Shown here piece by piece: positions 1 to 45,086 of a stretch of 45,086 bases of DNA (the stretch's first letter is position 1; each line of letters starts with the position of its first letter). The stretch is from Prevotella sp. Its GTDB lineage: Bacteria; Bacteroidota; Bacteroidia; Bacteroidales; Bacteroidaceae. A program made the position numbers and the translations under genes. The stretch covers positions 1 to 45,086 of the forward strand of contig JAFPVW010000032.1 in assembly GCA_017395215.1 (NCBI GenBank), read 5' to 3'. The notes beneath the pieces were generated by a model, which was not told where the DNA came from, ran no database searches, and saw nothing but the letters and a program-made list of their open reading frames with translations.

Positions 1-19
1 AGGGAGGGCGGGGGGAGGG
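1..19. repeat. GC-rich palindromic element, edge-truncated copy
   Basis: A run of AGGGAGGGCGGGGGGAGGG lies at the window edge and is read as LPPPS in the aminotransferase frame. It resembles the complete copies at 8801, 10453, 11056, 20604 and 45045, but only part is visible. Confidence 0.5.
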
Positions 20-1184
20 TCTTCTTTATCCGTTCTAATGCTTCTTGTATCTTCTCTTCCTTGGCACACAGCGAGATGCGGATGTAGCGTTCGCCGTTGG
101 AGCCGAAGATGAAGCCGGGGGTGATGAAGACGCGGGCCTCGTGGAGCACGCGCTCCGTCAGGTCCTCGACGTTCTTGATGCTGTCGGATATGCGCCCCCA
201 GAGGAACATGCCCACCTGCTGCGGGTCGTACTTGCAGCCCAGAACGTCCATGATCTGCTCGGCATACTGGCGGCGACGGGCGTAGGTATCGATGTTGAAC
301 TCACGATGCCACTCGCTGCTGTTGCGGTAGGCCTCGGCAGCGGCAAGCTGTATGCCGCGGAAGGTGCCGCTCTCGATGTTCGACTGCACTTTCAGAATCC
401 ACTGAACGAACTGGGCATTCGAGGCACAGAGGCCGACGCGCCAGCCGGGCATGTTGTGGCTCTTCGACATCGAGTTAAACTCGATGCAGCAGTCCTTGGC
501 ACCGGGCACCTGGAGGATGCTCAGGTGCTCCTCGCTGAGGATGAACGAGTAGGGATTGTCGTTGACCACGATGATGCCGTGCTCACGAGCAAAGTTCACC
601 AAACGCTCGTAGGTCTCGCGGCGGGCGCGGCCACCTGTCGGCATGTTGGGATAGTTGGTCCACATCAGTTTCACACGCGAGAGGTCCATCCGCTCCAGTT
701 CGTCGAAGTCGGGCTGCCAGCCGTTGTCCTCACAGAGGTTGTAGTTCACAATCTTCGCACCGAGAATCTTCGAGAGCGACGTGTAAGTGGGATAGCCGGG
801 ATTGGGCACCAGCACCTCGTCGCCGGGATTGACGAAGGCCAGCGTGACGTGGAGGATGCCCTCCTTCGAGCCAATGAGCGGCAGGACCTCGGTCTTAGGG
901 TCGAGGTCGACGTCGTACCAGCGCTTGTAGAATCCGGCCATCGCCTCGCGCAGCTCGGGCGTACCCATCGTGGGCTGGTAGCCGTGAGCTGTTGGGTCGT
1001 GGGCCACCTCGCAGAGCTTTTCTATCGTCTGCGGCGAGGGCGGCATGTCGGGACTGCCAATGGCCAGGCTGATAATGTCCTTGCCCTCGGCATTGAGCTG
1101 TGCCACTTCCTTCAGCTTTCGGCTGAAATAATATTCGCTGACGAGCGACAATCGCTCAGCGGGTTCAATTGGTCTGTTTGCCAT
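1..1184 (-). CDS. Class I/II PLP aminotransferase, probably aromatic amino acid biosynthesis (3' end outside window)
   Basis: A PLP-dependent fold type I aminotransferase that probably makes the final transamination to phenylalanine and/or tyrosine. Translating the minus strand from the ATG at 1184 gives MANRPIEPAERLSLVSEYYF and about 394 residues with no stop before the window edge. Visible family marks are an IGSPDMPPSP substrate loop near the N-terminus, NPGYPTY, a TNYPNMPTGG Asn-Pro motif, and SMSKSHNMPGWRVG, whose Lys241 should bind PLP. The start overlaps the end of pheA by 20 nt, so the two are probably translationally coupled and share the pheA attenuator. The last visible codons fall in a GC-rich repeat (KKTLPPPS), so the C-terminus may be altered by that element. 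The substrate is inferred from the operon; an LL-diaminopimelate-type aminotransferase is an alternative from sequence alone. Confidence 0.85.
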   Translation of the reverse strand, partial: MANRPIEPAERLSLVSEYYFSRKLKEVAQLNAEGKDIISLAIGSPDMPPSPQTIEKLCEVAHDPTAHGYQPTMGTPELREAMAGFYKRWYDVDLDPKTEVLPLIGSKEGILHVTLAFVNPGDEVLVPNPGYPTYTSLSKILGAKIVNYNLCEDNGWQPDFDELERMDLSRVKLMWTNYPNMPTGGRARRETYERLVNFAREHGIIVVNDNPYSFILSEEHLSILQVPGAKDCCIEFNSMSKSHNMPGWRVGLCASNAQFVQWILKVQSNIESGTFRGIQLAAAEAYRNSSEWHREFNIDTYARRRQYAEQIMDVLGCKYDPQQVGMFLWGRISDSIKNVEDLTERVLHEARVFITPGFIFGSNGERYIRISLCAKEEKIQEALERIKKTLPPPS

Positions 1185-2007
1185 CTTTGTATTCTCCTAA
1201 TATCTTTAAGTCCTTGGTCAGTGGAATAATAGCGTCTATCGACTGGCGGTAGCGCGTCAGGTCGTCGTACATCACGTCGACATAGAACAGATACTCCCAC
1301 TCGCGGCCGATGATGGGCAGCGACTGTATCTTCGTCAGGTTGATGTGGTAGAACGACAGGATTGCCAGCACATGTGCCAGCGAGCCCTGCTCGTGGGGCA
1401 GCGAGAAGACGATGCTCGACTTGTTGGCCTCGGTCAGCGGGCGCAGCATGTCGGCCTTGTTGGGGTTTGAGACCACGAGGAAGCGGGTGAAGTTGTGCTT
1501 GTTGTCCTCGATGTGGTCCTCAAGCACCTTCAGTCCGTAGAGCCGTGCGGCCTCTGCATGGCAAATAGCTGCCCAGCCCCGGTGCCCGCCTTCAGCTATC
1601 ATCTTCGCCGAACCGGCCGTATCCTCGGCTTCGACATTCTTCAGCTGCGGGTGCTGGGCCAGAAACTGGCGGCACTGCATCAGAGCCACTGGATGGGAGT
1701 GTACCTCCTGAATGGTGCTCCAGTCGTCGTCGGGCAAGCAGCAGATGCAGTGGGTAATGTGCAGCTTGTGTTCGCCGACAATGGTCGTGCCCGAGTCGCG
1801 CAGCAGTTCGTAGTTATGCAGCAGGCTGCCGGCAATGGTGTTCTCGATGGCCAGCATGCCGATGGCCGTCGGGTCCTGCTTCATGGAAGCAAATACCTGC
1901 TCGAACGTTGAGCAGCAGATGAGCTGTATCTGCTCGCCCTCGTAGTAGAGGTGTGCTGCAATGTCGTGAAACGACCCGATGAGTCCTTGTATGGCTATTC
2001 TCTTCAT
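1165..2007 (-). CDS. pheA: Prephenate dehydratase with ACT domain
   Basis: Converts prephenate to phenylpyruvate in phenylalanine synthesis, in the cytoplasm. The 280-residue product has the normal length of a monofunctional dehydratase. The N-terminal two thirds is the PDT domain (IENTIAGSL near 54-62, and NKHNFTRF with catalytic Thr174 of the TRF motif). The C-terminal ACT domain starts near 190 (VFSLPHEQGSLAHVLAIL). The usual Phe-binding motifs GALV and ESRP appear here as GSLA and QSLP, which may change feedback inhibition. The start at 2007 follows a terminator-like hairpin by 14 nt. A leader peptide and promoter upstream indicate attenuation control. The gene overlaps the downstream aminotransferase by 20 nt. 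Confidence 0.95.
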   Translation of the reverse strand: MKRIAIQGLIGSFHDIAAHLYYEGEQIQLICCSTFEQVFASMKQDPTAIGMLAIENTIAGSLLHNYELLRDSGTTIVGEHKLHITHCICCLPDDDWSTIQEVHSHPVALMQCRQFLAQHPQLKNVEAEDTAGSAKMIAEGGHRGWAAICHAEAARLYGLKVLEDHIEDNKHNFTRFLVVSNPNKADMLRPLTEANKSSIVFSLPHEQGSLAHVLAILSFYHINLTKIQSLPIIGREWEYLFYVDVMYDDLTRYRQSIDAIIPLTKDLKILGEYKDGKQTN

Positions 2008-2021
2008 CTCGTTGTTGTATT

Positions 2022-2055
2022 AAAAATCCCGCTTTCACTGGTATGTGAAGCGGGA
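2022..2055 (-). terminator. Intrinsic terminator in the pheA leader (attenuator, 3:4 hairpin)
   Basis: On the minus strand TCCCGCTTCAC (2055-2045) pairs with GTGAAAGCGGGA (2038-2027) with one bulged A and a six-base loop. TTTTT (2026-2022) follows directly. It lies between the leader peptide stop and the pheA start, so it can end transcription before pheA. Confidence 0.88.
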
Positions 2056-2106
2056 CTTTGTATTGTTTTCATTCGTTGAAACCTATACGCGACTTACCGC
2101 TTCACA
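2044..2106 (-). promoter_or_regulatory. Antiterminator pairing of the pheA attenuator (2:3)
   Basis: TGTGAAGCGG at 2106-2097, inside leader codons 19-22, is the exact complement of CCGCTTCACA at 2053-2044, the 5' arm of the terminator. The two structures exclude each other. A ribosome stalled in the Tyr/Phe run (codons 7-15) leaves the upstream segment free, so the antiterminator can form. A ribosome reaching the stop codon would cover it and let the terminator form. Confidence 0.82.
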
Positions 2107-2160
2107 AGTACTTGCAAAGTAAAAGTAATAGCCGTAAAAGTATGCGTTGTGATTCAACAT
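2083..2160 (-). CDS. Tyr/Phe-rich leader peptide of the pheA operon
   Basis: A 25-codon reading frame runs from ATG at 2160 to TAG at 2085-2083. Codons 6-16 read AYFYGYYFYFA: five Tyr and three Phe with a single Gly between them. It begins 27 nt after the promoter -7 box, with a purine-rich AAAGAGAGAAGACAA just before the ATG. Its position, composition and the overlap of its 3' part with the antiterminator strand fit a transcription attenuation leader that senses charged tRNA-Tyr and tRNA-Phe. It is shorter than most gene callers report. Use of both amino acids fits the Bacteroidales operon layout, in which pheA and an aminotransferase are commonly followed by genes of shared chorismate and Tyr synthesis (those genes lie outside this window). 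Confidence 0.87.
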   Translation of the reverse strand: MLNHNAYFYGYYFYFASTCEAVSRV

Positions 2161-2187
2161 TTGTCTTCTCTCTTTTAGTTTCGGGTG

Positions 2188-2219
2188 CAAAAGTAACACT
2201 TTTCCGCGAATCCCACAAA
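2188..2219 (-). promoter_or_regulatory. Bacteroidetes-type promoter of the pheA operon
   Basis: On the minus strand TTTG (2219-2216) is separated by exactly 20 nt from TACTTTTG (2195-2188), matching the TTTG / TAnnTTTG consensus of the Bacteroidetes primary sigma factor. It lies just upstream of the leader peptide and after the stop of the dehydrogenase gene. Confidence 0.82.
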
Positions 2220-2253
2220 TATTTTGCAAGAAATTTTCGTTTTTCGCTTACAT

Positions 2254-3276
2254 TTACGCGAACTCAACGAGTATGCGGAACACGCGGCCCGGATTCTCGC
2301 TCCACCAGCGCATGGTGTCGAGGGCCTCCTCGGGCTTGACGACGCGGGTAATCAGGTCGTCGACGGGACAAGTGCCAAGCTCCAGATAGCGGATAACGGC
2401 CCGGAAGTCTGAGGGCATGGCATTGCGCGAACCGCGGATGTCGAGCTCCTTCTGCACGAAATACTTCGTCTGCAGCGACACCTCTGACTTCGCATAACCG
2501 ATGCAGGCCACACGACCGGTGAAGGCCACCTCGTTGACAGCCATCTGATAGGTAGGCACACTACCCACGGCCTCGATGACCACGTCGGGACCGAAGCCGC
2601 CGGTTATCTCCTGCAGCCGCTGGTGAACATCCTCGGTCTTCGTGTTGACGGCATAGGCAGCGCCCATCTTCTTGGCCAGGGCCAGCTTCTCGTCGTCGAT
2701 GTCGGCGGCAATGACGGTGGCACCGCGCAGGGCGGAGCGTACGATGGCACCCATGCCCACCATGCCGCAGCCGATGACCATCACCACGTCGATGTCGGTC
2801 ACCTGCGCACGGCTGACGGCGTGGAAGCCCACGCTCATCGGCTCGACGAGGGCCGTCACTTTCGGCGTGAGACTGCCGGCCGGAATGATTTTCTCCCAGG
2901 GCAGCACGATGTACTCCTTCATGGCACCGTTGCGCTGTACGCCGAGCGTCTCGTTGTGCTCACAGGCATTGACGCGCTGGTTGCGGCACGAGGCGCACTT
3001 GCCGCAGTTGGTATAGGGATTGCAGGTGACCACCATTCCCGGCTTCAGGTTCTCGGGCACACCGGCGCCCACCGACTCGATGACGGCACCCACCTCATGG
3101 CCGGGGATGACGGGATTCAGGGCCATCGTGTTGCGGCCCATAAAGGTGTTGATGTCCGAGCCGCAGAAGCCTACGTATTGGAGCTTCAGCAGCACTTCGC
3201 CCTGACCGGGAGCCTGGGGCATATCCATTTCAATGACATTCAGTTCTTGGTTGTGTGTAATCTGTATTGCTTTCAT
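2254..3276 (-). CDS. Zinc-dependent medium-chain alcohol/polyol dehydrogenase of the fucose cluster
   Basis: A 340-residue NAD(P)-dependent dehydrogenase of the sorbitol/threonine dehydrogenase type. Catalytic zinc residues are Cys38 (GFCGSD) and His60-Glu61 (GHE). Structural zinc cysteines are Cys91, 94, 97 and 105 (CGKCASC, NAC). A Rossmann motif IGCGMVGMG lies near 167-175, followed by AADIDDEK, whose Asp suggests NAD. It is the last gene of the permease / aldo-keto reductase / amidohydrolase run and overlaps the amidohydrolase by 4 nt (ATGA). The context suggests a redox step on L-fucose or a downstream keto-deoxy sugar acid, but the exact substrate cannot be read from the sequence. Lactaldehyde or another polyol is also possible. 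Confidence 0.88.
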   Translation of the reverse strand: MKAIQITHNQELNVIEMDMPQAPGQGEVLLKLQYVGFCGSDINTFMGRNTMALNPVIPGHEVGAVIESVGAGVPENLKPGMVVTCNPYTNCGKCASCRNQRVNACEHNETLGVQRNGAMKEYIVLPWEKIIPAGSLTPKVTALVEPMSVGFHAVSRAQVTDIDVVMVIGCGMVGMGAIVRSALRGATVIAADIDDEKLALAKKMGAAYAVNTKTEDVHQRLQEITGGFGPDVVIEAVGSVPTYQMAVNEVAFTGRVACIGYAKSEVSLQTKYFVQKELDIRGSRNAMPSDFRAVIRYLELGTCPVDDLITRVVKPEEALDTMRWWSENPGRVFRILVEFA

Positions 3277-4163
3277 TCTGACATATTTTTTATATAAGGT
3301 AGTTCTGGAAGATTCTTGAAACCGTAGAAGCGCTGGGCATTGCCGCCAAGGAACTGCGCCTTCTCATCGGCAGTCAGTTCCGCAGACTTCTCGACGAAGT
3401 CGTAGGACATACGGTAGGTGATGGCGGTGATGGTGCGCGGATAGTCCGAGCCCCACATCAGACGGTCCATGCCCACCCACTCGGCAGCCTCGCGTATACG
3501 GCGGATAGCCGTGGGGAACGGATAGAACTCTGGGTTATAAAGCCAGGTAATGCCGCCCGACTCTATCATCACGTTCTCACCTTTACGAGCCAAAAGCACC
3601 TGACTGCGGAACGAGGCTGTCGTCGGCATACCGAAGTGGCCGATGGCCACGCGCAGCCGTGGGCACTCCTCGATGACCTCGCCCATCTGGGCTATCTGCG
3701 CTTCGTCGTCGCCCAAGCACATCGAGAGCACCATGTCGTGCTGCTCCATCAGCTTGAACACGGGCATCAGCGTCTGCAACGGCTCGTGCATACGATGACC
3801 GGGGAAGGCGATGCCGCGCAGACCAGCGTCGATGACTGCCTGCGCCTCGGCGACATTCCACGCCATGCCCATACACAAAAAGCGGTCGGGGTATTGCCGC
3901 TGCACTTCGGCCAAGTACTCGTTCTGACAACCGTCAATCACTTCCTGAACGACAACGGCTGCCGCCACCTGGGCGTAGTTCATGTTCGACAGGAACACCT
4001 CGGCAGTGTTCCGGCCGTCAATCATAAATGGCGGCAGCATCTGCACCTCTTCGTCCATGAAGATGCTGCGGCCGTTCTTTAGCGAAAGTATCCGCTTCCC
4101 GTCAACCGTCGTGTCCTGGTGCAGCCACAGGTGGCTGTGTGCGTCGATTATGAGTTTGCCCAT
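3273..4163 (-). CDS. COG3618-type amidohydrolase, likely L-fucono-lactone hydrolase
   Basis: A 296-residue metal-dependent hydrolase of the amidohydrolase superfamily, probably cytoplasmic. The N-terminal HxH metal motif is in IDAHSHLW (His9, His11). GHFG lies near 173 and the conserved late aspartate is Asp240 in WGSDYPR. COG3618 members include lactonases that open L-fucono-1,5-lactone or L-rhamnono-lactone. Here the enzyme sits between an aldo-keto reductase that could make the lactone (16 nt overlap) and a zinc dehydrogenase (4 nt overlap), downstream of a FucP permease, so fuconolactone hydrolysis is the most economical reading. The family is certain; the substrate is inferred from the neighbours. 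Confidence 0.85.
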   Translation of the reverse strand: MGKLIIDAHSHLWLHQDTTVDGKRILSLKNGRSIFMDEEVQMLPPFMIDGRNTAEVFLSNMNYAQVAAAVVVQEVIDGCQNEYLAEVQRQYPDRFLCMGMAWNVAEAQAVIDAGLRGIAFPGHRMHEPLQTLMPVFKLMEQHDMVLSMCLGDDEAQIAQMGEVIEECPRLRVAIGHFGMPTTASFRSQVLLARKGENVMIESGGITWLYNPEFYPFPTAIRRIREAAEWVGMDRLMWGSDYPRTITAITYRMSYDFVEKSAELTADEKAQFLGGNAQRFYGFKNLPELPYIKNMSE

Positions 4164-5098
4164 GTCACACGCTGCTGATTACCGATAATCTCCTTGACTT
4201 CGGCCACCAGGGTCCAGTCCGGCTCCTCGCTGGCCCACGCAATGTTGCGGCGCACGTTGTCGGGATTGGCCGACGAGAAGAGCGTCGAGGCAATGCGCGG
4301 ATTGCTCACCGAATACTGTACGGCAAGCTGCTCTATCGGGTAGCCCTTCTCGCTGCATAAGGCGGCAGCCCGCTGACAGGCCTCCACCAACGGCTTCGGA
4401 GCCGGATGCCAGGCTGGCACGCCGCGCTGACTGAGCAGGCCCATCGACAGCGGCGAGGCGTTGACCACGCCAATGCCGTTTGCCTCGAAGAAGTCCAGAT
4501 AGTCAGTCAGGGCATCGTCGTTCAGCGTATAGTGGCAGAAGTTCAGGACGCTCTCCACGACGCCCTTTTCTGAATGCTCAATCACCCACTTCAGGTTCTC
4601 AAGCTGCAGGTCGGTGATGCCCACATGGCCCACCACGCCCTTATCGCGCAGCTCAACCAGTGCGGGCAGCGTTTCGTCGACCACCTTTTGGAGTCCGCCG
4701 GGCAGGGCAGCCTGAAACTCAATGTCGTGGACGTTGATCAGGTCGATAAAGTCGATGCCCAATCGCTCCATACTCTCATAGACGCTGTCGGTGACGCGCT
4801 TGGCCGAGTAGTCCCACGTGTTGACGCCGTCCTTGCCGTAGCGGCCCACCTTCGTGCTTAGGTAGTACTTGTCGCGCGGGATGTTCTTCAACGCCTTGCC
4901 CAATACTGTCTCGGCCTTATAGTGGCCGTAGTAGGGACTGACGTCGATAAAGTTAATACCGCCCTCGATGGCCGCCTCCACGGCCTCGAAACTTTCTTTC
5001 TCATTGGTTTCCCGGAACACGCTGCCTAACGACGAGGCACCGAAGCTCAGGTGGGAAATTTTCATTCCCGTCTTTCCAAGTTCTGTGTAACGCAACAT
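4148..5098 (-). CDS. Aldo-keto reductase, likely L-fucose (D-threo-aldose) 1-dehydrogenase
   Basis: A 316-residue TIM-barrel oxidoreductase. The catalytic tetrad is visible as Asp52 (FIDVSPYYG), Tyr57, Lys83 (STKVGRYG) and His124 (INVHDIEF). The sequence resembles the L-galactose dehydrogenase / D-threo-aldose 1-dehydrogenase branch, which oxidises C1 of L-galactose or L-fucose to the lactone. It follows the fucP gene by 15 nt and overlaps the amidohydrolase gene by 16 nt, so it would supply that enzyme's lactone. Members of this branch use NAD or NADP; the sequence does not decide. Family assignment is firm, and fucose specificity rests on context. Confidence 0.87.
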   Translation of the reverse strand: MLRYTELGKTGMKISHLSFGASSLGSVFRETNEKESFEAVEAAIEGGINFIDVSPYYGHYKAETVLGKALKNIPRDKYYLSTKVGRYGKDGVNTWDYSAKRVTDSVYESMERLGIDFIDLINVHDIEFQAALPGGLQKVVDETLPALVELRDKGVVGHVGITDLQLENLKWVIEHSEKGVVESVLNFCHYTLNDDALTDYLDFFEANGIGVVNASPLSMGLLSQRGVPAWHPAPKPLVEACQRAAALCSEKGYPIEQLAVQYSVSNPRIASTLFSSANPDNVRRNIAWASEEPDWTLVAEVKEIIGNQQRVTWANS

Positions 5099-5100
5099 TA

Positions 5101-5134
5101 TATTTACGATTTACTATTTACGATTCTCGATTCT
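5101..5134. repeat. AT-rich TTTACGATT word repeat between fucP and the aldo-keto reductase
   Basis: Three imperfect words (TTTACGATT, TTTACGATTCTCGATTCT) fill the whole intergenic gap. They also encode the last residues of the permease (RIENRK and stop). The same words on the other strand follow the fucosidase at 8960-9007. Confidence 0.6.
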
Positions 5135-6424
5135 CACATACGAGCGGTAGCCATAGGCAATGATAAGGAGGAAGCAGACCAGCGGCAGCACGAACGACAC
5201 GTTGACGGCGGGGTGGCCCATGATGGTGTGCTGGTCGATGATCAGGCCCTGCAACGGTGGCATCAGCGCGCCGCCGACGATGGCCATCACGAGGAAGGCT
5301 GCACCGAGGGTGGTGTCCTGAGAGTCGACGTCCTCAAGGGCAATACCGTAGATGGTGGGGAACATCAGCGACATGAAGAAGCTGATGCCTACCAGACAGT
5401 AAAGTCCGAACATGCCCACGAAGCAGATGGCGCCCAACGAGCAGACGGCGGCGCCGCAGCCGAAAATGGCCAGCAGGCGGCGCGAGTTGACGTACTTCAT
5501 CAGGAACGTCGAGATGAAGCGACTGCAGAGGAAGAGCGACATGGCCACGATGTTATACATCTGGGCTGTGGCCTTGTTGATGCCTAAGTTGTCGGCATAC
5601 TGGATGATGAACGTCCAGGTCATAATCTGTGCGGCCACGTAGAACATCTGTGCAAGCACGCCCTCGCGGTAGATAGTGTTGTGCCACAGGTTGCTCAGCG
5701 TCTGACTGGTGGTGTGCGTGTGGCCCTGGGCCTTCTGCTCCTCGCTCTGCGTCTTGGGCATCTTGGTCAGGGCAATGATGATGAACACGGCCACGACAAC
5801 CAGTCCGATGGCCACGTAGGGATTGCGGATGACGGCCAGGTCGTGAACGCGGATGTCGGCCTTCTCAGCCTCCGAGAGTGCTCCGAAGATAATCTGTCCG
5901 GCAGCGTCGCGGCGGTCGCTGATGAGCTGCGGCAGCACGATGAGCGAAGCCACGCTCATGCCACAGAGCGAACCCATCGGGTTGAAGGCCTGCGCCAGGT
6001 TCAGGCGCCGCGTACTGGTCTCCTTGGCTCCCAGCGACAGGATGAAGGGATTGGCCGTGGTCTCGAGGAAGGCCAGTCCGAACGTCAGGATGTAGAGCGA
6101 CACGCAGAAGAACGCGAAGCTCTCGTTTGCGGCAGCGGGGATAAACAGGAAGGCGCCGACGGCGTAGAGTCCCAGTCCCAACAGGATGCCGCTCTTATAG
6201 CTGTAGCGGCGTATGAACAGGGCAGCAGGTATGGCCATCGTGGCATAGCCGCCGTAGAAGGCGAACTGCACCATCGATGCCTTGGCGGCCGTCAGCTCCA
6301 TCAGTGTCTGGAAGGCGGCCACCATCGGGTTGGTGATGTCGTTGGCAAAGCCCCACAGGGCAAACAGCGACGTGACGAGAACGAACGTCAACAGGTACTT
6401 CTTCTCAATGAGTTTTGCTTTCAT
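5114..6424 (-). CDS. fucP: L-fucose:proton symporter, MFS family
   Basis: A 436-residue inner-membrane transporter with about 12 hydrophobic segments. It shows the FucP/GluP-type N-terminus FALWGFANDITNPMV and the ETTANPFILSLG segment, which carry acidic residues corresponding to those used in proton-coupled fucose transport in the family. It would bring in L-fucose released by the fucosidase encoded at 7322-8959. It heads the catabolic run on the minus strand. I found no good TTTG/TAnnTTTG promoter in the 79 nt before it (6425-6503), so read-through from the toxin-antitoxin pair or an unrecognised promoter is possible. The final codons lie in a simple repeat. Other sugars of the GluP group cannot be excluded. 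Confidence 0.88.
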   Translation of the reverse strand: MKAKLIEKKYLLTFVLVTSLFALWGFANDITNPMVAAFQTLMELTAAKASMVQFAFYGGYATMAIPAALFIRRYSYKSGILLGLGLYAVGAFLFIPAAANESFAFFCVSLYILTFGLAFLETTANPFILSLGAKETSTRRLNLAQAFNPMGSLCGMSVASLIVLPQLISDRRDAAGQIIFGALSEAEKADIRVHDLAVIRNPYVAIGLVVVAVFIIIALTKMPKTQSEEQKAQGHTHTTSQTLSNLWHNTIYREGVLAQMFYVAAQIMTWTFIIQYADNLGINKATAQMYNIVAMSLFLCSRFISTFLMKYVNSRRLLAIFGCGAAVCSLGAICFVGMFGLYCLVGISFFMSLMFPTIYGIALEDVDSQDTTLGAAFLVMAIVGGALMPPLQGLIIDQHTIMGHPAVNVSFVLPLVCFLLIIAYGYRSYVRIENRK

Positions 6425-6503
6425 CGTTTTATGGTTTTGTTTGGTTTATGGATAACTCTACTTTGGAAAGGTTGCTGTATGGTATGAAGTTTAGAATCTT
6501 GTG

Positions 6504-6824
6504 TCACCTGATTCTTTTTGCAAGTGCAGATGGTTCGCGTCTTGTGTCCCAGATATCGGCAACGTGTACTGTGTCGGAGCTCTTAGAGTAATAGTATATC
6601 AGTTTTAATCGACCAACAATGTGGCGAGCACGGTATAACTTCTTCCTGTCTTTCAGCAGGGGCTCTGGGAAACCCGCCTCCGGAAACTTCATGAGGTCAT
6701 CGTTAATAAGTGCAACTTTGGTCGTGAACTTATTGGCCGTTGTCTCTCCGAATTCAAGGAATCCCTTGACGAGATATCTGTAGAGTTCATTCTCTGCCCG
6801 CTTCTGCCATTTCACTTGAGCCAT
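6504..6824 (-). CDS. ParE/RelE-superfamily toxin
   Basis: A 106-residue basic protein with the ParE/RelE layout: an N-terminal helix (VKWQKRAENELYRYL), a central pair of helices, KLYRARHIVGRLKLIYYY strands, and a final DTVHVADIWDTRREP strand. ParE-type toxins poison gyrase, and RelE-type toxins cut ribosomal mRNA. Which applies here cannot be decided. The gene overlaps the upstream putative antitoxin gene by 13 nt, the usual arrangement of a type II toxin-antitoxin pair. Confidence 0.82.
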   Translation of the reverse strand: MAQVKWQKRAENELYRYLVKGFLEFGETTANKFTTKVALINDDLMKFPEAGFPEPLLKDRKKLYRARHIVGRLKLIYYYSKSSDTVHVADIWDTRREPSALAKRIR

Positions 6825-7141
6825 AGCAGCTGTTGCTTAAATCCTGCCATCATTTCTTCGAAAGTCTTCCCCTCGCCTCGGTCCATCTCTTCCTCTGCCT
6901 CGTCAATCCGGGCATTGAGTTCATCTATAGTATAAGGCTGACAGTCGTCATTGAGTTCACCAAAAACTCCGACATCAAGTTCATCGGTAGCATAAATGTA
7001 TCGGATCAGGCAAGCCTTGTCGTTATGGCTAAGGTCACGAACCTGACTGAGAAGTCCACTGCCCCGCAGACTTTCGCTCATGCCTGATGTAAGAGACGAC
7101 GCAGGCTCACAAACGGCATCATTATGTAAATTGTCTTCCAT
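6812..7141 (-). CDS. Putative antitoxin of the ParE/RelE-like pair
   Basis: A 109-residue acidic protein upstream of and overlapping the toxin gene. The C-terminal third (TIDELNARIDEAEEEMDRGEGKTFEEMM, about 70-98) resembles the amphipathic toxin-wrapping tail of Bacteroidales ParD-like antitoxins. The N-terminal part (1-40) shows no helix-turn-helix or ribbon-helix-helix that I can recognise, so DNA binding is uncertain. A promoter with perfect consensus spacing lies 20 nt before the start. The call rests mainly on gene order, overlap and the tail. Confidence 0.7.
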   Translation of the reverse strand: MEDNLHNDAVCEPASSLTSGMSESLRGSGLLSQVRDLSHNDKACLIRYIYATDELDVGVFGELNDDCQPYTIDELNARIDEAEEEMDRGEGKTFEEMMAGFKQQLLWLK

Positions 7142-7160
7142 TCTTTCTGCTGTAGTGCTG

Positions 7161-7191
7161 CAAAATTAGTTGTTTTTTCTTAAATGCCAAA
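7161..7191 (-). promoter_or_regulatory. Promoter of the toxin-antitoxin operon
   Basis: On the minus strand TTTG (7191-7188), 19 nt, then TAATTTTG (7168-7161), close to the Bacteroidetes consensus and about 20 nt before the antitoxin ATG at 7141. Confidence 0.75.
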
Positions 7192-7282
7192 ACTTTTCAC
7201 CGTTTTTTTTGTTTTGCAGGCCTTTTATTCCCCCTGCCAAACAATAAACATTGTCTGTATAAAGACTTTTTTGATGAATTGC

Positions 7283-7312
7283 TTTGAATATACAGAAAAA
7301 TGAGTAACTTTG
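7283..7312 (+). promoter_or_regulatory. Promoter of the alpha-L-fucosidase gene
   Basis: TTTG (7283-7286), 18 nt, TAACTTTG (7305-7312). The -7 box ends only 9 nt before the ATG at 7322, so the transcript should be leaderless or nearly so. Confidence 0.72.
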
Positions 7313-7321
7313 CAGCGTATT

Positions 7322-8959
7322 ATGAATAAGAGAACATTTCTAATCTTTGCCCTTGGCTGCACCATAGCTGCCGCCACGGCACAACAGAATTACAGGATTC
7401 CGGTCAGCGAAGCCGACGAGCAGATGCAGACGGGACGATACGAACCGACATGGGCGTCGCTCGAGACTCACCAGACGCCGGAGTGGTTCCGCGATGCGAA
7501 GTTCGGCATCTGGGCCCACTGGGGGCCGCAGTGTGTCGAAGGCTCGGGCGACTGGATGGCCCGCTCCTTGTATATGGAGGGCACCAACGAGTATAAGTAC
7601 CACGTCAAGAACTACGGCCACCCCTCCGAGTTCGGATTCAAGGACGTGCTGCCGCTGTTCAAGGCCGAGAAATGGGACCCGGAGAAGCTCGTCGAGCGCT
7701 ACAAGCGTTGCGGTGCAAAGTACTTCTTCGTGCTCGGCAACCACCACGACAACTACGACCTATGGGACTCGAAGTACCAGCCGTGGAACTCGAAGAACAT
7801 CGGTCCGAAGCGTGACATCCTCGACGAGTGGGCTCGTGCCGCCAAGAAGGCGGGACTGCCGTTGGGCATCTCGTTTCACGCCGATCACGCCTGGACGTGG
7901 TATGAGCCGTCGCAGCGCTACGACCTGCAGGGCGAGAAGGCCGGCGTCTACTACGACGGCAACCTGACCAAGGAGGACGGCAAGGGCAAGTGGTGGGAAG
8001 GCTACGACCCGCAGCAGCTCTACCAGCAGCGCCACCCCATGAGCAAGGGTTCGTGGGATAACGGCGCCATACACGGCCAGTGGGACTGGAGCCACGGGGC
8101 CTGTCCGCCGTCGCAGGAGTTCGTCGACAATTTCTACAACCGCACGCTCGACGCCATCAACCGCTACCAGCCCGACCTCATCTACTTCGACGTCACCGTG
8201 CTGCCTTTCTACCCGCTGAGCGATTGCGGCCTCAAGATTGCCACACATCTTTATAATAAGAACCCCCGAAGCGTCGTCTTCGGCAAGATTCTGAACGACG
8301 ACCAGCGCCGCGCCCTGACCTGGGACGTGGAGCGAGGCGCCCCCAACGAGATTATCGACGAGCCGTGGCAGACGTGCAACTGCATTGGTGGCTGGCACTA
8401 CACCACGAGCATCTACGAGCAGAACCGCTACAAGACGGCCGAGGCAGTGGTCAGACAGCTGGTCGACATTGTCTCGAAGAACGGCAACCTGCTGCTTAGC
8501 ATCCCCCTGCGCGCCGACGGTACCTACGATGACAAGGAGGCCCAGTTCCTCGACGAACTCGAAGCATGGATGTCAGTCAACGGCGAGAGCATCTTCGGCA
8601 CACGGCCCTGGGTGAAGTTCGGCGAGGGTCCCGTGGCCGAGAAGGACATCAAGATCAACAACCAGGGCTTCAACGACGGCCAGTTTGCCAATATGGACTA
8701 CCGCGACATCCGCTTCAACCAGACCAAGAAGTACCTCTACGCCACCGCCATGAGCTGGCCTCAGGACGGCCGCCTCATCATCAGGTCGCTGGCTAAGAAA
8801 GCCTCCCCTACGGGGGGAGGTTGGGAGGGGGCTCCCATTAGCAGCGTCACCCTGCTTGGCTACGGTAAGCTGAAAGCCCGCCAGACCGTGCAAGGCCTGG
8901 AGGTCCAGCTGCCCAAGCCCTGCAACAAGATCGCCCCCGTACTGAGAATCAACAAATAA
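7322..8959 (+). CDS. Secreted alpha-L-fucosidase, GH29
   Basis: Hydrolyses terminal alpha-L-fucose from glycans outside the cytoplasm. The 545-residue product starts with a signal peptide (MNKRTFLIFALG, probable cut after ATA). The GH29 barrel follows: FGIWAHWGPQ near 55, YFFVLGNHHDNYDLW near 130, GLPLGISFHADHAW, and DLIYFDVT with Asp290 as the likely nucleophile. NGNLLLSIPLRADGT marks the end of the barrel and a beta domain follows. A GC-rich repeat is read in frame at residues 494-505 in that C-terminal domain. I chose ATG 7322 because an upstream in-frame TTG at 7310 lies inside the promoter. The product fits the fucose permease and oxidative enzymes encoded on the opposite strand. Confidence 0.93.
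   Translation: MNKRTFLIFALGCTIAAATAQQNYRIPVSEADEQMQTGRYEPTWASLETHQTPEWFRDAKFGIWAHWGPQCVEGSGDWMARSLYMEGTNEYKYHVKNYGHPSEFGFKDVLPLFKAEKWDPEKLVERYKRCGAKYFFVLGNHHDNYDLWDSKYQPWNSKNIGPKRDILDEWARAAKKAGLPLGISFHADHAWTWYEPSQRYDLQGEKAGVYYDGNLTKEDGKGKWWEGYDPQQLYQQRHPMSKGSWDNGAIHGQWDWSHGACPPSQEFVDNFYNRTLDAINRYQPDLIYFDVTVLPFYPLSDCGLKIATHLYNKNPRSVVFGKILNDDQRRALTWDVERGAPNEIIDEPWQTCNCIGGWHYTTSIYEQNRYKTAEAVVRQLVDIVSKNGNLLLSIPLRADGTYDDKEAQFLDELEAWMSVNGESIFGTRPWVKFGEGPVAEKDIKINNQGFNDGQFANMDYRDIRFNQTKKYLYATAMSWPQDGRLIIRSLAKKASPTGGGWEGAPISSVTLLGYGKLKARQTVQGLEVQLPKPCNKIAPVLRINK
8801..8836. repeat. GC-rich palindromic element inside the fucosidase gene
   Basis: GCCTCCCCTACGGGGGGAGG followed by a TTGGGAGGGGGCTCCC tail. 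CTCCCC...GGGGAG forms a short hairpin. It is read in frame as ASPTGGGWEGAP. Confidence 0.8.
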
Positions 8960-9007
8960 ATCGAAAATAGAAAATCGTAAATCGAAAATCGTAAATCGTA
9001 AATAATC
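8960..9007. repeat. AAATCGT word repeat between fucosidase and pantothenate kinase genes
   Basis: Five variants of AAATCG(T)A fill the entire gap directly after the fucosidase stop and run to 1 nt before the kinase start. The same words, inverted, lie at 5101-5134. Confidence 0.7.
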
Positions 9008-9826
9008 ATGGGAATCATCATTGGAATTGACGTGGGCATATCCACCACTAAGATTGTGGGACTGAAGGACGGACGGGTCACTTCCCCCACACGCATCACC
9101 GCCGCCGACCCCATCACATCGCTCTACGGCGCATTCGGCAAGTACTTGCACGACAACGACATACAGCTGCAGGACGTCGAGCAGGTGATGCTCACGGGTG
9201 TAGGCTCGGCCTACATCAAGGGCGACCTCTACGGACTGCCGACACGCAAGGTGGAGGAGTTCGAGGCCGACGGCCTCGGCGCACGCTATGAGTCGAAGCT
9301 CGACCACACCATCGTCGTCTCAATGGGCACGGGCACCAGCTTCGTGCAGTGCGACGGCGACGTGATGCGCCACATCGGCGGCATCGGCATCGGCGGCGGC
9401 ACACTGGCAGGACTCGCGCGCCTCCTGCTCAACACCAGCGACATCAAGGCCGTCTCGGCAATGGCCATGCAGGGCGACATCAGCCACATGAACCTCCGCA
9501 TCGGCGACATCTCCGCCGAACCGCTGCCCGGACTGCCTATGGAGGCCACCGCCAGCATCCTGGCCAAGGCTCAGAGCGACGCCTCGAAGGAGGACATCGC
9601 CCTCGGCATTATCTCGATGGTGCTCCAGACCATTGGTTCGGCAGCCTGGCTGTCGAGCCGCGGCTCCGGCATACGCGACTTCGTCCTCATCGGCAACCTC
9701 ACGCTCCTGCCACAGTGCAAGGAGGTCTTCCCGCCGTTAGAGAAGCTCTACAACATCCACTACCACATACCGAAGTACTCTCAATACTGCACCGCCATCG
9801 GTGCCGCACTGAGCTACAAGAAATAA
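9008..9826 (+). CDS. coaW: Type II pantothenate kinase (Fumble family)
   Basis: Phosphorylates pantothenate, the first step of coenzyme A synthesis, in the cytoplasm. The 272-residue product matches bacterial type II kinases in length. The ASKHA ATP-fold phosphate-1 motif is GIDVGISTTKIVGL at 5-18, the phosphate-2 loop is VVSMGTGTSFV near 103, and HIGGIGIGGGTLAGL follows near 120. It starts 48 nt after the fucosidase stop with only a simple repeat between, so it may be cotranscribed. It converges on the MFS gene with 2 nt between stop codons. Catalytic class is recognised from motifs only. Confidence 0.85.
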   Translation: MGIIIGIDVGISTTKIVGLKDGRVTSPTRITAADPITSLYGAFGKYLHDNDIQLQDVEQVMLTGVGSAYIKGDLYGLPTRKVEEFEADGLGARYESKLDHTIVVSMGTGTSFVQCDGDVMRHIGGIGIGGGTLAGLARLLLNTSDIKAVSAMAMQGDISHMNLRIGDISAEPLPGLPMEATASILAKAQSDASKEDIALGIISMVLQTIGSAAWLSSRGSGIRDFVLIGNLTLLPQCKEVFPPLEKLYNIHYHIPKYSQYCTAIGAALSYKK

Positions 9827-9828
9827 GT

Positions 9829-11115
9829 TCACCTCACGCCCTCGTTCAGGTTTCGCTCTAAGAAGAAGCGGCGCGTACGCAGGAAGAACAGGGCGACACC
9901 CGTGGCGTTCACGGCTGCCACCGTCCAGAAGGCGGCTGAATAGCCCGCCAGCTCGCTGATGACGCCGCCCACGAGGATGCCGAGTCCCATGCCCACGTCC
10001 CACGACACGAGGATGGTCGAGTTAGCCGTGCCACGCTGACTGTTAGGCGCCACGCTGATGGTCATGTTCTGGAATGCCGGCCACATATGTCCGTTGCCCA
10101 GCCCGATCAGCAGTGCCGATGCGTAGTAGCCCACCATATTCGGCACCAATATAAATAAGGTATAGCCGACGAGCGAGATGACCATGCCCTCCCCGGCGTT
10201 GTGCGTCACCCTACCCTGCCTGAGCGCCCGTCCCCCCTGCAGCCGCGACAGAATCAGACCCACCGAGCAGAGCATGAAGTAAGTCCCCGTACCGCCCGTG
10301 ATGCCCATCACCTCCTTGCCGTAAATGGCCAGATAGTTCGACAGCACACCGAAGCAGAACCCGAACGCCACCATGTTAACACCCAGCAGCCAGCCGCGGA
10401 CGAGGAAGAAGCGGTCAAGGCTGATGGTGGAGGGTCGAAGCTTCTGCGCAGCAACTCCCCCTCTTCGGGAGGGGGATGGGGGGAGGCTCCCATCCACTGC
10501 CATCCCCACAACAGCCACGAAGAAGGCTATCCAGAACAACAGCTCAAAACTCTGCGTGTACTTATAGACAAAGATGCCCACCGTCGGAGCAATGGCCATC
10601 GCCAGGTTGTTCGACAGACCGTAGTAGCCTATCCCCTCGGTGCGCCGGCTCGACGGCAGCACGTCGATGGCTACCGTCGAGTTAGCCACCGTCAGCGCAC
10701 CGAACGGCCCCCCGTGCAGCGTCCTCACAATAGTAAACAGCAGCAGCGACGAAGCCGCCAGATAGCCCGCGAAGAAGATCGTGAACGCCACGAAGCTCAC
10801 CATCAGCACCGTCTTCCGCGGAAACGAGTCAACCAGAAACCCGCTGAACGGTCTCATCACCAGTGCCGTCACCGTATACCCCGACAGCACCAGCCCGATT
10901 ACGTCCTTCGTCGCACCGAAGTGCTCGCTCAGATAGAGCGGCAGCAGCGGCGTCAGTACGTAGAAGGCGAAAAACAGCGAGAAATTCGCCACCATCACCT
11001 TACAGTAGTTCCTGTTCCACAGTCTCTCCATACTCAAGGCAGCGGCCTTTCTGCCCTTCTCCCCTCCCATCGTAGGGGAGGGGTCGGGGGTGGGGTCAGT
11101 ATTGTTATTATTCAT
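9829..11115 (-). CDS. MFS transporter carrying two in-frame repeat insertions
   Basis: A 428-residue inner-membrane protein of the major facilitator superfamily with about 12 membrane segments, starting near residue 38 (VMVANFSLFFAFYVLTPLLP). The loop after segment 2 has GFLVDSFPRKTVLM, the family signature. Substrate is unknown; the arabinose-efflux/YhhS-like group is plausible. Two GC-rich elements are translated: one in the N-terminal cytoplasmic tail (PTPDPSPTMGGEKG, about 8-21) and one in the central cytoplasmic loop between segments 6 and 7 (LPPSPSRRGGVAA, about 209-222). Both are places where MFS proteins tolerate length changes. The gene is divergent from the vWA operon. Confidence 0.85.
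   Translation of the reverse strand: MNNNNTDPTPDPSPTMGGEKGRKAAALSMERLWNRNYCKVMVANFSLFFAFYVLTPLLPLYLSEHFGATKDVIGLVLSGYTVTALVMRPFSGFLVDSFPRKTVLMVSFVAFTIFFAGYLAASSLLLFTIVRTLHGGPFGALTVANSTVAIDVLPSSRRTEGIGYYGLSNNLAMAIAPTVGIFVYKYTQSFELLFWIAFFVAVVGMAVDGSLPPSPSRRGGVAAQKLRPSTISLDRFFLVRGWLLGVNMVAFGFCFGVLSNYLAIYGKEVMGITGGTGTYFMLCSVGLILSRLQGGRALRQGRVTHNAGEGMVISLVGYTLFILVPNMVGYYASALLIGLGNGHMWPAFQNMTISVAPNSQRGTANSTILVSWDVGMGLGILVGGVISELAGYSAAFWTVAAVNATGVALFFLRTRRFFLERNLNEGVR
10453..10491. repeat. GC-rich palindromic element in the MFS central loop
   Basis: CTCCCCCTCTTCGGGAGGGG hairpin with a GATGGGGGGAGG tail. Read in frame on the minus strand as SLPPSPSRRGGV. Confidence 0.8.
11056..11097. repeat. GC-rich palindromic element at the MFS N-terminus
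   Basis: CTCCCCTCCCATCGTAGGGG followed by AGGGGTCGGGGGTGGGG. Read in frame as DPTPDPSPTMGGEKG near the start of the MFS protein. Confidence 0.78.
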
Positions 11116-11146
11116 GTTTGCTTACGTCTATTCGAAAAATGTGCTG

Positions 11147-11154
11147 CAAAGGTA
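11147..11154 (-). promoter_or_regulatory. -7 box for the MFS gene
   Basis: TACCTTTG on the minus strand, followed by CAGC, 31 nt before the ATG at 11115. No TTTG at the expected upstream spacing was found. Confidence 0.5.
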
Positions 11155-11194
11155 CGAAATAATTCCCCCATTTACCCATTTTCCCCTGTAATTA

Positions 11195-11226
11195 TTTGCA
11201 CAGTTCGAAAATAATGCCTAACTTTG
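11195..11226 (+). promoter_or_regulatory. Promoter of the vWA/tubulin-like/papain-like operon
   Basis: TTTG (11195-11198), exactly 20 nt, TAACTTTG (11219-11226): a perfect Bacteroidetes promoter, 27 nt before the ATG at 11254. Confidence 0.85.
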
Positions 11227-11253
11227 CAAGTGATATACTAACCACCACCCAAG

Positions 11254-12987
11254 ATGAGGAACCCGAAAACTATCATATTACTGCTTGTCACCCTGCTGTA
11301 CGCAACTGCAATGTCAGCACAGCGCGAGCGCAACTACATCTACCTCGTTGACTGCACAAAGTCGATGACGGGCTTTGGCTGTTCGCCCGACATCTGGCAA
11401 CCCACAAAAGACTACCTCCACAATGAACTCACGAAGCACGGACCAGGCACGACACTCCACATTGTCCCTTTCCAGGGCAAAGTACACCCCGCCATAAACT
11501 TCAATGCCGGGAACCTCAAGTGGGCCGACATCGAGAAGAGTATCGACAGCTATGTGGAGATGCCCACCAACACCAACATCTGTGACGCGTGGGACGCCAT
11601 CGACCATTTTATAGACCTCCACAAAGACAACTACATCATACTGCTCACCGACGGCAAGGATAACGTCCAGGGCATGGATGCCGTGGCACGCAAGCTAAGC
11701 AGCTGGTGCGGCAAGTACCCTAACACCTACGCCTTCTATGTCCAGCTGACCAAAGCCGCCGTCGACAAAAAGGTGGCTGAAGTGATAGACATCTGCGAAA
11801 ACGAATTTGTCGTCGATGCCAGCAAAGGAAAAGATATTCCCGTCTTCGGCGGATTCGAAAAGGGCATCGTCATCTATGCCAACACCCTGAACCTCGACAG
11901 GCACCACCTGCTGGCCTTCTCGTCGGCTGGCGAATATGCCGCCAAGGCAACGTGTAGCGACCCTTGGTTCGACGTCGCTATCAGCGATGGCAAAATCAGC
12001 AACGGACGGTTAGAGGTGCAGATAAAAGCTCGGAAGCCCGTCTCCGACATCAACACTGAGCTCCCCCCGACCTACAGCTTTACCTTTGACGTTCAGTCCA
12101 GCGAGGTTCGCATCATTAACCCCACCGTCAAGGTCATCATGACCAACAAGCCGGAGCGCGCCTTAGAGCTTTTGTCCGAAGAGACCGACATCGGACGTGC
12201 GTCATGGTACGACAGCTTCCTGTTCTGGGGAGCCGACACGCCCGACACGCTTTACGCCGACCTCAAGGCTGTTTTTAACGACGAAGCCCGGAAGGACCGC
12301 TCCGCCATAGAACTGCAAGTCAGCGACGAAGAAGGCAACAACGACTTCGACCTGTTCTTCAACGGACAGCCCGTGAAAGACGGCCGGATCGTCATGCACA
12401 GCCAGAATCAGAGTCCAACCGTCCTCTCGCTCGTCTACCACCCGTCGGCCAACGAGGGCAAGCGCTACCTCAGCATAAAGCCCGTGGCCAAACACCAGCT
12501 CGACAACATCAACGACCAACCCGTAGAGCAGTACACCCTCACCCTGCGCTCACGCTACTCCGTCGGATGGAACCCGCTCAAGACCATATTGACTTGGACC
12601 GCCATCCTCCTCTTAGCAGTCCTCCTGCTCTGGTTCCTCATGCTCAGGCGCCTCTTCTTCCCGCCAATAACTGTGAAGACCATCCAGATCAGCGACCCAT
12701 ACTTTAGCAATGTCAATGTAAAAGGCAAGCGACGCGTCGTGTTCACCGACAAGAAAATGAGCCAAAGCCTCATCAGCAGACTGTTCACCGGCGAGATACT
12801 CTACAAGAAGAACGACGTTTGGACCTCACCCCTCACCCTTGAGGCCGGCTCGAAACGGAAGACACTCAGGGTGGTGCGCACGCGTGACTACACCTTCGAC
12901 CCCTACACCGCCATGCTGAAGTCACCCGAAGACTACGTCGTCGAAAACGTCAACGATAAGACAAAAATCAAAATGACCATCAATTAA
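11254..12987 (+). CDS. Membrane-anchored von Willebrand factor A domain protein (system gene 1)
   Basis: A 577-residue exported protein. Residues 1-22 are a signal peptide (IILLLVTLLYATAMSA). A vWA domain follows: the MIDAS motif is Asp33-Cys-Thr-Lys-Ser37 (a DxTxS variant of DxSxS) in LVDCTKSMTGF, and LLTDGKDN around Asp133 is the second metal-binding segment. Beta-rich sequence runs to about 440. A single membrane helix at about 445-467 (ILTWTAILLLAVLLLWFLML) is followed by an RR stop-transfer and a cytoplasmic domain of about 110 residues. The predicted topology puts the vWA domain in the periplasm and the tail in the cytosol, where it could meet the tubulin-like protein encoded 24 nt downstream. 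Function is unknown; vWA domains usually bind proteins through a metal ion. Confidence 0.85.
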   Translation: MRNPKTIILLLVTLLYATAMSAQRERNYIYLVDCTKSMTGFGCSPDIWQPTKDYLHNELTKHGPGTTLHIVPFQGKVHPAINFNAGNLKWADIEKSIDSYVEMPTNTNICDAWDAIDHFIDLHKDNYIILLTDGKDNVQGMDAVARKLSSWCGKYPNTYAFYVQLTKAAVDKKVAEVIDICENEFVVDASKGKDIPVFGGFEKGIVIYANTLNLDRHHLLAFSSAGEYAAKATCSDPWFDVAISDGKISNGRLEVQIKARKPVSDINTELPPTYSFTFDVQSSEVRIINPTVKVIMTNKPERALELLSEETDIGRASWYDSFLFWGADTPDTLYADLKAVFNDEARKDRSAIELQVSDEEGNNDFDLFFNGQPVKDGRIVMHSQNQSPTVLSLVYHPSANEGKRYLSIKPVAKHQLDNINDQPVEQYTLTLRSRYSVGWNPLKTILTWTAILLLAVLLLWFLMLRRLFFPPITVKTIQISDPYFSNVNVKGKRRVVFTDKKMSQSLISRLFTGEILYKKNDVWTSPLTLEAGSKRKTLRVVRTRDYTFDPYTAMLKSPEDYVVENVNDKTKIKMTIN

Positions 12988-13011
12988 CAGAACCAACAAA
13001 ACATACCAACT

Positions 13012-15765
13012 ATGGCAACAAAAATCAAGAGATGCCTCTACGTAGGACTTGGCGGAACCGGCATGAACGCCCTCCTACACACCAAGAAAATGTTTGTCGA
13101 GACATACGGCGAAGTACCACCCATGATAGGGTTCCTCGGCATCGACACCGACGGCGACGTCTACCAGAAAGAGCTCCCAAGCAAATACGGCCCCGTCAGC
13201 CTCGCACCCAACGAGCAGACACCCATCCTCGTCGAAGACGCACAGGCTGCCTACATCACCAGCAAGCGGCACTTCTCGTGGGTACATCCCGACAACGTCT
13301 TCGCCCTGACATCGATGACCAAGGGCGCAGGACAGATACGCAGCAACGGCCGTTTTGCCCTCATCTGCAACTTCGAGAACCTCTCTGTCAAAGTGCGCGA
13401 CGCCGTCAGCCGCATCACATCGGCCAGCATCAAGACCAACCCCAAATATGACGCCGACTTCGTGGGCGACGTCGAGGTACACATGGTATTCTCCATGAGC
13501 GGCGGCACCGGTGGAGGCACCTTCCTCGACATGGCCTACGTCATCAGGCACGCCCTCGGCAAGTGCAAGCTAACGGGTTACGCCGTGCTGCCCGACGTCT
13601 TCGAGGCCATGTCGCAATACGGTATGGAGCGCGTCAAGCCCAACACCTACGGCAGCATCGTCGACCTCGACTACTTCATGCACCTCAACGGCACCGAGGG
13701 ACTGCAGTTCGACTACGTAACCAGCACGCACGACGTCAAGAGCCGGCCATTCTCAGCCTTCTTCTTCATCGACAACAAGAACAAGGGCGGCGACTCCTAC
13801 AGCAACATCGACCAGCTCGCCGAGATGATCTCTCTGGCACTCGTCACGTCGTCGGGCGAGCTCAGCAGCTCCGTAGACTCCGTCACCGACAACGTCGAGA
13901 AGAGCATTATGAACGGCGACGGCAAGGTGGGCGACAAACGGGCATGGGTCAGCGGCATGGGAGCCTGCCAGATACTCTTCCGCGGCAGGGACATCAGCCA
14001 GATCAATGCCCTGAAGAACGCCCAGCGCATCATACAGCGCATGCTCAACAGCTGCATCGACGCCAATATCCTCGCCAACAACTGGATCGACGCCCCCGAG
14101 GTCAACATCCGCGAGAACGGCGGTGCCGAAAACGACAACGTCATCGACTTCCTGCTGCCGAAGAACCCCAAGTTCCCCCTCGAAGACATTGACGACGACC
14201 AGACAGCCGAGAAGTCGGCCGATGCCTACATCGAGAAAGTAGGCCGCCCCAAGGACGAGGAAGTACAGGCCCGCGTGCTCGAACTGAAGAACCGCGTCAA
14301 CGCCGAGCTGCACAAGCTCGTCGTCAAGGCCGTCAACCAGGAATGCGGCGTAGGACTGGCCAAGGACGTGCTCGACGCGCTCCAGAGCCAGATTGACGTG
14401 TTCCTCAGCGAGATGAACACCGAGAAGGACAACCTGACAGAGACACAGCCCCGCCTGCAGAACGCCCTGAAGGTGGCCGCTGCCGACCTGAAAGAGTACA
14501 GCCAGCGATTCTTTAAGACAAAAGGCAGACTCGCCGACCTGCGCCAGGGCGTCTGCGACGCCGCCATGGCCCTCGCCGTCAACATCCGCGAGCAGAAGCG
14601 CCGCGACGGTGCCATCACCTTCTTCAGCGCCCTGCTGCAGAACGTCACTGACGAGAAACTGAAACTGCACAACATCGAGAACAAGCTGAAGGCGGTGAAC
14701 ACGGCGTTCAACAACAAAATTGCAGCCCTGCAGAACAACGTCAGCCGCACCAATGCCGCCTCGTTCCAGATCGACCTGGCCAAGCAGGCCCTCAACACCG
14801 TCACCATCAACGACGACGAGATTCAGATTACCGACTTCATCAACAGCCTGCCCTACCCCGAGAAATTCTACGAGACAGACAACCGGCCGACAGAGGAGCT
14901 TGAGCAGGACCTGCTCGGTTACACCGCCACCCTGCCTACGGCCCGAAAGTGGGCTGCCACGACCATCGACGACATCATGAAACAGATGGACAAGGACAAT
15001 CCCGAGGAGCTGAACCACATTCTGCGCATGGCACTGGCCAAGGCATCGCCACTGCTGAGCATCAACACACGCGGCGAGGTGGGCTACAGGGTAGCACGCT
15101 TCACCTACGTCGGCGTGCCCATGGAAAGCACACTGCTGAAAGACAACGGCCGACTCGAAAGTCTCGCCGGCGGCGACAAGATCAACTTCACACGGCTCGG
15201 CATGGATGACCGTGTCATCATCTACAACCAGGTGGGCGTGGTGCCGGCCTACTTCATCGGGGCACTCGAAACCTATCGCCAGAAGTACAGCCGCAGCACC
15301 ATCTTCTCGCACTTCGACTTAAACATCTACAACAAGATGGAGAAGGACCACTTCTCGCTGATACCAGTGAAGGACGACGGGCAGAGGGACATCGAACTGT
15401 GGGTACGGGGCTTCATCTTCGGACTCATCAAGAACGAGAATGGCAAGTACTACGTCAAGAACAAAGAGACGGGCATGGCACTGCGCAACTACTGGGTCGA
15501 ACTGGCCACCTACCGCAACGATGCCTTCAACGCATTCGTCAGCAACATCCACCAGCTGAGGCCGCAGTTCAAAGACTACATCGCCACTTGGCACAAGGAC
15601 AACGGCCAGGACGCCATCAAGGCCCTGCGTGCCGACGTCAAGGCCAACTACCGCGAGAAATTCTCGCAGCTGAACATGGATGACGAGGAACTGTTTGCCC
15701 GTGGTAACGAGCAGATAGCCGACCTCATGGAGAAAGAGCTGCGCTTCGTCGAGACACTGGAATAA
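13012..15765 (+). CDS. Tubulin/FtsZ-like GTPase with coiled-coil extension (system gene 2)
   Basis: A 917-residue cytoplasmic protein of the bacterial tubulin-like group (Pfam Tubulin_2 type, by my reading). GLGGTG at 12-17 is the first nucleotide-binding glycine loop, GGTGGGT at 164-170 is the tubulin/FtsZ signature loop (T4), and NIDQLAEM starting at Asn265 is a good candidate for the catalytic T7 loop (NxDxxD/E). The GTPase core takes up about 380 residues. A long polar, heptad-rich region (about 410-590) and a C-terminal domain of about 300 residues with no family I recognise follow. It is more than twice the length of FtsZ. It is encoded between a vWA protein and a peptidase protein in the same operon. 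GTP-driven polymerisation is inferred from the motifs, not shown. Confidence 0.87.
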   Translation: MATKIKRCLYVGLGGTGMNALLHTKKMFVETYGEVPPMIGFLGIDTDGDVYQKELPSKYGPVSLAPNEQTPILVEDAQAAYITSKRHFSWVHPDNVFALTSMTKGAGQIRSNGRFALICNFENLSVKVRDAVSRITSASIKTNPKYDADFVGDVEVHMVFSMSGGTGGGTFLDMAYVIRHALGKCKLTGYAVLPDVFEAMSQYGMERVKPNTYGSIVDLDYFMHLNGTEGLQFDYVTSTHDVKSRPFSAFFFIDNKNKGGDSYSNIDQLAEMISLALVTSSGELSSSVDSVTDNVEKSIMNGDGKVGDKRAWVSGMGACQILFRGRDISQINALKNAQRIIQRMLNSCIDANILANNWIDAPEVNIRENGGAENDNVIDFLLPKNPKFPLEDIDDDQTAEKSADAYIEKVGRPKDEEVQARVLELKNRVNAELHKLVVKAVNQECGVGLAKDVLDALQSQIDVFLSEMNTEKDNLTETQPRLQNALKVAAADLKEYSQRFFKTKGRLADLRQGVCDAAMALAVNIREQKRRDGAITFFSALLQNVTDEKLKLHNIENKLKAVNTAFNNKIAALQNNVSRTNAASFQIDLAKQALNTVTINDDEIQITDFINSLPYPEKFYETDNRPTEELEQDLLGYTATLPTARKWAATTIDDIMKQMDKDNPEELNHILRMALAKASPLLSINTRGEVGYRVARFTYVGVPMESTLLKDNGRLESLAGGDKINFTRLGMDDRVIIYNQVGVVPAYFIGALETYRQKYSRSTIFSHFDLNIYNKMEKDHFSLIPVKDDGQRDIELWVRGFIFGLIKNENGKYYVKNKETGMALRNYWVELATYRNDAFNAFVSNIHQLRPQFKDYIATWHKDNGQDAIKALRADVKANYREKFSQLNMDDEELFARGNEQIADLMEKELRFVETLE

Positions 15766-15791
15766 CAGGCCACAGCCCCATACGTTTGCCT

Positions 15792-18700
15792 ATGAGACAC
15801 TGCGCTAACATCTTCATCGGACAGGACCTGAAGCCGCTGACAGCCCGTCTTGGCGAGTACGTGCTGAAGTATGGCGAGGCCGGAGCGCCGCTCTACTTCA
15901 GCGCCATGACGTGGACCTGCAAGGAGGGGGTGACAGAGGTCAAGAAGGCAGTCGGCGACAGCCAGTCCACAGCCGCCTTCGTGTCGACCATGCACGACCA
16001 GTATCACACGCGGTTAGACCCGGTGAAGACGCTTACCGGGCTAGACCGGCCCTTAGACATGCGCCACTTCTTTACCGACCTCCACCAAAGCACCGTCACC
16101 ATTAACAACCCCGGCGACAGCAACAGCCTTCTGCTCATGCTCTATGTCCCCCTCTACGACGCGGAAGCCTGTCAGGAGGCCGTCAGGATTGTCAACGCCA
16201 CAAGTGCCATACAGTCCCGCTATACCGTCGTCGTGGCGGGGCTCTGCGAGAGCCTTGGCAACATCGTCTCGCCAGAGCTGTTCCGCAATATCACTGCCGA
16301 AGAGGAAGACCGCAAGCGAGCCGTCCAGAAAGAGATGCTCAGGACGCTCGGCGAACTCAGACTGGGGCAGAACACGCTGGAGCAGATTGTCGTGATGCAG
16401 AATACCAACAGCAACGGCTTTGCACTCAATCTCGACCAGGACTCTCTGCTTCGCATCATCGGCGAACTGGCCCTCATCTGTGTCGATAAGTACAACACCG
16501 TCTTTACCCAGGCCAGCATCTTCGACAGGGAGCACATCGTAACGGCCCTTGGCCTCTCAGTGATGAATCTCGACAAGTACTACTTCGAGAACTACCTGCT
16601 GAGGCGTGCCTACCTGCGCATCATGGAGCGCGAGGACGTCACCGCCGAGGAGGTCGACCTCAACAAGGTGGCCATCATTGCCAACGCATGCCTGGCCAAA
16701 CACCAGGACCTGTTCTCCGACTTCTACGCTAAGGCCGTCACCCCGCTGTGGCGGCAGGAGGTCGCCCAGGAAGACATCATCGCACAGACGGCCAAGCCGC
16801 TCGACACAAAGTTCAGCGAAGTGTTCACCGACCTGACGGCCTATATCAACGACCCGCAGTACTCGCTGCCCGAGAAGCAGGCCATCCTGGCCGTCATCCT
16901 CGGCTACGACGACGCCCTGCTGAAGGGGAACTTGTTTACCGACCAGCAACTGACGCTCGACAACCTGGACGAGGAGGTGGCCGACTACTTCACAAAGGCC
17001 AACAACGAGTGCGTCAGAATAGAGCACCATGAGGAGCCCGAGAAGGAAGACACCATCGTCTACGGACCCCTGAAAGACCAGTGCGCCGACGCTGACGGCA
17101 ACGTGGAACTGCCAATAGAAAGACTACAGAAACTGCGCAACGAGATACGCCAGTCGACCAACTACATACGCGAGAAGAACAAGGAACTGGAGGAAATCGA
17201 CACCATGACACAGGATGCCGAGAAAAGCATGAAGCGGCTCACCGAAGACGGCTTCGTGGTCGACGGCACCGTCTACAGGTTTGACATACACCATGAGGAG
17301 GTCAAGTTCGACGAGACCTACGAACCCGAGCCGGTGACTGAGAAGAGCATCGACCTGCGCGAATTCTTCACGAAAGTGAAAGACCAGGGCGAGGTCGGAG
17401 CCTGCACCGTCTTCGCCATTGCTTCGGTCTACGAGTATATCCTCAAGTACAACGAGCTGGGCGACTCCGACCTCTCAGAGTCGTTCGTCTACTACAACGT
17501 GCGCCACGCCAACGGGAAAGACCTTGAGGACACGGGCAGCAGTTTCCAGGATGTCATCATGAGCATTGGCCAACAGGGCATCTGCACTGAGGCACTGCAC
17601 CCCTACTCACTGCCGCTCAGCCAGGAGCCAAGCACGGAGGCTTATCAAGACGCCAAGAAACGGCGCATTACCAAGGCACTCAACGTGAACGTCAGCGAAC
17701 AGGACATCAAGTCGGCCATTCAGGAGGGCTACCCCGTAGCCGTGTCGCTTAAGATTTTCGACTCGTTCTATTCCACAAGGGGTTTTGTCGAACGACCGAC
17801 CGCCGACCAGATGGCCGAGGCCGACTACGGCTACCACGCCATGGTCGTGGTGGGCTATACCGACGAGACCCGACACTTCGTCGTACGCAACTCCTGGGGC
17901 GAGCGCTTCGGCGACAAGGGCTATTGCTACATTCCTTATTCATACGTCTGCGACCCGGAGCTGAACCGCATGGCCTGCATCGTCAAGGAGGTGGACTGCT
18001 CTGGCGAGCCGGTCATCTCTGTCACAGGCGGCGGTGCCGGCAAGAAGAAAACGGTACAGTTCAACATGAGCGACTCCGTCATCAAGGCTCACGTCATCCG
18101 CAACCTCCTCAACGAGGAACAGCTGCACCTGCAGAACATGCAGGAGGAGGACTCCAGACTGAAGATAGCCTACGAGACCCTGATGCAGACGCTGGGCAAG
18201 CAGTCGATACGCAGCAAGATACAGGAGGAGCACCAGAAAGTGCTTAACGCCAGGTGGGCAAAGCTGAAGCAGCAGCGCGACGACATCAACGAGACTCAGC
18301 GCGGAGAGGCCCTGCGCAACTTCGACTCCGAGGCATGGAAAGTCAAACTCAAGACGATGGGATGTCTCGCCGCAATGGCACTTGTCTGGGGCTCCGTCGC
18401 TTCGTTCTACGACGACATCACCGACTGGCTCGAGAGCAGCTGGTGCTGGGGATTCGTCGGAGCCTTCACCCTCACACTCATCTTCCTGATTCTCTACTGG
18501 TGGCATACCAAGAGCCAGCGGCGCAAGATGGAACTGGAGTTCGAGGAGAAAACGGCCGAACTCTCCTCACGGATGCAGAAGCTGCAGATGCAGGCTGCCG
18601 AAGAGAAAATGAGAATGCACGTCGCCGGCATGATCATCGACAAACTCCTGACGCTCAGGGCTTCGCTCGACAAGAAGTACCAGGGCATGAAGTCCTATAT

Positions 18701-19274
18701 AGGCAACCTCTCGCTCTGGTACAAGGAGGAGCAGAAAAAGTACGAAACCATGGAGCCACTGGTCAAAGACCCCTTCATCCCACTGCTGTCAAACAGCCAG
18801 CTTAACAGCTACTTCGAAGATAACAGGGAGGCGATTACCCAGGGAATGCTGCTCTATGAGTATTTCAACGGGTTCAGACTCGACGACGAGGCCATCATCG
18901 CCTACAAGTGCCAGCTCAAGCAGAGCATCCTTGAGCACATCAAGATGCTGCTGGATGACTTCACCGTCTTCCGCCACATTTTCGGCACGCGAGACTACCC
19001 CTTCCTTGACAAGGAGTATGCTTCCGCCAGCCACCTGCTGCCCATCCTCGACACGAAGAGCGACCCCTTCTGCCAGATCCGCCGCTCCGCAGTCACCGTG
19101 CCACAGGCACGATTTCTCTTCATCCACACCGACCCCGCCGAGGAGCAGGCCTGGAAAACGGCCTACCCGCAGTACTTCAACATGCCACCCGTCTCGGTCA
19201 ACATCGCTTCGGTGTTCAAAATAGTGGGACTAAGGCTGCAGACGCTTCTTCCCGAAGAGGTCATTCTCGACTGA
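15792..19274 (+). CDS. Large coiled-coil membrane protein with papain-like (C1) peptidase domain (system gene 3)
   Basis: A 1160-residue protein without signal peptide. Residues 1-430 form an unrecognised domain (begins MRHCANIFIGQDL). A coiled coil lies at about 435-480. A papain-like peptidase domain at about 515-720 has Gln532 (oxyanion hole), Cys538 (QGEVGACTVFA), His682 (YHAMVVVGY) and Asn700 (VRNSWGERFGDKGY), a complete active-site set. A second coiled coil (770-850), two membrane segments (about 857-875 and 881-903) and a third coiled-coil stretch (905-990) follow, then a C-terminal globular part. With two membrane passes and no export signal, the peptidase is predicted to be cytosolic. 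I preferred ATG 15792 to an in-frame TTG at 15786. It follows the tubulin-like gene by 26 nt. Role unknown. Confidence 0.85.
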   Translation: MRHCANIFIGQDLKPLTARLGEYVLKYGEAGAPLYFSAMTWTCKEGVTEVKKAVGDSQSTAAFVSTMHDQYHTRLDPVKTLTGLDRPLDMRHFFTDLHQSTVTINNPGDSNSLLLMLYVPLYDAEACQEAVRIVNATSAIQSRYTVVVAGLCESLGNIVSPELFRNITAEEEDRKRAVQKEMLRTLGELRLGQNTLEQIVVMQNTNSNGFALNLDQDSLLRIIGELALICVDKYNTVFTQASIFDREHIVTALGLSVMNLDKYYFENYLLRRAYLRIMEREDVTAEEVDLNKVAIIANACLAKHQDLFSDFYAKAVTPLWRQEVAQEDIIAQTAKPLDTKFSEVFTDLTAYINDPQYSLPEKQAILAVILGYDDALLKGNLFTDQQLTLDNLDEEVADYFTKANNECVRIEHHEEPEKEDTIVYGPLKDQCADADGNVELPIERLQKLRNEIRQSTNYIREKNKELEEIDTMTQDAEKSMKRLTEDGFVVDGTVYRFDIHHEEVKFDETYEPEPVTEKSIDLREFFTKVKDQGEVGACTVFAIASVYEYILKYNELGDSDLSESFVYYNVRHANGKDLEDTGSSFQDVIMSIGQQGICTEALHPYSLPLSQEPSTEAYQDAKKRRITKALNVNVSEQDIKSAIQEGYPVAVSLKIFDSFYSTRGFVERPTADQMAEADYGYHAMVVVGYTDETRHFVVRNSWGERFGDKGYCYIPYSYVCDPELNRMACIVKEVDCSGEPVISVTGGGAGKKKTVQFNMSDSVIKAHVIRNLLNEEQLHLQNMQEEDSRLKIAYETLMQTLGKQSIRSKIQEEHQKVLNARWAKLKQQRDDINETQRGEALRNFDSEAWKVKLKTMGCLAAMALVWGSVASFYDDITDWLESSWCWGFVGAFTLTLIFLILYWWHTKSQRRKMELEFEEKTAELSSRMQKLQMQAAEEKMRMHVAGMIIDKLLTLRASLDKKYQGMKSYIGNLSLWYKEEQKKYETMEPLVKDPFIPLLSNSQLNSYFEDNREAITQGMLLYEYFNGFRLDDEAIIAYKCQLKQSILEHIKMLLDDFTVFRHIFGTRDYPFLDKEYASASHLLPILDTKSDPFCQIRRSAVTVPQARFLFIHTDPAEEQAWKTAYPQYFNMPPVSVNIASVFKIVGLRLQTLLPEEVILD

Positions 19275-19303
19275 CCCGCCGGGGGGGGGAGAAACATCCC
19301 TCC

Positions 19304-19924
19304 TCACTTCAGCTGCTTGCCCTTGTAATAGGCGTTGAAGGTGTCTTCGGCGTAACCGTCGCCAGTATACCTGAACGTCGAGGCAAAAGCGCCTTCCACC
19401 TTCTTGCCGTGATAGTAGGCGCTGAAAGAGTCCTTGGCGTAACCGCCCTCCAACAGCTGGAACGACGAGGCCATGCAGCCTTTCAGCTTCTCGCCGAAAT
19501 AATAGACGTTGAAGGCATCCTTAGCGTAACCGCCGCCCAGGTCGACAAACGAGGTGGGCATGGCATCTATCTTCTTGTCACCATAGTAGACGTTCATCTG
19601 CGTCTTGTAATAGCCCCTGCGCGGGCCGACGGACTCGTCAACCGAACTGTGACCGGGACGGCGCCAGCTGGAATGCGCCTTCAGACGGAACGACGACGGG
19701 TCGACATTCTCGAGCACACGGCCATCCATATACACATTATAACGGTCCTTCGCATAGCCGTAGCCTAAATCGACAAAGCTGCGGGCATCGGCCTCCATCA
19801 GGACCTCACCGCCGAAATAAACGCGACTGCGCTCAACTTCATAACCCTGGGCGTGGCTCAACGCCGCCCACCCCATCATGGTCACCAATACGAGTGACTT
19901 GAGTAAAAATGCTGTCTGTCTCAT
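19304..19924 (-). CDS. Exported DKNYY-repeat protein
   Basis: A 206-residue protein with a signal peptide (MRQTAFLLKSLVLVTMMGWAA, cut near SHA). About seven short repeats follow, each with Y(A)KDxFNVYYxGKK and then A-SSF or P-SSF, the DKNYY-family pattern. These repeats predict a beta-solenoid-like fold; no enzymatic motif is seen and the function is unknown. I chose the ATG at 19924 because the signal peptide begins there and the frame extension up to 19990 crosses the promoter. It converges with the peptidase gene of the tubulin-like operon (29 nt apart), so it is not part of that operon. Confidence 0.8.
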   Translation of the reverse strand: MRQTAFLLKSLVLVTMMGWAALSHAQGYEVERSRVYFGGEVLMEADARSFVDLGYGYAKDRYNVYMDGRVLENVDPSSFRLKAHSSWRRPGHSSVDESVGPRRGYYKTQMNVYYGDKKIDAMPTSFVDLGGGYAKDAFNVYYFGEKLKGCMASSFQLLEGGYAKDSFSAYYHGKKVEGAFASTFRYTGDGYAEDTFNAYYKGKQLK

Positions 19925-19960
19925 AATCGTTTTCTTTTTTGAGTTATTGTTTTGATGATG

Positions 19961-19968
19961 CAAAGATA
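19961..19968 (-). promoter_or_regulatory. -7 box for the DKNYY gene
   Basis: TATCTTTG on the minus strand, followed by CATC, 36 nt before the chosen ATG. No clear TTTG upstream. Confidence 0.55.
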
Positions 19969-20076
19969 GGGCATTCGCTATGAACATCAAGAAGAAAAGC
20001 CCTAATCGTAGGTGGGGATTTCCCTAAAACAGTTTCCGAAAGATTTGAAGTACAAATGCGGTTCAGATTTTTACCC

Positions 20077-20174
20077 GGCGGGTAAAGGGGAGTTTGGTGC
20101 CGGGTAAAGGGGAGTTTGCTGGCGGGTAAAGGAGAGTTTGCTGGCGGGTAAAGGAGAGTTTGCTGGCGGGTAAA
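20077..20174. repeat. 22-bp tandem repeat array upstream of the pseudouridine synthase gene
   Basis: Four units of 22 bp (starting 20077, 20099, 20121, 20143) and a partial fifth from 20165. Each begins GGCGGGTAAAGG (the second GCCGGG), continues RGAG and ends TTTGCT or TTTGGT. Units 3 and 4 are identical. The array lies in the 326-nt gap between two divergent genes. There are no spacers, so it is not CRISPR. Confidence 0.9.
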
Positions 20175-20219
20175 TAATGATTTGAGCAGGAAAGGTAATG
20201 GGATGTCGAGAAAAAATCG

Positions 20220-20227
20220 TAACTTTG
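20220..20227 (+). promoter_or_regulatory. -7 box for the pseudouridine synthase gene
   Basis: TAACTTTG followed by CAGC, 23 nt before the ATG at 20251. The -33 TTTG is not at the expected distance. Confidence 0.6.
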
Positions 20228-20250
20228 CAGCGAAAACTAAAAGAAAGCGT

Positions 20251-21000
20251 ATGAAAGTAGTCTACGAGGACAACCACATCATCATCGTCGCGAAGGAGAG
20301 CGGCGAGATTGTGCAGGGCGATAAGACAGGCGACACGCCGCTGTCAGACCTGGTGAAGCAGTATATCAAGGAGAAGTACCAGAAGCCGGGCGAGGTGTTC
20401 CTCGGCGTCTGCCACCGTCTGGACCGTCCCGTCGCAGGACTGGTGGTCTTCGCACGCACCTCCAAGGCGCTCGCCCGACTCAACAAGATGTTTGCCGAGG
20501 GCGACGTCCATAAAACCTACTGGGCAATAACACCCACCCCCTCACCCGTAACAAGGGGAGAAACTGCACAAGCCCCCCCCTCTTCGGGAAAGCCTGCCGG
20601 TAGGCGCCCCCCCTCTTCGGGAGGGGGTTGGGGGGAGGCTACCCACTGGCTCGTGCGCAACGAGAAGCAGAACAAATCGTATGCCTACGACCGCGAAGTG
20701 CCGCACTCGAAGAAGGCACAGCTGCGCTACCGCGTCATCGGGCAGGGCGAACGCTACCAGCTCCTCGAAGTGGAGCTGCTCACAGGCCGGCACCATCAGA
20801 TCCGGTGCCAGCTGGCAAAGGTGGGCTTGCCCATCCGTGGCGACCTCAAATACGGAGCGCCGCGCTCCAACCCCGACGGGTCCATCTCCCTGCTCTCGCG
20901 GCGCGTGGAGTTCATACACCCCGTCTCACGACAGCTCATCGTCGTAGAAGCACCAGTGCCCGACGACACGCTCTGGCAGGCGCTCAAGCCCGCCCCTTAG
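20251..21000 (+). CDS. RluA-family RNA pseudouridine synthase with in-frame repeat cluster
   Basis: Isomerises uridine to pseudouridine in rRNA or tRNA. The 249-residue product carries the RluA motif HRLDRPVAGLVVFA (catalytic Asp near residue 56), then LLTGRHHQIRCQLA and PIRGDLKYGA. Between HKTYWAI and THWLVRNEKQ about 35 residues derive from three copies of the GC-rich element (TPSPVTRGE, APPSSGKPAG, PPSSGGGWGEA), replacing the short loop normal in the family. No S4 domain is present. Start at ATG 20251 because an in-frame extension to 20182 lies upstream of the promoter. Target RNA site unknown. Confidence 0.88.
   Translation: MKVVYEDNHIIIVAKESGEIVQGDKTGDTPLSDLVKQYIKEKYQKPGEVFLGVCHRLDRPVAGLVVFARTSKALARLNKMFAEGDVHKTYWAITPTPSPVTRGETAQAPPSSGKPAGRRPPSSGGGWGEATHWLVRNEKQNKSYAYDREVPHSKKAQLRYRVIGQGERYQLLEVELLTGRHHQIRCQLAKVGLPIRGDLKYGAPRSNPDGSISLLSRRVEFIHPVSRQLIVVEAPVPDDTLWQALKPAP
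20531..20640. repeat. Composite of three GC-rich palindromic elements inside the rluA-like gene
   Basis: Copy 1 at 20531-20560 (ACCCCCTCACCCGTAACAAG and GGGAG), partial copy 2 at 20571-20590 (CCCCCCCTCTTCGGG), and full copy 3 at 20604-20640 (CCCCCTCTTCGGGAGGGGG plus a TTGGGGGGAGGCT tail). The total length preserves the reading frame. Confidence 0.85.
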
Positions 21001-21004
21001 CCTA

Positions 21005-21059
21005 TCACCCTTCACCCTTCACCTTTCACCCTTCACCCTTCACCTTTCACCCTTCACCC
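21005..21059. repeat. TTCACCC / TTCACCTT word repeat
   Basis: Eight consecutive 7-bp words of CACCCTT or CACCTTT run from just after the pseudouridine synthase stop into the 3' end of the facing gene, where they encode VKGER and its stop codon. Confidence 0.85.
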
Positions 21060-24000
21060 ATTCATTGAACGCCTCACCGTCTTTGAAGATAATGCCGAAA
21101 TAGAAATCTTCGTCCTCAGACGGCTCGTAGCTGAACGTCGCGTGCTTATGGAAGGTCTTTTCGCGGAAATGGTTGTCGTTGCCTATTCGTTGTCCGTCGT
21201 ATTGGAAGGAGTAGGCTGAGACGTTGAGCTTGTAAGACTTCCAGAGAGGCCTTAATCCGTTGCTCATGCCGCTGCTGCTGAAGTCGTAGTACGCACCCGT
21301 CTCGTCATCCCCTGGGTTCAGGAAACCATGACAAGGGGAGAAGGTGTCGTCGGGGCTGAAGACGACAGAGCCCCTCTTTGTCGCATAGTTGTCAGCGTCT
21401 TCCTTCCACTCGCTCTGCTCGCTAAACGTGACGTTAGCAACGGTGTAGCGACCGGGGGTCAGCTTGATGATGTCGAATGAGACGTCGTGACGGCTTACCC
21501 ATGCGGGCTCCGGGCACCCGTCGCACCAGGCCGTGCTGACGTACTGGTAGTACTGCTTGGGACCGCCCTGGCAGCTGACGTGGATCGTGTTGTCGTCGAC
21601 AATGGTTGCCGATACTTCGAACAGGTTGCTGTTGATGTCATCTTCCGTAACTGTGAGCGAGGTGAAGTCGCCTTCGGTGGCGTAGAATGTATTGTTGCCC
21701 ATGTAGTCTTGTCCGTAGTCGTAGTCGTCCTCGTCTTTCGTTACGTTAGCATTGTAGTTGAACTTAGGCCGTATTGAGAGGTACTGCAGGCTGATCTCCT
21801 CGCCGGGCTGAGGGCCTACGGGGGCGTTGCCGTCCTGGCTGATCTCGATGAGCGCCGAGCCCGTGATGCCGTACTTGGTCTTGCCCTCAAGGATGATGTG
21901 GCTGGTGTACGCCTCGCCGCTGTTCGGGCTGACGGTGATGGTGAGCTTGTTGTCAGTGAGCGTGGCTGTGATACCGTCGGAGGTCGCCCCGATGGCGATA
22001 CTCTCGACGTTGGTGCTGTCGATGGTGACAACCTGGGTGCCGCCCTGCCTGCCGAAGCTCAGCTTGTCAGGATGAAGCGCGATGTAGCCCGACTGCTGCA
22101 CGACGACGACGCTGTCGGTGGCAATGGTGTCGCCCTTGTGCGAGAGTCCCGTCAGCCTGATCACCCCGCGACGCTCGGTCATGCCTTTGGGCAGGCCCTC
22201 CCAGTGGACTGACAGCTCGTTCCTGTCCGCGAACCAGTACGCCGTCAGCCACTTGGCCTCGCTCTTCTCGTTGACGATGCTCATGTTGGGCGTGACGGTG
22301 ACCTCCTCGCTGCCCCCCAGCTCAAGATCTGTCGTGAGGGTGATCATCCGCTTGCTGACGTCGATGCGGGCGGGGTCGAGGGTCACGGTGGTGCTCCTGT
22401 CGACCAGCAGACGCTTCGGCGTGTTGAAGTCGCCGAAGATCTCAACCATCGGGTAGACCGTGTAGGTGACAGGCCGACCCGGCAGGGGGTCGATGTTGGT
22501 CATGATATAGTCGTAGGTGGGCTGCTTGCCCTTCTCGCGGAACCAGTAGTGATACTTCAGCGAGTCGGCGACGAGGTTCTTCTGCTGGTCGAAGACGGCG
22601 AACCCCACTTCGGCACCGAGGAACATGTCGCGGCTGATCGGGGCCTTGGCAAGCCAGCGCCAGGGGCGTAGCGGCGGCGTCGGGTCCTGGATGACGCTGA
22701 TGCCCGTGATGCGAGGCACAAGGGCCAGGGGCGTCGACTTCAGCGTGGCGTCGGGGGTAATGCCTGCCGACCAGTTGCCGACCTTGGCCTGTGAGACAAA
22801 CTTCAGATAGCCGGCAAGCGCGACTTGGCTCTCGGCGTCGAACTTCTTGTAGATGGGCTGCGAGTCGATGAGCTTGTAGTCACCAAGGACCGACCAGAAG
22901 GGAACGTTGGCCTCAAGCCGCACACCGGCCTCGACGCCTACCTCGGCTCCGAAGCCCAGCGTGTCGGTCTTGGCCGTGAAGGCCTTCACGGTCTTCTGTA
23001 TGAATTTGGGCGTCTTCTCCAAAGGTATGGCAAACGTGGCTTCAACCTTCGCAAAGGCGCCGAAACCTACTGACATCTGACCGGGGCCGGTCACGGAATA
23101 CTCGGTGGTGTCCCTGAGCAGCTTGGTGGTGTATTTGTTATGGGGCGTAAAGCCTGCAGGGTTATGCGACATCTCGACCAGGTCGTCGATGTCGATATTC
23201 AAGCGGTTCCACGTCCACGTGCTCTGCTTGCGGGTGGTGGCCAGTTCGAAACCTGCTACGGAGCCCTCGAGGAAGAGACCCATACCGGCCTCCACCTCGA
23301 TATATTCGCCGATGGTCTTCTTGAAGGAGGGACCGAAGGGCACCTCCATGCGGGCGTTGAGAGCGCCTGAGAGCGATGTCTTGATCTCGGAGTTGAGCAT
23401 CAAGTAGGTGTCCTGGGTGTAATTGAAACCACACGATAGCACGTCGAGGAAGAGGAATGCACGAACGGCCAGCCTGGGCTCGATGCTGGCTGACAGCGCC
23501 CCGGTGACGTCGCCGCTGATCTGGATAGGCAGACCGTCGGGCAGAAAACCGCGCGAGTGGTTCAGACTCCACGTACCGGTAAGGGTGGGCAGCGTGAGCG
23601 TATCCTCGGGGGTCAGCTGGCCGTCGTAGCCGTCGAGAATGCCGAGCCGGCGGCCGTCGTGGCGTCGGCGTGAGGCAATGCCGCCGTCACTGCGGGGTGT
23701 GGCGGCAGCCGCCTTGGCGACAAGCCGGTCGTAGACGTCGGTTATCTGCAGCGGGCCGGTCATCACGGTGATGCCGTCGGCAGCGGTGGTAACAGCCGTC
23801 ACCAGTCCGCCGAAGCCTTGGGGAATGTAGCGGCTCTTCTGCTCGATGAGCAGCTTGTCGCCCTTCTTGGGGATGAGGGCCTGAGGCGTTCCGGGAGCCA
23901 GGCGTATCCAGTAGAGCGAGTCGCTGGCTACGATGTAGTCGCCGATCTGACTGCCGGGCTGGAACACGTCGCTCTTCACCTTATTCTCAGGCGTGACGAA

Positions 24001-24261
24001 GGCGATGGAGTCGATGGCCGAGACGGGGATGCGGAACACCGAGTCCAGCGCGTAGACTTCCTGCACCACGTAGTCGTCGTGCTCCACGCCGAGGGTGTCG
24101 ACCTTCGAGTAGGCAAACCGCTGGATGTCGCCCCAGAAGAAGGCGTTGAACTGTCCGTCGTTGCGGAAGATGTAAAGCGCATCCTGCGCCCGCTGCGCAC
24201 TGACGGGCAGTCCGACTGCCGCCAGCAGCAGGCCGATGATTATTCGCACTGTTTGCTTCAT
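21040..24261 (-). CDS. Exported BACON-domain surface protein
   Basis: A 1073-residue protein with a signal peptide (MKQTVRIIIGLLLAAVGLPVSA). Residues 25-95 form a Bacteroidales N-terminal module (DALYIFRNDGQFNAFF, DDYVVQEVYALDSVFRIP) shared with the next gene. The middle (about 200-600) is beta-rich. A BACON-like Ig domain lies near 725-805 (LHPDKLSFGRQGGTQVV). The C-terminal part is unrecognised. BACON domains are thought to bind glycans or mucin. No lipobox and no T9SS tail are seen. Its last five codons come from a TTCACCC repeat. It is the last gene of a five-gene minus-strand run and starts 16 nt after the paralogue upstream. Confidence 0.8.
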   Translation of the reverse strand: MKQTVRIIIGLLLAAVGLPVSAQRAQDALYIFRNDGQFNAFFWGDIQRFAYSKVDTLGVEHDDYVVQEVYALDSVFRIPVSAIDSIAFVTPENKVKSDVFQPGSQIGDYIVASDSLYWIRLAPGTPQALIPKKGDKLLIEQKSRYIPQGFGGLVTAVTTAADGITVMTGPLQITDVYDRLVAKAAAATPRSDGGIASRRRHDGRRLGILDGYDGQLTPEDTLTLPTLTGTWSLNHSRGFLPDGLPIQISGDVTGALSASIEPRLAVRAFLFLDVLSCGFNYTQDTYLMLNSEIKTSLSGALNARMEVPFGPSFKKTIGEYIEVEAGMGLFLEGSVAGFELATTRKQSTWTWNRLNIDIDDLVEMSHNPAGFTPHNKYTTKLLRDTTEYSVTGPGQMSVGFGAFAKVEATFAIPLEKTPKFIQKTVKAFTAKTDTLGFGAEVGVEAGVRLEANVPFWSVLGDYKLIDSQPIYKKFDAESQVALAGYLKFVSQAKVGNWSAGITPDATLKSTPLALVPRITGISVIQDPTPPLRPWRWLAKAPISRDMFLGAEVGFAVFDQQKNLVADSLKYHYWFREKGKQPTYDYIMTNIDPLPGRPVTYTVYPMVEIFGDFNTPKRLLVDRSTTVTLDPARIDVSKRMITLTTDLELGGSEEVTVTPNMSIVNEKSEAKWLTAYWFADRNELSVHWEGLPKGMTERRGVIRLTGLSHKGDTIATDSVVVVQQSGYIALHPDKLSFGRQGGTQVVTIDSTNVESIAIGATSDGITATLTDNKLTITVSPNSGEAYTSHIILEGKTKYGITGSALIEISQDGNAPVGPQPGEEISLQYLSIRPKFNYNANVTKDEDDYDYGQDYMGNNTFYATEGDFTSLTVTEDDINSNLFEVSATIVDDNTIHVSCQGGPKQYYQYVSTAWCDGCPEPAWVSRHDVSFDIIKLTPGRYTVANVTFSEQSEWKEDADNYATKRGSVVFSPDDTFSPCHGFLNPGDDETGAYYDFSSSGMSNGLRPLWKSYKLNVSAYSFQYDGQRIGNDNHFREKTFHKHATFSYEPSEDEDFYFGIIFKDGEAFNEWVKGER
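23990..24210 (-). repeat. Direct repeat shared by the two BACON-type paralogues, copy 1
   Basis: The N-terminal coding segment matches 28163-28380 over long identical stretches, for example GCCGAGACGGGGATGCGGAA on the plus strand, with a scatter of substitutions. This indicates duplication or gene conversion. Confidence 0.8.
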
Positions 24262-24277
24262 AGCTGTCGTTTCTTAA

Positions 24278-27200
24278 TTAGTAGTCAAGGGCCGACGGGT
24301 CGATGGTCAGCTCGACGGTGAGCGTGGCGCTGTTGCTCTCGTTGTCCACGTAGCTGAACTCCTGCGTGGGCTTGTCATCCGTGTAGTTGTACGTCTTCTG
24401 GGTGAGTTTGGTGAACTTGACGCCGTCGCTGACTGTGCCGCTGAAGACGAAGGTTGACTTCTCGCCCGGCGTGTAGTTACTCTCCGACTCCTGCCAGCTG
24501 AGGTCGGTGAGCTGCAGGGCTACGTCGTCGCCCTTGCCGTAGAGGCCAGGAGAAGTGTAGTCGTACCAAGTGTTGCTGTAGATATGGCGGAAGCTGAGGT
24601 TTTCGACCTTGCCGCCGGTGAAGTCGAGGTTGTCGGGGATGATGTCAAACTCGATGACGTTCTGATACTCGTCGTACTCACCCTCCTTGTAGTTCTTCTT
24701 GGCCACCACGTGGAGCGTCGTGCCGTTCAGCGTGACGCTGACATTAGGCGAGGTAAAGATCTCGCCGTAGGTTTTCGTAGTGGTGCCGCCACTGGTCTTC
24801 TCAAGCATCGTGGCTGAAGCCGAGAATGCGCACGAGTTGACGGCAATGCCGCCGCCCTCCTGGGTGACGGTGACGGGGAAGGACTTCATCTCGGTGCCCG
24901 GTGCGGGGGCACTGCCCTCGAAGGCGGCCATATAGATGGTGACGGTGCCCGTGCGCTTGGCGCCGGTGGTGTTGGGCTTGGCGGTGATTTCCACATAGAA
25001 GCTGCCGTCGGCGGTCTCATAGCCTTGGGCGCTGAGCCATCCCGTTCCGTCTGTCTCCACTTTGTTGCCTATGCGGTTGTAGGTGTTGCCCAGGTAGGTG
25101 TTTACCCTCTGTGTGCCGCCCTTGGCAGAGAAGTTGAGCGTCGTGGGCGAGACGTGTGGCACTGACGGGTCTTCGGGCACATTCTGGTAGACGCTGTAGA
25201 TACGTTTCTTCGTTGTGCCGTCCTTCATCAGGAATGTCAGTTCAAAGCTTCCCTGCCGCACACCGCCGGTGGTGTTCTCCTTGACGGCGGTCAGCAGGAC
25301 AGTCATTCCCGTGGAACTGCCGCCAAGCCAGGAGTCGTTCAAACAGTGGATGTTCGTGATGTGGTCCACATTGGGACAGTTGAAGGTCACGGTCACTTGA
25401 GCATCATACTCGCCGCCGAGGTAAATGGGCTTCGGCATATAGTCGTCGCACAGTTCGGCTTCGGCACTGAGTGCCTTCTGCGTAACCTCCAGCGTGCGCA
25501 CTATCGGGTCGCCGGAGACGGGTGTCAGCGTGTAGGTGACATAGTTTGTGCGGTCCTCGTTGACGGGGTTGGCCTCGCCATAGACGGTGATGGTGGTGCC
25601 GTTGCGCGATGCCTTGATCCACTCAATGGCGGGCTTCACCTCCTGGCTCTTGATAAGCGAGGCCACGAGGTCGTCCCACGGCGTTATCTTGATCTGCACC
25701 GTCTGGCGGTCGCTATATTGCGAGCCAGCGCTTTCCTCGGCCTTCAGTGTCACCTCCGACGGCACGAGCTGCACGTCGAGGGTCAACGCCGACTGACGGA
25801 CAGTGACGGTCTTGCTATCCTTCTTACCGTCGGCCTTGGTGAGTTCAACCGTGATTTTGGCCTCGCGCGGCTCCTTCATATTGGTGTTGGGCTTGATGGT
25901 GACGTTGCACGTGTTGGAGCCCGAGCCGACACCACCACCATTGTCCACCGTCAACCACGACTCGTTGCTGCTTGTCAGGCGGAGGTCCTTAGCCGTCGTC
26001 GGATAGGTGACAGTCAGCTGCCGCTTCAGTTCGCCGTTCTGGAACTCACTGCTGTAACCCGGCACCTCCAACGGATCGGGACTCACCGTGAACGGCGACG
26101 CCTTCTGATGCACCTTGAGGGTGGCCTCGCCACGCTGTCCCCGCTCGGTGACGCCCGTAAAGATGACGTAGCCCTCACGCTCCTCCAGGTCGGGATTCGG
26201 GTCGACATCCACCTTGACGACATCACCATCGAGGGTGGGATGCAGGAACGAGTCGCCTGGCTTCACTTCAAGCTCTTTCAATGGCGACTTGATAATCTTG
26301 GCGGTATAGGTGCCGCCCTCGGCCTCGGCCTCTATCGGATCCGGCGAGAACTCGATGACAAGTTTGCCCTGTCGCACGGTATAGTCCTTAACGATGAGTA
26401 CCTCGCCCTTGGAGTTGCTGCCGACGACGTGGAGTTTACACTCGCGGCCTTCAAGCTTCTCGGGCAATGCCTTGTAATGCAGGACAAGGACCCGGTTCTG
26501 CGGCATCCAGCTGGCCGTCACCCAGTCGACACCCGTGCTCACCGCCACCTTGGGGCAGTTGGTGGCCACGTCCAGCTCGTCCATTTTCAGCGTTCCCTCC
26601 TGCACGGGCAATTCTATGTCATCGTAGTCGAGGATGGAGAAGTAGGCTGAGTCAACTACGATTTCAACCTCTGAGCAGAGGATGGGGGGCTGGCTGGGAA
26701 TGCGGACCGTGGGGAATACGGTGTAGGACGTTGTCTTACCCTTCAGCGGGTCGAGCGAGAAAGTGTACTCCACCGTCTTGCCACTGAGGAAGTTCCAGTA
26801 ATAGTCAGGGCGCTTATAGGTGGCATAGACATCGTCCTTCCAGTCGAGCACGGTGAAGCCGACATCGACGGGCAGCAGCAAGTTGCGCCCCATCTTATAG
26901 GAGGCGGTTGTTTCACCATAGTAATAATCGCCAATCTGGCCCTCGGCCTTCACGATATAGTCGGATATCTTAGGCACGATGCCGGCATTCAGCTCGAAGA
27001 ACTTCCTCCGGTTGAACCAGTTGGTCTGCCAGCCGTGCATACTGAGATAGGGGTTGGCAAAGGCGAACGGGCTGTAACTGACAATATCGTCGATGTTCAG
27101 CACGTCGTAAGTATGGTCTGTGTAATAGGTCAACGGCAGGTCGTCGGAAATGGTGGTCACGGGAATCTTGAATGAGAGCATACGGCCCAGTTCGAGACGG

Positions 27201-28441
27201 AGACCGACGCCGCTCACGCCGCAGATAAGGGGATTGTAGCACTCAAGTCCGGCCTCTAACATCACACCGCCGGTGAAAGACCCTCCCAGCGTGAGCTTCT
27301 TCAGTTCATACTCGTCGGTGTCAACACTCAAATCAGCATCGCCACTCACCTGACCGAGGTCGAGGCTGACGCCTCCCTGCCTGTAGTAATTGACCGAGGC
27401 CATCGTGTGGTAGGTACCGGAATAGAACGATTCCAGTTCCAGGCTGCCAGCAGCTTCGACGAAGATGCCGCACTTCCAGAGCACCTTGGCGTAGAGCGGC
27501 GTGTTTTCTTCGCCGAAGACTTTCCTGAAAAAAGTCAGCTTATGGGGGAAGGGCAGGTCCAGGCGCGAGGTCAGCGTGCCCGACACCTTGCCACCATACT
27601 CTATGTAGGCATCGGCGCCGATGTAGCCGTCGATGTGGACACCGGCCAGCGGGTCGACGCTCAGGAAGGAACGGGCGTGCAGCGTAGGCTCGATGTAGTA
27701 GGTTATGGAGCCTAACGGCGTGACAGACAGGGAGTAGATGTCAAAGTCGTTGATAAGGTCCTTCGACCCCGTCAGACCGACCGTGGCCCCCGTCGGCTCC
27801 AGTTCGATGGGTTCCTCCGAGCCCCACAGCAGCACCTTGCGGCCACGGGCCGAGGCCTGGTCCTGCGTGCCGACGGCCATCTTGAGCATGGCGCGCTCGA
27901 AGGCTTCCTCAGGCTGCAGGGGCTCGGTGGTGACGGTATAGCCGTCGCCACTGCTCTCAACCGACGTGACGCGGCCGCCGAAGCCGCCCGGCAGCAGGGG
28001 ACTGCTGTTCTCCTCGATGAGCCATTTGTCGCCCTTCTTGGGCAGCAGACTGACGGGGACGCTGGCCGACAGGCGGATCCAGCGCGCCGAGTCGGAGGCA
28101 ACGACATAGTCGCTAATCAGCGGGTTGGCCTTGATGACGTCATTCTTGTAGACGGTCTCGGGCGTGACGAAGGCCACGCTGTCGATGGCCGAGACGGGGA
28201 TGCGGAACACCGAGTCGAGGGCGTAGACCTCCTGCACCACGTAGTCGTCGTGCTCAATGCCGAGGGTGTCAATCTTCGAGTACTCAAAGCGCTGGATGTC
28301 GTCGAAGAAGAAGGCATTAAACCGCCCGTCGTTTCGGAAGATGTAGAGCGCGTCCTGTGCCTGCTGCGCGCTGGCGGGCAGCATGCCGACAGCTAACAGC
28401 CAAAAGCTAACAGCCAACAGTCTATAAACAAAGTGTTTCAT
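24278..28441 (-). CDS. Giant exported protein with multiple BACON-like domains
   Basis: A 1387-residue protein. The signal peptide (FVYRLLAVSFWLLAVGMLPA) is partly encoded by a short repeat. Residues 27-97 repeat the N-terminal module of the downstream protein. A beta-rich region runs to about 690. About five Ig-like BACON-type domains lie between about 697 and 1200, marked by FSPDPIEAEAEGG, FTVSPDPLEVPGY and LNFSAKGGTQRV, each ending in a VxQ strand. A C-terminal domain ends SALDY. Probably cell-surface and glycan- or protein-binding. It overlaps the kelch-like gene by 4 nt (ATGA) and precedes its shorter paralogue by 16 nt. No catalytic motif seen. Confidence 0.8.
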   Translation of the reverse strand: MKHFVYRLLAVSFWLLAVGMLPASAQQAQDALYIFRNDGRFNAFFFDDIQRFEYSKIDTLGIEHDDYVVQEVYALDSVFRIPVSAIDSVAFVTPETVYKNDVIKANPLISDYVVASDSARWIRLSASVPVSLLPKKGDKWLIEENSSPLLPGGFGGRVTSVESSGDGYTVTTEPLQPEEAFERAMLKMAVGTQDQASARGRKVLLWGSEEPIELEPTGATVGLTGSKDLINDFDIYSLSVTPLGSITYYIEPTLHARSFLSVDPLAGVHIDGYIGADAYIEYGGKVSGTLTSRLDLPFPHKLTFFRKVFGEENTPLYAKVLWKCGIFVEAAGSLELESFYSGTYHTMASVNYYRQGGVSLDLGQVSGDADLSVDTDEYELKKLTLGGSFTGGVMLEAGLECYNPLICGVSGVGLRLELGRMLSFKIPVTTISDDLPLTYYTDHTYDVLNIDDIVSYSPFAFANPYLSMHGWQTNWFNRRKFFELNAGIVPKISDYIVKAEGQIGDYYYGETTASYKMGRNLLLPVDVGFTVLDWKDDVYATYKRPDYYWNFLSGKTVEYTFSLDPLKGKTTSYTVFPTVRIPSQPPILCSEVEIVVDSAYFSILDYDDIELPVQEGTLKMDELDVATNCPKVAVSTGVDWVTASWMPQNRVLVLHYKALPEKLEGRECKLHVVGSNSKGEVLIVKDYTVRQGKLVIEFSPDPIEAEAEGGTYTAKIIKSPLKELEVKPGDSFLHPTLDGDVVKVDVDPNPDLEEREGYVIFTGVTERGQRGEATLKVHQKASPFTVSPDPLEVPGYSSEFQNGELKRQLTVTYPTTAKDLRLTSSNESWLTVDNGGGVGSGSNTCNVTIKPNTNMKEPREAKITVELTKADGKKDSKTVTVRQSALTLDVQLVPSEVTLKAEESAGSQYSDRQTVQIKITPWDDLVASLIKSQEVKPAIEWIKASRNGTTITVYGEANPVNEDRTNYVTYTLTPVSGDPIVRTLEVTQKALSAEAELCDDYMPKPIYLGGEYDAQVTVTFNCPNVDHITNIHCLNDSWLGGSSTGMTVLLTAVKENTTGGVRQGSFELTFLMKDGTTKKRIYSVYQNVPEDPSVPHVSPTTLNFSAKGGTQRVNTYLGNTYNRIGNKVETDGTGWLSAQGYETADGSFYVEITAKPNTTGAKRTGTVTIYMAAFEGSAPAPGTEMKSFPVTVTQEGGGIAVNSCAFSASATMLEKTSGGTTTKTYGEIFTSPNVSVTLNGTTLHVVAKKNYKEGEYDEYQNVIEFDIIPDNLDFTGGKVENLSFRHIYSNTWYDYTSPGLYGKGDDVALQLTDLSWQESESNYTPGEKSTFVFSGTVSDGVKFTKLTQKTYNYTDDKPTQEFSYVDNESNSATLTVELTIDPSALDY
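28163..28380 (-). repeat. Direct repeat shared by the two BACON-type paralogues, copy 2
   Basis: Counterpart of 23990-24210; encodes the module with DALYIFRNDG and HDDYVVQEVYALDSVFRIP. Confidence 0.8.
28391..28420. repeat. AGCTAACAGCCAA word repeat in a signal peptide
   Basis: Two copies of AGCTAACAGCCAA in tandem. On the minus strand they encode LLAVSFWLLAV, the hydrophobic core of the 1387-residue protein's signal peptide. Confidence 0.75.
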
Positions 28442-30186
28442 CGCTTCATCACTTTATAGGTTACATTGTCGGCCTTCACAACATACACGCCACGGGGCAG
28501 CGCAGAGAGGGACAGACGGTAGGTGCCGGCATGCTGCGCCGTAAGCTGGCGAACGAGCTTGCCGTCGAGCGAGTAGACGCCGACGGCAGCGCCGGCCTTG
28601 ATGCTGCTGATGACGAGCTCGCCGTCCTCATAGTCGACCGTTGCAGGGGCTGACTGCAGCTCGCTGACGCCCGTCACGCTGCGCTTCTCGTAGGTAAAGC
28701 GCAGGATGTCGGTCAGCTGATAGGTAACGTCGGCCTTGGCTGAGACCACGCGCAGGCTGGTGCCCTCGAAGCGCACCTCGGGCTTCTCGGCGAGCATATA
28801 GGTGGTCTGCACGTGGTCCTTGGTCTCAATGACGAGGAAGTTGCGGTCGACCATCGTGCCGGGGTCGGGCTCGGTGTCGCCCATGCCAGCCACCGGCGGG
28901 GTGAAGATGTAGGCGTCGGCAGAGGGACTGCCCAACGGGACAACGCCGCCCGTACAGGCCAGGCGCCCGTCGCTGAGCAGCGTCCAAGAGGCGGTCTCGG
29001 TCAGGTCGTGGTTGAAGCCCGGAGCCGAGGCGAGCGTCCACTCCTCGGTGACGTAGTTGAAGCTGAGTATGTGGAGCGTCTCATCCTCGTAATAGCCGCT
29101 GTGGCCGATGATGTAAGCCTCCTGGCGGGCCTCGTTGACGATGACGCCGCCGCGGTAGTCGATGCTGGCGCCGGTCTCAGGATGGCGCATGGGTATCTGC
29201 AGGCTGCCGAACATGTAGGTCTCGTCCTCCTCGGCGCAGTAGAGCAGCAGTACGTAGCGGTAGCCGTCCTCGATCGACTCGTCCACCTGGCCGGCAAGAA
29301 TCATGTAGAAGTTCTCGCCGCCCTGCGTGAAGTGGTAGTCGGAGCTGCTGATGTCGGCGGGAAGAGGCGTGGGGATGAGCTTATCGTCGTAGGGCGTCGC
29401 CGTATACTCTACCTTGCCGGTAGCCATGTCGTAGATGTCGGCCAGCAGCACCTTCGTGCCGTCTTTGAGGGTGTAGAGCTCTATCGGCTCCTCATTGTTG
29501 TCGAAGTACGACATCGAGATGATGTGGCCGTCGGGCAGGTGGAACAGGTAGGGATGGTAGCGGCCGTCCATGTTGCCGACGCCCTTGAACGACGAGCCGT
29601 CGTAGCAGTCCATCGCGTTGTCGAGGCCACCGCCGCTGTTGCCGCTGACGAAGACCTTGCCGCCGGCGGTGATGGCCTTGCAGCCGGCGCGGCCGATGGT
29701 CATGTCGGGGCCTGCGGTGAACGACTGCGTGGCAGGGTTGAAGATATCGGTCTTCTTGGCCACACTGAGGGTCTGCTGACCCGTCTTGCAGCCGCCCACC
29801 ATGAAGCGTCCGTCGCTGAGCCTGGCTGTAAAGCCGTCGGCGTGGGGCGCGCTGAGGGGCAGCGTCTTCCAGCTGCCGTTCTGCCAGAGTTCGGCAACGG
29901 TCACCAGATTCCTGTCGGTGGTGGTGCCGCCTACGACGACGAAGCCGCCGTTGGCTGTCGGGAACTGCAGGTGGTCGATGCGGCCCCTGGCCATGTCGGG
30001 CAGCTTCTCATACTTCAGCGTGGCCATGACGCCCTGTCGGGTGGCGTCGGCACGGGTGATGCGGCGGGTGGTGCGCTCAATGCGCTTCACGGTTTTCTTG
30101 TGAGCCGCGTTGACGGGTTTCACGGCGGCCGTGCTGAGCAGCGGCCATGCCAGGAGGCTGACGATGGATAATGCTATTCTGTTCAT
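28438..30186 (-). CDS. Exported kelch-like beta-propeller protein with T9SS-type C-terminal tail
   Basis: A 582-residue protein with a signal peptide (MNRIALSIVSLLAWPLLSTAA). Repeats such as GGFVVVGGTTTDRN, LSDGRFMVGGCKTG, KAITAGGKVFVSGN and LSDGRLACTGGVV fit a kelch/galactose-oxidase-like propeller between about 60 and 430. The C-terminal about 80 residues end in LPRGVYVVKADNVTYKVMKR, the pattern of type A sorting domains of the type IX secretion system. It is encoded between the two-fold repeat protein (75-nt gap containing a hairpin) and the giant BACON-type protein (4-nt overlap). Ligand unknown. Confidence 0.8.
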   Translation of the reverse strand: MNRIALSIVSLLAWPLLSTAAVKPVNAAHKKTVKRIERTTRRITRADATRQGVMATLKYEKLPDMARGRIDHLQFPTANGGFVVVGGTTTDRNLVTVAELWQNGSWKTLPLSAPHADGFTARLSDGRFMVGGCKTGQQTLSVAKKTDIFNPATQSFTAGPDMTIGRAGCKAITAGGKVFVSGNSGGGLDNAMDCYDGSSFKGVGNMDGRYHPYLFHLPDGHIISMSYFDNNEEPIELYTLKDGTKVLLADIYDMATGKVEYTATPYDDKLIPTPLPADISSSDYHFTQGGENFYMILAGQVDESIEDGYRYVLLLYCAEEDETYMFGSLQIPMRHPETGASIDYRGGVIVNEARQEAYIIGHSGYYEDETLHILSFNYVTEEWTLASAPGFNHDLTETASWTLLSDGRLACTGGVVPLGSPSADAYIFTPPVAGMGDTEPDPGTMVDRNFLVIETKDHVQTTYMLAEKPEVRFEGTSLRVVSAKADVTYQLTDILRFTYEKRSVTGVSELQSAPATVDYEDGELVISSIKAGAAVGVYSLDGKLVRQLTAQHAGTYRLSLSALPRGVYVVKADNVTYKVMKR

Positions 30187-30212
30187 CTTATTGCTGTTTT
30201 GTTTAGACTATA

Positions 30213-30241
30213 ACAGGCGAATTGCCTGGCAATCCGCCTGT
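30213..30241 (-). promoter_or_regulatory. Intercistronic hairpin
   Basis: ACAGGCGAATTGCC and GGCAATCCGCCTGT are 14-base arms with one mismatch around a single base. They lie in the 75-nt gap between two genes of the secreted-protein run. No T-run follows on the minus strand, so an RNA-stability or processing element is more likely than a strong terminator. Confidence 0.6.
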
Positions 30242-30261
30242 CTCATAAGGTTGGGTGACTG

Positions 30262-31779
30262 TTATTTCGCTGTGATGACTGAGGCGGAACCGTCAGTAAT
30301 GGACTTACGCTCGGTGCCGCGCGCCGACCATGACGACGGTGAGGCCAGACCGTCGCCGTCCTTGAAGATACGGTACGTGCCAACTCTCATTATTTTTTCA
30401 TTAGGATCCACCTTGTCTACCATCAGTATCGCATAATAGCAGTTCTTGATACCGTTGGCCGTCATGGTGCCCGAAATGATAGTCGCCATCTTGTATGTGA
30501 TATTATTTTCGGGCTCGGCGCCGGGAACAACGGCAAAGACCGTGAAGTTGTCTCCCTGCCCCATAATAATCATTTCTGTCTTCTCGCCACCGCCGTCTAA
30601 GGTCTTGTCCTCGTACAGGATGGTATTCTTCACGGAATTCTGGTCAAAGAAATGCAGGTAAAGGTCGGCTATGTTATTCGAATGATAATTGTCCGACGCA
30701 AAGACCACTTCTACGGGATGCAGCGCAAACGTGCCGTCAACGGCCGGTGGCGTGCTGCCATCGTAGATGGGCATGTGGGTGGCCATCTTCGAGAGATACT
30801 CCTGGGGAATCTGCTGCGTGATGCGCTCGTCGAACTCAGCCTCGTAGGTCTCGACGTAGTCGAGCTCGTCCTGCGACACCTTCAGCTGTGTGCCGTCGGT
30901 CTTGTAGATGGTGTACCAGTATTCCTCGCTGGCAGCCCTCTTGGCCATCAGGCGGCGGGCCTGCCTTGTTGACGCTCTTTGCGAAGCTCGGGCGAGGCTG
31001 CGGCTGTCGTCGGTGTAGATTTTGGGAGCCCACGTAGTGGTGGGACTGGTGCCGTCACCGTCCTTGCCGATGGCATATTCCTCGATATTGTTGTTCTCGT
31101 CGAGCGAGGCCTCGGCAATGTAGAGGTTTTTCAGCGTTCCGCCGCTAACCTCGCCCGACATGATGTAGGCAAGACGGATGAAGATGCCCCATGATGGTAT
31201 CTCGGTAGTCACAACGAAGCCGACGGTAAAGCTGCTACCCGAACCGGTAATATGAGCTTTCATACCCTGAGTGCCCTGATACATGGACGAGCCGACGGCG
31301 TAGTCGGCACCCTCCTCGTCAATGGCGTACATATCGACATAGACGCTGCTGCCCGACTGTCCGGCGAACTTGACGACCAACTCTGCATTTTCGACGATGT
31401 CATCCAGGTCGGCATCCTCCGGGTCTGTGCTCCAGAACTTCACGAGCTTTGGGGGCTTCAGGCTGAATGTGCCGTTGAGTGTAGGCGCACTGGAGCCTGT
31501 GTAGATGGGCATACCCGCATCCTTCAGAATGCTGACGAACGGTGAACTGAGGTCGAGTGGGTCAACCCTGAAATCATCGCCGGTGTCGGGATTGTCGGGG
31601 ATGTCAGGATCGGTATTCTTCTGGTAGCCCGGCGACATGTGGTCGAAGAGGGCGGCGGGTATGTCGACCGTATTACCATTCTTATAATGTACGCGAATGC
31701 CCTGAGCCTGGGCGGTGGGCAGTCCTGCCCAGAGGAGCAGGGCTGCGCAAGCGGTTCTTAATATGCTGATTGTTCTCAT
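30262..31779 (-). CDS. Exported two-fold repeat protein, function unknown
   Basis: A 505-residue protein with a signal peptide (LRTACAALLLWAGLPTAQA, cut before QG). It is an internal duplication: VHYKNGNTVDIPAALFDHMSP...MPIYTGSSAPTLNGTFSLKP in the first half matches IYKTDGTQLKVSQDELDYVETY...MPIYDGSTPPAVDGTFALHP in the second. Each half ends in a KDGDG segment. No family known to me. It overlaps the five-fold repeat gene upstream by 4 nt (ATGA), so the two should be cotranslated. No lipobox or sorting tail is seen. Confidence 0.78.
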   Translation of the reverse strand: MRTISILRTACAALLLWAGLPTAQAQGIRVHYKNGNTVDIPAALFDHMSPGYQKNTDPDIPDNPDTGDDFRVDPLDLSSPFVSILKDAGMPIYTGSSAPTLNGTFSLKPPKLVKFWSTDPEDADLDDIVENAELVVKFAGQSGSSVYVDMYAIDEEGADYAVGSSMYQGTQGMKAHITGSGSSFTVGFVVTTEIPSWGIFIRLAYIMSGEVSGGTLKNLYIAEASLDENNNIEEYAIGKDGDGTSPTTTWAPKIYTDDSRSLARASQRASTRQARRLMAKRAASEEYWYTIYKTDGTQLKVSQDELDYVETYEAEFDERITQQIPQEYLSKMATHMPIYDGSTPPAVDGTFALHPVEVVFASDNYHSNNIADLYLHFFDQNSVKNTILYEDKTLDGGGEKTEMIIMGQGDNFTVFAVVPGAEPENNITYKMATIISGTMTANGIKNCYYAILMVDKVDPNEKIMRVGTYRIFKDGDGLASPSSWSARGTERKSITDGSASVITAK

Positions 31780-34340
31780 TTCTTCAAGAATTTAATGTTG
31801 GTACTTCCTGCTTTCACGATATACAGACCGGGACGGAGGGCATTGAGCGGGAGTTCGAGACTGCCGTCGCTGCCAATGCGGTTCTGGCTGACGACTCGAC
31901 CGCCAGCGGTATAGATATAGACAGGCTCGCCGGGACGACAGCCGCTGAACACGAGCGCTTCGCCACTGCGGCTGACCGAGCCCTCAGCCTCGGGCTGAAC
32001 GGGGCTGACGGTCTCCTCGATGGCCGTGGTGCCACCGGCATTGAGCGTGAACTTCCAGATTTTCATAGTCTCGAAGGTCATCACGTCGCGGCTCGACGTG
32101 ACGGTGGTCTCGGCACCGAGCAGGCGTACCTGAGGCTTCTCAGAGAGCTTATAGCCCACGGTGCCGCCCGTGTCGAGCGTGTACCACAGCGTGAATTCGT
32201 CGATGACGTCGTAACCAGGGTCATCGGGGCCGGGCGTCGGGGTGTCGTCATCGTAGCCGGGCTGCGGGTCGTACGGTTCATCCTCCAGTGGTTTGGCAGG
32301 CTCCACGTCGGTCAGGTCGGCGTTGAACGATATGCGGTAGTTGCCACGTCCCTCACCGCGGTGTACTTTAATCAGGTAGTCACCAGCCTCCACGTTCTCT
32401 GTGACCAGTGAGCCTAAGTACCAGCTGGGATTGATGTGGAAATTGCCTTTCGTGCGCTCCCAGTAGTTAGAGCGGTCGTCCTGATAGTAGTACAGACGCA
32501 CGTCGTCGATGCGCAGGTTGTCGCCGGGCTGGATGTTGATGGTCAGCGTGCCGGTGCCGGTCATCGTCACCTCGTACCAGTCCTCGCTGTCCTCATTACC
32601 GTTAGCGTAGCCGTAGCCGAGGTGGCCTGACAGGGTCTTGCCCTTTGCCAGCTTCGTAGGCATCCTCCAGTCGTTCTCTGCCTGACCGTCGTCGGGCAGC
32701 GGGTCCTGTTCGAAGTCATACTTCAGCGAGTAGGCACCATAGCCCTCGCCGCGTTTCACCTTCACCAGGTAGTCGCCGGAAGTCACGTCGGGGACGGTCA
32801 GCGTGCCCTGATACCAGCTGGGGTTAATCCAGAAGGTGTTCGACGTGCGCTCCCAGCAGTTGGAGCCGTCGCTCTGGATATAGTAGAAGCGGATGTCGTC
32901 GACGCGCAGGTGGCTGTTGACATCGGTTGGCGTGTAAGTGAGGATTACCTTACCGTCGCAGGGTACGCTGATGCGGTAGAAGTCGACGTCGTCCTCGCTG
33001 CTCTCCTGATAGCCATAGCCCAAGTGTCCCTGTTTCTCCTGTCCGCGGGCCAGGTAGTTGTTGTCGCGACCTTCTTTCCAGTCGTTGTTAGGCTCGGCGT
33101 CGTTCTTGTATGCCTGAGGCTCAAGGGTGTAGGTCAGCTCGTAGCCGCCATAGCCCTCGCCGCGCTTCACCTTGATGAGGTAGGTGCCGGGAGCCATGTT
33201 GGGGATGTTCAGGTTGCCCTCATACCAGCTGGGGTTGGTCCAATAGTTGTGGTCGGTGCGCTCCCAGTAGTTCGAGCCGTCACTCTGATAGTAGTAGAGG
33301 CGCAGGTCTTCAATACGCAGGTTCTCGTCGGGCTTGATGTTGATGTTGACGGCACCGTCGCGCTTCACCTCGAACGTCCAGAAGTCGTCGTCGTCTTCGC
33401 TGCTCTTCTGGTAGCCGTAGCCCAGGTGTCCCTGCATCGTCTTGTTCAGGGGGAGTGTGCCGGGCTTTTCGTCTGACAGTGGGTTCCAGCCGTCGGGCTC
33501 GTGGTCGTTGGTGTAGGTATTGGCCGTGAAGGTGTAGGTCAGCTCGTAGCCGCCATAGCCCTCGCCACGCTTTACCTTGACGAGGTAGGTGCCGGGAGCC
33601 AGGTTGGGTATGTTCAGGTTGCCCTCATACCAGCTGGGGTTGATCCAGTAGTTATGGTCGGTGCGCTCCCAGTAGTTCTTGCCGTCGCTCTGATAGTAGT
33701 AGAGGCGCAGGTCCTCGATGCGCAGCGTGCTCTCGGGCTTGATGTTGATGTTGGCCACACCGTCGTCGGCAACGGTGAACGTGTACCAGTCGTCATCATC
33801 TTCGCTGCCCCTTTCGTAGCCGTAGCCCAGGTGTCCTTGCACGGTATGGTTCAAAGGCAGCGTACAGGGCTTCTCGCCCGACTGCGGGTCCCAACCGTCA
33901 ACCTCGCTATTATTCGCGTAGGTGCTGGGCGTAAACTCCACCTTGATGGTGTACTGCGCCGCGCCCTCACCATGCGTCACCTTGAGGAGATAGGTGCCGG
34001 GAGCCATGTCGGGGACCTTCAGTTCGCCCTCATACCAGCTGGGGTTTATCCAGAAGTTGTTCGACGTGCGCTCCCAGTAGTTCGACCCGTCGCTCTGGTA
34101 GTAGTACAACCGCAAGTCTTGGACTCGCAGGCCGCTTCCCGGTGTGATGACAATCTTGGCAGCACCGTCGGCGGTGACAGTAAACTTCCAAAACTCCGTC
34201 TTCCTGTCCGTCGAGAGCTGTCCGCTCTTCTCCTGCCCTAACGGCAGCTGCGTGGCTTCAGTCCACGTTGTTCCCTGTGCCAGCACGCCTAAGGGCAGCG
34301 CCAGCAGCAAAGCAAATAGAAAATGTAGTCTTTTTCTCAT
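31776..34340 (-). CDS. Exported five-fold repeat protein with T9SS-type tail
   Basis: An 854-residue protein with a signal peptide (LHFLFALLLALPLGVLAQ). Five tandem repeats of about 125 residues (about 22-650) each carry HLGYGY or an equivalent, an acidic EDDDDW/F turn, LRIEDLRLYYYQSDG, NYWERT, NPSWYEG and APGTYLxKVxRGEG. The plan resembles PPC-like beta-sandwiches but is unusually rich in Tyr and Trp. An acidic Pro-rich linker (about 655-690) precedes a C-terminal sorting domain ending LRPGLYIVKAGSTNIKFLKK. I chose ATG 34340 because the signal peptide begins there. First gene of the surface run; I found no convincing promoter, only TATCTTTA at 34378-34371. Confidence 0.82.
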   Translation of the reverse strand: MRKRLHFLFALLLALPLGVLAQGTTWTEATQLPLGQEKSGQLSTDRKTEFWKFTVTADGAAKIVITPGSGLRVQDLRLYYYQSDGSNYWERTSNNFWINPSWYEGELKVPDMAPGTYLLKVTHGEGAAQYTIKVEFTPSTYANNSEVDGWDPQSGEKPCTLPLNHTVQGHLGYGYERGSEDDDDWYTFTVADDGVANINIKPESTLRIEDLRLYYYQSDGKNYWERTDHNYWINPSWYEGNLNIPNLAPGTYLVKVKRGEGYGGYELTYTFTANTYTNDHEPDGWNPLSDEKPGTLPLNKTMQGHLGYGYQKSSEDDDDFWTFEVKRDGAVNINIKPDENLRIEDLRLYYYQSDGSNYWERTDHNYWTNPSWYEGNLNIPNMAPGTYLIKVKRGEGYGGYELTYTLEPQAYKNDAEPNNDWKEGRDNNYLARGQEKQGHLGYGYQESSEDDVDFYRISVPCDGKVILTYTPTDVNSHLRVDDIRFYYIQSDGSNCWERTSNTFWINPSWYQGTLTVPDVTSGDYLVKVKRGEGYGAYSLKYDFEQDPLPDDGQAENDWRMPTKLAKGKTLSGHLGYGYANGNEDSEDWYEVTMTGTGTLTINIQPGDNLRIDDVRLYYYQDDRSNYWERTKGNFHINPSWYLGSLVTENVEAGDYLIKVHRGEGRGNYRISFNADLTDVEPAKPLEDEPYDPQPGYDDDTPTPGPDDPGYDVIDEFTLWYTLDTGGTVGYKLSEKPQVRLLGAETTVTSSRDVMTFETMKIWKFTLNAGGTTAIEETVSPVQPEAEGSVSRSGEALVFSGCRPGEPVYIYTAGGRVVSQNRIGSDGSLELPLNALRPGLYIVKAGSTNIKFLKK

Positions 34341-34602
34341 ATGATTGAATGGTTTTAAGTTTTCGTGGGGTAAAGATAGATATAATATGTGAGACCGCCG
34401 TCGCACTATCACAAAACTTATTCCCATATTCACAATTTAAAGAAAGTTTAACGTTCCTACAATCACAATCTCGCATTCTCAAAATAACAATCAGCTTGTA
34501 TACAGGTAGTTACGGGCTATACCGACCAGTAAAAAAGTTAATTTATTATCCGTCATTCCGTCACTACTCGGTTAACCCACTCATCAAGAGGAAGTTATGG
34601 GG

Positions 34603-34748
34603 TGACGGATAACGGTGACGGGTGACGGATGACATTCACCACCCATGAACAATGATTCACCGCCAGTGAATAAATGAGCCGTTGCACCCGCCAGACAGAA
34701 CGCTCGTGGAGGCTATAAAAATCCGTCACCCGTCACCACTATCCGTCA
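34603..34748. repeat. Long inverted repeat of GTGACGG words
   Basis: Arms of 28 nt at 34603-34630 and 34721-34748 are complementary at 26 of 28 positions; the shared core is GGTGACGGGTGACGGAT. About 90 nt separate them. The arms could fold the whole 146 nt into a cruciform or RNA hairpin. Confidence 0.85.
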
Positions 34749-34865
34749 CACCGCAATACACTGATTGTCAGCACGTTGCACAGAAATGACGGATGTGACG
34801 CTTTTTTTTGAACTCTGCGAATGCAACAAAATAAGCGAAAAATGATTAAAATTTAGCCGCTGTAA

Positions 34866-34897
34866 TTTGCTCCTGACAGGAAAAAAGCGTAACTTTG
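34866..34897 (+). promoter_or_regulatory. Promoter of the AraC-tamB-tamL operon
   Basis: TTTG (34866-34869), exactly 20 nt, TAACTTTG (34890-34897). The ATG at 34907 is 9 nt after the -7 box, so the transcript should be nearly leaderless. Confidence 0.83.
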
Positions 34898-34906
34898 CAC
34901 GCGACT

Positions 34907-36070
34907 ATGATTGAGAACCTCATTGCGTCGATGCCGTTGTACGTCTGTACGTTCTGGTCGGTGCTGCTGCTGCTCGATGTCGTCGAACGGCGGCAGAAGG
35001 CCAAGTTGCGGCTGCTGGCCTATATGTCGGCGGCAGCCCTGCTCTACATGGGGCACTACGTGTTCTTCAACCGCATGACAGCGCTGCTGCCCCTGACTGA
35101 CACCATCTACTCGACGATGAACCTGGCCGTCTTCCCCCTGTACTATATCTACCTGAAGGAGATTACCGAGCCAGTCTGGAACCACCGCTGGCAGTGGCTG
35201 CTGCTGTTGCCTGCAGCCGTTGGCGGCGCGGCCATCGGACTGCTCTATGCGCTGATGTCGCCGGCAGAGACGGCGCAGTTTGTCGACACCTACCTGTATC
35301 ACAACCAGACAGCCGGACTCGTCGGTCCCGCCTGGTGGCAGGGCGCCGCCCACAGCGCGGCCAAGGTGGTGTTTGCCCTCCAGATACCGCCCATCCTGAT
35401 TTCCGGCTACCGCAAGGTCCGGCACTACGACCAGACTGTCGAGGCAAACTATGCCGACACCGACGACAAGCGGCTCCGCCTGATGAAGACCGTACTGCTG
35501 CTGTTTGTAGTCACGTCGCTGCTGTCGTTCGCCGCCAACGTTCTGGGCCGCTACCGCTTCGCCGACTCCCCGTGGCTGTTGCTCGTGCCGTCGGTGCTGT
35601 TCTCAGTACTGCAGTTCATGCTGGGCTATGCCGGCTACCGCCAGCAGTTCTCAATCAGCGACCTGCTGCGCGACCTGAAGATTACGGAGCCGTCGGCCAC
35701 GCCTGCCGCTACCGACGACGAGGCCGCCCAGCCCTCCATCCTCGACACGCTGCCCCAGCAGCTGACCAACGCCGTCAGCCGCGACCGCCTCTACCTGCAG
35801 CCCGACCTGAAGATTACCGACGTGGCCGACCTGCTGCATACCAACCGCACTTACGTCTCGCGGGTACTGAAGGAGCAGATGGGCACAACGTTTGCCGATT
35901 TCATCAACCGCCAGCGCATAGACTACGCCTGCCATCTGATGGCGCAGGACCCCACGACGGGAACCGACAAGGTGGCCACAATGTCGGGCTTCTCGTCGCT
36001 CTCATCCTTCTACCGCAACTTCAAACTCTACAAAGGCTGCGCACCTAAAGACTACCAGCCGCCGACATGA
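34907..36070 (+). CDS. Membrane-embedded AraC-family transcription regulator
   Basis: A 387-residue protein. The first about 230 residues contain six or seven hydrophobic segments (for example LYVCTFWSVLLLLDVV, WQWLLLLPAAVGGAAIGLLY, TVLLLFVVTSLLSFAA). A C-terminal AraC helix-turn-helix pair follows at about 275-385 (KITDVADLLHTNRTYVSRVLKE and MSGFSSLSSFYRNFKLYKG). The layout suggests a one-protein membrane sensor and regulator. An upstream in-frame TTG at 34895 lies inside the -7 box, so ATG 34907 is preferred. The stop overlaps the tamB start by 4 nt (ATGA), linking it to outer-membrane biogenesis. Signal and targets unknown. Confidence 0.87.
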   Translation: MIENLIASMPLYVCTFWSVLLLLDVVERRQKAKLRLLAYMSAAALLYMGHYVFFNRMTALLPLTDTIYSTMNLAVFPLYYIYLKEITEPVWNHRWQWLLLLPAAVGGAAIGLLYALMSPAETAQFVDTYLYHNQTAGLVGPAWWQGAAHSAAKVVFALQIPPILISGYRKVRHYDQTVEANYADTDDKRLRLMKTVLLLFVVTSLLSFAANVLGRYRFADSPWLLLVPSVLFSVLQFMLGYAGYRQQFSISDLLRDLKITEPSATPAATDDEAAQPSILDTLPQQLTNAVSRDRLYLQPDLKITDVADLLHTNRTYVSRVLKEQMGTTFADFINRQRIDYACHLMAQDPTTGTDKVATMSGFSSLSSFYRNFKLYKGCAPKDYQPPT

Positions 36071-39000
36071 AGAAAGCAATGAAGTGGTTGGGGATTGCGG
36101 CCTTTACCCCCATACTGCTGTTCGTCACACTCGCCGCACTGCTCTACGTGCCGCCCGTTCAGAACTGGGCGGCCGACAAGGTGGCGGCAATCGCGTCGGA
36201 GAAGACGGGCATGGACATCACCGTGGGCACCGTCAGGCTGGAATGGCCCTTGGACTTAGGCATCGACGACTTCCGTGCCATCCACGAGGGCGACACGCTG
36301 GCCGACGTTGGCCATCTGTCGGTCGACGTGCAGCTGCGGCCGCTATTCAAGAAGCGCGTGGTCATCAACGAGCTGTCGGTCAGCGACGCCAAGCTCAACA
36401 CCAACGGCTTCATCAGCGACCTGCGCGTCAAAGGACATATCGGCGAACTGTGGCTGCGCTCCGACGGCATCGACCTCAACCAGGGCACGGCTGAGGTGAA
36501 CGGCGCACGGCTCACCGACTCAAGCCTCGACATTGCCCTGAGCGACACGGCAGCCGTCGACACGACCACTACCGAAACACTGTGGCGCATCAATGCCGAC
36601 AGCCTGAGCATAGCCCGCACCGACGTGAAGGTCCACATGCCGGGCGACACCTTGAACATTGCGGCCTACATGGGCAACGCCGTGGCCCGCGAGGCCGACA
36701 TCGACCTCAGCAGCGGCACCTATAAAGTGGGAAGCATCGACTGGCACGACGGCCAGCTCAGCTACGACGACAACAGCCAGCCACCCGTCGAGGGACTGGA
36801 CTACAGCCACATAGACTTGAAAGACATACGGCTCGGCGTGGACTCCATCTACTACGGCCCGGAGGGCACCTCCTTCTACGTCCGCGAGACGGCGCTGAAG
36901 GAGAAGTCGGGATTGGAGATTCGCGAACTGACGGGCGGCGTGCGCTTGGACACAGCCTTTACCCACGTCGAGTTGCCCCACATGAAGCTGCGAACGGCTG
37001 ACAGCGACATCGAGGCCGAGGTGAGCACCGACTTCAACGTGGCCGACGAAAAGAACCCCGGCAAGCTGCGCGCCCGCCTCAACGCCCAGATTGGCAAGCA
37101 GGACCTGATGCGCTTTGCAGGCGGGCTGCCACAGCAGTTCATGCGCCAGTACCCCAACCACCCGCTGAGCATCAAAGGCTCGCTGAACGGCAACCTGCAG
37201 CGCATGGAGTTTACGGGGCTCGACATCAACCTGCCATCGGCCATGCACCTCAAGGCCGACGGCGTGGCCCACAACATCACCGACCTCGACAAACTGACCG
37301 GACAGCTGAACCTCAAGGCTGAGAGCCAGGACCTGGGCTTCGTCTCTGAACTGTTGCCGAAGTCTGCCGGCATACGTATTCCGAAGGGCATGACGCTGAG
37401 CGGAAATCTCAAGGCCAATGGCGGCCGATATGACGTGGACGCCACGCTGACAGAGGGCAGCGGAACCATCAAGGCCAAAGGCACGGTCAGCGCCCCGCCC
37501 TCTGCACCTATAACCTACGACATCGACGCCACCGTCAAGAACCTGAACCTGCGCCACTTCATGCCCAAGGACTCCTTAGGCCTGCTGTCGGCCACTATCA
37601 AGGCCAAGGGTAAAGGAACCGACCTGTTGTCGAACCGCAGCCATGCCGACATCAAGGCCAACATCCACCAGCTGCAGTACGGCCACTGGAACCTGCAGGA
37701 CATTGCCGCCGACGCCACCCTGCAGAACGGCCGCGCCATCGGAACCCTCACCGGCCATAACGAGCTTTTCGACGGCCGTGTAGGCATTGATGCCCTCCTG
37801 AGCACCAAGCAGATAGAAGCCACCATCACGCCTCACATCGACTGTGCCGACCTCTACGCCCTGCGCCTGTCGGACGAACCGCTGACCATCGGCATGGGCG
37901 GCAGCGTCACCTTACACTCCGACATGAAGCAGAACCACGAGCTGAAGGGCCGCCTCAGCCACCTTTATATTACCGACGACAAGGCTACCTATCACCCCGA
38001 AGACCTCGGCCTGCTGCTGCGCACCAACCGCGACACAACGCTGGCTCGCATCCAGAGCGGCGACTTCATCGTGAAGCTCGACGCCAGGGGCGGCTATGAG
38101 CCGCTGCTGAAGCAGACCACTACCCTACTCGACTCCGTCTCTGCGCAATATAAGAATAAGGTCATCAACCAACTGGCCATCAAGCGCCTGCTGCCTACCA
38201 TGAAGCTGCACGTGGAGTCAGGGCGCGGCAACCCCATTGCCGATATCCTGCGTACCAAGGAAGTTGACTTCAAGGAGCTGTTTGCCGATATTACCACCTC
38301 GCCCGAGACGGGCATCAACGGACAGGCACATCTTTACTCGCTCAACTACGACTCAACCCGCATCGATACCATCAGGCTGAACCTGACGCAGCGTGGCGAC
38401 CGACTGACCTACCAGGGACAGATACGCAACAACCGCAAGAACCCGCAGTTTGTGTTCAACGCCCTTGTCGACGGTCACGTCCACGAGCATGGCGCTCTGG
38501 CCGGCCTGCGCTTCTACGACAAGGATAACCGCATGGGCGTACGTGTCGGTGCTACGGCTGAGATGGAAGACGGCGGCATACGCTTCAGGCTGATGCCCGA
38601 ACGTCCGACGCTGGGCTATAAGGAGTTCAACCTGAACAGCGACAACTACATCTTCCTGAGTAATAACCGTAAGATACAGGCCAAGGTTGACCTGATTGCT
38701 GACGACAAGACAGGTCTGAAGCTATACACCGAGGACCAGGACTCCACCATGCTTCAGGACCTGACGGTCAGCATCAACCACCTCGACCTCGGCGAGCTGA
38801 CATCCGTCATTCCCTATCTGCCACACATCACCGGCCATCTGAACGGCGACTACCACATCCTGCAGGACCAGGACGGGCACATCAGCGTTGCCTCCGACAT
38901 GGCAGTCAACAAGATGACCTACGAAGGGGCGCCCATCGGCAACCTCTCGACCGAGTTGGTCTATCTGATGAAGGAGGATGACACACATGCCATTGAGGCC

Positions 39001-40731
39001 CGCCTGATGCTCGACGACGAGGAGTTCGGCCTGCTCCGAGGGTCGTACTCTGCTGCGACGGTGTCGCAGCAAAGAAAACAAGCTGGACGTATCGATGCTA
39101 CGTTCACCATGACGCGCTTCCCGCTGTCGATTGCCAACGGCTTCGTGCCCGACCAGCTCATTGGCCTCGAGGGCTACGGCGAAGGCGAGCTGACCATTAA
39201 GGGCACCACCGACAAACCCATTGTCGACGGCGAGGTCTATCTGGATTCTGCCTACTTGGTAAGTCTGCCCTACGGTGTGCGTATGCGCTTCGACAATGAC
39301 CCCGTGCGCATTGTCGGCTCACACCTGCTGCTTGAGAACTTCGGTCTCTACGCCTACAACGAAGAGCCGCTCAACATGCAGGGCGACATCGACTTCTCCG
39401 ACCTCGACCGCGTCACGATGGACATGCGCATGAGGGCACAGAACTACCAAATCATCAACGCCAAGCAGACACCCAAGTCGATTGCCTTCGGCAAGGCGTT
39501 CGTCAACTTCTTCGCCCGCATGAACGGACCGCTCGACGCCCTCAGGATGCGCGGCCGCCTCGACGTGCTCGGCTCAACCGACATGACCTACATGCTGCTC
39601 GACTCGCCGCTCTCTACCGACAACCGGCTCGACGAGCTGGTGAAGTTCACCGACTTCAGCGACACCACGCAGACGGCAGCCGTCAGCCGTCCCACGCCTT
39701 CGGGCCTCGACATGGACATGAATATCAACGTGTCGCAGGGAGCACACATCGTCTGCGACCTCAACGTCGAGCAGACCAACTACATCGACCTCATGGGCGG
39801 CGGCGACCTGCGCATGCGCTACAACAACGAAGGCCTTAACCTGACAGGGCGTTACACCCTGGCCGACGGCGAAATGAAATACTCCATGCCCGTCATACCG
39901 CTGAAGACCTTCACCATCAGGGACGGAAGCTACGTGGAGTTCACCGGCGACCCCATGAATCCGCGGCTGAACATCACCGCCACCGAGCGCACCAAGGCTT
40001 CCGTTGGCCAGGAGGGCGGACAAAGCCGAAGCGTGACCTTCGACTGTGGCGTGGTCATCACCAAGACGCTCAACGACATGGGCCTCCAGTTTATCATCTC
40101 GGCTCCCGAGGACAACAGCGTCAACAACGAGCTGCAGGCCATGTCGGTCGAAGAGCGCGGCAAGCTGGCTGTCACCATGCTGACCACGGGCATGTATCTG
40201 GCCGACGGCAATACCAGCGGATTCTCGATGAACTCCGCCCTCAGCTCGTTCCTGCAGAATGAGATCAACAACATCACCGGCTCGGCCCTGAAGACGCTCG
40301 ACCTCAGCGTGGGCCTCGACAACACCACCGACGCCTCGGGACAGATGCACACCGACTACTCGTTCAAGTTCTCGAAGCGCCTCTTCGACAACCGCCTGAA
40401 GATACAGCTCGGCGGCAAGGTGTCGACCGGTGCCGACGACATTCCCGGACAGCAGCAGTCGTTCTTCGACAACGTCACGATGGAGTACCGCCTCGACCAG
40501 TCGGCCCAGAAGAACCTCAAGGTGTTCTACCAGCAAAATGTCTACGACTGGCTCGAGGGCTACACCGGCGTCTACGGCGTCGGCTACGTCTGGCGCAAGA
40601 AGATGGACTCCTTGTGGGACGTGTTCAAGATGTTCAGCAACGACACGCCGACGCAGCCCATGATGATGCGCCCGCTGACAACCCGACGTGATTCAACCCT
40701 CCAAGACACCATACGCCATGAAGCCCAATAA
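36067..40731 (+). CDS. tamB: TamB-like translocation and assembly module / lipid-transport protein
   Basis: A 1554-residue protein of the AsmA/TamB superfamily. An N-terminal membrane anchor (about 5-28, LGIAAFTPILLFVTLAALLY) is followed by the AsmA-like start (VQNWAADKVAAIASEKTGMDITVGTVRLEWPLDL). A very long beta-rich body spans the periplasm. The C-terminal DUF490/TamB domain (about 1200-1500) has LADGEMKYSMPVIPLKTFTIRDGSYVEFTGDPMNP. TamB proteins bridge the inner membrane to an Omp85 partner and are linked to lipid transport and outer-membrane protein assembly. The partner is encoded next, overlapping by 14 nt. The regulator gene upstream overlaps by 4 nt. Confidence 0.92.
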   Translation: MKKAMKWLGIAAFTPILLFVTLAALLYVPPVQNWAADKVAAIASEKTGMDITVGTVRLEWPLDLGIDDFRAIHEGDTLADVGHLSVDVQLRPLFKKRVVINELSVSDAKLNTNGFISDLRVKGHIGELWLRSDGIDLNQGTAEVNGARLTDSSLDIALSDTAAVDTTTTETLWRINADSLSIARTDVKVHMPGDTLNIAAYMGNAVAREADIDLSSGTYKVGSIDWHDGQLSYDDNSQPPVEGLDYSHIDLKDIRLGVDSIYYGPEGTSFYVRETALKEKSGLEIRELTGGVRLDTAFTHVELPHMKLRTADSDIEAEVSTDFNVADEKNPGKLRARLNAQIGKQDLMRFAGGLPQQFMRQYPNHPLSIKGSLNGNLQRMEFTGLDINLPSAMHLKADGVAHNITDLDKLTGQLNLKAESQDLGFVSELLPKSAGIRIPKGMTLSGNLKANGGRYDVDATLTEGSGTIKAKGTVSAPPSAPITYDIDATVKNLNLRHFMPKDSLGLLSATIKAKGKGTDLLSNRSHADIKANIHQLQYGHWNLQDIAADATLQNGRAIGTLTGHNELFDGRVGIDALLSTKQIEATITPHIDCADLYALRLSDEPLTIGMGGSVTLHSDMKQNHELKGRLSHLYITDDKATYHPEDLGLLLRTNRDTTLARIQSGDFIVKLDARGGYEPLLKQTTTLLDSVSAQYKNKVINQLAIKRLLPTMKLHVESGRGNPIADILRTKEVDFKELFADITTSPETGINGQAHLYSLNYDSTRIDTIRLNLTQRGDRLTYQGQIRNNRKNPQFVFNALVDGHVHEHGALAGLRFYDKDNRMGVRVGATAEMEDGGIRFRLMPERPTLGYKEFNLNSDNYIFLSNNRKIQAKVDLIADDKTGLKLYTEDQDSTMLQDLTVSINHLDLGELTSVIPYLPHITGHLNGDYHILQDQDGHISVASDMAVNKMTYEGAPIGNLSTELVYLMKEDDTHAIEARLMLDDEEFGLLRGSYSAATVSQQRKQAGRIDATFTMTRFPLSIANGFVPDQLIGLEGYGEGELTIKGTTDKPIVDGEVYLDSAYLVSLPYGVRMRFDNDPVRIVGSHLLLENFGLYAYNEEPLNMQGDIDFSDLDRVTMDMRMRAQNYQIINAKQTPKSIAFGKAFVNFFARMNGPLDALRMRGRLDVLGSTDMTYMLLDSPLSTDNRLDELVKFTDFSDTTQTAAVSRPTPSGLDMDMNINVSQGAHIVCDLNVEQTNYIDLMGGGDLRMRYNNEGLNLTGRYTLADGEMKYSMPVIPLKTFTIRDGSYVEFTGDPMNPRLNITATERTKASVGQEGGQSRSVTFDCGVVITKTLNDMGLQFIISAPEDNSVNNELQAMSVEERGKLAVTMLTTGMYLADGNTSGFSMNSALSSFLQNEINNITGSALKTLDLSVGLDNTTDASGQMHTDYSFKFSKRLFDNRLKIQLGGKVSTGADDIPGQQQSFFDNVTMEYRLDQSAQKNLKVFYQQNVYDWLEGYTGVYGVGYVWRKKMDSLWDVFKMFSNDTPTQPMMMRPLTTRRDSTLQDTIRHEAQ

Positions 40732-43141
40732 ATATCCGATACTGCTGCTGATACTGTTGCTCACGTCGTGCATCTCGACACGCAACATCCCCGACGATGA
40801 CCAGCTCTTCGTCGGGCTGACCAAGATCAGCTACGACACGGACACCCTCAACTCCTCATCTTCTCAACTCCTCAACTCCTATACCTCTCACCTGACTGAC
40901 ACCAAGGCCGAGGTGGAGGCCGCCCTTGCCACCGCCCCCAACGGTGCGCTCTTCGGCAGCAGCTACTACCGCGTGCCATTCTCCTGGCGGCTGTGGGTAC
41001 ACAACAGGTTTGGCGGCAAGGAGTCTGCCTTTGCCAAGTGGGTCGACAAGTCGTTCGGGCGGCCTCCCGTGCTGATGAGTACCGTCAATCCCGCCCTGCG
41101 TGCCTCGGTGGCACAGTCGGTGCTGAAGAACAATGGCTTCTTCCGTGCCTCTGTCACCTATGAGCCGGTGCCGCGTAAGAATCCCAAGAAGAGCAAGATA
41201 GCCTACCACGTACGCCTCGACTCGCTTTTCACCTACGACAGTATAGCCTACGTCGGCTTCCCCGACGTACCCCAACACCTCATCGACAGCACCGCCGCCG
41301 AAGCGCTTATCAAGCCTGGCGCCCCCTTCAGCGTCAGTTCCTTGGAAGGCGAGCGCAGCCGTATCAGCAACCTGCTGCGAAACAACGGCTATTACTATTA
41401 CAACCCCGGCTATGTGAACTACCTTGCTGACACCATCGATGTCGAGAATCGTGCACAGCTGCGCCTGCAGCTGACCGACGGCCTGCCCGACGAGGCCATG
41501 CGCCAGTGGTATATCGGCAACACCGAAATCCAGCTCAGGCGCACTATGCGTGAGCAGCTGACCGACAGCATACACCGCCGCCACCTGCACATCTTCTTCA
41601 ACGGTAAGAATCCGCCCATACGGCCCCGCGTGCTGCTGAAGGACATGCGCCTGCGCCCTCGCCAGCTCTACAGCTATGAGAGCTATCAGGAGACTGTGGC
41701 CAAGATCAATGCCACCGGCGTCTTCTCTTCTGTCAACCTGCAGCTGACGCCGCGCGATGCCGACACCCTCGACCTGCGGATGACCTGCACCTTCGACAAG
41801 CCCTACGACTTCTACTTCGAGTCAACCCTCAACGGCCGCACCATTGGCCGCTACGGCCCTGAGGCCAAGGTGGGCTTTACCCGCCGCAACGTCTTCCACG
41901 GTGCCGAGAAGCTCGACCTCAACCTGCACGGCTCCTACGAATGGCAGCTGAGCGGCGACGAGAACATGAACAACTACCAGTACGGCTTCGACGCCTCCAT
42001 TGAGTTCCCCCGCATTATTGCGCCCTTCTACGACAGCGACCGCGTGCGCCGGGGGGCTGACGGGCGTCCCCGCCGCCGGCGCCGTTTCCTCTCAGCACCC
42101 ACCACGCTGGCCAAGGTGTCGACCGACATTATACGCCGTCCCGGCTACTACAAGATGCACATTGCCGCCGGCGAGTGGACCTACCGTTGGCAGTCGTCGC
42201 CGCAGAGCTCGCACGAGTTCTCGCCGCTGACGCTGAAGTATCAGTACATGAACAGCTCTACAGCTACGTTCGACAGCATTCTCGCCGTCAATCCTTACCT
42301 GCTGGCCACCATGGACGACTATTTCATTCCCAAGATGCGCTATACCTATCTCTATAGCAGCCCGTCAACGCTGCGCAACCCCATACGCTGGGAGCTCACC
42401 GTCGAGGAGTCGGGCAACGGCATGGCGCTCTACGACGTGCTCATCCAAGGCCACGACTGGAACCAGAAGTCCAAGACTTTCTTCAAGAATCCCTATGCGC
42501 AGTTCGTGCGTGTTGAGACCGACTTTGTGAAGACGTGGACACTCTCGGCCCACAGCTCGCTCGTAGGCCACGTCAACGCCGGCGTCATACGCAGCTTCGG
42601 CAATACCGACCTTGGCGGCGCGCCCTTCAGCGAGCGCTTCTACGCCGGCGGTGCCAACAGCATACGCGCCTTCACCGTGCGCTCCGTAGGACCGGGAGCC
42701 TACACCGGCATCCCGGGCCAGAAGCAGTTCTCCTATGTCATGCAGAACGGCGACCTGAAACTGGTCGGCAATCTTGAGTACCGCACGCGCCTGTTTGGCA
42801 ATCTCGGCGGTGCGCTGTTCTTCGACATGGGTAACGTGTGGAACTGGCAGGACTTGCACTTCGACAAGTCAGACTTCGACTCTCCTGACGGCGACGAGGC
42901 GGCTATCTTCTTCAACAAGTTGCTGAGCGACACCGACTTCCAGCTGTCACGATTCGCCGAGCAGCTGGCTCTCGGCACGGGTGCCGGACTGCGCTACAAC
43001 CTCGGCTTCCTCGTCATTCGCATTGACTGGGGGCTCGCACTCCACGTGCCCTACACAACCAGCCGAAGCCGGTATTTCTTCAATTGGGACCACTTCCGCG
43101 ACGCCCACGCCCTGCACTTCGCTATAGGCTATCCGTTCTAA
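40718..43141 (+). CDS. Omp85-family outer-membrane lipoprotein, TamL/TamA-like
   Basis: An 807-residue outer-membrane protein. The N-terminus MKPNKYPILLLILLLTSC is a lipoprotein signal with the lipobox ending at Cys18, typical of the Bacteroidetes TamA variant called TamL. POTRA-like segments lie between about 60 and 380 (LIKPGAPFSVSSLEGERSRISNLLRNNGYYYYNPGYV). A beta-barrel follows (about 385-807), with the lid-lock segment GGANSIRAFTVRSVGPG and a C-terminal HFAIGYPF. It should work with the TamB protein encoded just upstream. I chose ATG 40718 for the lipobox; an in-frame GTG at 40688 would bury it. A CTCAACTC repeat codes residues 44-54. Confidence 0.9.
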   Translation: MKPNKYPILLLILLLTSCISTRNIPDDDQLFVGLTKISYDTDTLNSSSSQLLNSYTSHLTDTKAEVEAALATAPNGALFGSSYYRVPFSWRLWVHNRFGGKESAFAKWVDKSFGRPPVLMSTVNPALRASVAQSVLKNNGFFRASVTYEPVPRKNPKKSKIAYHVRLDSLFTYDSIAYVGFPDVPQHLIDSTAAEALIKPGAPFSVSSLEGERSRISNLLRNNGYYYYNPGYVNYLADTIDVENRAQLRLQLTDGLPDEAMRQWYIGNTEIQLRRTMREQLTDSIHRRHLHIFFNGKNPPIRPRVLLKDMRLRPRQLYSYESYQETVAKINATGVFSSVNLQLTPRDADTLDLRMTCTFDKPYDFYFESTLNGRTIGRYGPEAKVGFTRRNVFHGAEKLDLNLHGSYEWQLSGDENMNNYQYGFDASIEFPRIIAPFYDSDRVRRGADGRPRRRRRFLSAPTTLAKVSTDIIRRPGYYKMHIAAGEWTYRWQSSPQSSHEFSPLTLKYQYMNSSTATFDSILAVNPYLLATMDDYFIPKMRYTYLYSSPSTLRNPIRWELTVEESGNGMALYDVLIQGHDWNQKSKTFFKNPYAQFVRVETDFVKTWTLSAHSSLVGHVNAGVIRSFGNTDLGGAPFSERFYAGGANSIRAFTVRSVGPGAYTGIPGQKQFSYVMQNGDLKLVGNLEYRTRLFGNLGGALFFDMGNVWNWQDLHFDKSDFDSPDGDEAAIFFNKLLSDTDFQLSRFAEQLALGTGAGLRYNLGFLVIRIDWGLALHVPYTTSRSRYFFNWDHFRDAHALHFAIGYPF
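40847..40880. repeat. CTCAACTC word repeat inside the tamL-like gene
   Basis: CTCAACTCCTCATCTTCTCA followed by ACTCCTCAACTCCT. Read in frame as LNSSSSQLLNS between the lipid anchor and the first POTRA domain. Confidence 0.7.
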
Positions 43142-43151
43142 CGATACAGGC

Positions 43152-44030
43152 TCAGAGTCCTAACGGATTGACTATCGAGTAAGCCTCCTTCACGCGCTGC
43201 TCAATGCCCTCGGCCGAGTACTCGCCGCTGACGTCGGCCAGCGAGTTCGGGTCGAGCTCCAGCACTTTCTGCAGGTCCTGCTCGGCACCGGCCTTGTCGC
43301 CGCCGTCGAAGCGCAGCTGGCCGCGCTCACGGAACGCCTCAATCGAGAAGGGGTTCAGCTCGATGACCTGACCGTAGGTCTCGATGGCCTCTGCGGCATT
43401 GCCCTTGGCAGTCTCAATGCGGGCCTTCAGCAGCAGCACGTCCTCGTGTTCGCCGGCGTGCTCGGTGAGCCATGCCACGTCGCTGTCGGCACCGGCCGTG
43501 TCGCCCATGCCGAGCAGCATCTGGCCGCGCAGCAGGTAGGCGTCGGCGTAATTCTCGTCCAGGGCAATGGCCTTGGTCAGCATGGCGATGGCGCCTACCG
43601 GGTTGCCCTGGCCCTGCTGTGCCTGGGCGTTCAGGTAGCAGGCGTAGGCGTCGGCCGGGTCAATCTGCATGGCCTGCTCGCAGGCGGCAGCCATTGTGGC
43701 GTAGTCCTCCTGCATGTATGCCACCTGGGCCATGCGCTTCTGTATCGGTGCATTGCCGGGCTCAGCCCCTGCCAGCACCTGCAGTTCGGTCAGCGCCTCG
43801 TCGAGCCTGCCCAGCCGCAGCAGCGTCTGCGACAGGTAGTCGTGAATTTCCAGGTCGTTCTTCAGCTTGAGTGCCTCCTGAAAACAGCGCACGGCATAGT
43901 CAGCCTGCCCTATCTTCATGGCTTTCACGCCGTCATACTTCAGCAGGTCGAAGTTCTTCTCTTCCTGCGCCTTCTTCTCTTCTTCGGGCGACAGTTCAGC
44001 GCCGCCAAACAATACGTTCCAGAATCCCAT
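43152..44030 (-). CDS. TPR-repeat protein
   Basis: A 292-residue protein without signal peptide. Five or six tetratricopeptide repeats run from about 35 to 275 (for example AVRCFQEALKLKNDLEIHDYL, AYACYLNAQAQQGQGNPVGAI, AEAIETYGQVIELNPFSIEAF, AGAEQDLQKVLELDPNSLADV). TPRs bind partner proteins. It follows the FetB-like permease gene by 3 nt and is probably cotranscribed with it. It converges with the tamL-like gene with 10 nt between the stops. Partner unknown. Confidence 0.85.
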   Translation of the reverse strand: MGFWNVLFGGAELSPEEEKKAQEEKNFDLLKYDGVKAMKIGQADYAVRCFQEALKLKNDLEIHDYLSQTLLRLGRLDEALTELQVLAGAEPGNAPIQKRMAQVAYMQEDYATMAAACEQAMQIDPADAYACYLNAQAQQGQGNPVGAIAMLTKAIALDENYADAYLLRGQMLLGMGDTAGADSDVAWLTEHAGEHEDVLLLKARIETAKGNAAEAIETYGQVIELNPFSIEAFRERGQLRFDGGDKAGAEQDLQKVLELDPNSLADVSGEYSAEGIEQRVKEAYSIVNPLGL

Positions 44031-44033
44031 ATC

Positions 44034-44813
44034 TTATTGTTGTTTTGATTCAATGTTCAGCCTCCCCTGCCGGTTAAACGACTTACGGTCAGCGAGCCAC
44101 AGCGTCGCCAGCAGCGAGAGCACGGAGGCCGCCACCGCCGCTATCATCATGGCCACGAACGCCAGCACAGCCTCGACGGGCTTCATGCCGCCTATCAGCA
44201 GTCCCGAAAGCAGCATGGGCATAACGAAGAGCCCCATGATGGAGAAATTGCCGACGGCGGGCATCAGCATGCTCCGCAGCGCACGTGTGATGTAGGGCGC
44301 CAGGGCCTGCAGTCGGGTGGCACCGTTGCCCAGCAGCGTGTAGTAAGGCTGACTGTCCTGCCGCAGACTGTCGAAATAGGTGCGCACGCCGTGAATATTG
44401 GTGGTCAGCACATGCGCCATCAGCCCCCCCGTCACCGGCACCAGCCAGCGGGCACTCATCGGCGCCTCGGGGCGCAGCACGCCGTAGAGCACGTAGGCAC
44501 TGACGGCCAGCACGCTGACAAACATGGCCACACAGGCGGGCAGCATCAGCACGCGGCTGGGCATGCGGGTGCGGCTGACCAGCAGGAATGCGGCTGCCAC
44601 CACGAGCACGGCCAGCCATGCGAGGCATAGCCACACGCTGTCGTAACGGTAGAGCAGCCACAGACAGCCGCCGACGGCAGCCATCTGAACGACCATGCGC
44701 ACGACGGCCGTGGCCGCCTTCCCCAGCAGCTGACGGTCGTAGACGTAGATCAGATAGCCGGGAACGGCCAACAGCAGCAGTCCCAGCACGAGGTTAAGAT
44801 ACGACAGTGTCAT
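44034..44813 (-). CDS. fetB: FetB/YbbM-family ABC transporter permease
   Basis: A 259-residue inner-membrane protein with about seven hydrophobic segments, of the UPF0014 family. The conserved segment near 160-215 (LGNGATRLQALAPYITRALR, then LMPAVGNFSIMGLFVMPMLLSGLLIGGMKPVEA) corresponds to the family signature with RxxLxPxxN. E. coli FetB works with FetA and is linked to iron export. The gene overlaps the end of the ATP-binding subunit gene by 20 nt. The usual LPGMM motif reads MPMLL here, so the substrate may differ. Confidence 0.85.
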   Translation of the reverse strand: MTLSYLNLVLGLLLLAVPGYLIYVYDRQLLGKAATAVVRMVVQMAAVGGCLWLLYRYDSVWLCLAWLAVLVVAAAFLLVSRTRMPSRVLMLPACVAMFVSVLAVSAYVLYGVLRPEAPMSARWLVPVTGGLMAHVLTTNIHGVRTYFDSLRQDSQPYYTLLGNGATRLQALAPYITRALRSMLMPAVGNFSIMGLFVMPMLLSGLLIGGMKPVEAVLAFVAMMIAAVAASVLSLLATLWLADRKSFNRQGRLNIESKQQ

Positions 44814-45086
44814 GTTTTCCGAGTGTTATGATTTTGTCTGATTGGTGCAAGAAGTCCTCGCGGTTGGTGGCAGCGACGACCGCACGCCCCGCAGCGGCCA
44901 GCTTCCGCAGCGTGTCCCACGTCGTGTCGTCAGGATCGTCGGCAATGATGACGGCTTTCGATGCGATGGGCGCCAGGTTCAGCGGCTCCTCGATGGGCGT
45001 CAGCTGGTAGCGGCCACTGTTGTAGGGCGACCACACCGTCTCCAGGCCAGCCTCTCCCCCGGCCCCTCCCCCGTAGGGAGGGGTGA
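44794..45086 (-). CDS. ABC transporter ATP-binding protein, FetA-like (5' end outside window)
   Basis: Only the last about 97 codons are visible, in the frame that overlaps the permease gene start. Recognisable is the end of an ABC ATPase: a Walker B-like strand AVIIADDPDD, a helix LRKLAAAGRAVVAATN and the final DKIITLGKHD. The expected catalytic Glu after Walker B is Asp, and the H-loop His (normally TH) is replaced (ATNRED), so this half is divergent. Upstream the frame runs through a GC-rich repeat (PPYGGGAGGEAG) to the window edge. An internal GTG at 45036 is not the true start. Partner of the FetB-like permease. Confidence 0.72.
   Translation of the reverse strand, partial: TPPYGGGAGGEAGLETVWSPYNSGRYQLTPIEEPLNLAPIASKAVIIADDPDDTTWDTLRKLAAAGRAVVAATNREDFLHQSDKIITLGKHDTVVS
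45045..45086. repeat. GC-rich palindromic element in the FetA-like gene, edge copy
   Basis: CCTCTCCCCCGGCCCCTCCC then CCGTAGGGAGGGG. Read in frame on the minus strand as TPPYGGGAGGEAG. Confidence 0.75.

What the first reader, a model, noticed from the sequence alone, without database searches (positions are those of the whole stretch)
11195..19274. Three-gene vWA / tubulin-like GTPase / papain-like peptidase operon: candidate undescribed system
Seen: one perfect promoter and three closely spaced genes (24- and 26-nt gaps). They encode a signal-anchored vWA protein, a 917-residue tubulin-like GTPase (GLGGTG, GGTGGGT, NIDQLAE) and a 1160-residue coiled-coil membrane protein with a complete Cys/His/Asn papain-like active site. 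Known: some prokaryotic tubulin/FtsZ-like families have been linked by genome context to vWA proteins in a proposed membrane-remodelling system. Linkage to a peptidase of this type is not something I know to be described. Inference: a GTP-dependent filament tied to the envelope by the vWA protein, with a regulated cytosolic protease as effector or maturation factor.
Basis: partly seen in the sequence, partly recalled or inferred. Interest (0 to 1): 0.9.

Follow-up and report, generated by a model that had tools for sequence, protein, structure and literature searches.

The report
Twin tubulin operon carrying a protease
A Bacteroidota bacterium carries a conserved three-gene operon for an envelope sensor-like protein, a tubulin-like GTPase and a membrane-bound papain-like protease that seems to be built inside a second tubulin fold without GTP-binding loops, a combination I could not find described.

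Summary
Three genes (vWA, Tubulin_2 GTPase, papain-like protein) follow a perfect Bacteroidota promoter and travel together: 13 distinct loci, plus one divergent version. All 7 relatives of gene 2 pulled from genome contigs have the other two genes beside them, as do all 6 full-length gene-3 proteins found in 200 genomes of the genus. GTP loops, protease Cys/His/Asn/Gln and the MIDAS DxTxS/TDG are intact in 13 of 13.

A membrane-anchored NucA-type nuclease gene follows gene 3 in 4 of 13 loci, and TIR clusters lie beside the trio in two genomes, suggesting a conflict or stress role. The vWA/FtsZl1 pairing is known (2010, 2020). The mechanism is inferred; nothing was tested at the bench.

The parts
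11195..11226 (+). Bacteroidota-type promoter (TTTG-N20-TAACTTTG)
   Evidence: 4 matches in window, 0.11 expected by shuffling
11254..12987 (+). Gene 1: signal-peptide-like start + vWA domain with complete MIDAS (DxTxS, TxT, TDG), predicted periplasmic + one TM (residues 445-463) + cytosolic tail of ~110 aa
   Evidence: in L062 and L044 it is split into two genes (SP-vWA, and lipoprotein-like SP-TM-tail)
12586..12642 (+). TM helix of gene 1
   Evidence: hydropathy
13012..15765 (+). Gene 2: Tubulin_2/FtsZl1-family GTPase, 917 aa
13012..14046 (+). Gene 2 residues 1-345: tubulin nucleotide domain through the strand-helix 312-345, T1 GLGGTG and T4 GGTGxG(T/S)
   Evidence: boundaries approximate, from the model
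14047..15081 (+). Gene 2 residues 346-690: helical and coiled-coil insert
15082..15351 (+). Gene 2 residues 691-780: second tubulin domain (strands 696-702, 724-728, 734-745)
15792..19274 (+). Gene 3: tubulin-fold protein without GTP loops, with inserted papain-like protease, coiled coils and TM hairpin; 1160 aa from ATG (1162 from TTG at 15786)
15792..16655 (+). Gene 3 residues to ~290: tubulin-like alpha/beta domain without glycine-rich T1/T4 loops
   Evidence: boundary approximate
17343..17939 (+). Papain-like peptidase domain (residues 520-718; Gln534, Cys540, His684, Asn702)
   Evidence: PF00112 E 2e-19; residues invariant in 13 of 13 trio loci and in L070; best solved relatives cysteine protease 3ois (E 2e-45) and cathepsins
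18342..18497 (+). TM hairpin (residues ~853-904); in this protein only the second helix (885-903) passes the threshold, the first is inferred from relatives
   Evidence: two segments over threshold in 7 of 12 rows, one in 3 (window, L040, L062), four in L045, none in L070
19083..19271 (+). Gene 3 residues 1100-1162: C-terminal segment taken to complete the tubulin fold (strands 1109-1113, 1136-1138, 1145-1154)
   Evidence: aligned range ends at 1162; the tool shows only the ends of the range

Best explanation
A three-gene, envelope-spanning signalling system of Bacteroidales. Gene 1 puts a MIDAS-type vWA domain in the periplasm and a small domain in the cytosol through one TM helix. Gene 2 is an active tubulin-family GTPase. 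Gene 3 is a second tubulin-fold protein that lacks the GTP loops and carries, between its two tubulin domains, a papain-like protease, coiled coils and a TM hairpin that ties it to the inner membrane. Inferred mechanism: a periplasmic event sensed by the vWA domain is passed to the cytosol; GTP-dependent assembly of gene 2 with gene 3 as its non-hydrolysing partner (as in alpha/beta-tubulin) clusters and switches on the inserted protease at the membrane; the protease then cuts or releases effectors. In some strains a membrane-anchored NucA-type nuclease sits in the operon; in others TIR, TerB and AAA+ genes lie nearby. Shown (computationally): gene order and co-inheritance, domain content, motif conservation, predicted folds. 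Inferred: topology, co-assembly, protease activation, conflict or stress role.
Against: Profile comparison of gene 3 with gene 2 finds nothing (hhalign probability 0.3; cores and parts 0.0-0.5, no better than shuffled or reversed columns). Foldseek alone gives the tubulin-type matches only E about 0.02, below a C11 protease as first row, and in the viral library a tubulin first, with small GTPases and vWA proteins close behind. The papain region of the model is poorly predicted (pLDDT blocks 27-55). Only one TM of the hairpin passes the threshold in the window's own gene 3 and in two relatives. The nuclease is not seen in 9 of 13 loci, the window included (in L139 the contig ends 1.1 kb after gene 3). 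TIR lies near the trio in only 2 of the 9 trio-bearing genomes searched; 4 of the 9, G000 included, have no TIR match. W, L041, L044, L062, L089 and L140 sit among genes of metabolic or housekeeping appearance (mostly by eye). No activity data.
Confidence: 0.42

Rival explanations
1. Known-type FtsZl1/vWA membrane-remodelling module: the filament shapes or moves envelope components, and the protease only matures or turns over the filament proteins.
For: Makarova and Koonin 2010 (PMC2875224) link FtsZl1 with vWA and membrane proteins; genes 1 and 3 are predicted membrane proteins and gene 2 a polymer former; housekeeping-like flanks in several loci.
Against: Patchy presence (6 of 200 genus genomes) is unlike a general envelope function; nuclease, TIR and TerB neighbours do not suggest membrane shaping.
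Confidence: 0.27
2. Anti-phage or anti-conjugation system: the vWA protein senses phage at the envelope and the protease fires an abortive response or a periplasmic nuclease.
For: Patchy; NucA-type nuclease with an N-terminal membrane anchor downstream in 4 of 13; TIR clusters in two genomes, and in L042 a TIR-FGE-sulfatase and a kinase-AAA protein; lipase-like region appended in L070; kinship in style with the conflict systems of Kaur et al. 2020.
Against: No convincing PADLOC hit to the three proteins (best E 1e-3); no phage test; none of the 32 plasmid records with a match covers most of gene 3, and no relative of gene 2 was confirmed in viral contigs.
Confidence: 0.2
3. Gene 3 is not a tubulin homologue: its N-terminal domain is another Rossmann-like fold that resembles tubulin by convergence, and it is simply a papain-like protease with accessory domains.
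For: No sequence similarity; Foldseek lists a C11 protease, G-protein and integrin I-domain structures and, in the viral library, Ras-like and vWA proteins beside the tubulins; alignment of only 12 sequences.
Confidence: 0.2
4. Chance neighbours: three unrelated genes that happen to lie together.
For: Flanks differ between loci.
Against: 13 loci with the same order, strand and mostly short gaps, and mirrored divergence.
Confidence: 0.01

Closest known systems
FtsZl1 (Tubulin_2) / vWA predicted membrane-remodelling system, Makarova and Koonin 2010 (PMC2875224)
   Same: Gene 2 is a member by profile; vWA partner with MIDAS; coiled coil after the GTPase domain; membrane-tied partners.
   Different: No P-loop GTPase, kinase or OmpA partner recognised in this operon; a papain-like protein is the constant partner. 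The paper could not place elements beyond H5 or match the C-terminal domain; the model here puts the second tubulin domain after the coiled coil. Its Additional files 5 and 6 could not be read, so the protease gene may be listed there.
GAP1-N2 GTPase-centric conflict systems with tubulin and vWA, Kaur et al. 2020 (PMC7159879)
   Same: Tubulin plus membrane vWA in one gene neighbourhood; the Firmicutes versions have two tubulin genes.
   Different: Those have a TRAFAC GTPase and GAP1, and the tubulin theme is told of Firmicutes and Actinobacteria; neither component is found here, and the paper's single use of 'papain' concerns a peptidoglycan peptidase in another system.
NucA-peptidase system (System 3), Kaur et al. 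2020
   Same: A peptidase paired with an Endonuclease_NS nuclease; proposed proteolytic activation.
   Different: Peptidase there is trypsin-like; nuclease here is optional (4 of 13) and a tubulin pair is the core.
Alpha/beta-tubulin and BtubA/B (recalled), CetZ and TubZ
   Same: Fold; idea of two unlike tubulins assembling.
   Different: Gene 3 lacks the GTP loops and carries a protease and membrane helices in an insert.
Papain family C1 (PF00112)
   Same: Catalytic Gln/Cys/His/Asn complete.
   Different: Predicted cytosolic and membrane-bound inside another fold, not secreted with a propeptide (usual papain form recalled).

Membership tests
FtsZl1 / Tubulin_2 (gene 2) | Profile match above cut-off | tested here: met
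   PF13809, 182 bits against cut-off 27
FtsZl1 / Tubulin_2 (gene 2) | Glycine-rich GTP loops T1 and T4 | tested here: met
   GLGGTG and GGTGxG(T/S) in 13 of 13
FtsZl1 / Tubulin_2 (gene 2) | Tubulin/FtsZ fold | tested here: met
FtsZl1 / Tubulin_2 (gene 2) | GTP hydrolysis and filament formation | not testable with these tools
   needs purified protein
FtsZl1/vWA system | Adjacent vWA gene with intact MIDAS | tested here: met
   adjacent in 13 of 13; DxTxS and TDG 13 of 13, TxT 12 of 13
GAP1-N2 GTPase-centric conflict system | TRAFAC GTPase and GAP1 genes in the operon | tested here: not met
   The operon has three genes; the eight flanking proteins scanned in the window include fucosidase, Fumble/BcrAD, MFS, DKNYY and RluA and no GTPase
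NucA-peptidase system | Endonuclease_NS nuclease | tested here: not met
   absent from the window; present in 4 of 13 loci
NucA-peptidase system | Trypsin-like peptidase | tested here: not met
   peptidase is papain-like
Peptidase C1 (gene 3) | Profile match and catalytic Gln/Cys/His/Asn | tested here: met
   70.8 bits against cut-off 20.7; 13 of 13 trio loci
Peptidase C1 (gene 3) | Proteolytic activity | not testable with these tools
   needs purified protein
Tubulin superfamily (gene 3) | Tubulin fold | tested here: met
Tubulin superfamily (gene 3) | Sequence-profile similarity to the superfamily | tested here: inconclusive
   no significant hhalign match; no Pfam tubulin hit
Tubulin superfamily (gene 3) | GTP-binding loops | tested here: not met
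   no GxGGxG-type T1 or GGTGxG-type T4 in 13 of 13; L089 and L140 keep two scattered glycines at T4; hence 'tubulin-fold', not 'tubulin GTPase'
Known anti-phage systems (PADLOC) | Convincing match of any of the three proteins | tested here: not met
   best E 1e-3, helical region of gene 3

The most novel reading that the evidence does not exclude
A bacterial 'tubulin signalosome': an active tubulin GTPase and a dead tubulin that carries a protease co-assemble at the inner membrane on a periplasmic vWA signal, so that polymerisation switches on the protease and, through it, variable effectors (periplasmic nuclease, TIR proteins, lipase), a tubulin counterpart of the inflammasome.
Probability: 0.27. 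Interest if true: 0.93.

Novelty: new variant of a known kind. Interest (0 to 1): 0.68.

Why it matters
FtsZl1 proteins were predicted in 2010, and in the searches made here I saw no paper on their function. The trio gives them a fixed enzymatic partner with a testable active site, and the models suggest two points: this FtsZl1 protein holds a complete tubulin fold interrupted by the coiled coil, and its partner can be a GTP-dead tubulin with an enzyme in the insert. If co-assembly controls the protease, it would be a new way for a cytoskeletal polymer to send a signal.

Tried and rejected
Viral and plasmid origin: no relative of gene 2 confirmed in viral contigs (66 stretches matched a pattern, none confirmed); one weak phage-collection hit at 24% identity; 32 plasmid records match gene 3, none over most of it, and the 15 listed match only residues of about 499-747, the papain part.

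Known defence system: PADLOC gave nothing convincing for the three proteins. In the flank scan (66 families, 25 shown) one protein matches PDC-S27 at E 2e-191; it is not among the ten re-scanned and I do not know which it is. The IetA and PD-T4-6 matches there belong to the kinase-AAA protein L042:18012-19811 and may mean only shared domains.

Empty site: three genomes in which Fumble still lies beside the MFS gene (L177-L179; of 46 of 80 genomes with an MFS match) have no trio there, but the far side is not syntenic with the window, so no clean empty site was shown.

Sequence kinship of genes 2 and 3: tested with whole alignments and with cores; not significant. The best local path of gene 3's first 290 columns against gene 2's (193-266 to 242-327) is in register with the fold match, but the score is no better than controls.

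Solved relatives by sequence: gene 2's profile found only coiled-coil chance matches, no tubulin or FtsZ; gene 3's found papain-family proteases.

Partners in the other Bacteroidota Tubulin_2 operons as cryptic tubulins: hhalign of 13 neighbour families printed no result, so untested.

Inverted repeats at the trio's ends: none.
Full report
WHAT IS THERE. A Bacteroidota-type promoter at 11195-11226 (4 pattern matches in the window, 0.11 expected) precedes three + strand genes with gaps of 24 and 20 nt, the last 26 nt if gene 3 starts at its ATG. Gene 1 (577 aa) has a weak Pfam VWA match (E 6e-4, below cut-off), but of its MIDAS residues DxTxS and TDG are present in 13 of 13 loci and TxT in 12 of 13 (L045 differs). 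It has a signal-peptide-like start, one TM helix over threshold at 445-463 and a tail. In L062 and L044 the gene is split in two, one with signal peptide and vWA, the other with a lipoprotein-like signal (by eye), TM and tail, which fits a periplasmic sensor plus a transmembrane transducer. Gene 2 is a Tubulin_2 protein (E 2e-53). Gene 3 has a papain domain (E 2e-19) with Gln534, Cys540, His684 and Asn702 kept in 13 of 13 trio loci and in L070.

THE TRIO IS A UNIT. A pattern-based scan of genome contigs (one genome for each of 84,980 species; close relatives only) with gene 2 alone gave 7 loci, and all 7 carry genes 1 and 3 beside it. L062 came from a Tubulin_2 search in the family. L088 and L089 came from a gene-3 search in 60 relatives. 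A gene-3 profile over 200 genomes of the genus gave 6 full-length matches, the window included, and all 6 have genes 1 and 2 adjacent; the other listed matches in that search cover only parts of the papain region. This makes 13 distinct loci, counting L040 and L087 as one. In 393 genomes of the order only the window's own full-length copy was listed, so the system is sparse. L070 is a divergent 14th: vWA (E 2e-4), Tubulin_2, and a papain protein of 1290 aa with no TM over threshold and a lipase-like region (Mbeg1-like E 9e-5, Lipase_3 E 3e-4 and below its cut-off) appended. Pairwise distances of the three proteins correlate (r 0.97, 0.92, 0.89 over 78 pairs; not corrected for shared phylogeny).

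WHERE THE PROTEASE IS NOT. Tubulin_2 matches occur in 22 of 151 family genomes (19 over the cut-off) and 13 of 395 phylum genomes (10 over it), the window's own included in both. I fetched 33 regions for the other matches, leaving out three weak ones (G083:C496, G121, G241). A Tubulin_2 gene was recognised by my profile in 28 of the 33, and only L062 and L070 have gene 3. Fifteen share genes of another operon of small membrane and secreted proteins; in the one example scanned, L061, no protease was seen. The protease thus seems tied to one branch of the family.

LIMITS OF THAT. Sequence profiles show no link between gene 3 and gene 2. Foldseek by itself puts a C11 protease first (E 0.011) and FtsZ next (E about 0.02), and in the viral library a tubulin first at E 0.026 with small GTPases and vWA proteins behind. 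The papain part of the model is poor. I therefore call gene 3 tubulin-fold, not a proven homologue.

NEIGHBOURS. In L039, L040, L041 and L042 gene 3 is followed on the same strand by an Endonuclease_NS protein (PF01223, E 2e-52 and 5e-53 for the two scanned; all four by phmmer) with an N-terminal TM; in L040 a further small protein lies between, and in L041 the gap is 215 nt. The window has no trace of it, and in L139 the contig ends 1.1 kb after gene 3. Of 88 flank proteins from 12 loci, 4 match Endonuclease_NS, 4 TIR, 4 AAA, 3 TerB (25 of 86 families shown). Named ones: AAA+ in L039 and L088 (two), TIR in L042 and L088, one TIR fused to an FGE-sulfatase domain, a kinase-AAA protein in L042, TerB in L039 (two) and L041 (with DnaJ). 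All 10 TIR matches in G564 lie 4-28 kb from the trio, and all 4 in G1124 within about 14 kb; of nine trio-bearing genomes searched, five have TIR and in two of these it lies by the trio. L039 and L042 have similar surroundings, so they are not independent. In W, L041, L044, L062, L089 and L140 most flanking genes look metabolic or housekeeping. This suggests, but does not show, a conflict or stress role.

LITERATURE. The vWA/FtsZl1 link is known (PMC2875224). Kaur et al. 2020 (PMC7159879; sections 29 and 32 and passages read) describe tubulin-vWA-GTPase conflict systems and NucA-trypsin systems. PMC9871819 (passages) sets Tubulin_2 proteins apart and leaves them out of its main trees. PMC10380794 on papain evolution has no mention of tubulin (term search). 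Searches in the open library (listings only for most papers) showed no account of a papain-like partner; the 2010 main text has no 'papain', 'protease' or 'peptidase', but its supplements were not readable and most subscription papers are not held.

VERDICT. The system is a new variant of the FtsZl1/vWA kind with a constant protease partner that itself seems to be a dead tubulin. The mechanism (assembly-gated protease on a periplasmic signal) is an inference at about 0.4.

Noticed in passing
L171, L172, L088, L042, L174: Clusters of TIR-domain proteins, many with long C-terminal regions, near the trio in two genomes, with sigma-factor-like genes in both (by eye) and AAA+ genes.
   Followed up: partly
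L054, L055, L057-L061, L063-L069, L076: A second recurrent Bacteroidota Tubulin_2 operon: small TM protein, Tubulin_2, Big_2 protein, then several secreted proteins (15 loci share parts of it; one example scanned); function unknown.
   Followed up: partly
L070:2957-6826: Papain-like gene-3 relative with no TM over threshold and an appended lipase-like region (GHSQGG), beside an M48-TerB protein.
   Followed up: partly
L079:3925-7485: Tubulin_2 operon whose next gene combines a protein kinase and an Hsp70-like region; an Endonuclease_NS-like gene lies some 6 kb upstream on the same strand.
   Followed up: no
L074:5339-6913: Tubulin_2 followed by a PBP-like domain fused to OmpA, in line with the OmpA link of the 2010 paper.
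   Followed up: no
flank proteins: One flank protein matches the phage-defence candidate PDC-S27 at E 2e-191; it was not identified.
   Followed up: no
window 21040-30186: Three large - strand genes: 1073 aa without a Pfam hit at E 1e-3, 1387 aa with BACON domains, 582 aa with Kelch and a T9SS-type sorting tail.
   Followed up: no
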